Assembly: GCA_024230435.1 (NCBI GenBank)
Contig: JAAERL010000163.1
Coordinates: 1 to 53,075 of the forward strand
DNA length: 53,075 bases
DNA from: Desulfobacteraceae bacterium
GTDB taxonomy: Bacteria > Desulfobacterota > Desulfobacteria > Desulfobacterales > Desulfosarcinaceae
Reading direction: 5' to 3'
The notes below the pieces were generated by a model. That model was not told the DNA's origin. It did no database searches and saw nothing but the letters and a program-made list of their open reading frames with translations. This document shows positions 1 through 53,075 of this stretch, piece by piece (position 1 is the stretch's first letter; every line of letters begins with the position of its first letter). The position numbers and the translations under genes were made by a program.

Positions 1-94
1 AAAAAAATTCAAATTTCAAGTGGATATAAAAATAGCATGGGTGCGTCAACCCGGGTGCATTGGAAAAAGCCGACCGTATTTTCAAAGTAGGGTT

Positions 95-256
95 TAGGCG
101 ATTTCTGTTAAAGAATATACCACCTTGTATGTCTTTTTTCCTTTCTTTTTCGTTATGCCAAAGCCCGAATACGTTAAGTATGCAAACTTTGGCACGCCTT
201 GAATACGAAAAAAAATCCTGCTCAATCTGGTATATTCTTTTCCGCCAATCGCCTTA
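95..256 (+). repeat. Family A long-hairpin intergenic repeat, copy A1
   Basis: The element starts TAGGCGATTT and ends AATCGCCTTA, so its termini are inverted repeats. The palindrome continues inward: GAATATACCA near the left end pairs with TGGTATATTC near the right end, and TGCCAAAG pairs with CTTTGGCA around the centre. Near-identical copies lie at 14104-14265 (plus) and 16409-16571 (minus), with a diverged copy at 22479-22657. The open frame that crosses it is not a gene. The gene upstream is outside the window, so its context cannot be read. Confidence 0.88.
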
Positions 257-513
257 ATATTCCCGGGCTGCTACTTTATGATTTTCATAGCCCAGGATCA
301 TTCGTCAACTCAAATTTTCTAAATATTTAATTCAACTCATAGCCGCGGCGGGCCGCAAATTCAATATTTTTTTTCCTTTAATCGCCTTAACCGGTTCTAT
401 TGTAGTATAAATTTGTGTGCGCAAGCACCCCAAAGGACATACCCATGCCGTAATTTTTTAGACTGCCGTGATCATAAAAGGCTCTGCAAAGAAAACGTTT
501 TGGAGGTATATCT
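257..513. other. Intergenic region with small hairpins, no gene seen
   Basis: This AT-rich stretch lies between repeat A1 and the 3' end of the HDOD gene. It holds two short inverted repeats, GGGCTG...ATAGCCC near 268-296 and GCGGCGGGCCGC near 344-356. Neither has a T-tract typical of an intrinsic terminator on either strand. No open frame here is convincing. Confidence 0.5.
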
Positions 514-2115
514 TCAGCGGCGATATGTGATGGCCAATATGAGCTGATTGCGCAGCATATTCAGATGCCGGTGCTCTTTGGCGCTAACAGGCGGGCCGTT
601 CTTATCGCGATCGGCATAAAATGCGCCCATACATACATCTTTTACCAGCACGGGCAAAAAGATAAATGCTGGAGCATCGATATGCGTCCGGTACCATTTT
701 GGGATCAAGTTGCTTATTTTGGCATCGTATGCATCGGTGACAATGAGATCTTTGCCCTTTTGAATCGAAAAATTAAACAGGTCCTTATCAACATTGGCCT
801 TGAATTTCACCGAGCCGATTAGTCTCGCAACGTCGTCTCCATAACCGAAGCGCACATTCATGTACCGGCTGTTGACATCGCGGATAAACATCAGGGCACG
901 TTTGAATTGCAAGGAGCGATATAAGATTTCCAGGCTCATCAAAGCGATATCATTGACATTATGTCCTTCAATCAGAGTACGGGAGATTTCCTCAATACCC
1001 TCTAAAATGATGTCTTCTGAACTTTGAAGATTTTGGCCGTCCATGCCCACTTTAAGTTCATCATCATCGGTCAGATGAAAGCCCAATGACGGCTGATCAT
1101 TTTCAAGCTCCATATCTTCCGGGCGCAAGGGCGTTTTTCCGGGGTAACGGGTAAGCGATGAAAGTTGTTTTAGGAAAAAACTATTATCTAGATCGATATT
1201 CATAGCGCAGGCATGTTTTTGCGCCAGGCCGATGGAGTTATCGATCAATTTTTTAAGCTGGCGTTTGGAAATCTTGAGTGAGCGCTTGTAACGGCGTATC
1301 AAATCTTCGAATACCTCATTGCTATTTGACAAGTCATTATTCTGAATTGAGAGGCTCAGATCGTGAACAAAACTGGTCAGAGCCAACATCGCGGAAGGAG
1401 GATTCTTTTTATCCTTTAAATCATCTTTGGTCAGTGGTTTCATGGAATCGCGGATTTGTGGTGGAAAATTCCATTGATCCGCCAGCGCCAGGCCCAACTC
1501 TTCATAAGTTACGCCGCATACCGATTTTGCCGCTTTTGTTGGCCCACAGTCTTTTTCCAGTATGCAGTTATGAATTTTGCGATAAACATCAGGCAAATAA
1601 TAGATCATGGCCAATTCGCCAAGCCGGTTCATCAAGGAGCAAACAAAAGCCTCTTCAGGATCGATGTTGTCATTTAACTTTGCGATTTCACGGGATATTA
1701 CACCCGACCAGAATGAAGACACAACCACTTCCTTGAAAACTTTGGTATTTGATTTGTTTTTAAATTTATCAAATAAGACCAGGCTCAGGGCGGTCATGCG
1801 AATGCTTTCATAGCCTAAAACCACCACCGCGCGGGTAACGGTGGTCACGTTGTTCGTGGCAAGCCCGTAAAATGCAGAGTTGACCAGCTTGAGCAGTTTG
1901 TTGGTCAATGAATAATCCTTCAAAATTACATTGGCCAGATCAGAAGCATTGGAGCATTCTATATTTGCGGAAGCTTTTTGGTTTATTTCAGCAAGATATT
2001 TAGAGACCGCAGGGAAATCATCCGTATGACGAATGCGTTTCAACAAGCGCTCTAAAGCGGTCTCGGAACCAGGTTGTGACTTTAATTGCACTTGCAGCTT
2101 TTCGGCAGTATCCAT
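514..2115 (-). CDS. HDOD-domain signalling protein with C-terminal GAF domain
   Basis: The N-terminal half (about residues 20-290) is an HDOD domain: a long helical region with the conserved LVNSAFYGL stretch near residue 80, followed by an ALVVLGYES-like segment. HDOD is a relative of HD phosphohydrolases that lacks their catalytic HD residues and serves as a regulatory or scaffold domain. Residues about 370-533 resemble a GAF domain (LEILYRSLQFKRALMFI, later FIFLPVLVKD). It is probably a cytoplasmic signalling adaptor; the ligand is unknown. I place the start at the ATG at 2115; a TTG two codons upstream is also in frame. It stands alone, with repeats on both sides. Confidence 0.88.
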   Translation of the reverse strand: MDTAEKLQVQLKSQPGSETALERLLKRIRHTDDFPAVSKYLAEINQKASANIECSNASDLANVILKDYSLTNKLLKLVNSAFYGLATNNVTTVTRAVVVLGYESIRMTALSLVLFDKFKNKSNTKVFKEVVVSSFWSGVISREIAKLNDNIDPEEAFVCSLMNRLGELAMIYYLPDVYRKIHNCILEKDCGPTKAAKSVCGVTYEELGLALADQWNFPPQIRDSMKPLTKDDLKDKKNPPSAMLALTSFVHDLSLSIQNNDLSNSNEVFEDLIRRYKRSLKISKRQLKKLIDNSIGLAQKHACAMNIDLDNSFFLKQLSSLTRYPGKTPLRPEDMELENDQPSLGFHLTDDDELKVGMDGQNLQSSEDIILEGIEEISRTLIEGHNVNDIALMSLEILYRSLQFKRALMFIRDVNSRYMNVRFGYGDDVARLIGSVKFKANVDKDLFNFSIQKGKDLIVTDAYDAKISNLIPKWYRTHIDAPAFIFLPVLVKDVCMGAFYADRDKNGPPVSAKEHRHLNMLRNQLILAITYRR

Positions 2116-2233
2116 TAGCAACGCTCTTTTTTTTCAGGTAAAAGGCGAAATTCAACAATCATAGCAATACCTATATTTTTATTATCGACATCCCGAACGA
2201 TAAATGAATTGTTATTTTATTGTCCGTGCCTAT

Positions 2234-2325
2234 TAAGAGCCTGTTTGGGAATTATTAAATCGGCTGCAAAAACGCGACAACGGTCCACAATGACGCAAAT
2301 TTTCGACAAATAGGCCGGCTATTCA
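2234..2325 (-). repeat. Family B long-hairpin repeat, truncated copy B1
   Basis: On the plus strand it begins TAAGAGCCTGTTTGGGAA, then a TTATTAAAT stretch and a segment matching the inverted form of the copies at 4304-4470 and 29698-29863 (ATGACGCAAATTTT, then CCGGCTATTCA). Homology stops near 2325, so roughly half of the unit is present. Confidence 0.75.
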
Positions 2326-2348
2326 CAAAAGGCTGGGCAAGCTGCTTT

Positions 2349-2376
2349 ATCTGAAGCGTTAAATCTGAAGCGTTAA
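2349..2376. repeat. Tandem 14-bp direct repeat
   Basis: Two perfect copies of ATCTGAAGCGTTAA lie head to tail between repeat elements B1 and D1. No function is implied; it may be a replication-slippage product or a small binding-site pair. Confidence 0.6.
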
Positions 2377-2423
2377 AATAGATATCTAAAAACTTGAGCA
2401 TTAAGAAGAGCCCTTGGGCAATT

Positions 2424-2570
2424 GGCCGATTTTAAGAATATCTTCGTTGTTTTGAAAAATTTTATTTTTGGAATATCAACCCTTGTGCATATCAATTATG
2501 ATGCCTGCGGTAAAAGTTTCCGTGCGCCTCGATTTTGACTAAATTTACCTGTTTCGCCAATCGCCTAAAT
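2424..2570 (+). repeat. Family D long-hairpin repeat, copy D1
   Basis: It shares the string AATATCAACCCTTG, a downstream GGTAAAA-TTTCC arm and a GATTTTGACTAAATTTA...TTTCGCC tail with 52533-52675. The arms GAAAAATTTTA and GGTAAAAGTTTC face each other, so the unit can fold as a long imperfect hairpin. It lies next to truncated B1. Confidence 0.7.
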
Positions 2571-2948
2571 TTACGTTTTGCCTATCAGACTAAATGGGCA
2601 AGGTGCGATATTTAGCTTCGATTACAAAGAGGCTTTTTTTTGGTTTGATTTTTGCAAATATCTTCAAGAGGTTCGGGTGCGATGATGAAAATTATAGGCT
2701 TAACATCCCCCTTTGCCGCTGGTTGCAAGGCTTTCAACCGGTCCGGAAGGTTAGGCTCTAAAACTAAAAAAAATCAATCTTTTTAAGAATTGTATTTCGC
2801 ATGCCGAAAATTGTCACCTTTGTTTTTTGATTTGCAAAATTTTTATTTTTACAAGATTGGCTGCCGGGGCCCGGTAAATGACCACTTTTTGTGTGCGCAT
2901 TTATGTGATGCGCCCATTTCGTTCAGCCAGAGAAGGGTTAATTAATCT
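2571..2948 (+). other. Non-coding leader region of the Cache-HAMP gene
   Basis: Nothing codes here. One GC-rich inverted repeat, CTGGTTG...CAACCGG at 2719-2741, lies about 210 bp before the Cache-HAMP start. I could not match it to a known riboswitch. A GAAGGG ribosome-binding site precedes the ATG at 2949. Confidence 0.4.
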
Positions 2949-4043
2949 ATGGTGAAAAAAGAAAAAATACGGTTTGGTTTTTTCCCAAAAATTCTAATTA
3001 TCACGTTTGCTGCGGCATTGCTGCCTTTAGGAGTTAACTGGTATTTTAGTCTGCAAAATTCCGCCAAAGTTGCGAGGCAAAACGTGGATAAACAATTTAG
3101 CCAGCTAAACGGCGGCCTTGTTGAGTTTGTGGATACCTGGATTGAGATGAATGTTCGTATGCTCCGGCAAAATGCCGGATCGGAAAAGATGATTTCAATG
3201 GAAAAGGAGAAACAAACGCAGGTATTAAAGCAAATTGCCGATGTTTATGACTGGAATTATTTAGCGTTTACAGTTGATCTGTATGGACAGAATGTAGCCC
3301 GCAATGATGGGAAAAAACTTAAATATTATGGGGATCGAATGTATGTCAAGGATGTGCTCAGAGGTGATCCTCTTGGAAAACAGGTTTTGATTGGCAAAAC
3401 GTCGGGTAAACCGGCATTCGTTCTTTCAGTGCCAATTAAAAAAAAATATGGGCCGCGCAAAGGTGTTTTGGCAATTGCAATGACCATTTCCGATGTTTCC
3501 GAGCGAATTGCCAATGTTAAAATCGGTGAGACGGGTTCTGCCTTTCTGGTTGACGAACGAGGTAAAATTATTGCGCATCAGTCGATGGAATATACAACAA
3601 CCCGTAGAGATTTAAGCCGTCATCCGGCTGTTATGATGAGTGTAAGCCAAAGAGATAAGTTGATCTACTATACTGATCAAGACGGCCAAAAAATGGTGGC
3701 TTCGGCCCAAAAAACCAGTCACGGGTGGACTATGGTTGTGGAGCAAAACTATGAAGAGGCATTCAAGCCTATTATTGAGGCCAGAAAAAATGCCATCATA
3801 TTAGGAATTTTTGCGGCCGTGTTTGCATCTTTTATCGCATTTTTTTCCTCCCGGGGCTTATCCATTCCAATACAGCGCATTACCAGTATCGCCGACAAAA
3901 TCAGTGTCGGGCGCCTTGATTCAAATGTAGATTATACATGGCGCTCAGATGAAATTGGTATGCTGGCAAGGGCTATTGAACGATTGAGCACAAGCACAAA
4001 TATTCTTATGTCTCAATTATACGGAAAGCAAAAGGGTTTATAA
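2949..4043 (+). CDS. Membrane sensor: periplasmic Cache domain plus HAMP, no output domain
   Basis: A first membrane helix (about residues 12-32) is followed by a periplasmic double-Cache-like domain (about 40-270). This includes the DRMYVKDVLRG and GKPAFVLSVPI stretches and the repeated GETGSAFLVDERG / GWTMVVEQNY pattern of dCache modules. A second helix (about 281-300) leads to a HAMP segment (about 300-355, with WRSDEIGMLARAIE). The protein ends about 10 residues after HAMP, so no kinase, methyl-accepting or cyclase domain is present. I see no frameshifted output domain downstream, and a strong terminator follows. It probably acts through a separate partner or is a reduced chemoreceptor or kinase. 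Confidence 0.88.
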   Translation: MVKKEKIRFGFFPKILIITFAAALLPLGVNWYFSLQNSAKVARQNVDKQFSQLNGGLVEFVDTWIEMNVRMLRQNAGSEKMISMEKEKQTQVLKQIADVYDWNYLAFTVDLYGQNVARNDGKKLKYYGDRMYVKDVLRGDPLGKQVLIGKTSGKPAFVLSVPIKKKYGPRKGVLAIAMTISDVSERIANVKIGETGSAFLVDERGKIIAHQSMEYTTTRRDLSRHPAVMMSVSQRDKLIYYTDQDGQKMVASAQKTSHGWTMVVEQNYEEAFKPIIEARKNAIILGIFAAVFASFIAFFSSRGLSIPIQRITSIADKISVGRLDSNVDYTWRSDEIGMLARAIERLSTSTNILMSQLYGKQKGL

Positions 4044-4082
4044 AATCCATATTTCTTGCATCTGCAAGGTAAAATACATAGA

Positions 4083-4111
4083 TAAGAGCCTGTTTGCCAA
4101 TCAGGCTCTAA
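4083..4111. repeat. Short hairpin resembling family B ends (B3)
   Basis: TAAGAGCCTGTTTGCC followed by AATCAGGCTCTA forms an AGAGCCTG/CAGGCTCT stem. This looks like the two tips of a family B element joined after loss of the middle. It lies 40 bp after the Cache-HAMP stop. Confidence 0.6.
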
Positions 4112-4114
4112 ATC

Positions 4115-4143
4115 AGGCGGCTGTTAAATTCAGCCGCCTTTTT
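4115..4143 (+). terminator. Intrinsic terminator after the Cache-HAMP gene
   Basis: A perfect 9-bp stem AGGCGGCTG / CAGCCGCCT with loop TTAAATT is followed directly by a T-tract. It is on the plus strand, 72 bp after the stop codon. Confidence 0.85.
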
Positions 4144-4303
4144 CGCGCCTTATCTTTTTCAATTCCCGAAAATATCATCCTGGGGTCAATTGTTGATTTG
4201 ACAAGCCGGCGGCGCCAGCGATATGTTAAATTAATACCACCAAGCATAAAGATAATCGTGCCGGAGCCAATACTGAATTTAATTTTCAAGCGAGTCCGTT
4301 TTC

Positions 4304-4470
4304 TAAGAGCTTGTTTGGGAAAGAAAAAATTTAGTGAAAAAAGGCCGATGGCGTGGCCAAGATGTCTCAAATTTGAGATGAATAGCCGGTCTATTTGTCG
4401 AAAATTTGCGTCATTTTGTACCGTTTTCGCGCTTTTGCAGACGATTTAATAATTCCCAAACTGGCTCTAA
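4304..4470 (+). repeat. Family B long-hairpin repeat, full copy B2
   Basis: The ends are TAAGAGCTTGTTTGGGAA and TTCCCAAACTGGCTCTAA. Internally, sequence around CCAAGATG...CATTTTG and the GAATAGCCGGTCTATTTGTC core matches 29698-29863 closely. The whole unit is an imperfect palindrome. It directly abuts the family C element that begins at 4475. Confidence 0.85.
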
Positions 4471-4474
4471 GGAT

Positions 4475-4651
4475 CTTAGAAGATGCCAATTTAGACGTTA
4501 TTGAGCTTAGATTTGGATTCGTTTTTAAGGTGTGCCGATGGGTGCATACTGATTATGTACTAATTGTCTGTACACATTGACGCAACACAAAAAACGAATC
4601 ATAGGACAAACAAAAGCGGTATAGCCCGCATCTTCCATGACCCTAAGATAG
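4475..4651. repeat. Family C long palindromic repeat (two facing arms)
   Basis: The left arm, read on the minus strand, contains GCACCCATC, AAAAACGAATCC and GGCATCTTC. The right arm, read on the plus strand, contains CATTGACGCAACA, AAAAAACGAATC and CGCATCTTCCATGACC. The arms are inverted copies of each other, and similar arms recur at 9990-10183, 11620-11697, 50587-50646 and 52870-52945. No gene lies here; the region up to 4781 is otherwise featureless except for the GAF gene's ribosome-binding site. Confidence 0.68.
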
Positions 4652-4781
4652 CCTCTACTGTTCTTCATTCCATTTTTTTAACCTCATCGAACGCCGTTTC
4701 AGTTTGTTTTTCTCTTATTTTGATATGCCAGTGCCGGTGCAACATCTGGTTTTAACCTTTTAGAAGACAAGGAGGTAATCT

Positions 4782-5378
4782 ATGGAAAAGAAACTTATTA
4801 CTTACGATACGTTACTAAAGATTACAAATGGAATATCGGCCAGCCATGATCCTGAAGAAGTGTTGTTATTAACGGTTAACAGTATCAAGACAGCTTTGGG
4901 GGTAAAAGGGTGTACCTTGTTTTTGGTCAATCGCAAGGAACATGCCCTGGAAGTTGCCGCGTCTGTAGGATTAAGTAATGAATATCTTGAAAAAGGGCCT
5001 ATTAGCGCATTGCGCTCCATTGCAGAATCTCTTGATCTTGGGCCCGTGGCCATTGATGATGTGATGGACGATCCCAGGCTGCAGTATCCGCAAGCGGCTA
5101 AGAAAGAAGGCATCGCCTCTATTTTATCGGTGCCGATTTGCGTGCATAGCCGTGTTATTGGAGCCCTGCGTGTATATACGGCCGAGAAGTGGGAATTTAC
5201 CATGGATGAAGTGAATTTTGTTCAGGCGGTTGCTCTCATCGCCGGTATGGCGATTGATTTTTGCAGGTTGAATAAGGGATTAAAATCCAGTATCGAAATT
5301 TTAAAGACGCTACGTGATCCCAGTGTTCTGAGAACAAAGCGGCGTACACCTTACGAGGGCGTTCCCACATATGCCTAA
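4782..5378 (+). CDS. Small stand-alone GAF-domain protein
   Basis: A 198-residue soluble protein, nearly all of it a GAF domain (about residues 15-160). It has the ALGVKGCTLFLVN strand-helix start, a DVMDDPRLQYP linker and the SILSVPICVHSRVIGALRVYT core. GAF domains bind small ligands or dimerise signalling proteins; no output domain is attached, so it may serve a partner kinase. The convergent hybrid kinase is six bases away but on the other strand. The start is fixed by a near-perfect AAGGAGGT site seven bases before the ATG. Confidence 0.85.
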   Translation: MEKKLITYDTLLKITNGISASHDPEEVLLLTVNSIKTALGVKGCTLFLVNRKEHALEVAASVGLSNEYLEKGPISALRSIAESLDLGPVAIDDVMDDPRLQYPQAAKKEGIASILSVPICVHSRVIGALRVYTAEKWEFTMDEVNFVQAVALIAGMAIDFCRLNKGLKSSIEILKTLRDPSVLRTKRRTPYEGVPTYA

Positions 5379-5383
5379 TCTTG

Positions 5384-8053
5384 TCAGCCTGGTTGCCGGG
5401 CTTTTCTGATTTTGGGGATCCCGGTCGCGTTATTTCTGTTTCTAATTGCACTGCGAATGACGGAATCGAGTTCGTGTTTTACGATAGGCTTTTCCAGCAA
5501 GGCGTGAACCCCTTGAGACAGAGCTCTTTGCTGGTCTATTTGATCGCTGTAGCCCGTACACAGGATGATAGGCATGTCTTTGCGTATGGACATGACCTCT
5601 TTTGCGAACTTGTCTCCTGTTAATTTCGGCATTGTCATGTCGGATAGGACCAGGTCAAAAAGGTCTGGTGAATTACGTATTATATCAAGTGCTTCCAAGC
5701 TGTTATTACTAACTGTTACCTTATATCCCAAACGTTCCAGCATTTGTTGTCCCATTTGAGTTATGGCAATTTCGTCATCTACGAAAAGGATATGTTCTGT
5801 ACCCCCGACAAGCGGTCCGGAGAAAACCTCGCGGGGCTGGCTTTGTTTTTCAAGAACCGGTAAATAGACATCAAAAGTTGATCCCTTGCCGACTTCGCTG
5901 TTTACATGAATCGCTCCGCGCATGCTGTGTATGATGCCCTGGACAACCGATAGCCCCATGCCTGTTCCTTCGCCTTGTTGCTTGGTGGTAAAATAGGGAT
6001 CGAAAATTCGATCCAAAACTTCTTTTGGCATACCGTGCCCGTTATCAATGATTGAAAGCATAAAGTAACGGCCGGGCATAACATTGGTGAATTTTTTTTC
6101 GCTGTTTGCCCGAATACTTGTTTCTTTAAGATGAACTTTCAATATGCCGTTTTTTTGACGCATGGAATGTCCAGCGTTTGTACATAAGTTGACGATGATT
6201 TGGTGTAATTGGGTGGGGTCCGCCATAATGATTTTTTGGGTGTTAAGCTCGGTTTGTATATCGATATTTGAAGGAATCGTCGAACGCAGCAGTTTAATGG
6301 TTTCCTTGAGAATGATGGCAAATTTGATGGGCCGTTTTTCAACATCGGATTGACGGGCAAATGTGAGAATCTGTTTAACTAGGTCTGTAGCCCGCTGTGT
6401 GGCGATGCGGATTTCCTTGATGTTGTCATACAAGAGACTGTCTTTTGGAGCGTCATCTAAGGACAGGTCTGAAAAACCATCGATAGCAGCCAGAATATTA
6501 TTGAAATCGTGGGCAATACCACCGGCTAACGTTCCTATGGCTTCCATTTTCTGAGATTGCCGCAGTTGCATTTCAAGACTTTGCTTTTCCAACTCGACTC
6601 TTTTTCTGTCTGTGATATCCAATATTGCGCCATCAAGGTAAAGTCCGCCGGAGGATTTGTTTACCAGCCGTTTCAAGTGTATCGCACACCAGATCAAGGT
6701 ACCGTCCTTGCGCTGAAAACGAATTTCCATCGCCTGAACTTCTTCCTTTTCTTCAATCGCATCGATTAGATTTTGATAATCATCCTGCGAATCAAAGAAT
6801 TGCTCCATGGGCAACGCTAGCATTTCCTCAGTTTTCGAATATCCGAAAATTTCAAGACACTTCGGGTTTACGAACACTAATTGACCATCAATGGTTTTTC
6901 TAAACAAACCGATAGGAATGTTCGATTGTAAAGAGCGAAGCTGGGCTTCGCTTTTTTGCAATGCATTGGCCATTCTGCTGCGTTCCTTGATTTCGGATTG
7001 CAGGCTTTGATTGACCTGGACAAGAGTTTCGGACCGGCGGCGCATTTTGCCTAATACCCGATTGAAAGCCTGGGTAAAATAGATAAATTCTGCATGGCGA
7101 ACGTGTTGTTCGTCCAGTTTTGTTTGCTCATCGTTTTGGGCGATTGACAGTGCGTTGTTCGCCAGGGTCGCCAGAGTTGATGTGATTTTGCGTAAAATAA
7201 AAAAAGTTACGGTAATGGTCAGTAAAAACAATGGTATGCATATCAATGCAAGGCGTTTAACGATAAAGCTCCGTTTTTCAGCAAGCGGGATATCAGTGGT
7301 CATCAGATACAAAGAAGGAAATTCTTTTACAGGAATGAGCAATGGATCGTTTTTTGTCAGATTCTGAAGCTGATTATTCATTGAGAAATGATTTAATGTT
7401 TTTATTTGGGTTGTGTAGTGCCGGTTGGCATAGATATCAACATATCCCTGATTGTTTTTGCGCACAAGTTCCAAATGGCCAAAGGCCTTTAAAAGATTGT
7501 AACTTTGAGGATCCTGGGAAAGATCATATAAGCCCACTATGTGGCCCAGAAGTTTTGATTTATCAAATATCGGTACGCTGAAGACGATTTGGGATGGATT
7601 TGACGTGGCATTAAAATTTCTGTCCAAGGTTTCAGACCATTTTCCGATTTGCTGTAAATGGTTATTTTCCAATGACAGATCCGGGCAATACATGCCGCTT
7701 GCTGCGTACCGCAGATAATAATAGGCGCCATCTGCGGCTGGGTATAAGGATTCCATAATGCCTGATACTTTGGAATGCAGTCCCAGTAGCAGGCTGACCT
7801 TTAAGTTGTTGTTGGCGCTGATTTCCCTCACTCTGGTTTGGATATGGGTTATGCGATTTGATAGATAGATTCGTAATTCGGCTTGTTGGACACTGAGTTG
7901 ATTGATATATTCGTGTTCCATGGCGTCATCGAGCAAACCGTAAAGAAAAAAGATGACTACAGCCAAAGATAAGCCCTGAAGAATGAAAACCATAATCAGT
8001 AAAAAGCGTTTAAACGATGGCGGCTTTTTTTTTGTTTGAACAGATCGTTCCAT
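5384..8053 (-). CDS. Hybrid sensor histidine kinase (periplasmic sensor, PAS, HisKA, HATPase, receiver)
   Basis: Membrane helices at about residues 17-40 and 265-288 bracket a periplasmic domain of some 220 residues. A HAMP-like linker follows, then a PAS domain (about 370-485, ending DITDRKR). HisKA carries H515 in GGIAHDFNN, followed by the N box (IIVNLCTNAGHS), G1 (DNGHGMP), F box and G2 (GEGTGMGLSVV). A receiver domain (about 753-870) has acidic pair D759/D760, phospho-acceptor D805 in LSDMTMP and the C-terminal KP. It is probably co-transcribed with the binding-protein gene 23 bp upstream, which may present the signal to its periplasmic domain. Confidence 0.93.
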   Translation of the reverse strand: MERSVQTKKKPPSFKRFLLIMVFILQGLSLAVVIFFLYGLLDDAMEHEYINQLSVQQAELRIYLSNRITHIQTRVREISANNNLKVSLLLGLHSKVSGIMESLYPAADGAYYYLRYAASGMYCPDLSLENNHLQQIGKWSETLDRNFNATSNPSQIVFSVPIFDKSKLLGHIVGLYDLSQDPQSYNLLKAFGHLELVRKNNQGYVDIYANRHYTTQIKTLNHFSMNNQLQNLTKNDPLLIPVKEFPSLYLMTTDIPLAEKRSFIVKRLALICIPLFLLTITVTFFILRKITSTLATLANNALSIAQNDEQTKLDEQHVRHAEFIYFTQAFNRVLGKMRRRSETLVQVNQSLQSEIKERSRMANALQKSEAQLRSLQSNIPIGLFRKTIDGQLVFVNPKCLEIFGYSKTEEMLALPMEQFFDSQDDYQNLIDAIEEKEEVQAMEIRFQRKDGTLIWCAIHLKRLVNKSSGGLYLDGAILDITDRKRVELEKQSLEMQLRQSQKMEAIGTLAGGIAHDFNNILAAIDGFSDLSLDDAPKDSLLYDNIKEIRIATQRATDLVKQILTFARQSDVEKRPIKFAIILKETIKLLRSTIPSNIDIQTELNTQKIIMADPTQLHQIIVNLCTNAGHSMRQKNGILKVHLKETSIRANSEKKFTNVMPGRYFMLSIIDNGHGMPKEVLDRIFDPYFTTKQQGEGTGMGLSVVQGIIHSMRGAIHVNSEVGKGSTFDVYLPVLEKQSQPREVFSGPLVGGTEHILFVDDEIAITQMGQQMLERLGYKVTVSNNSLEALDIIRNSPDLFDLVLSDMTMPKLTGDKFAKEVMSIRKDMPIILCTGYSDQIDQQRALSQGVHALLEKPIVKHELDSVIRSAIRNRNNATGIPKIRKARQPG
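5386..5405 (+). terminator. Intrinsic terminator of the GAF gene, inside the kinase 3' end
   Basis: Stem AGCCTGG / CCGGGCT (one G-T pair) with a TTG loop is followed by TTTTC. It starts eight bases after the GAF stop and overlaps the last codons of the convergent histidine kinase. Confidence 0.55.
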
Positions 8054-8076
8054 GTGTAGTGCGTTGACCCTTTTAT

Positions 8077-9096
8077 TTAATTCCGATTCCTTAATTCCCT
8101 GTATAGATTATCCGCACTGCTTATCAGTTCAAAGGGTGGTTTAAAATCAATCAGCTCTGCTGCTTTAAGGTTTACATCGATTGTAAGTTTTGTACCAACA
8201 TCCATGCGTAATTGAGCCGGTGGCGTTCCTTCTAATATTTTAATAGCGTATTGAGCGCATTGCCGTCCGAAGCGATGATTATCTTTTCCAATGCCCATTA
8301 CAATTCCTTTTTTAATATTGGTCTGATCACCGGCGCTGATAATACGGTATTGAAGAAATGCATCCCGGAAGATGCTGAACTCTCGTGTAAATGTGTTCGA
8401 TGTTTGTACAAAAAATGCTTCAACCTTCGGGCAAATTTCCTGAAGGCAATTTTTCAGGTTCTGCCTGATGATTTGCTTAGGGTAAGGCATTGAATTTTTA
8501 TCCCTGAAGGTAAATCCTTTTTTGATAAATTTAAATCCGAGTTCACGGGACAAGTTTTCAATTTGAATAATGCCGGCTTCATGGCTGGGTGATCCTTTAA
8601 GATAGACCATACCCAGACTTTTAAATGGGATGAAGTTACGCATGAGCCCAACAACTTTAGTGTAGTAGGAAGGTGTTCCCACACCGGTGTAATTGCCCCC
8701 GGAGCTTTTCCAGTCTTTGACAATGCCTGCGTTTTTTGGATCAGCCACCCCGGTGAACACGAAAGGAATTTTCTTTACATGCTCGACCATTATTTTGCTC
8801 GAATGGGTGCCAATTGAAAATATGAGATCAAGCTCTTTGTTTTGGGTCAGGGATTTTACTTTTTTTTTGAGTTCATTGATATTGTTATAAGCGTTATAAT
8901 CTACTACAATTTTGATGCGTTCTTTGAATCCCATGGTGGCTAAACTTTCGATAAATCCTTCCCGGGCCTGTTCATAGTTATCGTATTGCTGATGCCTGAT
9001 TATGGCTACTTGGTAGTTTTCCATGGACCATGCCAGCTTTGAGCCGGCCAAAAAAATAATCAAAATTAAACTAAATAGGTTTGCCCATCGTTTCAT
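8077..9096 (-). CDS. Periplasmic ABC-type substrate-binding protein (ABC_sub_bind family), kinase-linked
   Basis: The mature protein resembles the ABC_sub_bind family (PF04392): AIIRHQQYDNYEQAREGF at the start, LIFSIGTHSSKI and VFTGVADPKNAGIV in the first lobe, and AGDQTNIKKGIVMGIG in the second. I start it at the ATG at 9096, which gives a clean signal peptide (KRWANLFSLILIIFLAG...AWS); an in-frame ATG 29 codons upstream adds a non-signal tail. No permease or ATPase gene is adjacent. The next gene, 23 bp on, is a hybrid histidine kinase, so a ligand-sensing role is more likely than transport. Confidence 0.87.
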   Translation of the reverse strand: MKRWANLFSLILIIFLAGSKLAWSMENYQVAIIRHQQYDNYEQAREGFIESLATMGFKERIKIVVDYNAYNNINELKKKVKSLTQNKELDLIFSIGTHSSKIMVEHVKKIPFVFTGVADPKNAGIVKDWKSSGGNYTGVGTPSYYTKVVGLMRNFIPFKSLGMVYLKGSPSHEAGIIQIENLSRELGFKFIKKGFTFRDKNSMPYPKQIIRQNLKNCLQEICPKVEAFFVQTSNTFTREFSIFRDAFLQYRIISAGDQTNIKKGIVMGIGKDNHRFGRQCAQYAIKILEGTPPAQLRMDVGTKLTIDVNLKAAELIDFKPPFELISSADNLYRELRNRN

Positions 9097-9342
9097 AAGG
9101 AGTCCTATCTTTTCTTTAGTGTTATAATTAATAATTGTTTTTTTTAATGTGTTGAATTGTAAAATCAGCAATTTTTGTGCCAATTATATGTAAAGGAGTC
9201 ATTAATATAAAGACCAGAGGACCAGAGTATGAATATGAGTTTTAAAGAAATAGGCAGATACAGCAGATGGTAAGAATATCCGGAAGCACATCATTTGACC
9301 GGTGTAGATTGAGGGTGAAACGGTGGTCAATTTAATTATCAT

Positions 9343-9963
9343 TCAATTCAGATAATTATAGATAAATTGAACGAATGCGCCTCGCCAGGGGAAACTTTTT
9401 AATGCTCCGTCTCTTGTCTTTCTAATATGATTAATGGCGTTTTGTAAATGCTCAATTTTCAATAGGCCTAATATTCTTTTAGTATTTGGGCGAAGCTTAT
9501 TTTGCCAGCATTTTTCGGGAACTATAAATTCGTAACCCATCTGCTCCATAAATTTCAATCGGGGAGCACCGGCATAAACAGGGCCTATGATAGTTCCAAC
9601 GCCGCTGCCCACAGCGGCCTGAAAAACATGATAACGTAGGACTTGGTTCAATCCAATGCCGCGATATTCAAAACTTGTTGCGACCGAATTGAGCGCAATG
9701 GCGGGGTAAATAACTAGGTCAGGAAGTTTGCATTCCAGGATGCTGGAAGCCACTTCATGATTTTTGAGTAAAATGGCCCTCATCGTACTTACGGCCTGTT
9801 CGTTATCCCATGCTGCTATAACGATGTTTTCATCGTCTGTTTTGCTCCAAAGCAATTTTTCCGGTTTAATTAAAGCAAAGTCATTGGATAGATTATACTC
9901 TTTAATTCGCAAATCGCTGATCGCCTGTTTGTCGGAATGAGCAGCTAACCTGCTGCATTTCAT
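9343..9963 (-). CDS. GNAT-like N-acyltransferase
   Basis: About 206 residues. The central segment carries a strand-loop-helix like GNAT motif A (FEYRGIGLNQVLRYHVFQAA), where R/Q-x-x-G-x-G/A binds the acyl-CoA or acyl-carrier pyrophosphate. It is followed by IGPVYAGAPRLKFMEQMGYEF, a typical motif B (residue runs of A, L and a terminal Gly-Tyr). The layout is reminiscent of N-acyl amino acid synthases, but the substrate cannot be read from the sequence. A strong AAGGAGGA site lies five bases before the ATG. No obvious operon partner is present. Confidence 0.72.
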   Translation of the reverse strand: MKCSRLAAHSDKQAISDLRIKEYNLSNDFALIKPEKLLWSKTDDENIVIAAWDNEQAVSTMRAILLKNHEVASSILECKLPDLVIYPAIALNSVATSFEYRGIGLNQVLRYHVFQAAVGSGVGTIIGPVYAGAPRLKFMEQMGYEFIVPEKCWQNKLRPNTKRILGLLKIEHLQNAINHIRKTRDGALKSFPWRGAFVQFIYNYLN

Positions 9964-9989
9964 GTCTTCCTCCTTTTCCCATAAGGTCT

Positions 9990-10183
9990 TGGAAGCTGCA
10001 AATATTGCGCTCTTGCCTGTATATATCTACAGGTGGTTTTGAATCCGGTTTCGTGCATTACGCCAATGGGCAAAGACCAATGATACTTAAAAATAGATAC
10101 ATAAAATTGGTATGCACCCATCTACGTGGCTTGAAAACGAACACAAATCCGGCGAAATAACGCTATATTTGCAACTTGCAATG
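9990..10183. repeat. Family C long palindromic repeat, copy C2
   Basis: The left arm has GCAAATATTGCG, GAATCCGG and TTCGTGCATTACG. The right arm has GTATGCACCCATC, CTTGAAAACGAA and CCGGCGAAATAACGCTAT, then TTTGCAACTTGC. The right arm closely matches the minus-strand left arm at 4475 and the element at 50587. It fills the gap between the acyltransferase and the transporter gene. Confidence 0.62.
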
Positions 10184-10226
10184 TCTTTGCGCGTCGTATT
10201 CTATCGATTTGTCAGTATTATTGAAT

Positions 10227-11195
10227 TCAGCTTGCTGATCCGGTTGCTTTATGGGGTGTTGATTTGGGTTTCTGTAATGCCAGGAAAATATTAACAGCAA
10301 AAATTAAGCCAGTTCCAATCCAGCCATAAATGGTTAAAAACGGATCTGCGGCTATAAACGGTCCCAGACATGCCGCTATGGGTATTCTGGAGGAAGCGAT
10401 AATGCTGCCTTCTACGGCCGTTACAAAACGATGGCCAAATGTTATGCAGTATTGACCTGCAATAGCCAAACCGCTGCACAGCATTAAATAGTATACTTCT
10501 TGTGCATTGGGCCAATGGATGGCCTGGTGAAAAAAACTATAACTTGAAATAGTTCCGAGCCCAAACAAATAAAACAAGATGGTTTCGGTATCATGGTAAC
10601 GCCTGCTGGCATTTAAAAAAAGTATAGCCAGTGCTCCGCCAATACCTGAAGCCAGCCCCCACAAGTGACGCAACCCGATTGCCAATTGACCCTTTCCCAG
10701 AATAAGGTAAATACCGGCAAAAGCGATAAGCACACATAGGTTGTCTAATTTATTGCGTTGTTTTTTAAGGAAAAACCATGCAAAAATAGCTACGAATACC
10801 GGATAGGTCATATTCAAAATGTTAGCTTCGGCGACTGTGGTTATACGAACGGCCTTGTAAAAGCAATATACGGCGATTGTATTGGCCACGGCTCTTCCAA
10901 TGAGCAGGACGTAATTGTTGGCGTTTAAGCTGCGCCGTTTTACAATCAATGATGTGCAGACGATGATAAAACCCAATAAAAATCGCATAAACACAAAGTA
11001 AGCCGGGGCGGTATCCACATAATGGCGTGCCCACCGTATAGTGGCCGAAGATAAATAAAAACAGGTAGATGCGGATAATACAAAAAAACAGCCGACCCAT
11101 CTATCAATTCGGATTTTATGCTGCAAATTTTTGTGATCAGTTATTTTTAAATTGAATTTTAAGGTTTTAGGCCTGATAATTGCTATCTTACTCAT
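10227..11195 (-). CDS. DMT-superfamily (EamA) transporter
   Basis: About 322 residues with roughly ten membrane helices arranged as two repeated EamA halves. The first half holds SSATIRWARHYVDTAPAYF and FYKAVRITTVAEANILN, a hallmark of EamA carriers. The second holds GLAIAGQYCITFGHRF and EGSIIASSRIPIAACLGPFI. The family moves amino acids, nucleosides or other metabolites across the inner membrane, often outward. The substrate is unknown and no neighbour gives a clue. The ribosome-binding site is weak. Confidence 0.88.
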   Translation of the reverse strand: MSKIAIIRPKTLKFNLKITDHKNLQHKIRIDRWVGCFFVLSASTCFYLSSATIRWARHYVDTAPAYFVFMRFLLGFIIVCTSLIVKRRSLNANNYVLLIGRAVANTIAVYCFYKAVRITTVAEANILNMTYPVFVAIFAWFFLKKQRNKLDNLCVLIAFAGIYLILGKGQLAIGLRHLWGLASGIGGALAILFLNASRRYHDTETILFYLFGLGTISSYSFFHQAIHWPNAQEVYYLMLCSGLAIAGQYCITFGHRFVTAVEGSIIASSRIPIAACLGPFIAADPFLTIYGWIGTGLIFAVNIFLALQKPKSTPHKATGSAS

Positions 11196-11259
11196 TAATT
11201 ATTTTCTCGCATGAAAGGCGCTATCGAATTTTCACAATATTCGATAAGGAGACAATGTT

Positions 11260-11550
11260 ATGTACAAACGTTTAAAACAATATGTTCTTATTGCATTGGC
11301 TGGTGGCGCATTTTATTATTTGCTGAGCCATCATTTTATCTTTCTCTCATTGACCGAATTCGAAACTTTGATAAAAACGCAACTGACCCTTCGGACATCC
11401 TTTTACAGTCTGTATCAACACGCACCTGAGGAGACGCTTCGCAACAATAGGTTAAGGGACGCCGGAATCGGCGAACTTATGGTCGAAAAGGGAATGCTGA
11501 CAAAAGAAAAATTGCATGCCATTTTAGCTAAAATTGACGAACAGCAATAA
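11260..11550 (+). CDS. Small membrane-anchored hypothetical protein
   Basis: A 96-residue protein with one membrane helix near the N-terminus (about residues 8-28). The short C-terminal region, IGELMVEKGMLTKEKLHAIL, resembles the helical start of MshEN/GspE N-terminal domains (the LGEILVEKGLI-type pattern). It is too short to be that domain, so the likeness may be superficial. The start is well supported: AAGGAG lies eight bases before the ATG. I do not recognise the family. It is the only gene here on this strand before the ABC importer. Confidence 0.6.
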   Translation: MYKRLKQYVLIALAGGAFYYLLSHHFIFLSLTEFETLIKTQLTLRTSFYSLYQHAPEETLRNNRLRDAGIGELMVEKGMLTKEKLHAILAKIDEQQ

Positions 11551-11619
11551 CCCATCATTTTTTTAAAAAAATAAACGGTTTATTTGGTTGTTTTATCAAT
11601 CATTATCAGTCAAAAAGAT

Positions 11620-11697
11620 TTTAGGGTCATGGAAGATGCGAATATGCCACTTATGCTGTCCTTGAATTCGTTTTTGTATGCTGCGTCAATGGGCACA
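11620..11697 (-). repeat. Family C repeat, single arm C5
   Basis: Read on the minus strand it contains GCCCATTGACGCAGCA, AAAAACGAATTCAAGGAC and CGCATCTTCCATGACCCT, matching the right arm at 4574-4651 almost base for base. The surrounding non-coding stretch (11551-11856) holds nothing else I can support. Confidence 0.7.
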
Positions 11698-11856
11698 GAC
11701 AATAAATTCCGGAAAAATTCGAATTATTTTTATCTGATTCATATGACTCCGGGCGATTTGTGCAATTTTACTCAAGCACCACCATAGAAGATGAGTTTGC
11801 GTCATGAACTATTGGCAGTTTTTGCCAATTTTTTGTCGGTCCTTAAGGTAGCTAGC

Positions 11857-12462
11857 TTATTTGTCACTGGGAGGGGGCGGTTGTGTTTGGGTAGCGGCAG
11901 CTGTGTTTGCCTGGCACTTTTCAAGATAGACGGACATTAAAAAAACGATGGCAAATGGCAGTGTAAACAATATGCCGGCCAAAAAAACCAATTTTCCAAT
12001 TGCCATCAGGGATAGAAATAAAATGGTTGTGACAAGATGTTCCGGCACATTGTCATTTACGGCCATCTGCCAGCTTTGCTTTATGGCATCCACAATTGCC
12101 ATATCTTTATCGGTCATCAGCGGAAGCATAAACAAGCAAGCGAAACTGATGCCCAACGAGATAATAAGTCCCGGCAGAACTAACATAATAATGCCTATCA
12201 TTATAGCGATTCCTGCAACAATGTAAAATACGAGCAGCGGCAAAAACAGTTGCATTTGTGAAAACAAGTCCTGGACCTGAGGTTGGCGTTGATTTTGTAT
12301 CATTGAGATGACAGCCTGCATAAAACCGGCCATCATAACCGGCAACAATATGCCAAGGGTTAAAATTCCAACTGCCAGCATTACAATGGTCATTAAAACT
12401 AAAGGTACTATGTTTTTAAGCGTTAAATTCCATGCGGTTTCTAAATGCTTTTTAAAATCCAT
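11857..12462 (-). CDS. Integral membrane protein of unknown function (DUF975/YciC-like)
   Basis: About 201 residues with some five hydrophobic helices and a Pro-rich cytoplasmic tail. The layout is HLETAWNLTLKN, helices at about 17-45 and 65-105, then DAIKQSWQMAV and two more helices. It resembles the DUF975/YciC-like group of membrane proteins in having an amphipathic helix of the AWxxxK type followed by membrane spans. I start at the ATG at 12462, which has an AGAGAGG site four bases upstream; a TTG ten codons earlier is in frame but less likely. Function unknown. Confidence 0.75.
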   Translation of the reverse strand: MDFKKHLETAWNLTLKNIVPLVLMTIVMLAVGILTLGILLPVMMAGFMQAVISMIQNQRQPQVQDLFSQMQLFLPLLVFYIVAGIAIMIGIIMLVLPGLIISLGISFACLFMLPLMTDKDMAIVDAIKQSWQMAVNDNVPEHLVTTILFLSLMAIGKLVFLAGILFTLPFAIVFLMSVYLEKCQANTAAATQTQPPPPSDK

Positions 12463-12665
12463 TTTACCTCTCTGTTTAGTGTTATTGTTCAAACGGACTT
12501 GAAAATATAGAAATAAGGATTGTTGAGGATAAAATTTGTCACATAATTTAGAATGCTAACATAAACGAATGAAAAGAAAAAGTCCCAAAATCCAAACTTA
12601 AAAATCAGAGTTTACAATCCTGCTCATCGGACTTAAAATATGCAAATTTAACCAAAGGAAAAGAC

Positions 12666-13358
12666 ATGGCGTTGAGCTGTAAGCATATTAACTTTTATTA
12701 TCCCGGAACTGACAGTCTTATTTTTAAGGATCTTTCGCTGGACATTGTCAATCCGGGATTACATGCTATTTTCGGTCCCTCCGGGGTTGGAAAGACTTCA
12801 CTGGCTCGTTTGATTTGCAAAGAACTCACGCCTTCAAAAGGCCTTATCCGGACCCCGGATATCAATGCATTGCTGTATGCTTATAACATGGAGCGCTTGC
12901 CGGATTGGTCAAGTATTGACCGTCATCTGGAGCGTATCACACCAGAGCATAATATTGCCCGTAAGCAAGCCCTCGTAAAACATTTTGGTTTATTGCCGGT
13001 ATTGAACCAGCGTTTTGGCCAGCTTTCTCTTGGCCAGCAAAACCGTATTAATCTGGCACGCTATCTGGTGCAGGATTTTGACATGCTGATTATGGATGAA
13101 TGCCTGGCCAATGTTGATGAAAAAACCCGGGAACATATTTTGCTGACCATCAAGGATATGTTCCCCCAACTCTTTTTTGTTTATATCAGTCATAACGTAG
13201 CAGAGGTGGCAAAGTTTTGCAGCCGGATCTGGGTACTGCGCACACCGGGCCATCACCCCCAAACCTGTTGCATAAGAGGACGGGACTTTAAAAATGGTCA
13301 GACTTTGGATCGGCAAGCCTTTGAGAAAACCATGCTGGAGATCATGAATGCTTCTTAG
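12666..13358 (+). CDS. ABC transporter ATP-binding protein (NMT1/nitrate-sulfonate type importer)
   Basis: About 230 residues. Walker A is GPSGVGKTS (37-45), the signature LSLGQ (120-124), Walker B is LIMDE (D144, E145) and the H-loop is H176. The segment where the Q-loop glutamine should be reads YAYNMERLPDW, with no Gln visible, which is unusual. It overlaps the permease gene by 11 bases, so the two are translationally coupled. A permease and a binding-protein gene follow, making a complete importer. AAAGGA lies seven bases before the ATG. Confidence 0.92.
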   Translation: MALSCKHINFYYPGTDSLIFKDLSLDIVNPGLHAIFGPSGVGKTSLARLICKELTPSKGLIRTPDINALLYAYNMERLPDWSSIDRHLERITPEHNIARKQALVKHFGLLPVLNQRFGQLSLGQQNRINLARYLVQDFDMLIMDECLANVDEKTREHILLTIKDMFPQLFFVYISHNVAEVAKFCSRIWVLRTPGHHPQTCCIRGRDFKNGQTLDRQAFEKTMLEIMNAS

Positions 13359-14100
13359 ACGCATGTATCAATTTGGCCTGATTTATTTTTCCGGCATAGC
13401 GTTTTTATTTTTGGTGAAATACAGCCTTGGACTATCCGATTATGTCATTCCGGGCCCTGGCGCAACATGGCAAATCGCCGGTCAAGTGGCATTGCGTTAT
13501 GCCCGCGATGTTTCCAATACGCTCGCAGTAGCAGTCGTTGGTCAATTTGTGTCTCTTTTTTTTGCATTTATCGTTGGTATTTGCGGCCGTCAGGCCACTT
13601 GGTTCGGATCATTAATCAAGGTCGCGGCATATAACGTACAGGCCTATCCAATAGTCGCCATTGCGCCGATTTTGTTCATATTGTTAGGGGACGGCTTTTT
13701 TACCCGTCTGCTGATTGCTGCAATGATTTGCTATTTTCCCTTGCTGCTTTCCATACTTGGTATCATGTCCGAACCGGTCATCGATATTGAGCATTTTTAT
13801 CGCCAAACCCAGCGCATGCGATGGCAACTGGAAGTTAAAATAAGAGCTTTTGAGAACTTGCATAAACTGACAACCGTAATTTCCGGCAGTGCGACTCTTG
13901 CCATGGCCGGTACAATTGTGGCGGAGTTTATTGCCGCCAATGCCGGAATCGGTTACAGCATAAGGATAGCTCTTTATCAAAGTGATTTGGGAAAAATTTT
14001 GGTTGCCCTTTTTATCATTGGTATAACGGTTTCGCTTTACCAGGGTTTGCTTGAGCGAATCGGATATGTGATTAAGGCGATTTGGGGGCGTTCACAATAA
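13348..14100 (+). CDS. ABC transporter permease
   Basis: About 250 residues with six predicted membrane helices of the binding-protein-dependent permease family. The C-terminal EAA-like loop (ENLHKLTTVISGSATLAMAG) and the TIVAEFIAANAGIGY stretch are typical of SsuC/TauC/ThiX-type inner-membrane permeases. It overlaps the ATPase gene by 11 bases. Family A repeat A2 starts three bases after its stop codon and separates it from the binding-protein gene. The start may be the ATG at 13348 or that at 13363. Confidence 0.92.
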   Translation: MLLRRMYQFGLIYFSGIAFLFLVKYSLGLSDYVIPGPGATWQIAGQVALRYARDVSNTLAVAVVGQFVSLFFAFIVGICGRQATWFGSLIKVAAYNVQAYPIVAIAPILFILLGDGFFTRLLIAAMICYFPLLLSILGIMSEPVIDIEHFYRQTQRMRWQLEVKIRAFENLHKLTTVISGSATLAMAGTIVAEFIAANAGIGYSIRIALYQSDLGKILVALFIIGITVSLYQGLLERIGYVIKAIWGRSQ

Positions 14101-14103
14101 GCT

Positions 14104-14265
14104 TAGGCGATTTGTGTTAAAGAATATACCATCTTGCATGTCTTTTTTCCCGTCTTCTGTGTTATGCCAAAGGTCGAATACGTTAAGTATGCAAGCTTTG
14201 GCATGCCTTGAAGACGAAAAAAAATCCTGCCCAATCTGGTATATTCTTTTCCGCCAATCGCCTTA
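14104..14265 (+). repeat. Family A long-hairpin repeat inside the ABC operon, copy A2
   Basis: It is nearly identical to A1 over its whole length, with the same TAGGCGATTT...AATCGCCTTA ends, GAATATACCA/TGGTATATTC arms and TGCCAAAG/CTTTGGCA core. It begins three bases after the permease stop and ends just before the AAGGGAG ribosome-binding site of the binding-protein gene, in the sense orientation. A TTG inside it opens the binding-protein frame but is not a credible start. Confidence 0.92.
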
Positions 14266-14282
14266 GGCGAAGGGAGATCGTT

Positions 14283-15311
14283 ATGACCGGTTTTGCTCAT
14301 TTTCGAATAAGGCTCTTGCAAGCTTTCAAGACCATAAGCTCCAATTGGATACTTAAAGCAGTTTTTACAATCTTTGTGTGCATTATTGCCGTAAGCGCCC
14401 AGGCGGAAGATAAAATCACTTACCGGCTTAAATGGCTGATAAACATGTCCACAGTTGGAGATCTTTACGCCAGGGATCTGGGGTATTTCAAGGCCAAAGG
14501 TATGACCGTAAATATTAAACCCGGCGGACCGGAAAGGGATGCTATCCGGGAACTCGAGCTTGGCTATGCCGATTTTGGGGCCGCTTCGGCCGACCAGGTT
14601 ATCCGGGCATTGGATAAAGGCGCGCCGCTTGTGGTTGTGGCGCAGCTATTTCAGGTCAATCCTTTGCAATGGATTTATCGTTCCAGTGGCATGAAGCTGA
14701 CATCTTTAGATGCCCTGCGCGGCAAGGCCATAGGTATTACCTATGGAAAAAACGACGAAATTATTATGCAAACACTTCTGTCTCAGGCCGGTATAAAACA
14801 CAATCAAGTCCGATTTTTCAGTGTCCGGCTCGATTATACCCCTTTTTATAAGGGAGACGTTGAATTATGGCCGGTATACATCAACACCCAGGGAGTTGAA
14901 ATCGCAAAACGGTTAAAAAGTGCTGGTGAACAAGTATCATTTTTCAGGCCTGACCGGTTTGGCGTCCGGTTTGTAGCCAATTCGGTGGTTACTTCGCGCC
15001 GTATGGCAACGAAACATCCGGATACCGTCAAACGCTTTATTCAAGCCCTGTTAAATGGCTGGGGCGATAGTCTTGATCCCGCTAATGCTCAAAAGGCGCT
15101 ATCAATTATAAAAAAATATGACCGTGATGCTTCTGATGATGTCTTAAAAGCCCAATTGAAAGCCACACGCAGCCTGATTGTGCCGGGGGCGGGCAAAAAG
15201 GTCGGCATGATAGACCGGGATGCCTGGAAGCAAACCGAAAAGATTATGCTGACTCATGGACAGATAAAACGGCCGGTAAACGTCACAACGGTTTTGTCGC
15301 CCGTGAATTGA
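14283..15311 (+). CDS. NMT1/ThiY-like ABC transporter substrate-binding protein
   Basis: About 343 residues. An N-terminal hydrophobic segment (LKAVFTIFVCIIAVSAQA) is a signal peptide ending near residue 43. The mature part has the NMT1/SsuA fold: KWLINMSTVGDLYARDLGYF with KGMTVNIKPGG, then YADFGAASADQ and GKAIGITYGKNDE. The closest likeness is to binding proteins for thiamine precursors or riboflavin, but the substrate cannot be fixed. I use the ATG at 14283 with its AAGGGAG site, not the TTG upstream inside repeat A2. Confidence 0.9.
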   Translation: MTGFAHFRIRLLQAFKTISSNWILKAVFTIFVCIIAVSAQAEDKITYRLKWLINMSTVGDLYARDLGYFKAKGMTVNIKPGGPERDAIRELELGYADFGAASADQVIRALDKGAPLVVVAQLFQVNPLQWIYRSSGMKLTSLDALRGKAIGITYGKNDEIIMQTLLSQAGIKHNQVRFFSVRLDYTPFYKGDVELWPVYINTQGVEIAKRLKSAGEQVSFFRPDRFGVRFVANSVVTSRRMATKHPDTVKRFIQALLNGWGDSLDPANAQKALSIIKKYDRDASDDVLKAQLKATRSLIVPGAGKKVGMIDRDAWKQTEKIMLTHGQIKRPVNVTTVLSPVN

Positions 15312-15316
15312 ACTTT

Positions 15317-16150
15317 TTATCGCTGGTTGATCTGGTCGTCCAAAATCCGTGAGCGCATCCAAAAAAAACCGGTATTGAGTTTTGAGTCAAATTGCAACAT
15401 TCGATCCGTATCCTGGCTCCGCCATATATAACGTTCTTCGCCGCTGTTTGCTTGGACGCCTTGCCCGTAGTGATCAAAAACCGATTTTTTCAGAAGCCGG
15501 TAGGCATAGGGCCCTTCTGTCCAGAACATGATGGAAAAAAGTTTGTTACGCCAGAAGCCATAGACAATGCCGTCCAATCTGGCGCGGCCCAGGCTCAGCG
15601 GATCATCAGGGCGATGGTATTGATCAATGCCTTGGTAATCGGAGTCTTTTTTAATAAAAACAAGTCCCGGAATCTGTTCTGGAGGCATTTGCCAGGTTAA
15701 ATCCTTCAAACCGGTTCCTGCTATGGATTTAACAGGGGCTGAAATGTTTTCGGGTTCTGCTTCCTTGCGTGGGGCAAAGAACTTGAGAAATGATTCGCTC
15801 TTATCTTCAGACGATTTTTTTTCATGGGTTACCGTTTCCGGGGACTGCCCGGATTCAGGGGCAAGAACGGTTTTTTTTTCAGATTTACGCATGATCTGGC
15901 GATCTATCGGCGCAGAACGATTATTCGATGATGGCCTTTGCAAGGGTTGAGCATCTTTGACGATGATGGCATCGACTTCACTTTTATCGATTTTGATGAT
16001 TAATCCGTTCATATTGAAGCGGATTTTACCATTTTCTTCCCATATCTTGTCCGATGTAAATCGTTCTCCGGTCTTTAGTACGATCGTATCAGCTCGCAGA
16101 TTTGTGCAAACCAAAATATGAATGAGCACAAATGCAACAAAATATTTCAA
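15317..16150 (-). CDS. Exported hypothetical protein with a C-terminal conserved domain
   Basis: The first 20 residues (hydrophobic FVAFVLIHILVCTNLRA) look like a signal peptide. Next comes a short beta-rich unit (TIVLKTGERF...GKIRFNMNGL) of a type often found in exported deltaproteobacterial proteins, then a charged low-complexity linker (about 80-145). A globular domain follows with KDLTWQMPPEQIPGLVFI and SRARLDGIVYGFWRNKLFSIM. The start is the TTG at 16150 preceded by AAGGA, nine bases away. It converges on the binding-protein gene with a five-base gap. Function unknown. Confidence 0.72.
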   Translation of the reverse strand: MKYFVAFVLIHILVCTNLRADTIVLKTGERFTSDKIWEENGKIRFNMNGLIIKIDKSEVDAIIVKDAQPLQRPSSNNRSAPIDRQIMRKSEKKTVLAPESGQSPETVTHEKKSSEDKSESFLKFFAPRKEAEPENISAPVKSIAGTGLKDLTWQMPPEQIPGLVFIKKDSDYQGIDQYHRPDDPLSLGRARLDGIVYGFWRNKLFSIMFWTEGPYAYRLLKKSVFDHYGQGVQANSGEERYIWRSQDTDRMLQFDSKLNTGFFWMRSRILDDQINQR

Positions 16151-16249
16151 ATCACTTGTTCCTTATTTATTAGAATTGGCAAACACTCAAAATCGGTGAA
16201 AAAGGCGCTGTTGGTAAGGTAAATCGGCTGTATTGCTGGAAACTTGAGC

Positions 16250-16410
16250 GTTAGAGGCAGTTTGGCAATTTATATCGGCTGTAAACGTGTGGTAACAGGC
16301 CAGCGTGGCGCAAATTTTTGACAAATCGGCTATCGATCTCAAATTTACGATATCCTGGCCTGTCTCTGGCGCGTCTTGGTCAAATTTTCTATTTTCAAAA
16401 CAGACTATTA
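16250..16410 (+). repeat. Family B repeat, diverged copy B4
   Basis: It begins TTAGAGGCAGTTTGGCAA and ends CAAAACAGACTATTA. Internally it has GGCGCAAATTTTTGACAAAT and GGCTATCGATCTCAAATTT, as in the core of copies B2 and B5, but with many changes. It runs directly into repeat A3, so the gap between purB and the exported protein is almost entirely repeat. Confidence 0.6.
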
Positions 16411-16571
16411 AGGCGATTGGCGGAAAAGAATATATCAGATTGAGCAGGATTTTTTTTCGTATTCAAGGCGTGACAAAGTTTGCATACTTAACGTATTCGG
16501 GCTTTGGCATAACGCAGAAGACGGGAAAAAAGACATACGAGATGGTATATTCTTTAACAGAAATCGCCTAA
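16409..16571 (-). repeat. Family A long-hairpin repeat after purB, copy A3
   Basis: It is the reverse complement of A1/A2, with about 95 percent identity to A1 by eye. Read in the purB direction it starts 15 bases after the purB stop codon. The short extra sequence between them (an AAATCGCC/GGCGATTT palindrome with T-run) looks like part of another copy's end. Confidence 0.9.
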
Positions 16572-16586
16572 GGCGATTTTTATCCT

Positions 16587-17939
16587 TTAAAAGTCTGCAA
16601 TGCCGGTATAATTTCCGGGTCTGATTTTTAAAAGTTGAGATTTTACCTCATCGGATACATCAAGAGTCCGAATGAACTTTTCAATGACATGAGCATTGAT
16701 GCTGCCATGTGTTCGTGTCAGCGACTTCAGGGCTTCATAGGGTTCGGGGTAGCCCTCCTTGCGCAAAATGGTCTGTATGGCTTCGGCTACAACGGCCCAA
16801 TTGTTTTCTAAGTCATTGCCAATGGCCTGTTCATTGAGCACAAGTTTATCCAGTCCTCTTAAAATGGACTTAAAGGCGATCAGCGTGTGGGCAATGGGGA
16901 CGCCAAGATTACGGGTAACCGTTGAATCCGTCAGGTCCCTTTGCAATCGTGAAATAGGCAGCTTAGCAGCCAAGTGTTCAAAAAGCGCATTTGCAACACC
17001 CAGATTCCCCTCTGCGTTTTCAAAATCAATGGGGTTGACTTTGTGGGGCATGGTTGAAGATCCTACTTCACCTTTTTTTATTTTTTGTTTAAAGTAATCC
17101 ATGGAAATATAAGCCCACAGATCACGGCATAGATCGATCAGTATTGTATTGATTCGCTTCATGCCATCGCAAAAAGCGGCCAGATTGTCATAGTTTTCTA
17201 TTTGTGTGGTAACACGTGAGCGTTCAAGCCCCAGAATTTCATTAACCAGTTGCTCGGCAAATTCGATCCAGTCCACTTCCGGGTAAGCCACGACATGAGC
17301 ATTCAGATTGCCCGTTGCCCCGCCGAACTTTGCTGAATAGGGAATCGTTTTTAACAAAGCGTATTGTACCGATAGCCGGTTGACAAAAACATACAGCTCT
17401 TTTCCCAGGCGCGTTGGCGAAGCAGGCTGGCCATGAGTACGCGCCAGCATGGCTACTTTTTTCCAAAGCTGGGCCTTGGCCGCCAGGTTTTCTGCGAGCG
17501 TTTGCAAGCATGGCTCAAATTCATTTATCCAGGCTTCTTTTAAAGTCAGTGGAAGCGCAGTGTTATTAATGTCCTGGGAAGTCAGGCCGAAATGGATAAA
17601 TTCTTTGTAATCACCAAGACCGGCGTTTTCAAAGGCGTGCCTGAGATAGTATTCAACAGCCTTGATATCGTGGTTGGTGCTCTCTTCGATTTGTTTGACC
17701 TTCAATGCATCGGATATGCTGAAATTTTCATAAATAGATCTTAAAGATTCAGCTTTTTTAAGCGTGACGCTCTTGAGTTGGGGTAAGGGAATCTTGCATA
17801 GCGCAATAAAATATTCAATTTCGACGCGAACCCTGTATTTGATTAAAGCCCCTTCGGAAAAATAATCCGCTAAATTTGAAACGGCCTTTCTGTATCGGCC
17901 GTCAACCGGTGAGATCGCTTCCAATGTGGTCAGATCCAT
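16587..17939 (-). CDS. purB: Adenylosuccinate lyase
   Basis: A 450-residue member of the fumarase/aspartase superfamily, close in length to E. coli PurB. Its conserved features are THGQPASPTRLGKEL, the FGGATGNLNAH region and the flexible catalytic loop GSSTMPHKVNPIDFE near residues 290-305. It splits adenylosuccinate to AMP and SAICAR to AICAR in purine synthesis. The start ATG at 17939 follows an AAAGGGG site. Family A repeat A3 lies directly after its stop. The upstream region holds a multi-hairpin sequence (see 18079-18243). Confidence 0.97.
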   Translation of the reverse strand: MDLTTLEAISPVDGRYRKAVSNLADYFSEGALIKYRVRVEIEYFIALCKIPLPQLKSVTLKKAESLRSIYENFSISDALKVKQIEESTNHDIKAVEYYLRHAFENAGLGDYKEFIHFGLTSQDINNTALPLTLKEAWINEFEPCLQTLAENLAAKAQLWKKVAMLARTHGQPASPTRLGKELYVFVNRLSVQYALLKTIPYSAKFGGATGNLNAHVVAYPEVDWIEFAEQLVNEILGLERSRVTTQIENYDNLAAFCDGMKRINTILIDLCRDLWAYISMDYFKQKIKKGEVGSSTMPHKVNPIDFENAEGNLGVANALFEHLAAKLPISRLQRDLTDSTVTRNLGVPIAHTLIAFKSILRGLDKLVLNEQAIGNDLENNWAVVAEAIQTILRKEGYPEPYEALKSLTRTHGSINAHVIEKFIRTLDVSDEVKSQLLKIRPGNYTGIADF

Positions 17940-18078
17940 CCCATGCCCCTTTCATCTGCGATAGCGATTAACATATTGATATAATATGAAAAATGAATAT
18001 CTCAAAGTTAATTTACGTTTGAATTATAGGCGGCCGTGTAACCCAGTGTCAAGTAAGCACGCAAAGCGACTTCAGAAA

Positions 18079-18243
18079 AACCGCATTTGGAACAAATCAG
18101 GGCTCAAACGCCCTTTGACATCAACTTGATGGCTTGTAGCATGCTGATATTACATAAGCCAAAAAAAAATAAACCAGCTACTATTTAGGCCAAATGCGGT
18201 TGCCCTGCAAAGTATCTGCTCACGGCAGTTGATTGCCGGGCAA
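18079..18243. other. Multi-hairpin structured intergenic region
   Basis: A perfect 12-bp inverted repeat, AACCGCATTTGG (18079-18090) and CCAAATGCGGTT (18190-18201), encloses three smaller hairpins: AGGGC/GCCCT, CATCAA/TTGATG and GGCTT/AAGCC. A second inverted repeat, TTGCCCTGCAA / TTGCCGGGCAA (18200-18243), overlaps its edge. This could be a structured RNA, a purB leader on the minus strand, or another long-palindrome element. I could not match it to a known RNA class. Confidence 0.5.
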
Positions 18244-18419
18244 AGCCAATGCAAAAATTTTTAAGATTTAGAAATTTTTAGTATTTGATCATCAAATATT
18301 TGACAAGGCCTTCCAGGGTGTTCCATAGTATAACCTCAATAGGTTATGAGATATTTGCTCTGTTTATTTCATGGTATTTTTCAAAAATATTCATTTGCCG
18401 GTCTTTAAGGTCAACAACT

Positions 18420-19262
18420 ATGGGGTATGTATTCGATTTTAAAGAAGCTCAAGCTTACGCTCATTGGGTTTTGCAGAAGCGAAACCGATGGACGGCCGAG
18501 CTGGAAAATGATCTGATGCTTGGTCTTCTCAAGCCGTCCAGAGGCGAGTCGATTCTTAATATCGGCTGCGGGACAGGTGCGAGCACGTTGCCGTTACTTG
18601 ATTTAGGGCTCAATGTAACCGGTATTGATCCTTCTCCATATATGCTCGATATCTCACATGCAACCCTTGGCGACACAGTGGATCTGTATCGCGGGTTTGC
18701 AGAGGAGTTGCCGTTTGATGATAATTCTTTCAATCACACTTTTTTTTTCATCAGCCTGGAATTTGTCGACAATCCGATAAATGCTCTTAACGAGGCTTGC
18801 CGGGTGGCCAAAGATAAAGTCTTTATTGGATTTATTAACCGATTTGCATTAAAAGGCTTGCAACTCAGGTTGCAGGGCCTGTTTAGTTCTACGATTTATG
18901 ATAAAGCCCGCTTTTTCAGTGTATGGGAACTCAAACGCCTGTGTCGGCTTACAGCCGGACATTTACCGATTGCCTGGCGAACGGTATGCCAATTGCCTAA
19001 TCCATCAGCGAAAATGATTCGATCCTTTGAACGCTCGCCTTTTGTACAGCGATGTCCCTTTGGAACTTTTGGCGGTATGGTAATGACCCTGATACCCAGA
19101 TTACGCACGCGGCCTCTTGCAATTCGTTATCCGGATGCTGAACGCCAAAGTATTGTAACCGGTTCGGCGCCGGTAAGGACAATCTTTGAAAACGGTGATT
19201 TTACCTTTAATAGTATAAAAACCAGGGATTACCTGGTATCTATCGGGCCTAAAGGAAAATAA
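18420..19262 (+). CDS. Class I SAM-dependent methyltransferase
   Basis: About 280 residues. SAM-binding motif I is ILNIGCGTG (46-54), followed by GLNVTGIDPS (63-72). VDLYRGFAEELPFDDNSFNHTFFFISLEFVDNP forms the motif II region. The methyl acceptor is unknown. The start is the ATG at 18420 with a TAAGG site upstream; the open frame extends further up only from a TTG and its extra residues look unconserved. It ends four bases before the radical SAM gene and is probably co-transcribed with it. Confidence 0.88.
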   Translation: MGYVFDFKEAQAYAHWVLQKRNRWTAELENDLMLGLLKPSRGESILNIGCGTGASTLPLLDLGLNVTGIDPSPYMLDISHATLGDTVDLYRGFAEELPFDDNSFNHTFFFISLEFVDNPINALNEACRVAKDKVFIGFINRFALKGLQLRLQGLFSSTIYDKARFFSVWELKRLCRLTAGHLPIAWRTVCQLPNPSAKMIRSFERSPFVQRCPFGTFGGMVMTLIPRLRTRPLAIRYPDAERQSIVTGSAPVRTIFENGDFTFNSIKTRDYLVSIGPKGK

Positions 19263-19266
19263 GCAA

Positions 19267-20286
19267 ATGGAAGCTTATCTTTATGAAACCTTGGAAAAAA
19301 GCAAGGTCCGTTGTTTTTTATGCAGCCATCAATGCCTTGTCAATAATGGCAAACGCGGACTGTGCGGTGTCCGCGAAAATCGGCGCGGTAAGCTTTACTC
19401 GCTTGTCTATGGCCGTTTGATCGCCAGCAATGCGGATCCAATCGAAAAAAAACCACTGTTTCACTTTATGCCGGGCAGCCGTTCGTATTCAATTGCGACA
19501 GCCGGATGTAATTTCAGATGCAAGTTTTGCCAGAATGCGGATATTGCTCAAATGCCAAACGATCAGCAAGGCTTGATTATCGGTACCACATTCAATTGTG
19601 AGGGAGTTGTCAAAGATGCCCTGAACCAGAATTGCCAGAGCATTTCTTATACGTATACTGAACCGACCATCTATTTTGAATTTGCCCATGATACGGCGAA
19701 ACTTGCCCATAGTTACGGTCTCAAAAATGCGTTTGTAACCAATGGCTATATGAGTTCCAAAGCCCTGGAAATGATCTCGCCTTATCTGGATGCAGCCAAT
19801 GTGGATCTGAAGTCTTTTTCCGATAAATACTACAAGCAGATGTGCGGCGCCCGGCTTGCGCCGGTCAAGGAAACTCTCAAGCAGATGAAAGCGATGAATA
19901 TCCTTGTAGAAGTAACCACCCTGATCGTACCGGGATTAAATGATGATCCTGAAGAGCTTCACGCCATTGCCGGATTTATCGCTAACGATCTGGGTCCTGA
20001 AACCCCCTGGCATATCAGCCGTTTTCACCCTACCTACCAATTGACAGACCGGGATTGCACACCTGTGCAGACGTTGAAAACAGCACGGGACATCGGATTG
20101 GAAGAAGGGCTGCGCTATGTTTATCTGGGAAATGTGCCGGGCCATGATGGCGAAAGCACCTCGTGCCATCACTGCGGATCGCTTTTAATAGAACGCTGGG
20201 GATATGTTGTGCAAAAAAATCGAATCAAAGAAGGAGCCTGCCCCGGGTGCAAAACAGTAGTTTACGGCATTGATATTTCAGCATGA
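19267..20286 (+). CDS. amrS: AmmeMemoRadiSam-system radical SAM enzyme
   Basis: 339 residues. An N-terminal Cys-rich part (C16, C19, C23, C33) precedes the radical SAM motif C81-x3-C85-x2-C88 (ATAGCNFRCKFCQN). SAM-binding strands follow: SYTYTEPTIYFE, NAFVTNGY and DAANVDLKS. The length and CPC-rich layout match the family linked to the AMMECR1 and Memo proteins. Its precise reaction is unsettled. Neither AMMECR1 nor Memo is in the window; the close upstream neighbour is a methyltransferase. Confidence 0.9.
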   Translation: MEAYLYETLEKSKVRCFLCSHQCLVNNGKRGLCGVRENRRGKLYSLVYGRLIASNADPIEKKPLFHFMPGSRSYSIATAGCNFRCKFCQNADIAQMPNDQQGLIIGTTFNCEGVVKDALNQNCQSISYTYTEPTIYFEFAHDTAKLAHSYGLKNAFVTNGYMSSKALEMISPYLDAANVDLKSFSDKYYKQMCGARLAPVKETLKQMKAMNILVEVTTLIVPGLNDDPEELHAIAGFIANDLGPETPWHISRFHPTYQLTDRDCTPVQTLKTARDIGLEEGLRYVYLGNVPGHDGESTSCHHCGSLLIERWGYVVQKNRIKEGACPGCKTVVYGIDISA

Positions 20287-20327
20287 AATGAAGATATCGG
20301 GCAAATTGGCCATTAATGGACGGGCAT

Positions 20328-20357
20328 TAGAGCTTGTTTGGCAAATAGGGCTCCTAA
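20328..20357. repeat. Short remnant of a family B end (B7) at a gene end
   Basis: TTAGAGCTTGTTTGGCAAATAGGGCTCCTAAAT resembles both tips of a family B element joined. Its right end overlaps the stop codon of the family 2 glycosyltransferase on the minus strand. Confidence 0.5.
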
Positions 20358-21226
20358 ATCTGCGTGTGCTTTTGCGCCAGGCGAATGTAGTGTTGCGCTT
20401 CTTGGTTTCTGGATCGCTTAAGGCAGCCATTTGCATAAATACGGCATTTTTTTTTCAACATGGAAACAGCCGCTTCTTTTTGCCGGTCTGACAAGCAGCC
20501 CGCATCAATTAGTTTACTCAGTGCGGCAATGCGGTATTTATCCAGTTGAGGCATTTTGGACAATTGATCTTCATGACCGCCATGTTTAACGATTAACGGC
20601 GTGGTCAGCAAATAAACAGGGTATTTCCAGCTGATACGCAACCACAAGTCATAATCTTCACATGCAGGCAATTGTTCATCAAACAAGCCCACCTCCTGGA
20701 GCAACTTCTTGCGCATCATGACCGCTGAAGGGCTTACCAGGCACAGGGGCAATGTTTTTTCGAATATATACCCTGAATATTTCCGGTGACGTTTACCCGG
20801 ATTGACGCGCACTCCCATTCTTATCCAGATTTCTTCGGATTGACAAATCATCGCTGATGGATTGCTTTTGAAAAAAGACGTTTGCATTTCCAGTTTTTCA
20901 GGTAACCAGTAATCGTCCGAATCCAACAAGGCCACCAGTTCGCCGGAAGCTGCCCTTATTCCGGCATTTCGGGCTGCGCTGACACCGCGATTGGGTTGGC
21001 AGATGGCCCGTAGCCGGGGGCCATAGCCTGCCAATAGTTCTTTAGTATCATCGGTAGAGCCGTCATCCACGACAATCAGTTCGTAATGAGGATAGGTCTG
21101 GGCAAAAACAGATTCCACAGCCTTTTTCAACATCGTGCAACGGTTGAAGGTGGCAATGACAACAGAGACGAATAAATCGCTGTTTACAGGGCCGCTATCC
21201 GGGGATTTTTGGAGTATGGTTGACAT
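20354..21226 (-). CDS. Family 2 glycosyltransferase (GT-A fold)
   Basis: 290 residues. The N-terminal GT-A core has VSVVIATFNR, VFAQTYPHYELIVVDDGSTD and NRGVSAARNAGI, with the DxD motif in ALLDSDDYW (about residues 95-105). A C-terminal helical part with KK-rich segments follows. The sugar and acceptor are unknown. It stands alone on the minus strand between two plus-strand transcription units; the ribosome-binding site is weak. The stop codon overlaps remnant B7. Confidence 0.92.
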   Translation of the reverse strand: MSTILQKSPDSGPVNSDLFVSVVIATFNRCTMLKKAVESVFAQTYPHYELIVVDDGSTDDTKELLAGYGPRLRAICQPNRGVSAARNAGIRAASGELVALLDSDDYWLPEKLEMQTSFFKSNPSAMICQSEEIWIRMGVRVNPGKRHRKYSGYIFEKTLPLCLVSPSAVMMRKKLLQEVGLFDEQLPACEDYDLWLRISWKYPVYLLTTPLIVKHGGHEDQLSKMPQLDKYRIAALSKLIDAGCLSDRQKEAAVSMLKKKCRIYANGCLKRSRNQEAQHYIRLAQKHTQI

Positions 21227-21482
21227 TTTTTAATATTTAGCACTATTTTATACAAACTGGTGATTGTTGTCTGCTCCCGTATATTTAGAGAATCAAAATT
21301 GAGTACAAGCGTTTAAACAGTTTTTCGCATTTATAGAATGCCTGCAGTCATTATGTCAATTCGGCGGTTGTATCTGCCAATTGTCTAAACTAAAAAACAA
21401 ATCAATTTTTAGTGTACGCCTATGGTATCGCCTTGGCGTTTCTGATAATCCAATCAATTGCTGAAAATAGGAGGAGCGGTTT

Positions 21483-22475
21483 ATGAAAAAGACATTACTT
21501 GCGGTAAGTATCATCATTGCCATGATCTGTGCAGCACTGGGAGCTGATTATATTATTTACGAGGCAAAGGCTGGCTCCGTCAAGTTCGTTACTATAGGCA
21601 CTGGCGGCATCACCGGGGTCTATTATCCAACCGGGGGAAACATCGCTAAACTGGTCAATAAGAAAAAAAAGGAATATAACATTCGCTGCACGGTTGAATC
21701 CACTGGAGGCTCAGTATTTAATGTCAATGCGATAATGGCCGGAGATCTGGAATTCGCAGTGGTTCAATCCGATCGTCAATATCAGGCTATCAAAGGAATG
21801 TCGGAATGGAAAAAGCGGGGTCCGCAAAAGGATTTAAGGGCCGTTTTCAGCATTCATCCCGAATCGATTACCCTGATTGCGGCTGTGGATTCCAATATTA
21901 AAACAATCGAAGATCTAAAAGGCAAACGGGTTAATATCGGCAACCCCGGATCCGGGCAGCGCCAGAACTCTATAGACGCTCTTGAGTCTGCGGGATTAAA
22001 TTACAAAAAAGATTTAAAAGCTGAAAACGTCAAGGCGGCCGAGGCTCCCGGCTTGTTGCAAGACGGCCGTATCGATGCGTTTTTCTACACAGTGGGCCAT
22101 CCCAATGGGGCCATAAAAGAGGCTACCGCAGGAGCACGCAAGGTCAAGATCGTACCGATTACGGGGGTTGATAAAATATTGAAAAAATATCCTTATTATG
22201 CAGAATCCGTAATTCCTGTAAAACACTATAGCGGAGCAGCCAATGACCAGGATGTGAAATCCTTTGGGGTAAAGGCCACATTTATGACCTCGGCAAAAGT
22301 GCCCGATGATATTGTCTATGCCATTACAAAAGAAGTGTTTGAAAATTTTGAACAGTTTAAAAATTTGCATCCGGCATACGAAACAGTTACCAGGCAGGGC
22401 ATGCTCGAGGGGATGACAGCTCCTATTCATCCGGGAGCGATAAAATATTACAAAGAGGTCGGATTGATCAAATAA
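21483..22475 (+). CDS. TAXI-family TRAP transporter solute-binding protein
   Basis: 330 residues. It starts with a signal peptide (KTLLAVSIIIAMICAALGA). The mature part has VTIGTGGITGVYYPTGGNIA, ESTGGSVFNVNAI, LEFAVVQSDRQYQ and GKRVNIGNPGSGQR, which are standard TAXI (TRAP-associated extracytoplasmic immunogenic) motifs. It delivers solute to the fused TRAP permease encoded next. TAXI-TRAP systems are reported to take up organic acids or amino acids; the substrate here is unknown. GGAGG lies just before the start ATG. Confidence 0.95.
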   Translation: MKKTLLAVSIIIAMICAALGADYIIYEAKAGSVKFVTIGTGGITGVYYPTGGNIAKLVNKKKKEYNIRCTVESTGGSVFNVNAIMAGDLEFAVVQSDRQYQAIKGMSEWKKRGPQKDLRAVFSIHPESITLIAAVDSNIKTIEDLKGKRVNIGNPGSGQRQNSIDALESAGLNYKKDLKAENVKAAEAPGLLQDGRIDAFFYTVGHPNGAIKEATAGARKVKIVPITGVDKILKKYPYYAESVIPVKHYSGAANDQDVKSFGVKATFMTSAKVPDDIVYAITKEVFENFEQFKNLHPAYETVTRQGMLEGMTAPIHPGAIKYYKEVGLIK

Positions 22476-22478
22476 GGC

Positions 22479-22657
22479 TAAGGCGATTTTTGTCAACGGC
22501 CATACCGTTTTGTTTATCTTTTTTTTGCGTCTGATTAAGCTGTGCCAAAGCTGCGAATACCTCAGGTATGCAGACTTTGGCACACCTTGAAGACGAAAAA
22601 AAATCCTACGCAATAAGGTATCTGTTTAAGTGTTATATTTTCCCGCCAATCGCCTGA
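22479..22657 (+). repeat. Family A long-hairpin repeat inside the TRAP operon, copy A4
   Basis: TAAGGCGATTT at the left and CCGCCAATCGCCTGA at the right, with TGCCAAAG/CTTTGGCA core arms and the CTTGAAGACGAAAAAAAATCCT segment of the other copies. It has diverged and gained about 17 bp. It begins three bases after the binding-protein stop and ends 18 bases before the permease start, in the sense direction. Confidence 0.85.
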
Positions 22658-22675
22658 TTGCAAAAGAGAGGATTC

Positions 22676-24745
22676 ATGATCGACAAGCAAAATCCCGCCC
22701 GCAACGATAAAGGGTTCGAAAAAGCTAAAAAACTTGCCCAAGAGGAAGAGGGATTCGGGCGGCGGATCAAAGGCTGGCAAAAGTTTATTGTGCCTGCCGT
22801 TGCCATTGCCTGGAGTCTCTTTCAACTTTCGATCGCCAGTTGGCTGATCCTGGATTCGACTTTCATCAGAGCCATACATCTGGCATTTGCGTTGCTTATC
22901 GTTTTTTTGAATTTCCCGTTATTAAAAAAAGAACGGCTGGGCATTTTTTCTTATTTTTCTATCCACAAACGCATCACCATTCTGGACTCAATTATCGGTG
23001 TTATTGCCGCATTATCCGCGCTGTATATTGTTCTTGATTATGAGGGGATGATCGAGCGCTACGGATTTCCCGAAACACGCGATATCGTTATCGGGATTAT
23101 CCTTATCGTATTGTTGTTGGAAGCCTCGCGCCGGGTAATAGGCCCGGCGTTATCCGTTATTGCGATCTTATTTATTCTTTATGCGTTTATGGGGCCGCAC
23201 ATGCCCGCCGTTTTTGCTTTCAAGGGAGTATCCATCAATCGCTTCATCGGTCAGATGACCATGTCAACCGAAGGAATTTACGGCATTCCACTGGATGTAT
23301 CGGCCACCATTGTCTATTTGTTCGTATTGTTCGGCGCCATGCTGGATAAAGCAGGCGCCGGGCAATATTTTATCAGGCTGGCGTTAAGCATGCTCGGCGC
23401 TTTCAAAGGCGGACCGGCCAAGGCCGCTATTTTGGGAAGCGGGCTGACCGGGCTTGTCTCCGGTTCCAGTATTGCCAATATTGTCACCACCGGAACGTTT
23501 ACCATTCCGCTTATGAAAAAAGTCGGCTATCCCGCAAAAAAAGCGGCAGCCATTGAAGTCGCAGCCAGCACGGACGGTCAGCTGGCGCCGCCTATCATGG
23601 GCGCCGCCGCTTTTATCATCGCAGAATATGTCAATGTACCCTATGTTGAAGTAATAAAAGCAGCCGCTATACCAGCGTTTGCATCTTATGCAGCCTTATT
23701 TTACATCACTCACATCGAAGCCTCGAAACTTGGGTTAAAGGGCATTGCCCGCAGCGAGCTTCCGCCTTTTTTAAAAACTCTTGTTTCCGGAGCGCATTTT
23801 TTACTGCCTTTGGCGATGCTTCTTTATGAGTTGATTGTGGTTCGTCATTCACCCGAAATGGCGGCTTTTAACGCCGTAGGGGTTATGGCCCTGGTGATGT
23901 TTATCCAACGGCCGGTTCAGGCATATTTTCAGAAGAAACCTCTTGCGTCTGCCTTTAAACAGGGGATTGAAGACATTTTTGGAGCGCTGGCCGGGGGCGG
24001 CCGTAACATGGTTTCAGTGGCGCTGGCCACTGCTGCGGCGGGAATTATCGTTGGCGTAGTAGCAATGGGATTGGGAAGCCGTATCACCGAGATTGTGGCG
24101 ATTATCTCCGGTGGAAAAATTTTTTTAATGTTGATCATCACGGCAGTAGCGAGTCTGATTATCGGTATGGGATTGCCCACCACGGCCACCTATATCGTGA
24201 TGGCTTCATTGACGGCTAAAGCACTTGTGAGCGTGGGCGCGGCCAATGATTTTATTGTCCCTCTAATGGCGGCTCATCTATTTTGCTTTTATTTTGGAAT
24301 CTTGGCTGATGATACGCCCCCTGTGGGCCTGGCCGCCTATGCCGCAGCCGCTATCGCAAAATCTGCGCCCATTGCCACGGGAATACAAGGTTTTATGTAT
24401 GATATCCGTACGGCCATTTTACCGTTTATGTTTATTTTTAATGCCGATCTGATTTTAGAAGGAATCAATAGCTGGCCTTTAGGGCTGTTGATTTTTGCCA
24501 TGGCGTGCATCGGAAATTTCGCCTTTGCTTCGGCAACCCAGGGCTGGTTTATCACCCGCAACCGCATCTATGAAATTCCTCTTTTTCTTTGTGTCACCTT
24601 TATCCTGATGCAACCTGGCTATGTCAGCCAATGGCTTGGATTTGCTGAACACAAATACTGGGCATATCTGATCGGGCTGGGCTTGTTCGCGGGCCTGTAC
24701 GGTATTCAAATGCTGAGAAAAAATGCCCGGCGGCCAACGGGTTAA
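22676..24745 (+). CDS. Fused TRAP transporter permease (4TM/12TM)
   Basis: About 689 residues, a fusion of the small (DctQ-like) and large (DctM-like) subunits, with some 18 membrane helices. Conserved parts include GGPAKAAILGSGLTGLVSG, AASTDGQLAPPIMGAAAF and GMGLPTTATYIV. It moves the solute delivered by the TAXI protein, using an ion gradient. The start is the ATG at 22676, placed five bases after GAGAGG; an in-frame TTG lies 18 bases up. Its end overlaps hrpA by four bases, in convergent orientation. Confidence 0.95.
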   Translation: MIDKQNPARNDKGFEKAKKLAQEEEGFGRRIKGWQKFIVPAVAIAWSLFQLSIASWLILDSTFIRAIHLAFALLIVFLNFPLLKKERLGIFSYFSIHKRITILDSIIGVIAALSALYIVLDYEGMIERYGFPETRDIVIGIILIVLLLEASRRVIGPALSVIAILFILYAFMGPHMPAVFAFKGVSINRFIGQMTMSTEGIYGIPLDVSATIVYLFVLFGAMLDKAGAGQYFIRLALSMLGAFKGGPAKAAILGSGLTGLVSGSSIANIVTTGTFTIPLMKKVGYPAKKAAAIEVAASTDGQLAPPIMGAAAFIIAEYVNVPYVEVIKAAAIPAFASYAALFYITHIEASKLGLKGIARSELPPFLKTLVSGAHFLLPLAMLLYELIVVRHSPEMAAFNAVGVMALVMFIQRPVQAYFQKKPLASAFKQGIEDIFGALAGGGRNMVSVALATAAAGIIVGVVAMGLGSRITEIVAIISGGKIFLMLIITAVASLIIGMGLPTTATYIVMASLTAKALVSVGAANDFIVPLMAAHLFCFYFGILADDTPPVGLAAYAAAAIAKSAPIATGIQGFMYDIRTAILPFMFIFNADLILEGINSWPLGLLIFAMACIGNFAFASATQGWFITRNRIYEIPLFLCVTFILMQPGYVSQWLGFAEHKYWAYLIGLGLFAGLYGIQMLRKNARRPTG

Positions 24746-27700
24746 ACCATCCTTTGTATTTGCTTGATCTGTTGCCTGAGTTTTTTTCCGGAAACGGCAA
24801 AGGCGGTTTTTATTTCCTGAGCGAAAATGGATACTTTATACTCTTGAAGTATCCAGTAAAAATCTTCAACCGCCTTTCGTTTTTCATCACTGCTTTGCAG
24901 GGTAAGCGATTGAATCATTTGTGCAAGCTGATGCTCGAAAGGTTCCACCTGGCGGGCTTTGGAGCGGTCTTTTTCAAAGTCCAGCGCACCACGCTGGGCC
25001 CTTATGGTTAACGCTTTGAGATAGCGCACCACATGGCCAAGGCGTTCTTGGCTGTAGAGCATGATAAAATTACCGGGAATCAGTTGATCCATGGCTTTGC
25101 GCAATTCGTTCAGAAAGCCTTGAATGATCTTGTTTTTTGTATAAGTGCGCTCAAGGCCGGAAAAAACTGAGCAAAATCCCTGTGCGGCATCTAAAACCTC
25201 ACACACACGCTGGCGCATCTGTTGCCCCTGCCCCACGATTCCACCGCGTTTCAATCGGGCCGACAGATTATCGTATTCGTGTTTGCTGCGGACATTTTCT
25301 GACAGCAAGTCATTTATGATCCGCTGGGCCAATTGATCTTCTACCTTCTTACGGCCTCCGAAAAAGTATGAAACTTTGTCATAAATTGCCGGAAGTTTGA
25401 GGTTCTTTCGAAGATATTTCAAATCGGTGTTTAGCTGATTTTCCAAAAGCCGGCGCACACCTTTGCAATGAGCCTGTTTCGCCTTGGACGGATCAACAAA
25501 TGCTGTCAAAACCACTTGGTCACCGCGGATTTCCAGACCAGGGTATGCCTGCCATTTTTTACCGGACGCACCCTTTATGGTAATTATGTCTTGCAGATCT
25601 CCAAAATCCCAAGTTTTAATTTGCTTTTTTTCAAATTTTTTAATGGCTGAGTTAACGTCTTTGGCCAAAACGCCATTGGTTTGCGTACTGCTGAGAATCG
25701 CCGAATCGCGGCTGCTTTTAATGACGCGGCCCTTATCATCCGTAACGGCAATGAGCATGCGAAGATGATCGGGAAGCTGAGTTTCATCCCAGCTTGAAGC
25801 GGGAATATCCACATTAAAACGGGCATGAATAAAACGGCTCAGGGCAGTAGCCAGGCTGATATTGCGTTGCAAAGGCATTTGTCCGGCAATAATGGAAGCC
25901 GTATCGGCAAGAGGTACAAGTTTTTTACGCAGCTCTTTGGGCAAGCCTTTCATCAAAGCCAAAATTTTTTCTTTTAAAAAACCGGGAACCATCCACTGGA
26001 AACCGTCCGCCGGAATTGAGGCGGATGACGCTGCCGGTACACATACGCTGATTCCGTCTTTTTCCTTTCCCGGCGTATAGTGGTAGCTGCAATCAACGTG
26101 CTGATCGCCAATTTCAATATGATCAGGACAGCAGTTGAGTACTTTACCGTCAGGCGTATAATTCATCAGGTCTTGTGAAGTCAAAAATAAAAAAGAGTCA
26201 CCGCCTTCGGACTTTATCTTTTTGTGTAAGCTGCGCATGTCATAAACCGGCCCCAGGCGTTTCCGGTAGATCATCATCAGTTGATACTCATCCAAAAGAA
26301 GATCTCTGCGCCGCAGCTTTGCTTCCGTATCCTGAATATCCGAAACAAGGCCCATATTATGCTTCATAAAGGGTAACTGTTTACGGACATCTCCATTTAT
26401 CAGTGCTTCTCTATAAAATATTTCTGAGGCTTGATCCGGGTTGATTGGACCGTAAGCGCGTGGCCGGCGATCAATGATCAGCCCGTAGAGGCTGACTTGT
26501 TCGGTTGCCACAACCTGCTCACGCAGTTTTTCCCAACGCGGATCGCTATAGCTGTATTTGCACTGGGCTTTGCCGATCTGTTCCAGCCATGCCGCCTCGA
26601 TCACCGCAACACAGCGTGCGAACAATCGCGAGGTTTCTACCATTTGCGCCGCCACAATCCAATTGCCAGGATTTTTAAATACACCCGATCCCGGAAACAC
26701 CATCACTTGGCGATTATGGGGAGCCTGGAAAAGCTGTTTTTCCTTTTTCATACCAATGTTGGATAAAAAACCGCTTAAAATCGATTTGTGCAAATCTATA
26801 TACCAGCTTTGTTTTATATCGGAAACCTCTTGGAAAGGTTCAGACTTGGACCGGGGGCCAAGCCCGTGCTCTGAAACAATGCTAAGTATCTGGCGGTGTA
26901 CATCCTGCCATTCACGCATCCGGTTAAAAGAAAGAAAATGTTTATGACAAAAACGTTTGACGTTCGCCCAGCTTTTTCTGTTTTTTACCTCTTGCTGGTA
27001 GGCATGCCAGATTCGCAAAAAACCGACAAAATCGGACAATGGGTCTGAAAAGCGTTCCTGGGCTTTATCTGCTTCAACCTGTTTGTCCATGGGTCTTTCA
27101 CGCGGGTCTTGAATACTTAGCGCCGAAGCGATAATAGCGATGCTGTCCAGGCAGCCCCGATGATGCGCTTCCAAAAGAATACACGATAACCTCGGGTCCA
27201 ATGGCAACCTCGCCATTAATTTGCCTTTGGAAGTCAATCTGTATTTACCCGACGCGCGCTTTTCATATTTTGCCGCGGTAATTGCTCCCAGTTCCAACAA
27301 TAGCTGGTAACCGTCTTGAATGCTCTTCGGGGCCGGCGAATCAATAAAGGGGAAAGTATCTACATCTCCGATTTTCAGGGCCAGCATTCTTAAAATAACC
27401 TCAGCCAAGTTGGAGCGCAGTATCTCAGGTTTGGCAAAGCGGGGGCGTTGAAGGTAGTCCTGTTCACTGAAAAGACGGATACACATACCGTTTGCAACCC
27501 GCCCGCAACGGCCCTGGCGTTGGTCGGCATTGCTTTGAGATATGGGCAAAACCGGCAGCGTGGTTGTTCTGGAACGGGGCGTATACTTTGAAATCCTGGC
27601 CAGTCCGGTATCAATTACAAATTGAATCCCCGGGATGGTGATTGACGTTTCAGCTACATTGGTTGCAACTATTATTTTGCGCCGTGCGGATGGTGCAAAC

Positions 27701-28701
27701 ACTTTTCGCTGTTCCGATGCAGCCAGTCTGGCGAACAGGGCAATGGTTACGGTATTACGATAACCGCGAGCCTCAAGTAAATCACACGTGTCCCGGATGT
27801 CTTGTTCCGTGGGCATGAAGATTAAGATATCACCGCGCCTTTTTTCTTTGTATAGTTGCTCCACGGCGGCCACGGCGTCATCCACCGGTGATCTGTCTTC
27901 CCGATCTTGATCAAATGATGCGAAATAGCGTGTTTGAACCGGAAACATACGGCCGGAAACTTGAATAACCGGCGCATCTTCAAATGCCCTGGAAAATTTT
28001 TCAGTATCGATGGTCGCCGAAGTGATAATCAGCTTAAGTTCTTTTCGTTTTTTTAAAACTTTTTTTAGCAGTCCAAGGATAAAATCGATATTCAGGCTGC
28101 GTTCGTGAGCTTCATCTACAATGATCGTATCGTATTGAAAAAAAAGCCTGTCTGTCTGGGCTTCGGAGAGCAGGATGCCATCGGTAACGATTTTAACGCG
28201 TGTAGCCAGGCTTAAACTGTCTCTAAATCTAATTTTGAATCCTACCGTATGTCCGAGGACTTCGCCTATTTCGTCAGCAATGCGTTGACTGATTGATGTA
28301 GCGGCAATCCGCCGAGGCTGGGTTACCGCAATGGCTCCTTTGATGCCTCGTTGCGCCGCCAGACATAGCTTAGGCAGTTGGGTTGTCTTGCCCGATCCGG
28401 TCTCACCGGCAATGATCACAACCTGGCTCCGCCCGATTGTCTCAAGTATTTCATCTTTTTTTGCCGTGATCGGCAGGTTTTTATCAAATTCCAGACGCAA
28501 AGAGGCGTTGCGCCGCCTCTGGCAAATATCAATAGAGTCGTCCAGCCGTTTTGAAAGAACCTGTAATTCATTTTGAAGGTGTTCGCCGGTAAGGTTTTTA
28601 CGAAATTTTTTCAACTGCCTGCGTAAAAAAACCTGATCCGTATACAAGGCCTGGCTGATTCGTTGCTGGAGTTGGTCGAGTTGTTGCTTTAAAGGCTGCA
28701 C
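24742..28701 (-). CDS. hrpA: ATP-dependent RNA helicase HrpA
   Basis: 1319 residues, close to E. coli HrpA in length. Motif I is GETGSGKT (99-106), the DEAH box is DEAHERS (196-202) and motif III is SAT (about 225). The C-terminal half has a helicase-associated part and the long DUF3418 domain, with ELRKKLVP and FKAYLPGLEIRGDQ-like stretches. HrpA unwinds RNA and in E. coli resolves collided or stalled ribosomes. It stands alone and converges on the TRAP permease gene. Codon use is like its neighbours. Confidence 0.97.
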   Translation of the reverse strand: MQPLKQQLDQLQQRISQALYTDQVFLRRQLKKFRKNLTGEHLQNELQVLSKRLDDSIDICQRRRNASLRLEFDKNLPITAKKDEILETIGRSQVVIIAGETGSGKTTQLPKLCLAAQRGIKGAIAVTQPRRIAATSISQRIADEIGEVLGHTVGFKIRFRDSLSLATRVKIVTDGILLSEAQTDRLFFQYDTIIVDEAHERSLNIDFILGLLKKVLKKRKELKLIITSATIDTEKFSRAFEDAPVIQVSGRMFPVQTRYFASFDQDREDRSPVDDAVAAVEQLYKEKRRGDILIFMPTEQDIRDTCDLLEARGYRNTVTIALFARLAASEQRKVFAPSARRKIIVATNVAETSITIPGIQFVIDTGLARISKYTPRSRTTTLPVLPISQSNADQRQGRCGRVANGMCIRLFSEQDYLQRPRFAKPEILRSNLAEVILRMLALKIGDVDTFPFIDSPAPKSIQDGYQLLLELGAITAAKYEKRASGKYRLTSKGKLMARLPLDPRLSCILLEAHHRGCLDSIAIIASALSIQDPRERPMDKQVEADKAQERFSDPLSDFVGFLRIWHAYQQEVKNRKSWANVKRFCHKHFLSFNRMREWQDVHRQILSIVSEHGLGPRSKSEPFQEVSDIKQSWYIDLHKSILSGFLSNIGMKKEKQLFQAPHNRQVMVFPGSGVFKNPGNWIVAAQMVETSRLFARCVAVIEAAWLEQIGKAQCKYSYSDPRWEKLREQVVATEQVSLYGLIIDRRPRAYGPINPDQASEIFYREALINGDVRKQLPFMKHNMGLVSDIQDTEAKLRRRDLLLDEYQLMMIYRKRLGPVYDMRSLHKKIKSEGGDSFLFLTSQDLMNYTPDGKVLNCCPDHIEIGDQHVDCSYHYTPGKEKDGISVCVPAASSASIPADGFQWMVPGFLKEKILALMKGLPKELRKKLVPLADTASIIAGQMPLQRNISLATALSRFIHARFNVDIPASSWDETQLPDHLRMLIAVTDDKGRVIKSSRDSAILSSTQTNGVLAKDVNSAIKKFEKKQIKTWDFGDLQDIITIKGASGKKWQAYPGLEIRGDQVVLTAFVDPSKAKQAHCKGVRRLLENQLNTDLKYLRKNLKLPAIYDKVSYFFGGRKKVEDQLAQRIINDLLSENVRSKHEYDNLSARLKRGGIVGQGQQMRQRVCEVLDAAQGFCSVFSGLERTYTKNKIIQGFLNELRKAMDQLIPGNFIMLYSQERLGHVVRYLKALTIRAQRGALDFEKDRSKARQVEPFEHQLAQMIQSLTLQSSDEKRKAVEDFYWILQEYKVSIFAQEIKTAFAVSGKKLRQQIKQIQRMV

Positions 28702-28793
28702 GCGAGATATCTTTACTTATAACGTTTTACAAATCACCACATTCGGGGACGAAACGCTCATCCCTTAAAAATGGCCATGGTAGTGTGTGTGTA

Positions 28794-29210
28794 CTATTCG
28801 CCAATTATTTTGACAAGCACTCTTTTTTGTCTGCGCCCGTCAAATTCACCGTAAAAAATTTGTTCCCAGGTACCGAAGTCCAATTTTCCGTCAGTAATGG
28901 CGACAACCACCTCTCTGCCCATGATTTGCCGTTTCATATGAGCATCGGCGTTATCCTCGCCCACATTATGACGGTACTGGGATACCGGCTCATGGGGAGC
29001 TATCTTTTCAAGCCATATATCATAATCATGGTGAAGACCGCTTTCATCATCGTTAATAAAAACAGAAGCTGTAATGTGCATGGCATTGACAAGCACAAGG
29101 CCTTCCTTGATGCCGCTTTGCGCCAGGCATGTTTCGACATCCGGGGTTATATTGATAAATGCGCGTCTTGTGGGCACATCGAACCTCAGTTCTTTACGAT
29201 AATTTTTCAT
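28794..29210 (-). CDS. yjbQ: YjbQ-family protein (secondary thiamine-phosphate synthase type)
   Basis: About 138 residues, the usual size for this family. Conserved parts are [35 protein letters not shown], a [14 protein letters not shown] stretch and [14 protein letters not shown] near the end. The active-site-like His is in the ADAHMKR stretch. The family is called secondary thiamine-phosphate synthase from weak activity in E. coli; the real role is unclear. I use the ATG at 29210, giving the family length, not the upstream ATG that adds 33 residues. Confidence 0.88.
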
Positions 29211-29697
29211 CAAATATTCGGTGTGAAGACTCCGGCGCTTATGCCAAAGAGCAAACACCGCCTCCCTTCTTCTGTAAATACTGTAAATAGTTGTACCCCA
29301 TCGGCACATGGTGCAACAACTTACACTACTTGTTGCTAATGCTTTGCACCGTGCCGGTGCGCCGGTCTTTGCCCAAACCCTAAAGAAAAATCTGGCAAAA
29401 ACTTTTAGTCAGTTGGGCAAAAAAAACCAAATATCCGCTGAATTGAAGTTACCTTCAATTCTGAACTTTTACGGGTCCAGGGCCGCCCAGGCAATGTTAG
29501 CGGCGCCTTTAGCGCAAGCAGACACCGGCCTATCCCTATCCCTACCCCTTTACCTGCTTAATGCCTGCCGCAAAGCCTGGAGCTTGTAAAGCAGCCCAAG
29601 GCGCCTGTTTTGGCCGTAACGCAGCCCCGTTCACGATTGCCCGTGGTACCTGCGCCTTAGTCTGCGTAAGAAGCTGTGTTTTTGCAAGCTTCGCCCT
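29211..29697. other. Non-coding region before the cold-shock cluster, no gene supported
   Basis: A 93-codon frame (29308-29589, plus) exists but has no ribosome-binding site and no recognisable domain. The segment holds inverted repeats: TTGTACC/GGTGCAA near 29291-29317 and TTTGCCCAAA/TTGGGCAAA near 29370-29421. It may be the remains of a gene or a divergent repeat. Confidence 0.45.
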
Positions 29698-29863
29698 TTA
29701 GAGCTTGTTTGGGGAATATAAAATTTAGCGAAAAAGGGCGAGGGCGAGGCCAAAATGTCTTAAATTTGAGATGAATAGCCGGTCTATTTGTCAAAAATTT
29801 GCGTCATTTTGGACCGTTCTCGCGCTTTTGCAGCCGATTTAATAATTCCCAAACCGGCTCTTA
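29698..29863 (+). repeat. Family B long-hairpin repeat, full copy B5
   Basis: TAGAGCTTGTTTGGGGAA at the left and TTCCCAAACCGGCTCTTA at the right form the terminal inverted repeat. Inside, CCAAAATG / CATTTTGG and GCGAG / CTCGC pair around the GAATAGCCGGTCTATTTGTC core. It is the best preserved copy together with B2. Confidence 0.88.
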
Positions 29864-29968
29864 GGCCGGGGTTGTTGACAAATTACCTTCTAACGGTTCC
29901 AAAACCAAAAGACAATCAGAATCGGGTGATTTACAGCAGGCAAACAGACTCTAAAAAGGACAAACGAC

Positions 29969-30009
29969 AAAAAAGCCATTCTGCCCGCTGAGGGCGGAAT
30001 GGCTTTTTA
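29969..30009 (-). terminator. Intrinsic terminator of the cold-shock gene
   Basis: A long stem, AAAAAGCCATTCTGCCC against GGGCGGAATGGCTTTTT, with loop GCTGA and T-runs on both sides. It follows the csp stop by 14 bases on the minus strand and could work in both directions. Confidence 0.9.
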
Positions 30010-30023
30010 GGAAATAATGGATC

Positions 30024-30224
30024 TTAAGCTTTTTGGACGTTTTTGGCTTCCGGGCCGCGCTGACTCTCTTCGATTTCGAATTTCACCTCTTCACCCTCGG
30101 CTAGGGTTTTATACCCATCCATTTCAATTGAAGAAAAGTGAACGAAGATGTCCCGACCATTGTCCTCGTTAATGAAGCCATACCCTTTTTTGTTATTAAA
30201 CCATTTTACTGTACCATTTGCCAA
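30024..30224 (-). CDS. Cold-shock protein, CspA family
   Basis: 66 residues, a single cold-shock domain. RNP1 is KGYGFI and RNP2 is IFVHFSSI; the start [10 protein letters not shown] and end QRGPEAKNV are typical. It is a nucleic-acid chaperone in the cytoplasm. The start codon is TTG, supported by AGGAGG seven bases upstream. A clear terminator follows. Its leader has a hairpin that may limit expression. Confidence 0.96.
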
Positions 30225-30239
30225 AACTTATCCTCCTCT

Positions 30240-30266
30240 TTTAAAAAACGTTCGCCCAAAGGCGGT
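30240..30266 (-). promoter_or_regulatory. Hairpin plus T-tract in the cold-shock leader
   Basis: On the minus strand CGCC-TTTG-GGCG is followed by AACG and six T residues, placed just before the AGGAGG site of the TTG start. It looks like a weak attenuator or a cold-sensitive leader structure. Position only; function is inferred. Confidence 0.4.
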
Positions 30267-30432
30267 CCTACCTCCGGATGACGGATGAGGTTATACTACT
30301 GCGCAGAAAAGTGGGGGATATGTACCGCCAAACGTCCATCATGAGGCAGAATAAACAATGGAATTATGATAAGTCAAGGAAAAACAGTAGTTACACATTT
30401 TTTGCAGTTCATGTTAATTTAAATTCGAACTG

Positions 30433-31419
30433 CTAATAGTCTTGATATGAAATGGATGCATTTTTTTTAAGTCTTGATAGATATGTTCTTGCGGCAGCCA
30501 CTTCTTTGTTGCGCCGAAGGGTACGTTCAATTTTTTTTCTTGTGTCTTTATATGCCATTGGGGATGCCGGTCTTCGATCTACGACTTGAACCAGGTGGTA
30601 GCCGTAACGGGTTATGACGATTTTACTTGTTTGACCTGGCTGCAAAAAAAACGCCTGTTTGCTAACAGGGCTGATAACCTGGTCTTTTGAAAAAAATCCA
30701 AGGTCACCGCCCCTGAGACGGCTGGGGCAATTTGAGCGCTCAAGCGCCAATATGCTAAAATTAGAACCTTTTTCAATTTTATCCTGAATGCTTCGGATTC
30801 GCATGAAAGCATTTTCTTTTTGTTGTCCATTCGCATTTTCCGGCAGGGACACAAGAATGTGCCGGGCTCTGACCTGCTCTTCGCGTTTAAAAAAATCGGA
30901 ATGTTCTTTGTAATAGAATCGAATTTCGGATTCCCTGACTTTGATATTGCGCATGACATCGCGGCGAAGTAAACGGCGTACAATAAGCCCTTTGCTCAGA
31001 CGCTTGCGCAATTCAAGTTCCGTAATATCAACCTGGTCTAGGTAGTCATTTAGTGTTAATGAGGCGTTGGCTAACTTGCCTTTGAATTCCAAAAGCGCTT
31101 TTTTCACCCATTGCGGCCGAATGGTGAGTTTTCTATCCAGGGCCCTTTGATAAAGTAATTCCCGCTCGATAAGGGTTTCTATGATCTGATCCTCAAGAAT
31201 CGAGATCTGTTTATTATCAAGCGGCCTGTTTTGTAAATCCATTTCGACCTGGAGTATTTTCATTTCAATATCCAAATCTTTGAGCCCAATAATGGCGCCG
31301 TTTACAGAAGCCACCATGGGATTATCGGCACTGGCATAAACGAATGATTCGTTGATTGTTGAACAAATAACAATAATAAAACAGGCTATGATCAAGCGCT
31401 TTAGGATTAATTTTTGCAT
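30433..31419 (-). CDS. Periplasmic parvulin-type peptidyl-prolyl isomerase (SurA/PpiC-like)
   Basis: 328 residues. A signal peptide (LIIACFIIVICSTINESFVYA) leads to a SurA_N-like helical chaperone region (about 35-175). A rotamase (parvulin) domain follows (about 183-290): RARHILVSLPE, SRLRGGDLGFFSKDQVISP and YGYHLVQVVDRR are typical. It probably helps outer-membrane protein folding. The DUF3108 gene is 18 bp upstream in the same direction, so they may form one operon. Confidence 0.93.
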   Translation of the reverse strand: MQKLILKRLIIACFIIVICSTINESFVYASADNPMVASVNGAIIGLKDLDIEMKILQVEMDLQNRPLDNKQISILEDQIIETLIERELLYQRALDRKLTIRPQWVKKALLEFKGKLANASLTLNDYLDQVDITELELRKRLSKGLIVRRLLRRDVMRNIKVRESEIRFYYKEHSDFFKREEQVRARHILVSLPENANGQQKENAFMRIRSIQDKIEKGSNFSILALERSNCPSRLRGGDLGFFSKDQVISPVSKQAFFLQPGQTSKIVITRYGYHLVQVVDRRPASPMAYKDTRKKIERTLRRNKEVAAARTYLSRLKKNASISYQDY

Positions 31420-31437
31420 AATTTCTTAAAATTATCT

Positions 31438-32238
31438 CTATTCTATGGAAACGAGTTCACCTACAAAGCTGCCTACTGCCACTTTACTTGCTATTTTAAC
31501 AGGCAACCGGCGTTCATCAGCGGATATCCACAGCTTAATGGAAGCATTCTTGCTTTTTTTGAAAACACCTCCAACATGTTGTAAATCCGGCTCTAACAGG
31601 TATGCTTCAAATTCACCGCAAGGCACTTTAATGGTTTCTTTTTTGGTGATCCGTGCATAACCTTGAACCCATTTGACGCCATCGGTGACCGGGGTTTTTA
31701 TGATGCTGTTTTCCTTTAACTCCTGTGTTCGGGAATAATAGAACACGGATAGCGGATCAAAAGTGTTGGGTGGTATTGTTATGGGATCTTTTTGTTTATC
31801 ATTATCACTGTATTGCGCCGAGGCCTTTTCCCAGTCGAAATTAACCTGAACATTTTTTTTATGTTCACCTTCACGCTGTTTTTTCTTGTAGTGGATAGTG
31901 CGGCTCATATCCTCGGAAACATAAGAATCAATACGGTCACGGACTTTATAAAAAACATCCACAAAACTGTTTGATTCGGCTGTCATACGGAAATGATAGG
32001 CTTGTGCGCCTTCAAAAGTTTTCATGGGCAAAACTTCCAGTACCGCCTCTCCGGCCGGTATTTGCGCCCATTTCAGGATAAAGGTTAAACGTTCGCCCGG
32101 GCTAAAAGGCATAGAAACGGGTCTGGCGGTTCGGCACATGGCAATATTATTGTGAAAACTGAGCACAATGAAAATTCCAATTAAAAATGAAACCAACCTT
32201 TTTTTATTTAACGCCTTTATAAATGGCAAATTATTCAT
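31438..32238 (-). CDS. DUF3108-family exported protein
   Basis: About 266 residues from the ATG at 32238, which is eight bases after AAGGAA; an upstream start adds eight residues. A signal peptide (RLVSFLIGIFIVLSFHNNIA) is followed by a DUF3108 region: PGERLTFILKWAQIPAGEAVLEV near the start and FDPLSVFYYSRTQEL later, ending with SADERRLPVKIASK. DUF3108 proteins are periplasmic; their role is unknown. It lies 18 bp before the PpiC-like gene. Confidence 0.9.
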   Translation of the reverse strand: MNNLPFIKALNKKRLVSFLIGIFIVLSFHNNIAMCRTARPVSMPFSPGERLTFILKWAQIPAGEAVLEVLPMKTFEGAQAYHFRMTAESNSFVDVFYKVRDRIDSYVSEDMSRTIHYKKKQREGEHKKNVQVNFDWEKASAQYSDNDKQKDPITIPPNTFDPLSVFYYSRTQELKENSIIKTPVTDGVKWVQGYARITKKETIKVPCGEFEAYLLEPDLQHVGGVFKKSKNASIKLWISADERRLPVKIASKVAVGSFVGELVSIE

Positions 32239-33010
32239 ATTTATAGTTCCTTTTGTACACAAACTTACCGCAATTATTTTATCCTATTAATTGTCCGTAT
32301 TGTTCGATTTGTCAACTGACAGCTCGTACTCTAACCTGTATAGGCAACATGGAAACTCGATCTTATCTTTTGATTTCAACATCGCGTGGAACCTCATTTT
32401 GGAAAAATTAATATGGTTTATATTGAAAAAACAAGTTGTTACTCCTTTTTAGCAAAACTTTTTTAAGTACATTAGGCTTAATATCGGCCACGGAATATGA
32501 AAACTTTAATTTTTTTTAGGCCATGGCGGATTCGAGCGGCATGATGTTGTAAAGCCCGAATTGCCTAAGCAGTCATTCCAATATGGACGGTTGGAAAGCC
32601 GGGGTATGAGCGTCATAGCTATGGAAACGGCAAATTAACCAATCTTGCAGGACGCATTTCAAAAAACAGGTCTTGGCCCAAGGAGATGAAAATTGGGATA
32701 AAATGCATCAAAACGTTTATTTACGTAAAAATGATCCCAAAAAGCCGTTGGGGGCGGTTTTTATCTTTTTTTCGCCGTTATTTATGATTTAGGCCAGACG
32801 TTTGCCGAATTGACGGACCGTAATCCGACCTGCAAATTTGTTATCGTACGGAACATGGTAAGGCGATTTTTTTGAGTGAACCCATTTTGCTTGTCCTGGT
32901 TTATATTGCCTTTAGATTCCTTTTAAAGGTTATTTTAAAGGTTTGCATCAATGATGCACAAAGCAGATCCTAATGTGTTTTTGTCCAATCCTGGTGTGTC
33001 TTGGGCAGGG
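32239..33010. other. Long non-coding stretch with a partial family A end
   Basis: No credible gene. TAAGGCGATTTTTT at 32860-32874 looks like an isolated left end of family A. A TTGACA at about 32319 on the minus strand could serve the DUF3108 gene, but no matching -10 box is convincing. The rest is featureless. Confidence 0.4.
32739..32764 (+). terminator. Possible terminator hairpin in the non-coding stretch
   Basis: Stem AAAAGCCG against CGGTTTTT (one G-T pair) with loop TTGGGGG and a T-rich tail. There is no plus-strand gene before it in the window, so its use is uncertain. Confidence 0.35.
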
Positions 33011-34318
33011 TTATATTTTTTCGAATGGCATAAATCCAAGACGGCAAGGCAGGCAATCGGCAATCAGCGCCTTTAGTTTGTGTCTTAAGATTTTATAAGA
33101 AAAATGTCTTAGTGCTAATTCATAATTGCGCCGTACCATCTTGTTTTTAAACGCCTCGTCACGTAATATTTTTTTTGCAAGCTGAATGGCGGAACGCGTA
33201 ACATACCCGTCAATTTCAATAACGGAAAATCCTTTTGGCCGAATATCCGTTGAATAGATTGAGTAATTGTTCACTAAAATTGGTTTGGAATAATAGACTG
33301 CCTCCAGGAATGCATTTCCAAAACCCTCAAAGTTGGAGGGGTAGGTGACAATGTCGGCATAGGGATAGATATCATTCAACGTGTATATTTTCCGGCCGTC
33401 CTTTGTTATGCCTCGTTTGTCATTAATAATATCTGATACAAAAACAGTCTCTACATCCAACATGCGGGAATATTCCCATACCCGTCGTTCGTAACTATGG
33501 CCTTCATCACCTGAGGCATGGGAAATGATCAGCTTGGCCCTGGCTCCCAGACGATGTACGAATTCAATGGCGTGTTCAATGCCTTTACGTTTTACAACGC
33601 GCGTCGGCTGTAAAACCAATAATTCATGGCTCTTTAATCCAAGCGCACTTTTGACATCGGCGGTATAATCCGCCGGAGGTTGAGGAGGGTTTTCAAAATC
33701 CATGACGTTAGGGATGATACTTGACGAAATACCGCTTCGAAGGCTTAACTGGCTGTCTGCGGATGTGTTGATTACAACATGATGAATTGAAGGCAAGTGC
33801 GGCGGAAAAGCCATATTGAGATACTCCCATGCGGCATTAACCATAAACTGTTGTCTTTCCCAATAAAAATCATGATGGTGCGCGATTGTATTAATGCCTG
33901 TTTCCGAAATAAGTTCGGTAAGCGCTATCCCCAAGGGAATGTTAAGGGGGATGGTCAGGCAGTTTTCCGCCACGAGCAGATCAATGCCGTATTTGCTGAT
34001 GAATTTGTAAAGCTGATCCTTCAGATAATGGCTTAAGCGTTGAATCAGCTTCGTGGTGGCGCGATCCCGCTTGTTGACGCCGAAACAGTTTTGGGTAATT
34101 TTTTTTATATCATTGTGCTGAAAGTGCGCTTCTTCAACGAGGTGCTGGCGAGCCGGATCGCGATCCAGCTCGCCGGCAAAATAAAAGCAGTTAAGACCTT
34201 CTTTTTCAAATATATTTGCCCATTTTTCCGCTTCAAGCGAAACGCCGTCCGTACCTGCAAACCTGGTGGATATGAACCCGACATTGTGTTCTTTAGAACA
34301 ATAACCGCAATAGGACAT
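33011..34318 (-). CDS. Family 4 glycosyltransferase (GT-B fold)
   Basis: 435 residues. The N-terminal GT-B half has VGFISTRFAGTDGVSLEAEKWA, typical of GT4 enzymes. The C-terminal half has LVLQPTRVVKRKGIEHAI and the E-x7-E-like stretch SNFEGFGNAFLEAVYYSKPI, which binds the nucleotide sugar. The sugar and acceptor are unknown. Two tandem palindromes lie 46-81 bp before the ATG and may be an operator. It is the only gene in its unit. Confidence 0.9.
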   Translation of the reverse strand: MSYCGYCSKEHNVGFISTRFAGTDGVSLEAEKWANIFEKEGLNCFYFAGELDRDPARQHLVEEAHFQHNDIKKITQNCFGVNKRDRATTKLIQRLSHYLKDQLYKFISKYGIDLLVAENCLTIPLNIPLGIALTELISETGINTIAHHHDFYWERQQFMVNAAWEYLNMAFPPHLPSIHHVVINTSADSQLSLRSGISSSIIPNVMDFENPPQPPADYTADVKSALGLKSHELLVLQPTRVVKRKGIEHAIEFVHRLGARAKLIISHASGDEGHSYERRVWEYSRMLDVETVFVSDIINDKRGITKDGRKIYTLNDIYPYADIVTYPSNFEGFGNAFLEAVYYSKPILVNNYSIYSTDIRPKGFSVIEIDGYVTRSAIQLAKKILRDEAFKNKMVRRNYELALRHFSYKILRHKLKALIADCLPCRLGFMPFEKI

Positions 34319-34363
34319 TGGTCCTCCGTTATTGGTGTTGGGGAAAACAATATAGTCCTAAAA

Positions 34364-34399
34364 TTCAGATATTTATCTGAATATCAGATATTTATCTGA
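34364..34399. promoter_or_regulatory. Two tandem palindromes upstream of the GT4 gene, possible operator
   Basis: TTCAGATA-TT-TATCTGAA (34364-34381) and TCAGATA-TT-TATCTGA (34384-34399) are near-perfect palindromes with centres 19 bp apart. They lie about 45-80 bp upstream of the GT4 start on the minus strand. Paired symmetrical sites at this spacing suggest binding of a dimeric regulator. No regulator gene is adjacent. Confidence 0.6.
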
Positions 34400-34523
34400 A
34401 TAATGGGTCATAGCTCAATTATCGAACCGGTTTTTTATTACTTTAGCTGATTATGGCTGATTGGTGAAATTAAATAACATTTTCTATACGGAATCTAAGC
34501 AGAAGAATGACCGGGGGCTGCAG

Positions 34524-34997
34524 TTATGACATCAGGTAAAACCCCAAGTTCGGATCGTCACCTTCGGTTATCGAAAAAGAGGTGCCTACAATATTTTTAT
34601 TAACATTACGCACGACTACATCTTTTTGGATAAAGGATCTGCGTTTGTCATTAAGGTGAAACTCGATTTTAAGGGGTTCTCCCACTTTAAAATTACGTTC
34701 GACATTGAGTTTGAGCTTGAGGCCTTTGCTGGAGATGTCAACCACTCGCATAATCCCTTTATCAATATTTCCGCCATCAATCCGACAATAATAAACTCCA
34801 GGCAGATCAGTCTCCTTTCGGTACTGACGCCTCTTTTCCAGAGACACGCTGAAGTTATTGCCGCAATGGCATTTGCAATGTACAGTCACCTTTTTGTCAA
34901 TAAAAGCGAATTGTTCAACATTGACAGTGGCTACATTACCACATTCCGGACAAACGAAAGTTGCAGTGTCGTTGTTGCTGATGAAAGTTTTTTCCAT
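34524..34997 (-). CDS. PilZ-domain protein with N-terminal zinc-ribbon-like Cys cluster
   Basis: 157 residues. The N-terminus has CPEC and CKCHC Cys pairs (about 15-46), like a zinc ribbon. A PilZ domain follows, with RRQYRKE near residue 55 and DISSKGLKLKL near 87, the R-x3-R and D/N-x-S-x2-G type pair that binds cyclic di-GMP. It probably links c-di-GMP to a partner. It is a single-gene unit. Confidence 0.88.
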   Translation of the reverse strand: MEKTFISNNDTATFVCPECGNVATVNVEQFAFIDKKVTVHCKCHCGNNFSVSLEKRRQYRKETDLPGVYYCRIDGGNIDKGIMRVVDISSKGLKLKLNVERNFKVGEPLKIEFHLNDKRRSFIQKDVVVRNVNKNIVGTSFSITEGDDPNLGFYLMS

Positions 34998-35082
34998 CCT
35001 TACGGTTTCCCTGAAATGTTATTTTGCGTTTATGAATTAGGGTCATAAATGATTTGTATCTTTTGTGCTTTCAAACGTCTTG

Positions 35083-35532
35083 TTATTTATTGTTATGGCC
35101 AAGAATACGTATTATTTTAGGCTGATAAGACGCTTTTTGGGCCAACTTATTACCACCGATTCGCACAACAACAAGCGCAATGCCAAAACAGGTCAATGCA
35201 GAAACTATAGTTATGTTCGATGTATCCATTGTGCTATCGGCAACTAAGGCATGTGCTCCCAACGCCCCTAAAACCATGCACAACACAGGGAAAACATATA
35301 ATAAAAAAGTGGCCTTGAGCAATGAAGATGTGCTTATGGCGATTTGAATCCGGTCACCAACTTTAGCGTCTACCTCATTGATGGCTTCAACTTTAGCTTT
35401 GTTTTTGTCTATCCCGTGGCAGCTCGCACGTGATTTGCAGGATTCACAGGCTGCTGACCGGACCGTTTCGACCCAAGCGGTTTTTTTTCCCTCTGATCCA
35501 AGTTCAACAACAATGCCTTGTTCGATTGCCAT
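35083..35532 (-). CDS. rseC: RseC/SoxR-reducing-system family membrane protein
   Basis: 149 residues. An N-terminal Cys-rich part (C29, C32, C38 region: ACESCKSRASC) is followed by two membrane helices (about 75-100 and 105-125). This is the RseC_MucC layout, often found beside Rnf-type electron-transfer genes, where it may help reduce iron-sulfur regulators. It lies 60 bp after the RnfB::GltD gene on the same strand and is probably its last operon member. Confidence 0.9.
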   Translation of the reverse strand: MAIEQGIVVELGSEGKKTAWVETVRSAACESCKSRASCHGIDKNKAKVEAINEVDAKVGDRIQIAISTSSLLKATFLLYVFPVLCMVLGALGAHALVADSTMDTSNITIVSALTCFGIALVVVRIGGNKLAQKASYQPKIIRILGHNNK

Positions 35533-35592
35533 GCTTTTTATTACCTAAATATTAGAGCGTTATTTCCTATTTTAGTGATCGGGAAACAGATG

Positions 35593-37668
35593 TCAACTGC
35601 CTGTTGCAGACTCGCTGGTATCTGATAGGTCATTTTTTAAATAACAAATTAACCCGCATTGCAGGCACCGGTTAGCTTCTTTTTCCGCTGCCATGGGGCT
35701 GAATCCTTTTTCTAATTCAAAACCAGCCGCTGTCTTGCTGGCATCGGCCACTGGCATGATTTGCCGGGCTTGCGCCTCGACATTGAAAACCTTGTTTACA
35801 TTCTGGACCGCTGTCAAAGCCGTTACAACATTATCGGGCAGGTCAATGTCAAGTTCGTATATTGATTGATGAATTGTTGCCGCAGCACGGCGACCGGCGG
35901 CGATAGCACGGATGGCGGCGCTGAAATCAGTCACTATGTCGCCTGCGGCCATTAATCCGGTTTGCTGATGATAATCGGGTTGCTTGTAAGGCGGAAAGGC
36001 TTCCCAGGCGTTAGTTTGGCTCTTGTCATTGCGTCCGTTGACTTGGTTCTCGTCAGTTTCAGGCTTTTGCGGCACGGCAATCAGTTCCGGTAAACGGCCG
36101 GCTGAGAATATCAGGTGGGCGGCTTTAATTTTTTTTCGTTCATTAGTAGACAGGTTCACTATTTCGATGCCTTCAAGCTGGTTATCTTGGCCGTAAAGCC
36201 GGCTAACGGACGTATCTTCCTGAATTTCAACTCCGGGCATTTGTACAGATGTCAGATCGGGCTCTCTTACCAGAACCGTGATCGGGCCCGCTCCCAATTT
36301 TTTGCATCGCTCTATCATTTCCGGTGTCAGATTGGGATTGCCAACGATTACCGTATGACCTTTCAAATCCACGCTGGGATATCCTTGCTGACCGGATTTT
36401 AATACATCAATGAGCAAGTGGCATCCGGGCATCGGGCTGATTTCACTTTTGCCGGCCGTTCTAACCAATCGGCTGTCCCAGCCGCCAACCGCAAGAAAAA
36501 TGGCTTCATATCCCTCGTTCAATAAACTGCCAAGTGTAATTTTTGTGCCTACCGGGGCATTGGTTTGGGTTTTAACGCCCATAGCCATAATGCCGTTGAT
36601 ATCCCAATCCAGGATATCGCCTGGCAGGCGGTAGCGCGCTATGGCTGTGCGCAATAATCCGCCCAGTTGGTCCTGGGATTCGTACAATGTAACCGAATGG
36701 CCCATCCGGGATACAAAAAAGGCTGTGGAAAGACCCTCTACGCCTCCTCCGATGACCGCCACGCGCCGGTTTGTCTCAGGCGCTTTGTATGGCAGGATAT
36801 GTTTACCCCGTTTTTTTTCATAATCGGCGGCATAGCGCTTCAGGAAATTAATGGCTACAGGTTCATCAACATATTGGCGCCGGCATTCATTTTCGCAGGG
36901 CCGGGGGCAAATTCGGCCGATAACCGCGGGAAAGGGATTTCTCTCCTTTATAATCTGTACGGCTTTTAAATGATCACCTTTGGCCATGGCGCCAATATAT
37001 GCGCTTATATTGATTCCTGCCGGACAGGCCCGCTGACACGGTGTAGTACAGTCTTCGGTCGTATATTCTTTTAAAATGCGGCGTGTCACGGAAGAAAGAG
37101 TGATAATGTTTTTCGGGCAAACCCGTTCGCAGGCTCCGCAGCCGGTGCAGCGCCCTTGATGAACTACCGGCAGCCCTTTGGGGCCCATAGTGATGGCGTT
37201 AAACGGACACGTCTTGGCGCAGGTGCCCAGACCTAAGCAACCAATGTTGCAAACTTTCATGCCACCGTTTAGCAAGGCGGCTGCACGGCAGTCCTGCATG
37301 CCATGGTAAGTAAATTTTGTATCCGCCTCGGCCACTGAGTATGTGCAACCCGGCAAGGCGATATCAGGCTCTTTGGCTTCTACGCTGATACCCAAAAGGG
37401 AAGCAATGGCTTCAGCTGTATCCGGCCCGGCGGCTACGCATGAATCCGGACCGGATTTGCCGGCTGCAACCGCCTCGGCATTGGAAATACAGCCAGGATA
37501 ACCGCAACCGCCGCAATTAGCTCCGGGCAGGACATCATCAATGGCCAGTATCAATGGATCAACGTAAACGTAAAAAACTTTTGAAGCGATTGCCAGGCCA
37601 ATACCTACAATGACTCCCAATCCTCCCATCAACAGGATTGCTTCCATGAGCCCCATTGCTGTATCCAT
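35593..37668 (-). CDS. RnfB-like ferredoxin fused to a GltD-like FAD/iron-sulfur oxidoreductase
   Basis: 691 residues. One N-terminal membrane helix (9-33) precedes an RnfB-type Fes cluster (C52, C55, C60, C77). Two 4Fe-4S ferredoxin motifs follow (about 139-153 and 173-183). From about 200 on it is GltD-like: Cys clusters at about 206-214 and 253-261, an FAD site GGGVEGL (306-312) and a second dinucleotide fold whose motif reads VIVGNPNLTPEM (439-450). There the usual GGGNxAMD is lost, so NAD(P)H binding is doubtful. A C-terminal CLQCGLIC gives more ligands. It follows the NuoF-like gene and precedes RseC. It may take electrons from NuoF/ferredoxin. Confidence 0.9.
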   Translation of the reverse strand: MDTAMGLMEAILLMGGLGVIVGIGLAIASKVFYVYVDPLILAIDDVLPGANCGGCGYPGCISNAEAVAAGKSGPDSCVAAGPDTAEAIASLLGISVEAKEPDIALPGCTYSVAEADTKFTYHGMQDCRAAALLNGGMKVCNIGCLGLGTCAKTCPFNAITMGPKGLPVVHQGRCTGCGACERVCPKNIITLSSVTRRILKEYTTEDCTTPCQRACPAGINISAYIGAMAKGDHLKAVQIIKERNPFPAVIGRICPRPCENECRRQYVDEPVAINFLKRYAADYEKKRGKHILPYKAPETNRRVAVIGGGVEGLSTAFFVSRMGHSVTLYESQDQLGGLLRTAIARYRLPGDILDWDINGIMAMGVKTQTNAPVGTKITLGSLLNEGYEAIFLAVGGWDSRLVRTAGKSEISPMPGCHLLIDVLKSGQQGYPSVDLKGHTVIVGNPNLTPEMIERCKKLGAGPITVLVREPDLTSVQMPGVEIQEDTSVSRLYGQDNQLEGIEIVNLSTNERKKIKAAHLIFSAGRLPELIAVPQKPETDENQVNGRNDKSQTNAWEAFPPYKQPDYHQQTGLMAAGDIVTDFSAAIRAIAAGRRAAATIHQSIYELDIDLPDNVVTALTAVQNVNKVFNVEAQARQIMPVADASKTAAGFELEKGFSPMAAEKEANRCLQCGLICYLKNDLSDTSESATGS

Positions 37669-37833
37669 CTTCGTTCCCCCGTAGTGTTAAAGAAAATCAA
37701 GAAAGAAGTAATTCAATCCCAATTTTTTGATTTACTAATATGCGGCGCTGCAATGATAATTGTTTATTACAAAGCGCCGGAACGGGCCGCGGACCGCATA
37801 GGCTTTCAAGCACCGGCCACGGCAGCTGTTTTC

Positions 37834-37905
37834 TTAGAGATTGTTTGGGAAATAGAAAATTTAGCTTTTGCAGCCGATTTAATAATTCTCAAACAGGCTC
37901 TTACA
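37834..37905 (+). repeat. Family B repeat, internally deleted copy B6, overlapping a stop codon
   Basis: TTAGAGATTGTTTGGGAA at the left, GCAGCCGATTTAATAATTC and CAAACAGGCTCTTA at the right, with the middle of the unit missing. Its right end, TAAGAGCC on the minus strand, supplies the TAA stop of the NuoF-like gene. Confidence 0.85.
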
Positions 37906-39748
37906 TAATTGCGCCAAACTTGCATTTATCGTAACACGTCAGGCACTTGATGCATTTTTCCTGGTCAATTCGGGCAACTTCTTTCTTTTTCCACTCAATG
38001 GCGTCAACCGGACAGACTTTGAAACACAAGCCGCACTTGGCGCATAGTTCCGCCTCAATTTCAAACTTTAATAAATTGACACAGCGTTTGGCCGGGCAGC
38101 GTTTTTCAAGAATGTGCTCCTCAAATTCGTTGCGAAAATAACGCAGGGTCGATAAAACCGGGTTGGGGCCGGTCTGGCCAAGACCGCATAAAGCGGTTTC
38201 ACGGATGACATCGGAAAGCATCTCCATGTGCCTGATGTCATCGGGCTCTCCGTGCCCGTCGCATATTTTTATCAGGATCTGTAATAACCTGCGGGTGCCC
38301 TCCCGGCATGGTGTGCATTTACCGCAGGATTCTTCTTGAATAAATTCCATGAAAAAGCGCGCCATATCCACCATGCAGGTGTTTTCATCCATAACAATAA
38401 CACCGCCGGAACCCATAATCGCGCCGACTTTTGCTATTTCTTCATAATCCACCGGCGTGTCTAGATATTGCTCGGGAACACAACCGCCTGATGGGCCGCC
38501 GAGTTGAACGGCTTTAAACTTTCGTTTTTTGGGAATCCCTCCGCCAATATCATAGATAAGTTTTCGCAGGCTTGTTCCCATGGGCACTTCAACCAGGCCG
38601 ATGTTGTTCACATCTCCGGACATGGCGAAAACTTTTGTTCCTTTGCTGTTTTTTGTTCCTGCGGCGGCATACCAATCTCCGCCATGGACCATAATCTGGG
38701 CCACATTTGCAAAGGTTTCCACGTTGTTGAGAATGGTTGGTTTTTCCCACAATCCCTTGTGGGCCGGAAATGGCGGCCGGGGCCTGGGCATTCCACGGCG
38801 GCCCTCGATTGAGCGCATCAGCGCGGTTTCTTCACCGCACACAAACGCTCCGGCGCCCTGGTAAATTTCTACATCAAAAGAGAAACCCGAGCCCAGGATG
38901 TCTTCGCCCAAAAGACCACGCTGTTTTGCAGTATCTATTGCGATTTGAAGCCGCTTGATGGCCAGCGGGTATTCTGTTCTGGCGTAGACGTAGCCTTTTC
39001 GGGCGTCAATGGCCTTAGCCGCGATAACCATGCCTTCCAACACGGCATGGGGATCTGCTTCAAGGAGGCTGCGATCCATAAACGCCCCCGGATCGCCTTC
39101 ATCCGCATTACACAAAACATATTTGATATCGCTTTGGCTTTTGCTTGCAAACTCCCATTTCAAGCCACTGGGAAAACCTGCGCCTCCCCGGCCCCGCATG
39201 CCCGAGCGTTTCATCTGATCGATGATATCAGCGGGTTGCATTTCCAGCAGAGCCTTGGCAACGCCCTGATATCCGTCTCTGGAAATATAGTCGTCAATGG
39301 ATTCGGGATTGATCAATCCCTTGTTGCGCAATGCCCGCGGCATTTGATGGGCGAAAAAGGGGATATCGTTTTGCTTCGGGATGCGTTTTTTTGTAACTGG
39401 GTCCTTGTACAGCAGTTTCTCTACCGGCTTACCGTCTATCAGGTGTTTTTGGACAATTTCAGGAATATCTTCAATTTTGATTTTCTGGTAAAAGATATCG
39501 CCGGGATGAATCACCATAAGGGGCCCCACGGCGCAAAATCCGTTGCATCCGGTTTCAACAATTTCAGCCTTGCCGTTTAATCCTTTTGCATCGATTTCTT
39601 CTTGCAGAGCATTCATGACTTTTATGCTACCGGTGGCATGACAGCCGGTACCGCCGCAAATCAGCAGGTAAGTTTTATCTTTAAAAGTCAATCGATGAGC
39701 AAATTTTTCTTTGATCTGCTTTAAATTCTCGACGGTTAATTTTGACAT
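37901..39748 (-). CDS. NuoF/HydB-type NADH-binding flavin-iron-sulfur subunit
   Basis: 615 residues. The N-terminal thioredoxin-like 2Fe-2S domain has C31, C36, C68 and C72. The NuoF core has the FMN/NADH loop GRGGAGFPSGLKW, CNADEGDPGAF and GAFVCGEETALMRSIEG. An SLBB segment follows, then the ESCGKCTPCREGT site for the N3-type 4Fe-4S cluster. The end (about 565-615) has two 4Fe-4S motifs (CAKCGLCFKVCP, CIKCLTCYDKCK). This layout is that of HydB/NuoF proteins in soluble NADH-linked and bifurcating complexes. It follows NuoE and DRTGG genes. The stop codon lies in repeat B6. Confidence 0.95.
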   Translation of the reverse strand: MSKLTVENLKQIKEKFAHRLTFKDKTYLLICGGTGCHATGSIKVMNALQEEIDAKGLNGKAEIVETGCNGFCAVGPLMVIHPGDIFYQKIKIEDIPEIVQKHLIDGKPVEKLLYKDPVTKKRIPKQNDIPFFAHQMPRALRNKGLINPESIDDYISRDGYQGVAKALLEMQPADIIDQMKRSGMRGRGGAGFPSGLKWEFASKSQSDIKYVLCNADEGDPGAFMDRSLLEADPHAVLEGMVIAAKAIDARKGYVYARTEYPLAIKRLQIAIDTAKQRGLLGEDILGSGFSFDVEIYQGAGAFVCGEETALMRSIEGRRGMPRPRPPFPAHKGLWEKPTILNNVETFANVAQIMVHGGDWYAAAGTKNSKGTKVFAMSGDVNNIGLVEVPMGTSLRKLIYDIGGGIPKKRKFKAVQLGGPSGGCVPEQYLDTPVDYEEIAKVGAIMGSGGVIVMDENTCMVDMARFFMEFIQEESCGKCTPCREGTRRLLQILIKICDGHGEPDDIRHMEMLSDVIRETALCGLGQTGPNPVLSTLRYFRNEFEEHILEKRCPAKRCVNLLKFEIEAELCAKCGLCFKVCPVDAIEWKKKEVARIDQEKCIKCLTCYDKCKFGAIM

Positions 39749-39766
39749 TTTTTTGCTCCCACCGTA

Positions 39767-40120
39767 TTACCAGGACCCGTCCAAGCCTCTGATACCGTTC
39801 ATATAAAGCCTTCCACAGGCTACGAATAACGAGTATTGCGTAACCAGAAGGGCAATGTTATACGATCTGGCCAGTTCGATCACCTCTTGTGGAATTTTTT
39901 TTCCACGAACAATGACAATGGCTCCCACCTGGACAATTTTTGCGGTTTGTATGACATGCTCTGTGGTGACACCGGTTAAAAGGACGCAACCCTTGGCAGC
40001 AGCCGCCAGGACGTCATCCATGAGATCGGCTGCGCCACCGCCGATAATAATGTTATCTAATTGATCTTCACCCACCAATACACGGGCTTTAAGATGGTTA
40101 CATATTTCTGATATTTTCAT
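39767..40120 (-). CDS. DRTGG-domain protein of the NuoE/NuoF operon
   Basis: 117 residues, nearly all a DRTGG-like domain (GGAADLMDDVLAAAAKGCVLLTG in the middle, IVQVGAIVIVRGK after). Such small proteins recur between NuoE and NuoF/hydrogenase genes in anaerobes; a regulatory role is suspected, not shown. It lies 18 bp before the NuoF-like gene and just after NuoE, so it is almost surely in the operon. Confidence 0.85.
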   Translation of the reverse strand: MKISEICNHLKARVLVGEDQLDNIIIGGGAADLMDDVLAAAAKGCVLLTGVTTEHVIQTAKIVQVGAIVIVRGKKIPQEVIELARSYNIALLVTQYSLFVACGRLYMNGIRGLDGSW

Positions 40121-40130
40121 TTAAGCCTGA

Positions 40131-40613
40131 TTATTTATATTCTTCCAATAGATTAATGATTTTATCCGAGCTAACGTCTCCATGGGTGTCTTGATTGACC
40201 ACCATTACCGGAGCCAGTCCGCATGCTCCTAAACAGCGGACGCCTTGAAGTGTGAATCGGCGATCCTCGGAAGTGCCCCCTTCTTTGACTTGATATTGAT
40301 TTTCAACCCGGCTCATCACTTCTTTAATCCCCTTAACATAGCAGGCCGTTCCCAGGCACAGCTTGATAGTATGACGCCCCTTCGGCTCCATAGAAAATAA
40401 AGAGTAGAAAGAAGCCACACCGTATACATCGCTTGATGGCAGGTTCATGCCTTCTGAGATATAGTCAAGCAGCTCCACCGGCAAATAACCGACCACGTCC
40501 TGACATTGCCTGAGAACTGTAATAATGGAACCTGGCACAGGCCGGTTTTTGTGTATGCTTTCATCAATCGGGCTCCACATGTCTGCAGTGATATCTGGGT
40601 GGTCCGGGTGCAT
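40131..40613 (-). CDS. NuoE-type 2Fe-2S thioredoxin-like subunit
   Basis: 160 residues. The helical N-terminal part (IITVLRQCQDVVGYLP, VYGVASFYSLF) and C-terminal 2Fe-2S fold match NuoE/HydA-E (24-kDa) subunits: CLGTACYVKG gives the first Cys pair and CLGACGLAPV the second. It passes electrons with the NuoF-like subunit. It is the first gene of the minus-strand operon, with AAGGAGA six bases before the ATG. Confidence 0.95.
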   Translation of the reverse strand: MHPDHPDITADMWSPIDESIHKNRPVPGSIITVLRQCQDVVGYLPVELLDYISEGMNLPSSDVYGVASFYSLFSMEPKGRHTIKLCLGTACYVKGIKEVMSRVENQYQVKEGGTSEDRRFTLQGVRCLGACGLAPVMVVNQDTHGDVSSDKIINLLEEYK

Positions 40614-40928
40614 ATTTTATCTCCTTAAATAAGTTGTCTCCTGATTCCGGGAAGATATGTCAACGGTTTGTTTTTTATCTGCAATTCACGCATATTTTTT
40701 CCAAGGCGTCAGCATTCCATAAAGATGGAAAAAAGTCAATCCATTGACTTGAAAGAACAATTGTCCAGGTTGACGCAACCCCCTGGTTCGGATTATATAG
40801 AACAATTGCATTTAATGAAAATTGTTTCAATTCTAAATACATGCGATTCGGGGCCGGTTACTTAAAGCTGTAGCCGTAAACTAAATTTTTTCAAATCATT
40901 GGCCTTCGTAATAAAAAGGAATAAAAAC
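40614..40928. other. Divergent intergenic region between the two operons
   Basis: This gap separates the minus-strand electron-transfer operon from the plus-strand nucleoside operon and should hold both promoters. A 47-codon frame at 40724-40867 lacks a ribosome-binding site. I see no clear -35/-10 pair, operator or riboswitch. Confidence 0.4.
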
Positions 40929-41753
40929 ATGCCGGGACAAAATAGAATCGAAGTTCTTGAAACCTGCCGGTTTCTAAAGAGTAAGCTTATCAGTGAACCT
41001 TGTGTGGCAATTTTAACCGGAACTGGTTTAGGGGATATGGCCAACGGGATGTCGACTGAATTCGTTTGCGAGTATTCGCAGATTCCTCATTTTCCGGACT
41101 CGACGGTTCAATCCCATCATGGGCGCCTGATTGCAGGGACTATGGGCGGGCAAAACGTGATCATATTGCAAGGACGGTTTCATCTTTATGAAGGATACGA
41201 TGCAAAGCAGGTCACTTTTCCCATCCGCGTATTGAAAGAGCTGGGCGTGCGTGTCCTAATTCTGACCAATGCCGCCGGAGGGCTTAATCCGTCGTTTTCA
41301 ACCGGAGACTTAATGGTGATTACGGATCATATTAACCTTACCGGTGAAAATCCATTAGTGGGTCCAAATGAAGAACTCTGGGGGCCGCGGTTTCCCGATA
41401 TGATATCTGCTTATGACAACAATTTGACCGCAAAGGTGCGGCAAGAGGCTCAAAAAGAAGATATCGACATAAAAACAGGCGTCTATATTGGCCTGAAGGG
41501 GCCATCGATGGAAACGCCTGCCGAAATGCGCATGTTGCGGACCTTAGGAGCGGACGCGGTGGGATTATCAACGGTTATGGAATCTATTGCCGCTGTGCAC
41601 TGCGGTATGCAGGTTTTGGGGCTGTCTATTATAACCAATATGAATCTTCCGCAAGCTTTAGAGCCTGCCCTTGTCGAGAATGTTATCGCAGTGGCTCAGG
41701 AGGCGGCGCCAAAGATGAAACGTCTCATCAGTGCATTGATCGATTCAATTTAG
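40929..41753 (+). CDS. Purine nucleoside phosphorylase, probable methylthioinosine/5'-deoxyinosine type
   Basis: About 274 residues of the trimeric PNP/MTAP family: GTGLG at the phosphate site, H63 in SHHGRL, and NAAGGLNPSF. E195 (in SMETPAE) and N237 (in IITNM) match human PNP E201/N243, which read 6-oxopurines. At the 5' pocket the residue matching PNP H257 is V249, followed by V252, as V233/V236 in MTA phosphorylase. Together this predicts phosphorolysis of 5'-methylthio- or 5'-deoxyinosine. The start is the ATG at 40929, eight bases after AAAGGA. Two MtaD genes follow. Confidence 0.88.
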   Translation: MPGQNRIEVLETCRFLKSKLISEPCVAILTGTGLGDMANGMSTEFVCEYSQIPHFPDSTVQSHHGRLIAGTMGGQNVIILQGRFHLYEGYDAKQVTFPIRVLKELGVRVLILTNAAGGLNPSFSTGDLMVITDHINLTGENPLVGPNEELWGPRFPDMISAYDNNLTAKVRQEAQKEDIDIKTGVYIGLKGPSMETPAEMRMLRTLGADAVGLSTVMESIAAVHCGMQVLGLSIITNMNLPQALEPALVENVIAVAQEAAPKMKRLISALIDSI

Positions 41754-41834
41754 GCAATTGGCGCAATCGTCCTAGAGCTCTAAGATATACAGATTAACTT
41801 ATTTTCAAGCAGGCTCGAATAAGGAATGAGAATT

Positions 41835-43163
41835 ATGAATCATGCCGATATTTTAATAACCAACGGGAAGGTTGTGACACTTGACGCAAATGATACGCGC
41901 ATTAGTCCTGGAGCGGTGGCGGTCAAGGCTGATCATATCGCAGCTATAGGGCCCGTAAAAGATTTGGAAACCTGGCAGGCCGATACGATTATAGATGCCC
42001 GCCAAGGTCTGATCCTGCCGGGGCTGATCAACACTCATACCCATTCGGCAATGGCGTTATTCAGAGGTATGGCCGATGATTTGCCCTTGATGACCTGGCT
42101 GGAAGATCATATTTTTCCGGCGGAAACAAAACTTAATACCGGGATGGTCAAAACCGGGGCGCGGTTGGCTTGTGCTGAAATGATCCGTTCCGGTATTACC
42201 TGTTTTTGCGATATGTACCTGTTCACAGACGCAGTGGCCCAGGCCACGCGTGAATTCGGCATGCGGGCGGTTGTCGGAGAAGTGCTTTTTGATTTTCCCT
42301 CGCCTAATTACGGCCCCATTGAAAAAGGTTTTGAATACACTGATTCATTGGTTCGTAAATGGGCGCACGATCCTTTGATTTCAATAGCTATAGAACCCCA
42401 TTCACCCTATTTGTGCTCTCCTGAGCTTTTGCAAACGGCCAGAAAAATCGCCACTGACAACGGTATTAACCTGGTGACCCATTTGTCCGAAACCCAAAAC
42501 GAAGTGAAGCAGATTCAGGAAAAATACGGCTGTACACCCGTAGAGCATCTGGCCAAACTGGGGATATTGGGACCGGATGTTATCGCCTGTCACGCCGTTG
42601 TGCTCACAGAAAATGATATTGCCCTGTTGAAGAAATATGATGTGAAAGTATCCCATAATCCCCAAAGCAACATGAAACTGGCCTCTGGTATTGCGCCGGT
42701 GCCGGAGTTGCTGGAAGCAGGCATCTGCGTTGGATTGGGAACCGATGGTTGCGCCAGTAACAACAACCTGGATTTATTCGAAGAGATGGATACGGCGGCC
42801 AAGCTTCATAAGGTCGACAAATTGGACCCCACGGTTACAAGTGCGCGTGAGGTGCTAAACATGGCAACGATTGATGCGGCGCGTGTGCTTGGCATGGATT
42901 CTAAGATCGGTTCGCTTGAGCCTGGAAAACTCGCCGATCTTATTGTAATCGATACCGCCAAGCCACATCTGACGCCAATGTATGATCCGGTCTCTCATCT
43001 GGTGTATGCTGTCCGGGGCAGCGATGTAAGCCATGTCATTATCAATGGGCGCCTGGTCCTGGAAAACGGAGACTTTACAGATATCGATTTTAAAAATGTG
43101 GCGGATGAAGTACACATAGCCGTCGAAAAAATTTTAATGAGCCAAGAGCACATCAAAAATTGA
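41835..43163 (+). CDS. mtaD: MTA/S-adenosylhomocysteine deaminase, first paralogue
   Basis: About 442 residues, an amidohydrolase of the TrzN/ATZ-type deaminase group. Metal ligands are H-x-H in INTHTHSAMALF, a His in HLSETQNEV, one in ACHAVVL and the Asp in GLGTDGCASNN. The FRGMADDLPLMTWLEDHIFPAE stretch is typical of MtaD. The enzyme deaminates MTA, SAH or 5'-deoxyadenosine to the inosine form. I start at the ATG at 41835, after AAGGA; the ATG at 41826 is too close to it. Confidence 0.93.
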   Translation: MNHADILITNGKVVTLDANDTRISPGAVAVKADHIAAIGPVKDLETWQADTIIDARQGLILPGLINTHTHSAMALFRGMADDLPLMTWLEDHIFPAETKLNTGMVKTGARLACAEMIRSGITCFCDMYLFTDAVAQATREFGMRAVVGEVLFDFPSPNYGPIEKGFEYTDSLVRKWAHDPLISIAIEPHSPYLCSPELLQTARKIATDNGINLVTHLSETQNEVKQIQEKYGCTPVEHLAKLGILGPDVIACHAVVLTENDIALLKKYDVKVSHNPQSNMKLASGIAPVPELLEAGICVGLGTDGCASNNNLDLFEEMDTAAKLHKVDKLDPTVTSAREVLNMATIDAARVLGMDSKIGSLEPGKLADLIVIDTAKPHLTPMYDPVSHLVYAVRGSDVSHVIINGRLVLENGDFTDIDFKNVADEVHIAVEKILMSQEHIKN

Positions 43164-43219
43164 GCGTTGTGAAATAATGTATTAAGGCTGCCTATTTTCC
43201 GAACAGGTTTTCGAACTCA

Positions 43220-44575
43220 ATGGGGGTAGAACAGACATATATGATAGATAGTGTCATCCACAACGGATTGATCGTCACCGCTGATCCGTCGTTTCGCATT
43301 ATCGAAAACGGCGGAATCGGTATTTGCGACGGTAAAATTGTATCATTATGGAAAACAGATCACGAGCAGCCTCTGCCTCAAGCACATGAAATTTTCGATG
43401 CACAGGGCGGTATCATCATGCCCGGCTTGATAAATGCCCATACCCACTTGCCCATGTCTATTTTTCGCGGCTTGTCCGATGATTTGCCTTTGCATGAATG
43501 GCTTCATGAACATATATTCCCGGCCGAAGCCGCTTTTATTTCTCCTCAGAGCGTTGAATTGGGGGCCCGGCTTTCTTGCGCCGAATTGCTGTTGAATGGC
43601 GTAACAACTTGTTGCGATGGTTATTTTCTTGCCGATAACGTTGCTCAAGCAGTCATTGATTCCGGCATTCGGGCGGTTGTTGGCCAGGGTGTGGTTGATT
43701 TTCCCGCACCGGGCGTAGCGGATCCGTCCCAAAACGTTTCATCCGCCGTTTCCTTTACCCGGCGATGGAAGAACAAAAATTCTCTTCTGCAGCCATCCAT
43801 ATTTTGCCATGCGCCTTATACCTGCTCTGCCGAAACCTTGAAAGCCGCCAAAAAAGCCGCTGACCGGCATGATCTTTTGTTTCAGATCCATGTCTGCGAA
43901 ACCAGGGCTGAGGTGATTCAATGTAAAAAGGATCATGGTTGCAGTCCCGTGCAGTATTTGCATCAACTAGGCCTGTTGAATTGCAAAACCCTTTTGGTTC
44001 ATGCGGTCTGGCTGGATGAAGATGACATTCAGATCATTGCCGACTGCGCAAGCAGCATTGCCCACTGTCCCGAAAGTAATATGAAGCTTGCTTCGGGTAT
44101 TGCCCCGGTAGAGGATTTTCTTTGCGCCGGGATAACCGTCGGCCTTGGCACAGACGGTTGTGCAAGCAACAACGACTTGGATTTGCTTGCCGAATTGGAT
44201 GTTGCCGCCAAGTTGCATAAAATACGGCAAATGGACCCAACAGCCTTAAATGCCGCCACGGCGGTAAAAATGGTAACACTTGAAGGGGCCAAGGCTTTAG
44301 GACTTGCACAAAGTATCGGCTCCCTGGAACCGGGAAAATGTGCTGATGTCGTCATTGTGGACACACTTCAGCCCCATCTGAAGCCGCTTTTCCATCCTGA
44401 ATCCCACTTGGTCTATACTGCAAAGGGTTCGGATGTCCGCCATGTGATGGTCGATGGAAAATGGGTGGTGCGTGACGGTAAATTACTGACTCTTGATTTG
44501 CCGTCCTTGCTCGAAAACGTGAACCGTTTGGCCGAGACGATTGCCGAGAGAAATGGTTTGGCAAAATGTTGTTGA
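43220..44575 (+). CDS. mtaD: MTA/S-adenosylhomocysteine deaminase, second paralogue
   Basis: About 451 residues, clearly paralogous to the gene just upstream. It keeps the same metal ligands (INAHTHLPMSIF, HVCETRAEV, LVHAVWL, GLGTDGCASNND) and FRGLSDDLPLHEWLHEHIFPAE. The region between residues 150 and 200 differs between copies, so substrate ranges may differ. The start may be the ATG at 43220 or that at 43241; neither has an ideal site. The adenine deaminase gene starts 22 bp later. Confidence 0.92.
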   Translation: MGVEQTYMIDSVIHNGLIVTADPSFRIIENGGIGICDGKIVSLWKTDHEQPLPQAHEIFDAQGGIIMPGLINAHTHLPMSIFRGLSDDLPLHEWLHEHIFPAEAAFISPQSVELGARLSCAELLLNGVTTCCDGYFLADNVAQAVIDSGIRAVVGQGVVDFPAPGVADPSQNVSSAVSFTRRWKNKNSLLQPSIFCHAPYTCSAETLKAAKKAADRHDLLFQIHVCETRAEVIQCKKDHGCSPVQYLHQLGLLNCKTLLVHAVWLDEDDIQIIADCASSIAHCPESNMKLASGIAPVEDFLCAGITVGLGTDGCASNNDLDLLAELDVAAKLHKIRQMDPTALNAATAVKMVTLEGAKALGLAQSIGSLEPGKCADVVIVDTLQPHLKPLFHPESHLVYTAKGSDVRHVMVDGKWVVRDGKLLTLDLPSLLENVNRLAETIAERNGLAKCC

Positions 44576-44597
44576 TTTCAAAATGGAGCGTTTTCCC

Positions 44598-46334
44598 ATG
44601 CCGCACATGCATATGAATAAGAATATAAATAAATTGATACAGACGGCCAGGGCAGACAGGCCGGCTGATTTACTTTTGCGAAATGCTCGTTTGATCAATG
44701 TTTTTTCAGGCGCTATCCAGCAAACACACATTGCCGTGGCCGACGGATATATTGCCGGTTTTGGCGAATACGAGGCCTTGTCGGAAGTAAATCTTGACGG
44801 CAGCTACCTGTCGCCTGGTTTTATTGACGCTCATGTTCATATCGAAAGTTCCATGGTCAGCCCTGCTCAATTCGCCAGAGCCGTGCTGCCGCGCGGAACC
44901 ACCGCGGTTGTGGCCGATCCCCACGAGATTGCCAATGTGATGGGCGCACAAGGGCTCAAGTATATGCTCGATTCCGCCGAAGGGCAGCCCTTTGAGTTTT
45001 ATTTTTCTTTATCATCCTGTGTGCCTGCAACCCGCATGGAAACCTCCGGAGCAGTTTTGACCGCCGAGCAGTTGAAGCCATTTATGTCGCATCCGCGAAT
45101 GGTGGCCCTGGCTGAAATGATGAATTATCCAGGCGTTATTTATGAAGATCCCGAAGTGCTGGCCAAGATTTCGGCCATGCGCTCTTACGCCAAACCCATA
45201 GACGGCCATGCCCCCGGTCTGACAGGAGCGCAGCTCAATGCTTATGCTGCCGCTGGTATTAGCAGTGATCATGAGTGCATCAGCGCCGAAGAGGCCCGTG
45301 AAAAATTGGCGGCCGGGATGCGCATTATGATCCGGCAAGGCACCGGAGCACGCAATTTAAAGGACCTTTTGCCTGTAATTAATCCGCAAACGGCGCGGCG
45401 GATCATGTGGTGCACGGATGACCGCCATCCCCATGAGCTGCTGGCCGAAGGCCATATGGACGCTATTTTGCGTGAGGCCATCGGCAACGGGTTGGACCCT
45501 ATTTTAGCCATACAAATGGCTACGTTGAATCCGGCCGAATATTTTCATCTCGGTGATCTCGGAGCAATAGCACCGGGTACAAGGGCCGATATGGTGGTTT
45601 TTGACGATTTGCAGGATCTTGTGGTCCAACAGGTCTATGTTCATGGCCAATTGACGGCCGAAAAAGGCCGACTTTCACCTGACGTTTATTTTCAAACCTG
45701 TGAAGCTCCGTCAACCTCCATGAATGTTGACGCCGATGCCCTTGATTTCAGGGCGCCTGCCGAAAAAGGCCGCTTACGGGTTATTGAACTTATACCGGAC
45801 CAAATTATCACCCGTGAACAACTGGTTTTTCCGGTGGTCAGGAACGGTTTAGCGGTTACCGATGTCAGCTCTGATCTGCTTAAGCTGGTGGTCGTCGAAC
45901 GGCATCATGGCAGCGGGCGGGCCGGTGTTGGATTTATTCGGGGCTTTGGCCTGAAAAAAGGCGCTTTGGCTTCAACCGTGGCCCACGATTCCCATAACAT
46001 TATTGCTGTGGGCGTTGATGACAGCGATTTGCAGATGGCGGTGCGGGAATTGACATCTCAGCAAGGCGGGATGGTTGTTGTGGCCGAGGCTGCCGTGAAA
46101 GCCCGCTTGCCGTTGCCCATCGCCGGCCTGATGTCCGATCAGCCCGTTGAAAAAGTTCACAGCGGCATGGATAACCTGTTGGCGGCGGCCCGTGGTTTGG
46201 GAACCACTATGGCTGATCCTTTTATGACCTTGGGATTTATGGCTTTGCCGGTAATCCCGGAGTTAAAATTATCTGATTACGGGTTGGTGGACGTAAACAA
46301 GTTTACGGTTGTATCTTTGTTCACCAGCGAATAA
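44598..46334 (+). CDS. ade: Adenine deaminase
   Basis: About 578 residues. Metal site SPGFIDAHVHIESSM and the long GTTAVVADPHEIANVMG segment are diagnostic of the AdeC family. The C-terminal part has GGMVVVAEAAVKARLPLPIAGL, typical of the family. It turns adenine into hypoxanthine and ammonia. I start at the ATG at 44598, nine bases after GGAG; upstream in-frame ATGs would overlap the mtaD paralogue. Together with the neighbours it feeds purine bases to hypoxanthine. Confidence 0.95.
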   Translation: MPHMHMNKNINKLIQTARADRPADLLLRNARLINVFSGAIQQTHIAVADGYIAGFGEYEALSEVNLDGSYLSPGFIDAHVHIESSMVSPAQFARAVLPRGTTAVVADPHEIANVMGAQGLKYMLDSAEGQPFEFYFSLSSCVPATRMETSGAVLTAEQLKPFMSHPRMVALAEMMNYPGVIYEDPEVLAKISAMRSYAKPIDGHAPGLTGAQLNAYAAAGISSDHECISAEEAREKLAAGMRIMIRQGTGARNLKDLLPVINPQTARRIMWCTDDRHPHELLAEGHMDAILREAIGNGLDPILAIQMATLNPAEYFHLGDLGAIAPGTRADMVVFDDLQDLVVQQVYVHGQLTAEKGRLSPDVYFQTCEAPSTSMNVDADALDFRAPAEKGRLRVIELIPDQIITREQLVFPVVRNGLAVTDVSSDLLKLVVVERHHGSGRAGVGFIRGFGLKKGALASTVAHDSHNIIAVGVDDSDLQMAVRELTSQQGGMVVVAEAAVKARLPLPIAGLMSDQPVEKVHSGMDNLLAAARGLGTTMADPFMTLGFMALPVIPELKLSDYGLVDVNKFTVVSLFTSE

Positions 46335-46415
46335 TACACGTTTGACTGTGAAAGATTGCCGGCTGTGCGGCAACATTGCTAATGGCAAAGTACCGTATGA
46401 AAAAGGACAAAGTAC

Positions 46416-47504
46416 ATGAAAGTTGATGGAAAGCAGATTCGGCCCATATGGCTCGATAACGATAATGTTGTAAACGTCATTGATCAGCGTAAACTTCCTC
46501 ACGCTTTGGAAGTTATGACTTTAACCAGCGTTGATGAGGTTATCTACGCTATTCAGGAAATGGTGGTGCGCGGCGCCCCTCTGATCGGCGTAACCGGAGC
46601 ATACGGTGTTGTAGTAGCCCTTGAAACCACGACAGATCAAGACATGTTTCGTAAGGCCTGTCAAAGAATTAAGGATTCGCGCCCTACGGCGGTCAACTTG
46701 GCCTGGGCTGTAGAGCGCATGCTTGATAACATTTCCTATCAAAATCCGGCGCAAGAGCGTTTGGCCCAAGCCCGTGAACAAGCCGGGCGTATTGCCGGGT
46801 TGGAGGTGGATAATTGCCGCCGGATTGGTGAACACGGCGCTAAGCTTATCGCCGATATCAGCAAACGTAAAAATAATGCGGCCGTTAACATTTTAACCCA
46901 CTGCAATGCCGGTTGGCTGGCCTGCATTGAATACGGCACGGCCACTGCCCCGATCTACATGGCCCATAAGATGGGTATCGATGTGCATGTTTGGGTTGAT
47001 GAAACACGTCCGTTGAATCAGGGGGCCAGGCTGACAGCCTGGGAATTGGGCAAACAGACAGTGAAACATACGCTCATAACCGATAACGCCGGCGGATACT
47101 TGATGCAAAAAAAAATGGTGGACATGGTTATTGTGGGAACGGATCGCAGCACTTACACCGGCGATGTGGCCAATAAAATCGGTACCTACCTCAAGGCTCT
47201 GGCCGCCAGGGACAATGACCTGCCTTTTTATGTGGCTCTTCCGTCATCTACTTTTGATTGGCAATTGACCGATGGATTGAAACAGATCCCCATCGAGGAG
47301 CGGGACCCTGATGAGGTGCGCTATATCCACGGCCTTGCGAAGACCGGAGTTGAAAAAGTCTTGCTCACGGCCAAAGACAGCCCGGCTTTAAACCCCGCCT
47401 TTGATATAACACCGGCTCATCTGGTAACAGGATTTATTACAGAGCGGGGCATTTGCCCGGCCAACGAAACGGCCATTGTTGAGTTGTTCCCCGAAAAACG
47501 GTAA
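46416..47504 (+). CDS. mtnA: Methylthioribose-1-phosphate isomerase
   Basis: 362 residues. Conserved features are VRGAPLIG (51-58), C163 in LTHCNAGWLA and D243 in VGTDRS, the Cys/Asp pair of MtnA; NQGARLTAWEL and GDVANKIGTY flank them. It isomerises 5-methylthioribose-1-P (and likely 5-deoxyribose-1-P) to the ribulose form. No aldolase or MtnB gene is present in the window. The ahbB gene starts 11 bp after its stop, so they are in one operon. Confidence 0.95.
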   Translation: MKVDGKQIRPIWLDNDNVVNVIDQRKLPHALEVMTLTSVDEVIYAIQEMVVRGAPLIGVTGAYGVVVALETTTDQDMFRKACQRIKDSRPTAVNLAWAVERMLDNISYQNPAQERLAQAREQAGRIAGLEVDNCRRIGEHGAKLIADISKRKNNAAVNILTHCNAGWLACIEYGTATAPIYMAHKMGIDVHVWVDETRPLNQGARLTAWELGKQTVKHTLITDNAGGYLMQKKMVDMVIVGTDRSTYTGDVANKIGTYLKALAARDNDLPFYVALPSSTFDWQLTDGLKQIPIEERDPDEVRYIHGLAKTGVEKVLLTAKDSPALNPAFDITPAHLVTGFITERGICPANETAIVELFPEKR

Positions 47505-47515
47505 ATTAGGATCCT

Positions 47516-48034
47516 ATGAATAAAGACCAAAATTTAAAAAACAGCGAAACATTGACATCACTTGAAAAACAGGTGATTGCCTCTATACAGGCTGATATTC
47601 CCATTGTCCGCCATCCTTACAGGCATATAGCCCGGCAATTGAATATTGCGGAAGAACAACTTTTGGATATTTTGCGGGATTTGGTCCAGCGAGGCATCAT
47701 CCGGCGGTTCGGAGCGACCCTGAAGCATCAGAAATCCGGCTATCAGGCAAATGTAATGGTTGCCTGGCATGTGGATGAAAACCGTGTGGATGAGGTTGGC
47801 AATATCATGGCGTCATTCAGGCGGGTTAGCCATTGCTATCACCGTAATCCTACTGCGCAATGGAGATATAACCTTTATACCATGGTGCATGGCAAGGACG
47901 AGAAAAACTGCCGGGATATCGCAGCAAAAATGGCCAAAAAAGCCAATGTTGATACCTATGCCATGCTTTTTAGCAGGCGGGAGCTCAAAAAAACCTCAAT
48001 GACGTATTTTAACAGTGCTGACGCTGAAACTTAA
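47516..48034 (+). CDS. ahbB: Siroheme decarboxylase subunit AhbB (Lrp/AsnC fold)
   Basis: 172 residues with an Lrp/AsnC fold: a HTH-like N-terminal part (about 15-65) and an alpha-beta ligand domain. The markers of AhbB, not AhbA or a transcription factor, are IIRRFGATLKHQKSGYQANVMVAW and the SHCYHR...YNLYTMVHG stretch (H106, H109, H126), then SRRELKKTSM. With AhbA it decarboxylates siroheme to didecarboxysiroheme in alternative heme synthesis. AhbA is not adjacent. A short family A remnant overlaps the stop. Confidence 0.88.
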   Translation: MNKDQNLKNSETLTSLEKQVIASIQADIPIVRHPYRHIARQLNIAEEQLLDILRDLVQRGIIRRFGATLKHQKSGYQANVMVAWHVDENRVDEVGNIMASFRRVSHCYHRNPTAQWRYNLYTMVHGKDEKNCRDIAAKMAKKANVDTYAMLFSRRELKKTSMTYFNSADAET

Positions 48035-48070
48035 GGTGTTATGTTCTTTTCCGCCAATGACCTGATGACT
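48032..48070 (+). repeat. Deleted family A remnant (A7) starting at the ahbB stop codon
   Basis: TAAGGTGTTATGTTC followed by TTTTCCGCCAATGACCTGATG resembles the two tips of family A joined after loss of the middle. The first TAA is the ahbB stop codon. Confidence 0.5.
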
Positions 48071-48133
48071 TGAAATGTTGTGTTCTTTTTTTGATCAATC
48101 CGCTGTTTGTACAACGGGCCGAAAAGATACCGC

Positions 48134-49483
48134 ATGACCAGCTCTAAAAGCGATACCCCTCATATATTGCTCGTAAATCCGTGGATTCATGATTTTGCGG
48201 CTTATGATTTTTGGGCAAGGCCTTACGGTTTGCTGGCCCTGGGGGCAGTGCTGCGTCAAAAAGGATTTAAAGTAACCTTTATCGACTGCCTGGACCGCTT
48301 TCATCCCCTTGCACCCGCTTGCGATCCTCACAGCCGGAATGGCCGCGGTCCTTACACAAAAGAAGCTATTGCCAAACCAGCTGGCTTGGAGGAAATTCAG
48401 CGAACGTTTTGCCGTTATGGGATTAAACCGGAATGGCTGCAGCAGGAGTTCAAGACGCTTTCATCTCCGCCGGACCTGATTTTGGTTACTTCTATCATGA
48501 CCTATTGGTATCCGGGTGTGTTTGAAACCATCAGAATGTTACGCGATCTGTTGCCGCAAATTCCTATCGTTTTGGGCGGGATCTATGCGCGTTTGTACCC
48601 CCAGCACGCCAAAAGAGCCAGTGGCGCCGATGAGATCGTAACGGACAACGGGCAAGGGCTTTTTCAAATAATTGAGGACAAAACGGGTTATTGTGCGGGC
48701 ATTACCCATAATCCCAATGACTTGGACAACCTTCCTTATCCTGCCTTTGATTTGCAATACCGCCTTGCATACATCCCCTTGCTGACAACCAGGGGCTGTG
48801 CTTTTGATTGCGCCTATTGCGCCGCCTCATTTTTGCAACCGGAAATGTACTGGCAATCTGTTCCACGTGTTTTGGAAGAAGTTGATTTTTGGCATCGCCG
48901 ATACGGTGTCATCAACTTTGCTTTTTATGACGATGCTTTGCTGGTAAATGCCAAACAGCACGCCATTCCTTTGCTCGAAGGGCTTGTAAGAAAAAAATAC
49001 CCGGTTGCGTTTCATACGCCCAATGCCCTGCACATTCGCGCAATTACCCAAATCACCGCCGAATTGATGTTTGCAGCCGGTTTCCAAAGCCTCCGATTGG
49101 GGCTGGAAACAACGGCTTTTGATAATCGCTCTAGTCTGGACCGTAAAGTCACGGAATCGGATTTTTTTAAGGCGGTGAAGCATTTAAAACACGCCGGTTT
49201 CAGGTCCAAACAGATTGGCGCTTACCTTTTGACCGGCTTGCCGGGCCAGCGCGCCGAAGATGTTAAGAGGTCCATCGATGTTGTAAAAGCAGCAGGCATT
49301 ACGCCTGTAATGGCCTACTATACCCCCATGCCGCAAACACGGCTATGGCCCGAGGCGTTGGCATCCTCACGCTACGATCTGGCCGCTGATCCAGTATTTT
49401 GCAATAATGCTATTTTTCCGTGCGGCAGCGAGGATTTTTCTTGGAAAATGCTATCAGATTTGAAAGAATATATTCGCACGTGA
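48134..49483 (+). CDS. B12-binding-domain radical SAM protein
   Basis: About 449 residues from the ATG at 48134; an in-frame TTG nine codons up is less likely. The N-terminal part (about 10-190) is a B12_binding-like fold (RPYGLLALGAVLRQKGFKVTFIDC) without a DxHxxG motif. The radical SAM cluster is C222-x3-C226-x2-C229 (GCAFDCAYC). The C-terminal part has RLGLETTAFDNRS and YLLTGLPGQ, standard for the superfamily. Its reaction is unknown. It lies 99 bp after ahbB. Confidence 0.87.
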   Translation: MTSSKSDTPHILLVNPWIHDFAAYDFWARPYGLLALGAVLRQKGFKVTFIDCLDRFHPLAPACDPHSRNGRGPYTKEAIAKPAGLEEIQRTFCRYGIKPEWLQQEFKTLSSPPDLILVTSIMTYWYPGVFETIRMLRDLLPQIPIVLGGIYARLYPQHAKRASGADEIVTDNGQGLFQIIEDKTGYCAGITHNPNDLDNLPYPAFDLQYRLAYIPLLTTRGCAFDCAYCAASFLQPEMYWQSVPRVLEEVDFWHRRYGVINFAFYDDALLVNAKQHAIPLLEGLVRKKYPVAFHTPNALHIRAITQITAELMFAAGFQSLRLGLETTAFDNRSSLDRKVTESDFFKAVKHLKHAGFRSKQIGAYLLTGLPGQRAEDVKRSIDVVKAAGITPVMAYYTPMPQTRLWPEALASSRYDLAADPVFCNNAIFPCGSEDFSWKMLSDLKEYIRT

Positions 49484-49887
49484 AAGCTGCGATTTTCTTT
49501 ATTCTCCGGTCTTGCTTTCCGTATTTTTTAAATACGTAATGTGATGGTGCTTTAAGTTTTCTTTTCGATTCAACGCTTCAAACAGCAGGTCTGTTTGCTC
49601 GCTCAAGATCATGCGCCGGGATGTTTTTTTTTACAAACCGCGTATGACAAAATAAGGATCAGATAAGTTGAAATATCGTGCTTGTCTTTCGCTCTATTGG
49701 GCTGTGTTTTTTGTTGGCTTTAATATGTAAGGGCATTGGAACTTCCAACTCATTGCTGATAGCCCTATATTTGAATCTGCTTTTATGATCCTAAAAATGC
49801 GTTGATAACTGTGTATTCCACCTAATCGTGCTTATTGACGCAACAAACGCAAACGAGCCTTATGATTAGAGAAAAAAAGGATACATC
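49484..49887. other. Non-coding region with a family C-like fragment
   Basis: ATTGACGCAACAAACGCAAACG at 49833-49854 matches the start of a family C right arm (compare 4574), and TTATGATCCTAAAAATGC at 49782-49799 may be its left edge. Otherwise nothing is seen. AAAGGAT precedes the FHA gene. Confidence 0.4.
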
Positions 49888-50580
49888 ATGGCCCGCCTTA
49901 TTTTAATTTATAAAAATAAAGTGGTTAAAAAGTACAAGGTTAAAGATAACTACGAAATCACAATTGGCCGGAATAAAACCAATAAAATTGTAATTGATCA
50001 TGTATTGGTGTCAGCTCAACACGCCAAAGTTCAAAAAGAAAAAGATGGTATTATGTTGATCGACTTAAGAAGCACCAATGGCACGTTGGTCAATAACCAG
50101 AGGGTCTCTAAGTGCAAATTGATGCACCAGGATACAATCACTATCTCAAATCACACGATTATCGTGGATATGCATGATAGCCTGTCTTTGATTGACACCT
50201 TGGGACTGATCTCTAAACATGGATCTGAGAACAAAGATGACTCAGCGCGTACAATGGTTTTAAGCTCCGAACCCGGCCATACTGTTGCCCGTATAGTTTT
50301 TACGAACAGCGGTGAGGAACACGAGTTGCTCAACGAAAGGACTACCATAGGAAAAAACAGGGATGCCAATATTCCGATTAGAGGTTTTTGGTCTTTTCTG
50401 GCGGGAAAACCCACGGCCGAAATACAACGGCGCGGAGAGCACTATTTTTTGAGTTATTCCGGTGGCAAATTCAAACCCAGGGTCAACGGTGGATATATCA
50501 CCAAACCAGTTTTACTGAATCACAGAGATAAGATCAAGATCGGCCCGCTGGAAATGCTGTTTGTCAGGGGCCCAGCGTGA
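49888..50580 (+). CDS. Double FHA-domain protein
   Basis: 230 residues. The first FHA domain (about 20-95) is complete: IGRNKTNKIVIDH (Gly-Arg), the SAQH Ser/His pair and STNGT. It should bind phospho-threonine. The second (about 130-228) keeps TIGKNRDANI and RVNGGY, but Arg is Lys and the Ser-x2-His pair is lost, so it is probably a degenerate copy. No kinase gene is adjacent; it faces typA. Confidence 0.9.
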   Translation: MARLILIYKNKVVKKYKVKDNYEITIGRNKTNKIVIDHVLVSAQHAKVQKEKDGIMLIDLRSTNGTLVNNQRVSKCKLMHQDTITISNHTIIVDMHDSLSLIDTLGLISKHGSENKDDSARTMVLSSEPGHTVARIVFTNSGEEHELLNERTTIGKNRDANIPIRGFWSFLAGKPTAEIQRRGEHYFLSYSGGKFKPRVNGGYITKPVLLNHRDKIKIGPLEMLFVRGPA

Positions 50581-50586
50581 TAGGCG

Positions 50587-50646
50587 CTCTGCATTGACGC
50601 GCCTTGAAAATAAAACCAAGACCGGCGTAATAACGGTATGTTTGCA
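50587..50646 (+). repeat. Family C repeat fragment (C3) between FHA and typA
   Basis: GCATTGACGC, CCTTGAAAATAAAACC, GACCGGCGTAATAACGGTAT and TTTGCA match the right arm of C2 (10118-10180) closely. An AGGCGC/GCGCCT hairpin (50582-50604) covers its left end. Confidence 0.65.
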
Positions 50647-50658
50647 TTTTCCAGGACT

Positions 50659-52479
50659 CTAAGTTTTCCTTTTCTCAGCCCTTTTGCGGTCGTTTTCATC
50701 CAGCAGCGCTTTGCGCAATCGAATGGATGCGGGAGTTACTTCCACCAGTTCATCTTCCCGGATAAAGTTCAGGGCGCGTTCGAGAGTCATGGGTTTTACA
50801 GGCGCTAAAATAATGTTTTCATCGCGGCCGGAGGCACGGATATTGGTTAGTTTTTTTTCTTTGCATGGATTGGCCGTGATATCCAATGACCTGTTATGCT
50901 CACCAAACACCATGCCCTTATAAACAGGCTGACCGGGCCTGATAAAAAGCTGCCCCCTGGGCTCAAGATTAAACAAGGCATATGCCACGGCGACACCTTG
51001 GCGGTCCGAAATAATGGAACCGGTGAAACGGTTTGAGAAATCGCCCCGGAAAGGTTCATATCCGGCAAACCGGCTGTTCATAATACCGGTTCCCTTGGTG
51101 TCGGTCAGAAATTCATCCCGGTATCCGATCAGGGCTCTCGAAGGTACAGAAAAGCTCATGCGCACCCGGCCGCTGCCATGATTGGTCATCTGGGTCAACC
51201 GCCCCTTGCGGCCAGACAGCTTTTCAGTGACCACACCGATGAAAGGTTCATCACAATCCACGAAAAGTTCTTCCAAGGGTTCAAGTTTTTGTCCGTTTTT
51301 ATATTTGTAGATAACTTCAGGCCGTCCCACTGATAGCTCGAAACCCTCGCGGCGCATGGTTTCAAGCAAGATTGCCATCTGAAACTCACCCCTTCCCTTG
51401 ACGATGAACAATTCCCGGTTATCGGTTTGCTCCACCTCAATGGCAACATTGCGCAGAGTTTCTTTAAGTAATCGGTCCCTGATTTTTCGCGATTGCACAT
51501 ATTCGCCCTCACGACCAGCCAAAGGAGAAGAGTTAATGGTAAATCGCATGGCTACGGTGGGTTCATCTACACGAATGCGTTTTAGTGCGCGGGGATGCGC
51601 CTGGGTGCAAATCGTATCACCGATACGCACGTTTTCAATTCCTGATAAAACAATGATGTCGCCCGGCTCCGCGGATTTGACCTGTACAAGCGAGACACTC
51701 TCATAGGTTTGGAGCTGGGAAACTTTTAAGGGAATCCTGGTGTTGTTTTCGCTGATACATACCAGCGAGTCATTATTTTTTATTTGGCCGTTGGCGACCT
51801 TGCCCACCGCCAGGCGGCCCAGAAAATCGCTGTAGCCCAGATCCGAAACCAGCATTTGAAAAGGCGCGCCGGGGTCATGAACAGGAGCCGGAATATGTTT
51901 TAAAATCATATCCAACAGAGGATGCAGATTTTGACCTTCTGATTCGAGCTCCGTTTTTGCAATACCATCTCTGCCCACGGCATAAAGGTAGGGAAAGTCT
52001 AACTGGTCTTCCCCGGCTTCAAGATCAATAAATAAATCGTAAATTTCATCGAGCACTTGTTTAGGACGGGCATCCTGCCGGTCGATTTTGTTTATTGCTA
52101 CAATAACCGGCAACTTTGCTGAAAGCGCTTTTTCGAGGACAAACCGGGTCTGGGGAAGCGGGCCTTCCGAAGCATCCACCAATAAAAGGGCGCCGTCGGC
52201 CATGGATAAGGCGCGTTCCACCTCACCGCCGAAATCGGCGTGGCCGGGTGTGTCGATAATGTTGATTTTAATGTTTTTCCAGGTGATAGCGCAGTTTTTT
52301 GCCGCAATGGTGATGCCACGTTCGCGTTCGAGGTCCATATTGTCCAAAAGACGTTCACTGACCTTGTCACCACGGCGCATAAGACCGCTTTGGTGAATCA
52401 TGGCGTCCACCAGGGTTGTTTTTCCGTGATCGACATGGGCGATAATCGCGATGTTTCGAATGGTTGGGTTGGATTGCAT
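50659..52479 (-). CDS. typA: Translational GTPase TypA/BipA
   Basis: 606 residues, the usual length for TypA. G1 is AHVDHGKTTLVD, G3 DTPGHADFGGEVER and G4 NKIDR; domain II and the EF-G-like C-terminal parts follow, ending with the TypA-specific tail. It is a ribosome-associated GTPase needed in stress and low-temperature ribosome assembly. The upstream region is full of repeats; the start has only a weak ribosome-binding site. Confidence 0.98.
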   Translation of the reverse strand: MQSNPTIRNIAIIAHVDHGKTTLVDAMIHQSGLMRRGDKVSERLLDNMDLERERGITIAAKNCAITWKNIKINIIDTPGHADFGGEVERALSMADGALLLVDASEGPLPQTRFVLEKALSAKLPVIVAINKIDRQDARPKQVLDEIYDLFIDLEAGEDQLDFPYLYAVGRDGIAKTELESEGQNLHPLLDMILKHIPAPVHDPGAPFQMLVSDLGYSDFLGRLAVGKVANGQIKNNDSLVCISENNTRIPLKVSQLQTYESVSLVQVKSAEPGDIIVLSGIENVRIGDTICTQAHPRALKRIRVDEPTVAMRFTINSSPLAGREGEYVQSRKIRDRLLKETLRNVAIEVEQTDNRELFIVKGRGEFQMAILLETMRREGFELSVGRPEVIYKYKNGQKLEPLEELFVDCDEPFIGVVTEKLSGRKGRLTQMTNHGSGRVRMSFSVPSRALIGYRDEFLTDTKGTGIMNSRFAGYEPFRGDFSNRFTGSIISDRQGVAVAYALFNLEPRGQLFIRPGQPVYKGMVFGEHNRSLDITANPCKEKKLTNIRASGRDENIILAPVKPMTLERALNFIREDELVEVTPASIRLRKALLDENDRKRAEKRKT

Positions 52480-52532
52480 ATTGGATCTGTCTAACTTTAT
52501 TTTCTGGCTAATTTATGAGTTAGCGCCCATCC

Positions 52533-52675
52533 ATAAATAGCCAATTTTATCAAGATCTTAAGTTGTGTGCGAAAAATTTTACCCTCACAATATCAACCCT
52601 TGGGAATATCAATCAAATACTTGTGGTAAAATTTTCCCACGCCTTGATCTTGAGCAAATTTAACTATTTCGCCGA
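52533..52675 (+). repeat. Family D long-hairpin repeat, copy D2
   Basis: The outer arms TCAAGATC / GATCTTGA and the inner arms GAAAAATTTTACC / GGTAAAATTTTCC face each other around AATATCAACCCTTGGGAATA. The loop and flanks match D1 at 2424-2570. It sits upstream of typA on the far side of its start. Confidence 0.78.
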
Positions 52676-52691
52676 TGGACGCGAGTTAATG

Positions 52692-52753
52692 TTAAGGCGA
52701 TTTGCAGTCAAAGAATTTTCCATATAGCCTGTCTTTTTTTGCCAGTCGCCTAA
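52692..52753 (+). repeat. Internally deleted family A copy (A5)
   Basis: TAAGGCGATTTGCAGTCAAAGAATTTTCC at the left and GCCAGTCGCCTA at the right, with a GTCTTTTTTT stretch between, resembles A1 with its middle and right arm lost. Confidence 0.6.
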
Positions 52754-52869
52754 CGGTGCGCAGTTCTTATTTCATTTTAAGTATGAAGTCCAATCAAAAA
52801 AATTTAAAGAGCCTTTTTGGTATTCGAACTAAATGGCCTTTTAAATCTGTTTCGACTGTTGCGCCAAGC

Positions 52870-52945
52870 GCCTAATCAGTATGCACCCTCTTTGCTTTTT
52901 AAAAACGAATTCGAATCTAAGCTACATCTACAGCATGAACTACCG
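52870..52945 (+). repeat. Family C repeat fragment (C4) near the window end
   Basis: AATCAGTATGCACCCTC, AAAAACGAATTCGAATCTAAGCTA matches the minus-strand left arm at 4475-4560. The rest of the stretch to 53075 holds no gene I can support. Confidence 0.6.
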
Positions 52946-53075
52946 GCCACCATGTTTCACATGGAGGCGGTTTCGTGCTTCACAGAGGCGGCAATCCGCC
53001 ATCTCCACACTTCGGACGGTTCCCGCCCGGCCTTGATTAAGGCAAGTAATAAAATATTAAGGGCTGCGTTATAAT

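Follow-up and report, generated by a model that had tools for sequence, protein, structure and literature searches.

Hairpins between transporter genes of a Desulfobacteraceae bacterium are transposon copies and not an operon device

The hairpins that separate transporter genes in the window, a stretch of 53,075 nucleotides from a Desulfobacteraceae genome, are copies of a transposon and not a device of the operons in which they lie. We consider it most probable (roughly 0.85) that the element, termed family A, belongs to a superfamily of IS5/Tourist-like MITEs with a selected folded core. The puzzle of the transporter hairpins is settled by counts, which describe a transposon that rebuilds stop codons and carries no sense-orientation code.

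One full family A copy (14103..14265, +; coordinates take in the TTA on each side, and 157 bp separate the two triplets) occupies the gap between an ABC transporter permease gene (13348..14100, +), which misses the Pfam cut-off by 0.2 bits, and an NMT1-type binding protein gene (14283..15311, +). Its start lies 2 bases past the TAA stop at 14098-14100, and 17 bases separate its end from the following start codon. A longer, diverged copy (22480..22656, +; left TAA at 22479-22481, right TGA) lies between the genes for a TAXI-type (NMT1_3) binding protein (21483..22475, +) and a TRAP transporter permease (DctM, DUF3394; 22676..24745, +); its triplet begins 3 bases past the TAA at 22473-22475, and 19 bases separate the end of its profile match from the following start. 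Both copies are thus present where the initial annotation had placed them, and Pfam matches bear out the two gene pairs that it described as split. The hairpin of the 14103..14265 copy has a predicted energy of -64.5 kcal/mol on the plus strand and -71.5 kcal/mol on the minus strand, the hairpins of both transporter copies are far above chance strength (z about -10 and -6), and sequence inspection found no T-run, such as a terminator would have, after the hairpin on the plus strand.

Two more full copies occur in the window, at 94..256 (+) and at 16409..16571 (-), the latter 15 bases past the stop of purB, the adenylosuccinate lyase gene (16587..17939, -), as had been noted earlier. A partial family A profile match (4495..4622, -) shows the ends and the core of a related family P (TTAGGGTC...), and family P itself has partial matches at 49728..49860 (-; 24.8 bits) and 50591..50663 (+; 44.2 bits). 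A degenerate relative at 10036..10168 (+; weak profile match, E 1e-5) and a weak family A match at 52694..52874 (+; E 7e-4) were also found. The remnant once proposed at 48037-48070 is only a 34-nt match of 74%, and the family A profile finds nothing there at E<=1e-3.

Family A has the marks of a mobile element. With at most one mismatch, its 3' end motif has 364 matches in the 6.13-Mb genome versus 3 for a reversed control. The termini are inverted (GGCGATT/AATCGCC), the hairpin spans the whole length, and insertion duplicates a 3-bp TWA target: identical TTA or TAA triplets were found on both flanks in 134 of 163 copies, one of each in 19 and other triplets in 10, with 16 of 179 copies left out for unreadable flanking triplets. 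The preferred target site is YTWAR, with C at -1 in 51% and G at +3 in 43% (background 14% each). Length including triplets is 163-194 bp in 105 of 109 full copies; longer length classes also exist. None of 180 full family A copies lies wholly within a called gene, three overlap the end of a gene by 85-122 bp, and one of 50 family P copies lies inside a gene; gene calls for these context counts came from our own hexamer script and not from a standard caller, over 121 stretches (2.14 of 6.13 Mb) mostly picked for holding A copies. Terminal inverted repeats, target-site duplication and a short, many-copy, intergenic habit are the features of a MITE, and the 3-bp TWA (TNA) duplication is one that we take to be of the IS5/PIF type. 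The source genome is a draft of 1238 contigs, many of them broken at element copies.

Closeness to stop codons is real. In a test on 160 family A copies, 39 flanks lay 10 bp or less from a stop; the expectation was 24.4 for the same gaps, 9.6 from all intergenic TWA sites and 9.9 when sites were weighted by motif. None lay within 10 bp of a start (5.4 to 6.7 expected). Flanks overlapping a stop numbered 26 versus a motif-weighted expectation of 5.1, so the excess is not explained by target preference alone. Among 24 stop-overlapping candidates, one of which (L217) was unreadable, the empty site was itself a stop in 21 of the 23 assessed; the other two carry unlike triplets. Copies inserted inside a stop leave a stop behind because a duplicated TAA, or TA followed by the first G of the element, is a stop codon, and the YTWAR target holds a stop word on both strands. 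These properties show how such an element can be accommodated inside operons with the genes left intact. Insertions at the ends of genes would persist through being harmless, and a preference of the element for inserting there may contribute.

The initial annotation had read the element as a sense-oriented RNA unit past stop codons, which would stabilise 3' ends or adjust the proportions of the transporter components, and had drawn on four copies in one orientation. An unbiased element gives that pattern with a probability of 0.125, and the larger sample, in which it proves a small-sample effect, has no bias towards the sense of the upstream gene such as this device would display. Between co-directional genes, 32 full family A copies are sense and 51 antisense (83 cases; a nominal antisense excess, p 0.048), 17 of 180 full copies without a flanking gene having been dropped from the context counts, and flanks within 25 bp of a stop are 28 sense and 24 antisense (n = 52). 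Full copies of family P have a nominal sense bias (23 vs 9, p 0.020), which for all P copies becomes 46 vs 32 (p 0.14). In 18 loci of other genomes, where the longest open frames served as genes, 10 elements are sense and 8 antisense. Orientation as a functional code is rejected on these counts from the element's own genome and elsewhere. Of the two features whose genome-wide randomness had been named as evidence against the RNA reading, orientation is without sense bias and distance to stops is non-random.

The transporter loci of relatives point the same way: the element is absent from all 12 loci with the ABC permease/binding-protein pair and from all 29 with the TAXI/TRAP pair (pairs more than 700 bases apart were excluded from both tests, and hits under 60% identity from the TAXI-TRAP test). 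There is no support for a role of the element in setting ratios or stabilising 3' ends for these transporters: it shows no sense preference, its target duplications mark it as a transposon and the pairs of relatives lack it. The strong hairpin, the two operons in which a copy sits past the stop and ahead of the ribosome-binding site, the closeness to stops and the 4 sense versus 2 antisense family A copies in gaps that extend no more than 60 bp on either side would all suit such a device; yet the plus-strand mismatches of resident A copies (G-U 177 and A-C 134 over all stem columns) fall to 67 and 71 when five subfamily-polymorphic columns are removed, and together with the orientation counts and the empty operons of relatives this makes an RNA device highly improbable.

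What sets family A apart is its interior. A hairpin core of about 99 nt is present in 81 of 194 genomes of the order, its own included, and in 12 genomes of a phylum sample outside the order. Between core-bearing elements of different genomes the ends differ and the stems covary, and the internal loops persist. Sixteen of 24 pairs in the core change on both sides, and cells with such change number 93 against 29.3 in shuffled and 18 to 29 in slid controls, for a structure drawn up manually after the fold of a single member (L135) and hence not independent of that row. RNAalifold predicted 20 pairs for the full alignment and 0 for the core alignment, the zero perhaps arising from slightly misaligned central stems. 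Where element ends could be set (24 of 44 loci), the spacing between triplets is 156-161 bp in 22, the remaining two being odd in length (136 and 147). In a scan of named genomes, 9 of 11 stretches matched a profile, the match being confined to a short end in 2, and one Streptococcus and one Desulfosarcina stretch had no profile match. Among the named carriers is Desulfosarcina cetonica, which has a culture-collection number. A plain MITE would not be expected to conserve a core, and the recurrence of this one in many related genomes suggests, from sequence comparison, that the fold itself matters. With its core covarying across an order, the element lends itself to testing whether selection on a MITE may act on the fold and not only on the ends.

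Mismatches within the stems hint that the strand which folds is the one opposite to that shown here. In 28 representatives (<85% identity, own genome excluded), plus-strand cells are A-C in 19 cases and G-U in 3 (p 0.0009, an optimistic value as the rows are related to each other), helix 3 alone giving 15 to 0 for A-C over G-U. A-C likewise prevails in 49 non-own rows (34 to 12) and in a set of 55 rows (40 to 18), the best 55 of 76 model matches. The minus-strand core is the more stable in 28 of 28 representatives, by a mean of 10.2 kcal/mol that stems partly from shared loop sequences, and the whole hairpin is more stable on the minus strand in 19 of 20 relatives and 132 of 180 A copies. This asymmetry favours the strand opposite to that which the transporter mRNAs would carry. 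As far as action by a folded single strand is concerned, the proposal that the unit acts as RNA is indirectly supported by covariation across families and by the mismatch asymmetry, but not as a transporter device.

A tentative further reading takes a strand-specific minus-strand RNA or single-stranded DNA as the working part and the element as its vehicle, for example as an aid to transposition or to make insertions harmless. It accords with these mismatch and stability counts and with both-sided stem changes around persistent internal loops, whereas the first 26-row alignment had G-U 27 and A-C 25 on the plus strand, resident P copies count against it both on whole-hairpin stability (29 to 21) and on plus-strand mismatches (91 G-U to 66 A-C), unpaired columns are no better kept than paired ones (mean conservation 0.78 and 0.79), and it has no Rfam family. 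Arm-to-arm correction of imperfect palindromes during replication is a known process for long palindromes and could keep stems paired without selection on the fold; stems that vary yet stay paired, and unpaired columns that are on average no better conserved, speak for it. However, it should erase asymmetric internal loops, which instead persist, with runs such as TTGTC, GTT and GCCTTG conserved at 90% or above in the 55 rows; it also predicts no strand asymmetry, unlike the counts in the 28 representatives, and we regard it as unlikely. For the IS5/Tourist-like MITE with a selected core, an IS5-type transposase would move the element in trans, and the folded single strand, as RNA or single-stranded DNA, would be the reverse complement of the orientation first annotated. 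The fold would be selected in spreading copies, being needed by the transposition cycle or the host, and resident copies would drift. Rather doubtful is a phylum-wide superfamily built on one strand-specific core, in which ends and stems are swapped or rewritten, loop motifs and mostly length are kept and the fold is needed for spreading; if true, it would be a MITE defined by structure and not by its ends.

Tourist/PIF-Harbinger and IS5 elements follow a TWA/TNA duplication rule, and their MITEs (IS1031-type among the IS5 ones) resemble family A in being short and non-autonomous, with inverted ends, a 3-bp TWA duplication and many intergenic copies. Family A differs in a folded core common to many genomes with different ends and in that its partner transposase was not found here. 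The genome has six DDE_Tnp_1 matches, with inverted repeats at five of the loci and no A-type end pairs seen around any of the six, and no DDE_Tnp_4 match. No evident transposase lies in 12 wider-spaced end pairs of the 2.14-Mb sample, where only gene starts were read, and no autonomous partner with the same ends was found in the third of the 1238-contig draft that was read. A plasmid search with one A copy and a phage search with one relative's element gave no match, and the open-licence literature matches listed include none on this element family.

The targets of ERIC and Correia elements differ from that of family A, as does their sequence, and here stems covary and ends vary between families. 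According to passages of PMC10969869, both are hairpin MITEs whose insertions can alter transcripts via RNase E or RNase III, and ERIC is found at gene 3' ends. REP/REPIN sequences are likewise dispersed extragenic palindromes, as described in parts of PMC3116915 and PMC3733652, but the family A hairpin is far longer and has a target duplication. Another phylum holds the sulfur bacterium Thiomargarita nelsonii. Its many-copy MITEs have 10-bp direct repeats or TATA ends, in contrast to family A, and their parental IS was not identified by the authors in the passages of PMC4853749 concerned.

Rfam covariance models gave no element match at gathering score over the window, 20 loci searched at E<=0.1 had no hit on the element itself, and in Rfam 15 no family accounts for the element. 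At E<=5, four loci yielded two microRNA matches over elements, far below gathering (E 0.24 and 3.6). At locus L128, where the element lies within a long open frame, a cobalamin match above gathering (36.2 bits) has its start beyond the element and extends into the element's end.

Four full copies of family A, a short hairpin element with ends GGCGATT/AATCGCC, are present in the window, with the gene neighbours named in the initial annotation. The copy at 14103-14265 starts 2 bases 3' of a TAA stop; for the copy at 22480-22656 it is the triplet that starts 3 bases 3' of such a stop, and the copy at 16409-16571 lies 15 bases past the purB stop. The supposed remnant A7 is a 34-nt match at 74%, which the family profile does not detect.

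The 3' end motif (≤1 mismatch) occurs 180 + 184 times in the window's own genome, a draft of 6.13 Mb in 1238 contigs, compared with 3 times for the reversed control. The same TTA or TAA flanks both sides of 88/109 full copies in a first sample (one of each in 11), and among 163 readable copies of a larger sample the triplets match in 134, are mixed in 19 and are other triplets in 10. The preferred target site is YTWAR, with C at −1 in 51% versus 14%, G at +3 in 43% versus 14%, and Y and R jointly present in 92 of the 134 copies. Motif numbers, triplet duplication and target preference are marks of a MITE; 3-bp TWA duplications are characteristic of IS5/Tourist-type elements. The search for an autonomous partner, in a draft of which about a third was read, came up empty. 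Many contigs (C60, C74, C129, C130, C239 and others) carry a copy within ~150 bases of their end, which makes the repeat a probable cause of breaks in the assembly. Full copies with triplets measure 163-166 bp (50/109), 172-183 bp (46/109) or 190-194 bp (9/109), as if a ~14-bp segment had been added once or twice.

Placement was assessed for 180 full A copies in 121 stretches (2.14 Mb) with genes called by script. None was wholly intragenic and three overlapped a gene end. A rule of sense orientation, proposed from the window, did not hold: between co-directional genes 32 copies run sense and 51 run antisense, a lean towards antisense (p 0.048), and within 25 bp of stops 28 are sense and 24 antisense. 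Family P, a related hairpin, leans the opposite way to A (full copies 23 sense to 9 antisense, p 0.020; all copies more weakly, 46 to 32, p 0.14), and full copies of the four families pooled stand at 56 sense to 61 antisense. In narrow gaps (≤60 bp each side) 4 A copies are sense and 2 antisense, numbers too small to tell. The shared orientation of the window copies is within small-sample chance.

The closeness to stop codons, by comparison, was borne out. Of the flanks of 160 A copies, 39 are no more than 10 bp from a stop, against expectations of 24.4 for TWA sites drawn at random within the gaps that the copies occupy, 9.6 for all intergenic TWA sites and 9.9 with target preference included. 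No flank comes that close to a start, where 5.4 to 6.7 would be expected; convergent gaps hold 48/160 copies (22.3 expected). The empty-site codon is a stop in 21/23 readable stop-overlapping copies (24 in total), and the stop is rebuilt via the duplicated TAA or via TA plus the first G of the element, so insertion within a stop codon should be harmless in both orientations. Target preference does not by itself account for the excess, as 26 copies overlap a stop versus 5.1 expected under it; selection against insertions elsewhere, or a preference for inserting at gene ends, would act on top of it.

The initial annotation had also proposed an RNA device serving the two transporter operons. This is not supported: the same gene pairs in relatives lack the element (0/12 TAXI-TRAP pairs; 0/29 ABC permease-binding protein pairs), and some of these relatives have the family at other sites in their genomes. 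What the data as a whole do support is a MITE inserting at stop codons and rebuilding them.

The part worth pursuing is the order-wide folded core. Partial profile matches proved to come from further hairpin families that share the core but not the ends, both in the window's own genome (P, Q and R) and in relatives. Across 26 cores, a 24-pair structure written by hand forms in 87.5% of cells versus 71.8% when shuffled, and both-sided changes affect 16 of the 24 pairs in 93 cells (shuffled 29.3, slid 18 to 29). With a covariance model the core was found in 81/194 genomes of the order, the window's among them, and 62/121 genera (E≤1e-4); at E≤1e-5 it was found in 102/291 genomes of the class, the listed matches all being from the same family or order, and in 14/297 of the phylum, of which 12 fall beyond the order. 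Triplets agree in 20/24 loci with settable ends, end sequences vary, and the hairpin measures 156-161 bp between triplets in 22/24, family A also having longer classes. Among named carriers, the profile confirmed Desulfosarcina cetonica JCM 12296, a Desulfatitalea MAG and a contig with the label Gammaproteobacteria. This last one (L266, from the Site_C14 MAG) bears an A-like copy, nearly full, where the contig ends, representing either transfer or mis-binning.

The element is explained by no Rfam family: none matched it in the window at gathering score or in 20 loci at E≤0.1. At E≤5, in 4 loci, two microRNA models touch elements far under gathering and a cobalamin match enters one element from outside. 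This last match, to part of the cobalamin riboswitch, is at locus L128 of a relative (G019), where the region 1614-2056 also holds, further along, a cobalamin riboswitch in complete form and a match to c4-2 RNA; the copy whose end it enters is perhaps an insertion into a riboswitch.

In 28 representatives from other genomes, A-C outnumbers G-U on the + strand by 19 to 3 (helix 3 alone, 15 to 0), and the core folds more stably on the minus strand in 28/28. An A-C mismatch reads as G-U on the complementary strand, so these counts would be consistent with a minus strand that folds, whether as RNA or as single-stranded DNA. However, the first 26-row set had 27 G-U to 25 A-C, the alignment rows are related to each other, and the energy difference is partly driven by loops in common. 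Resident copies show no minus-strand preference (on the + strand, 177 G-U to 134 A-C for family A, or 67 to 71 with five polymorphic columns left out, and 91 to 66 for P) and apparently drift once inserted.

A second family of inverted repeats, whose ends are AGAGCCTGTTTGGGAA, lies in the window at 4306-4472, 29700-29865, 2234-2325 (minus strand) and 37836-37903. No similarity to the core was noticed in it, and it is probably another MITE; one copy directly adjoins an A copy (locus L044).
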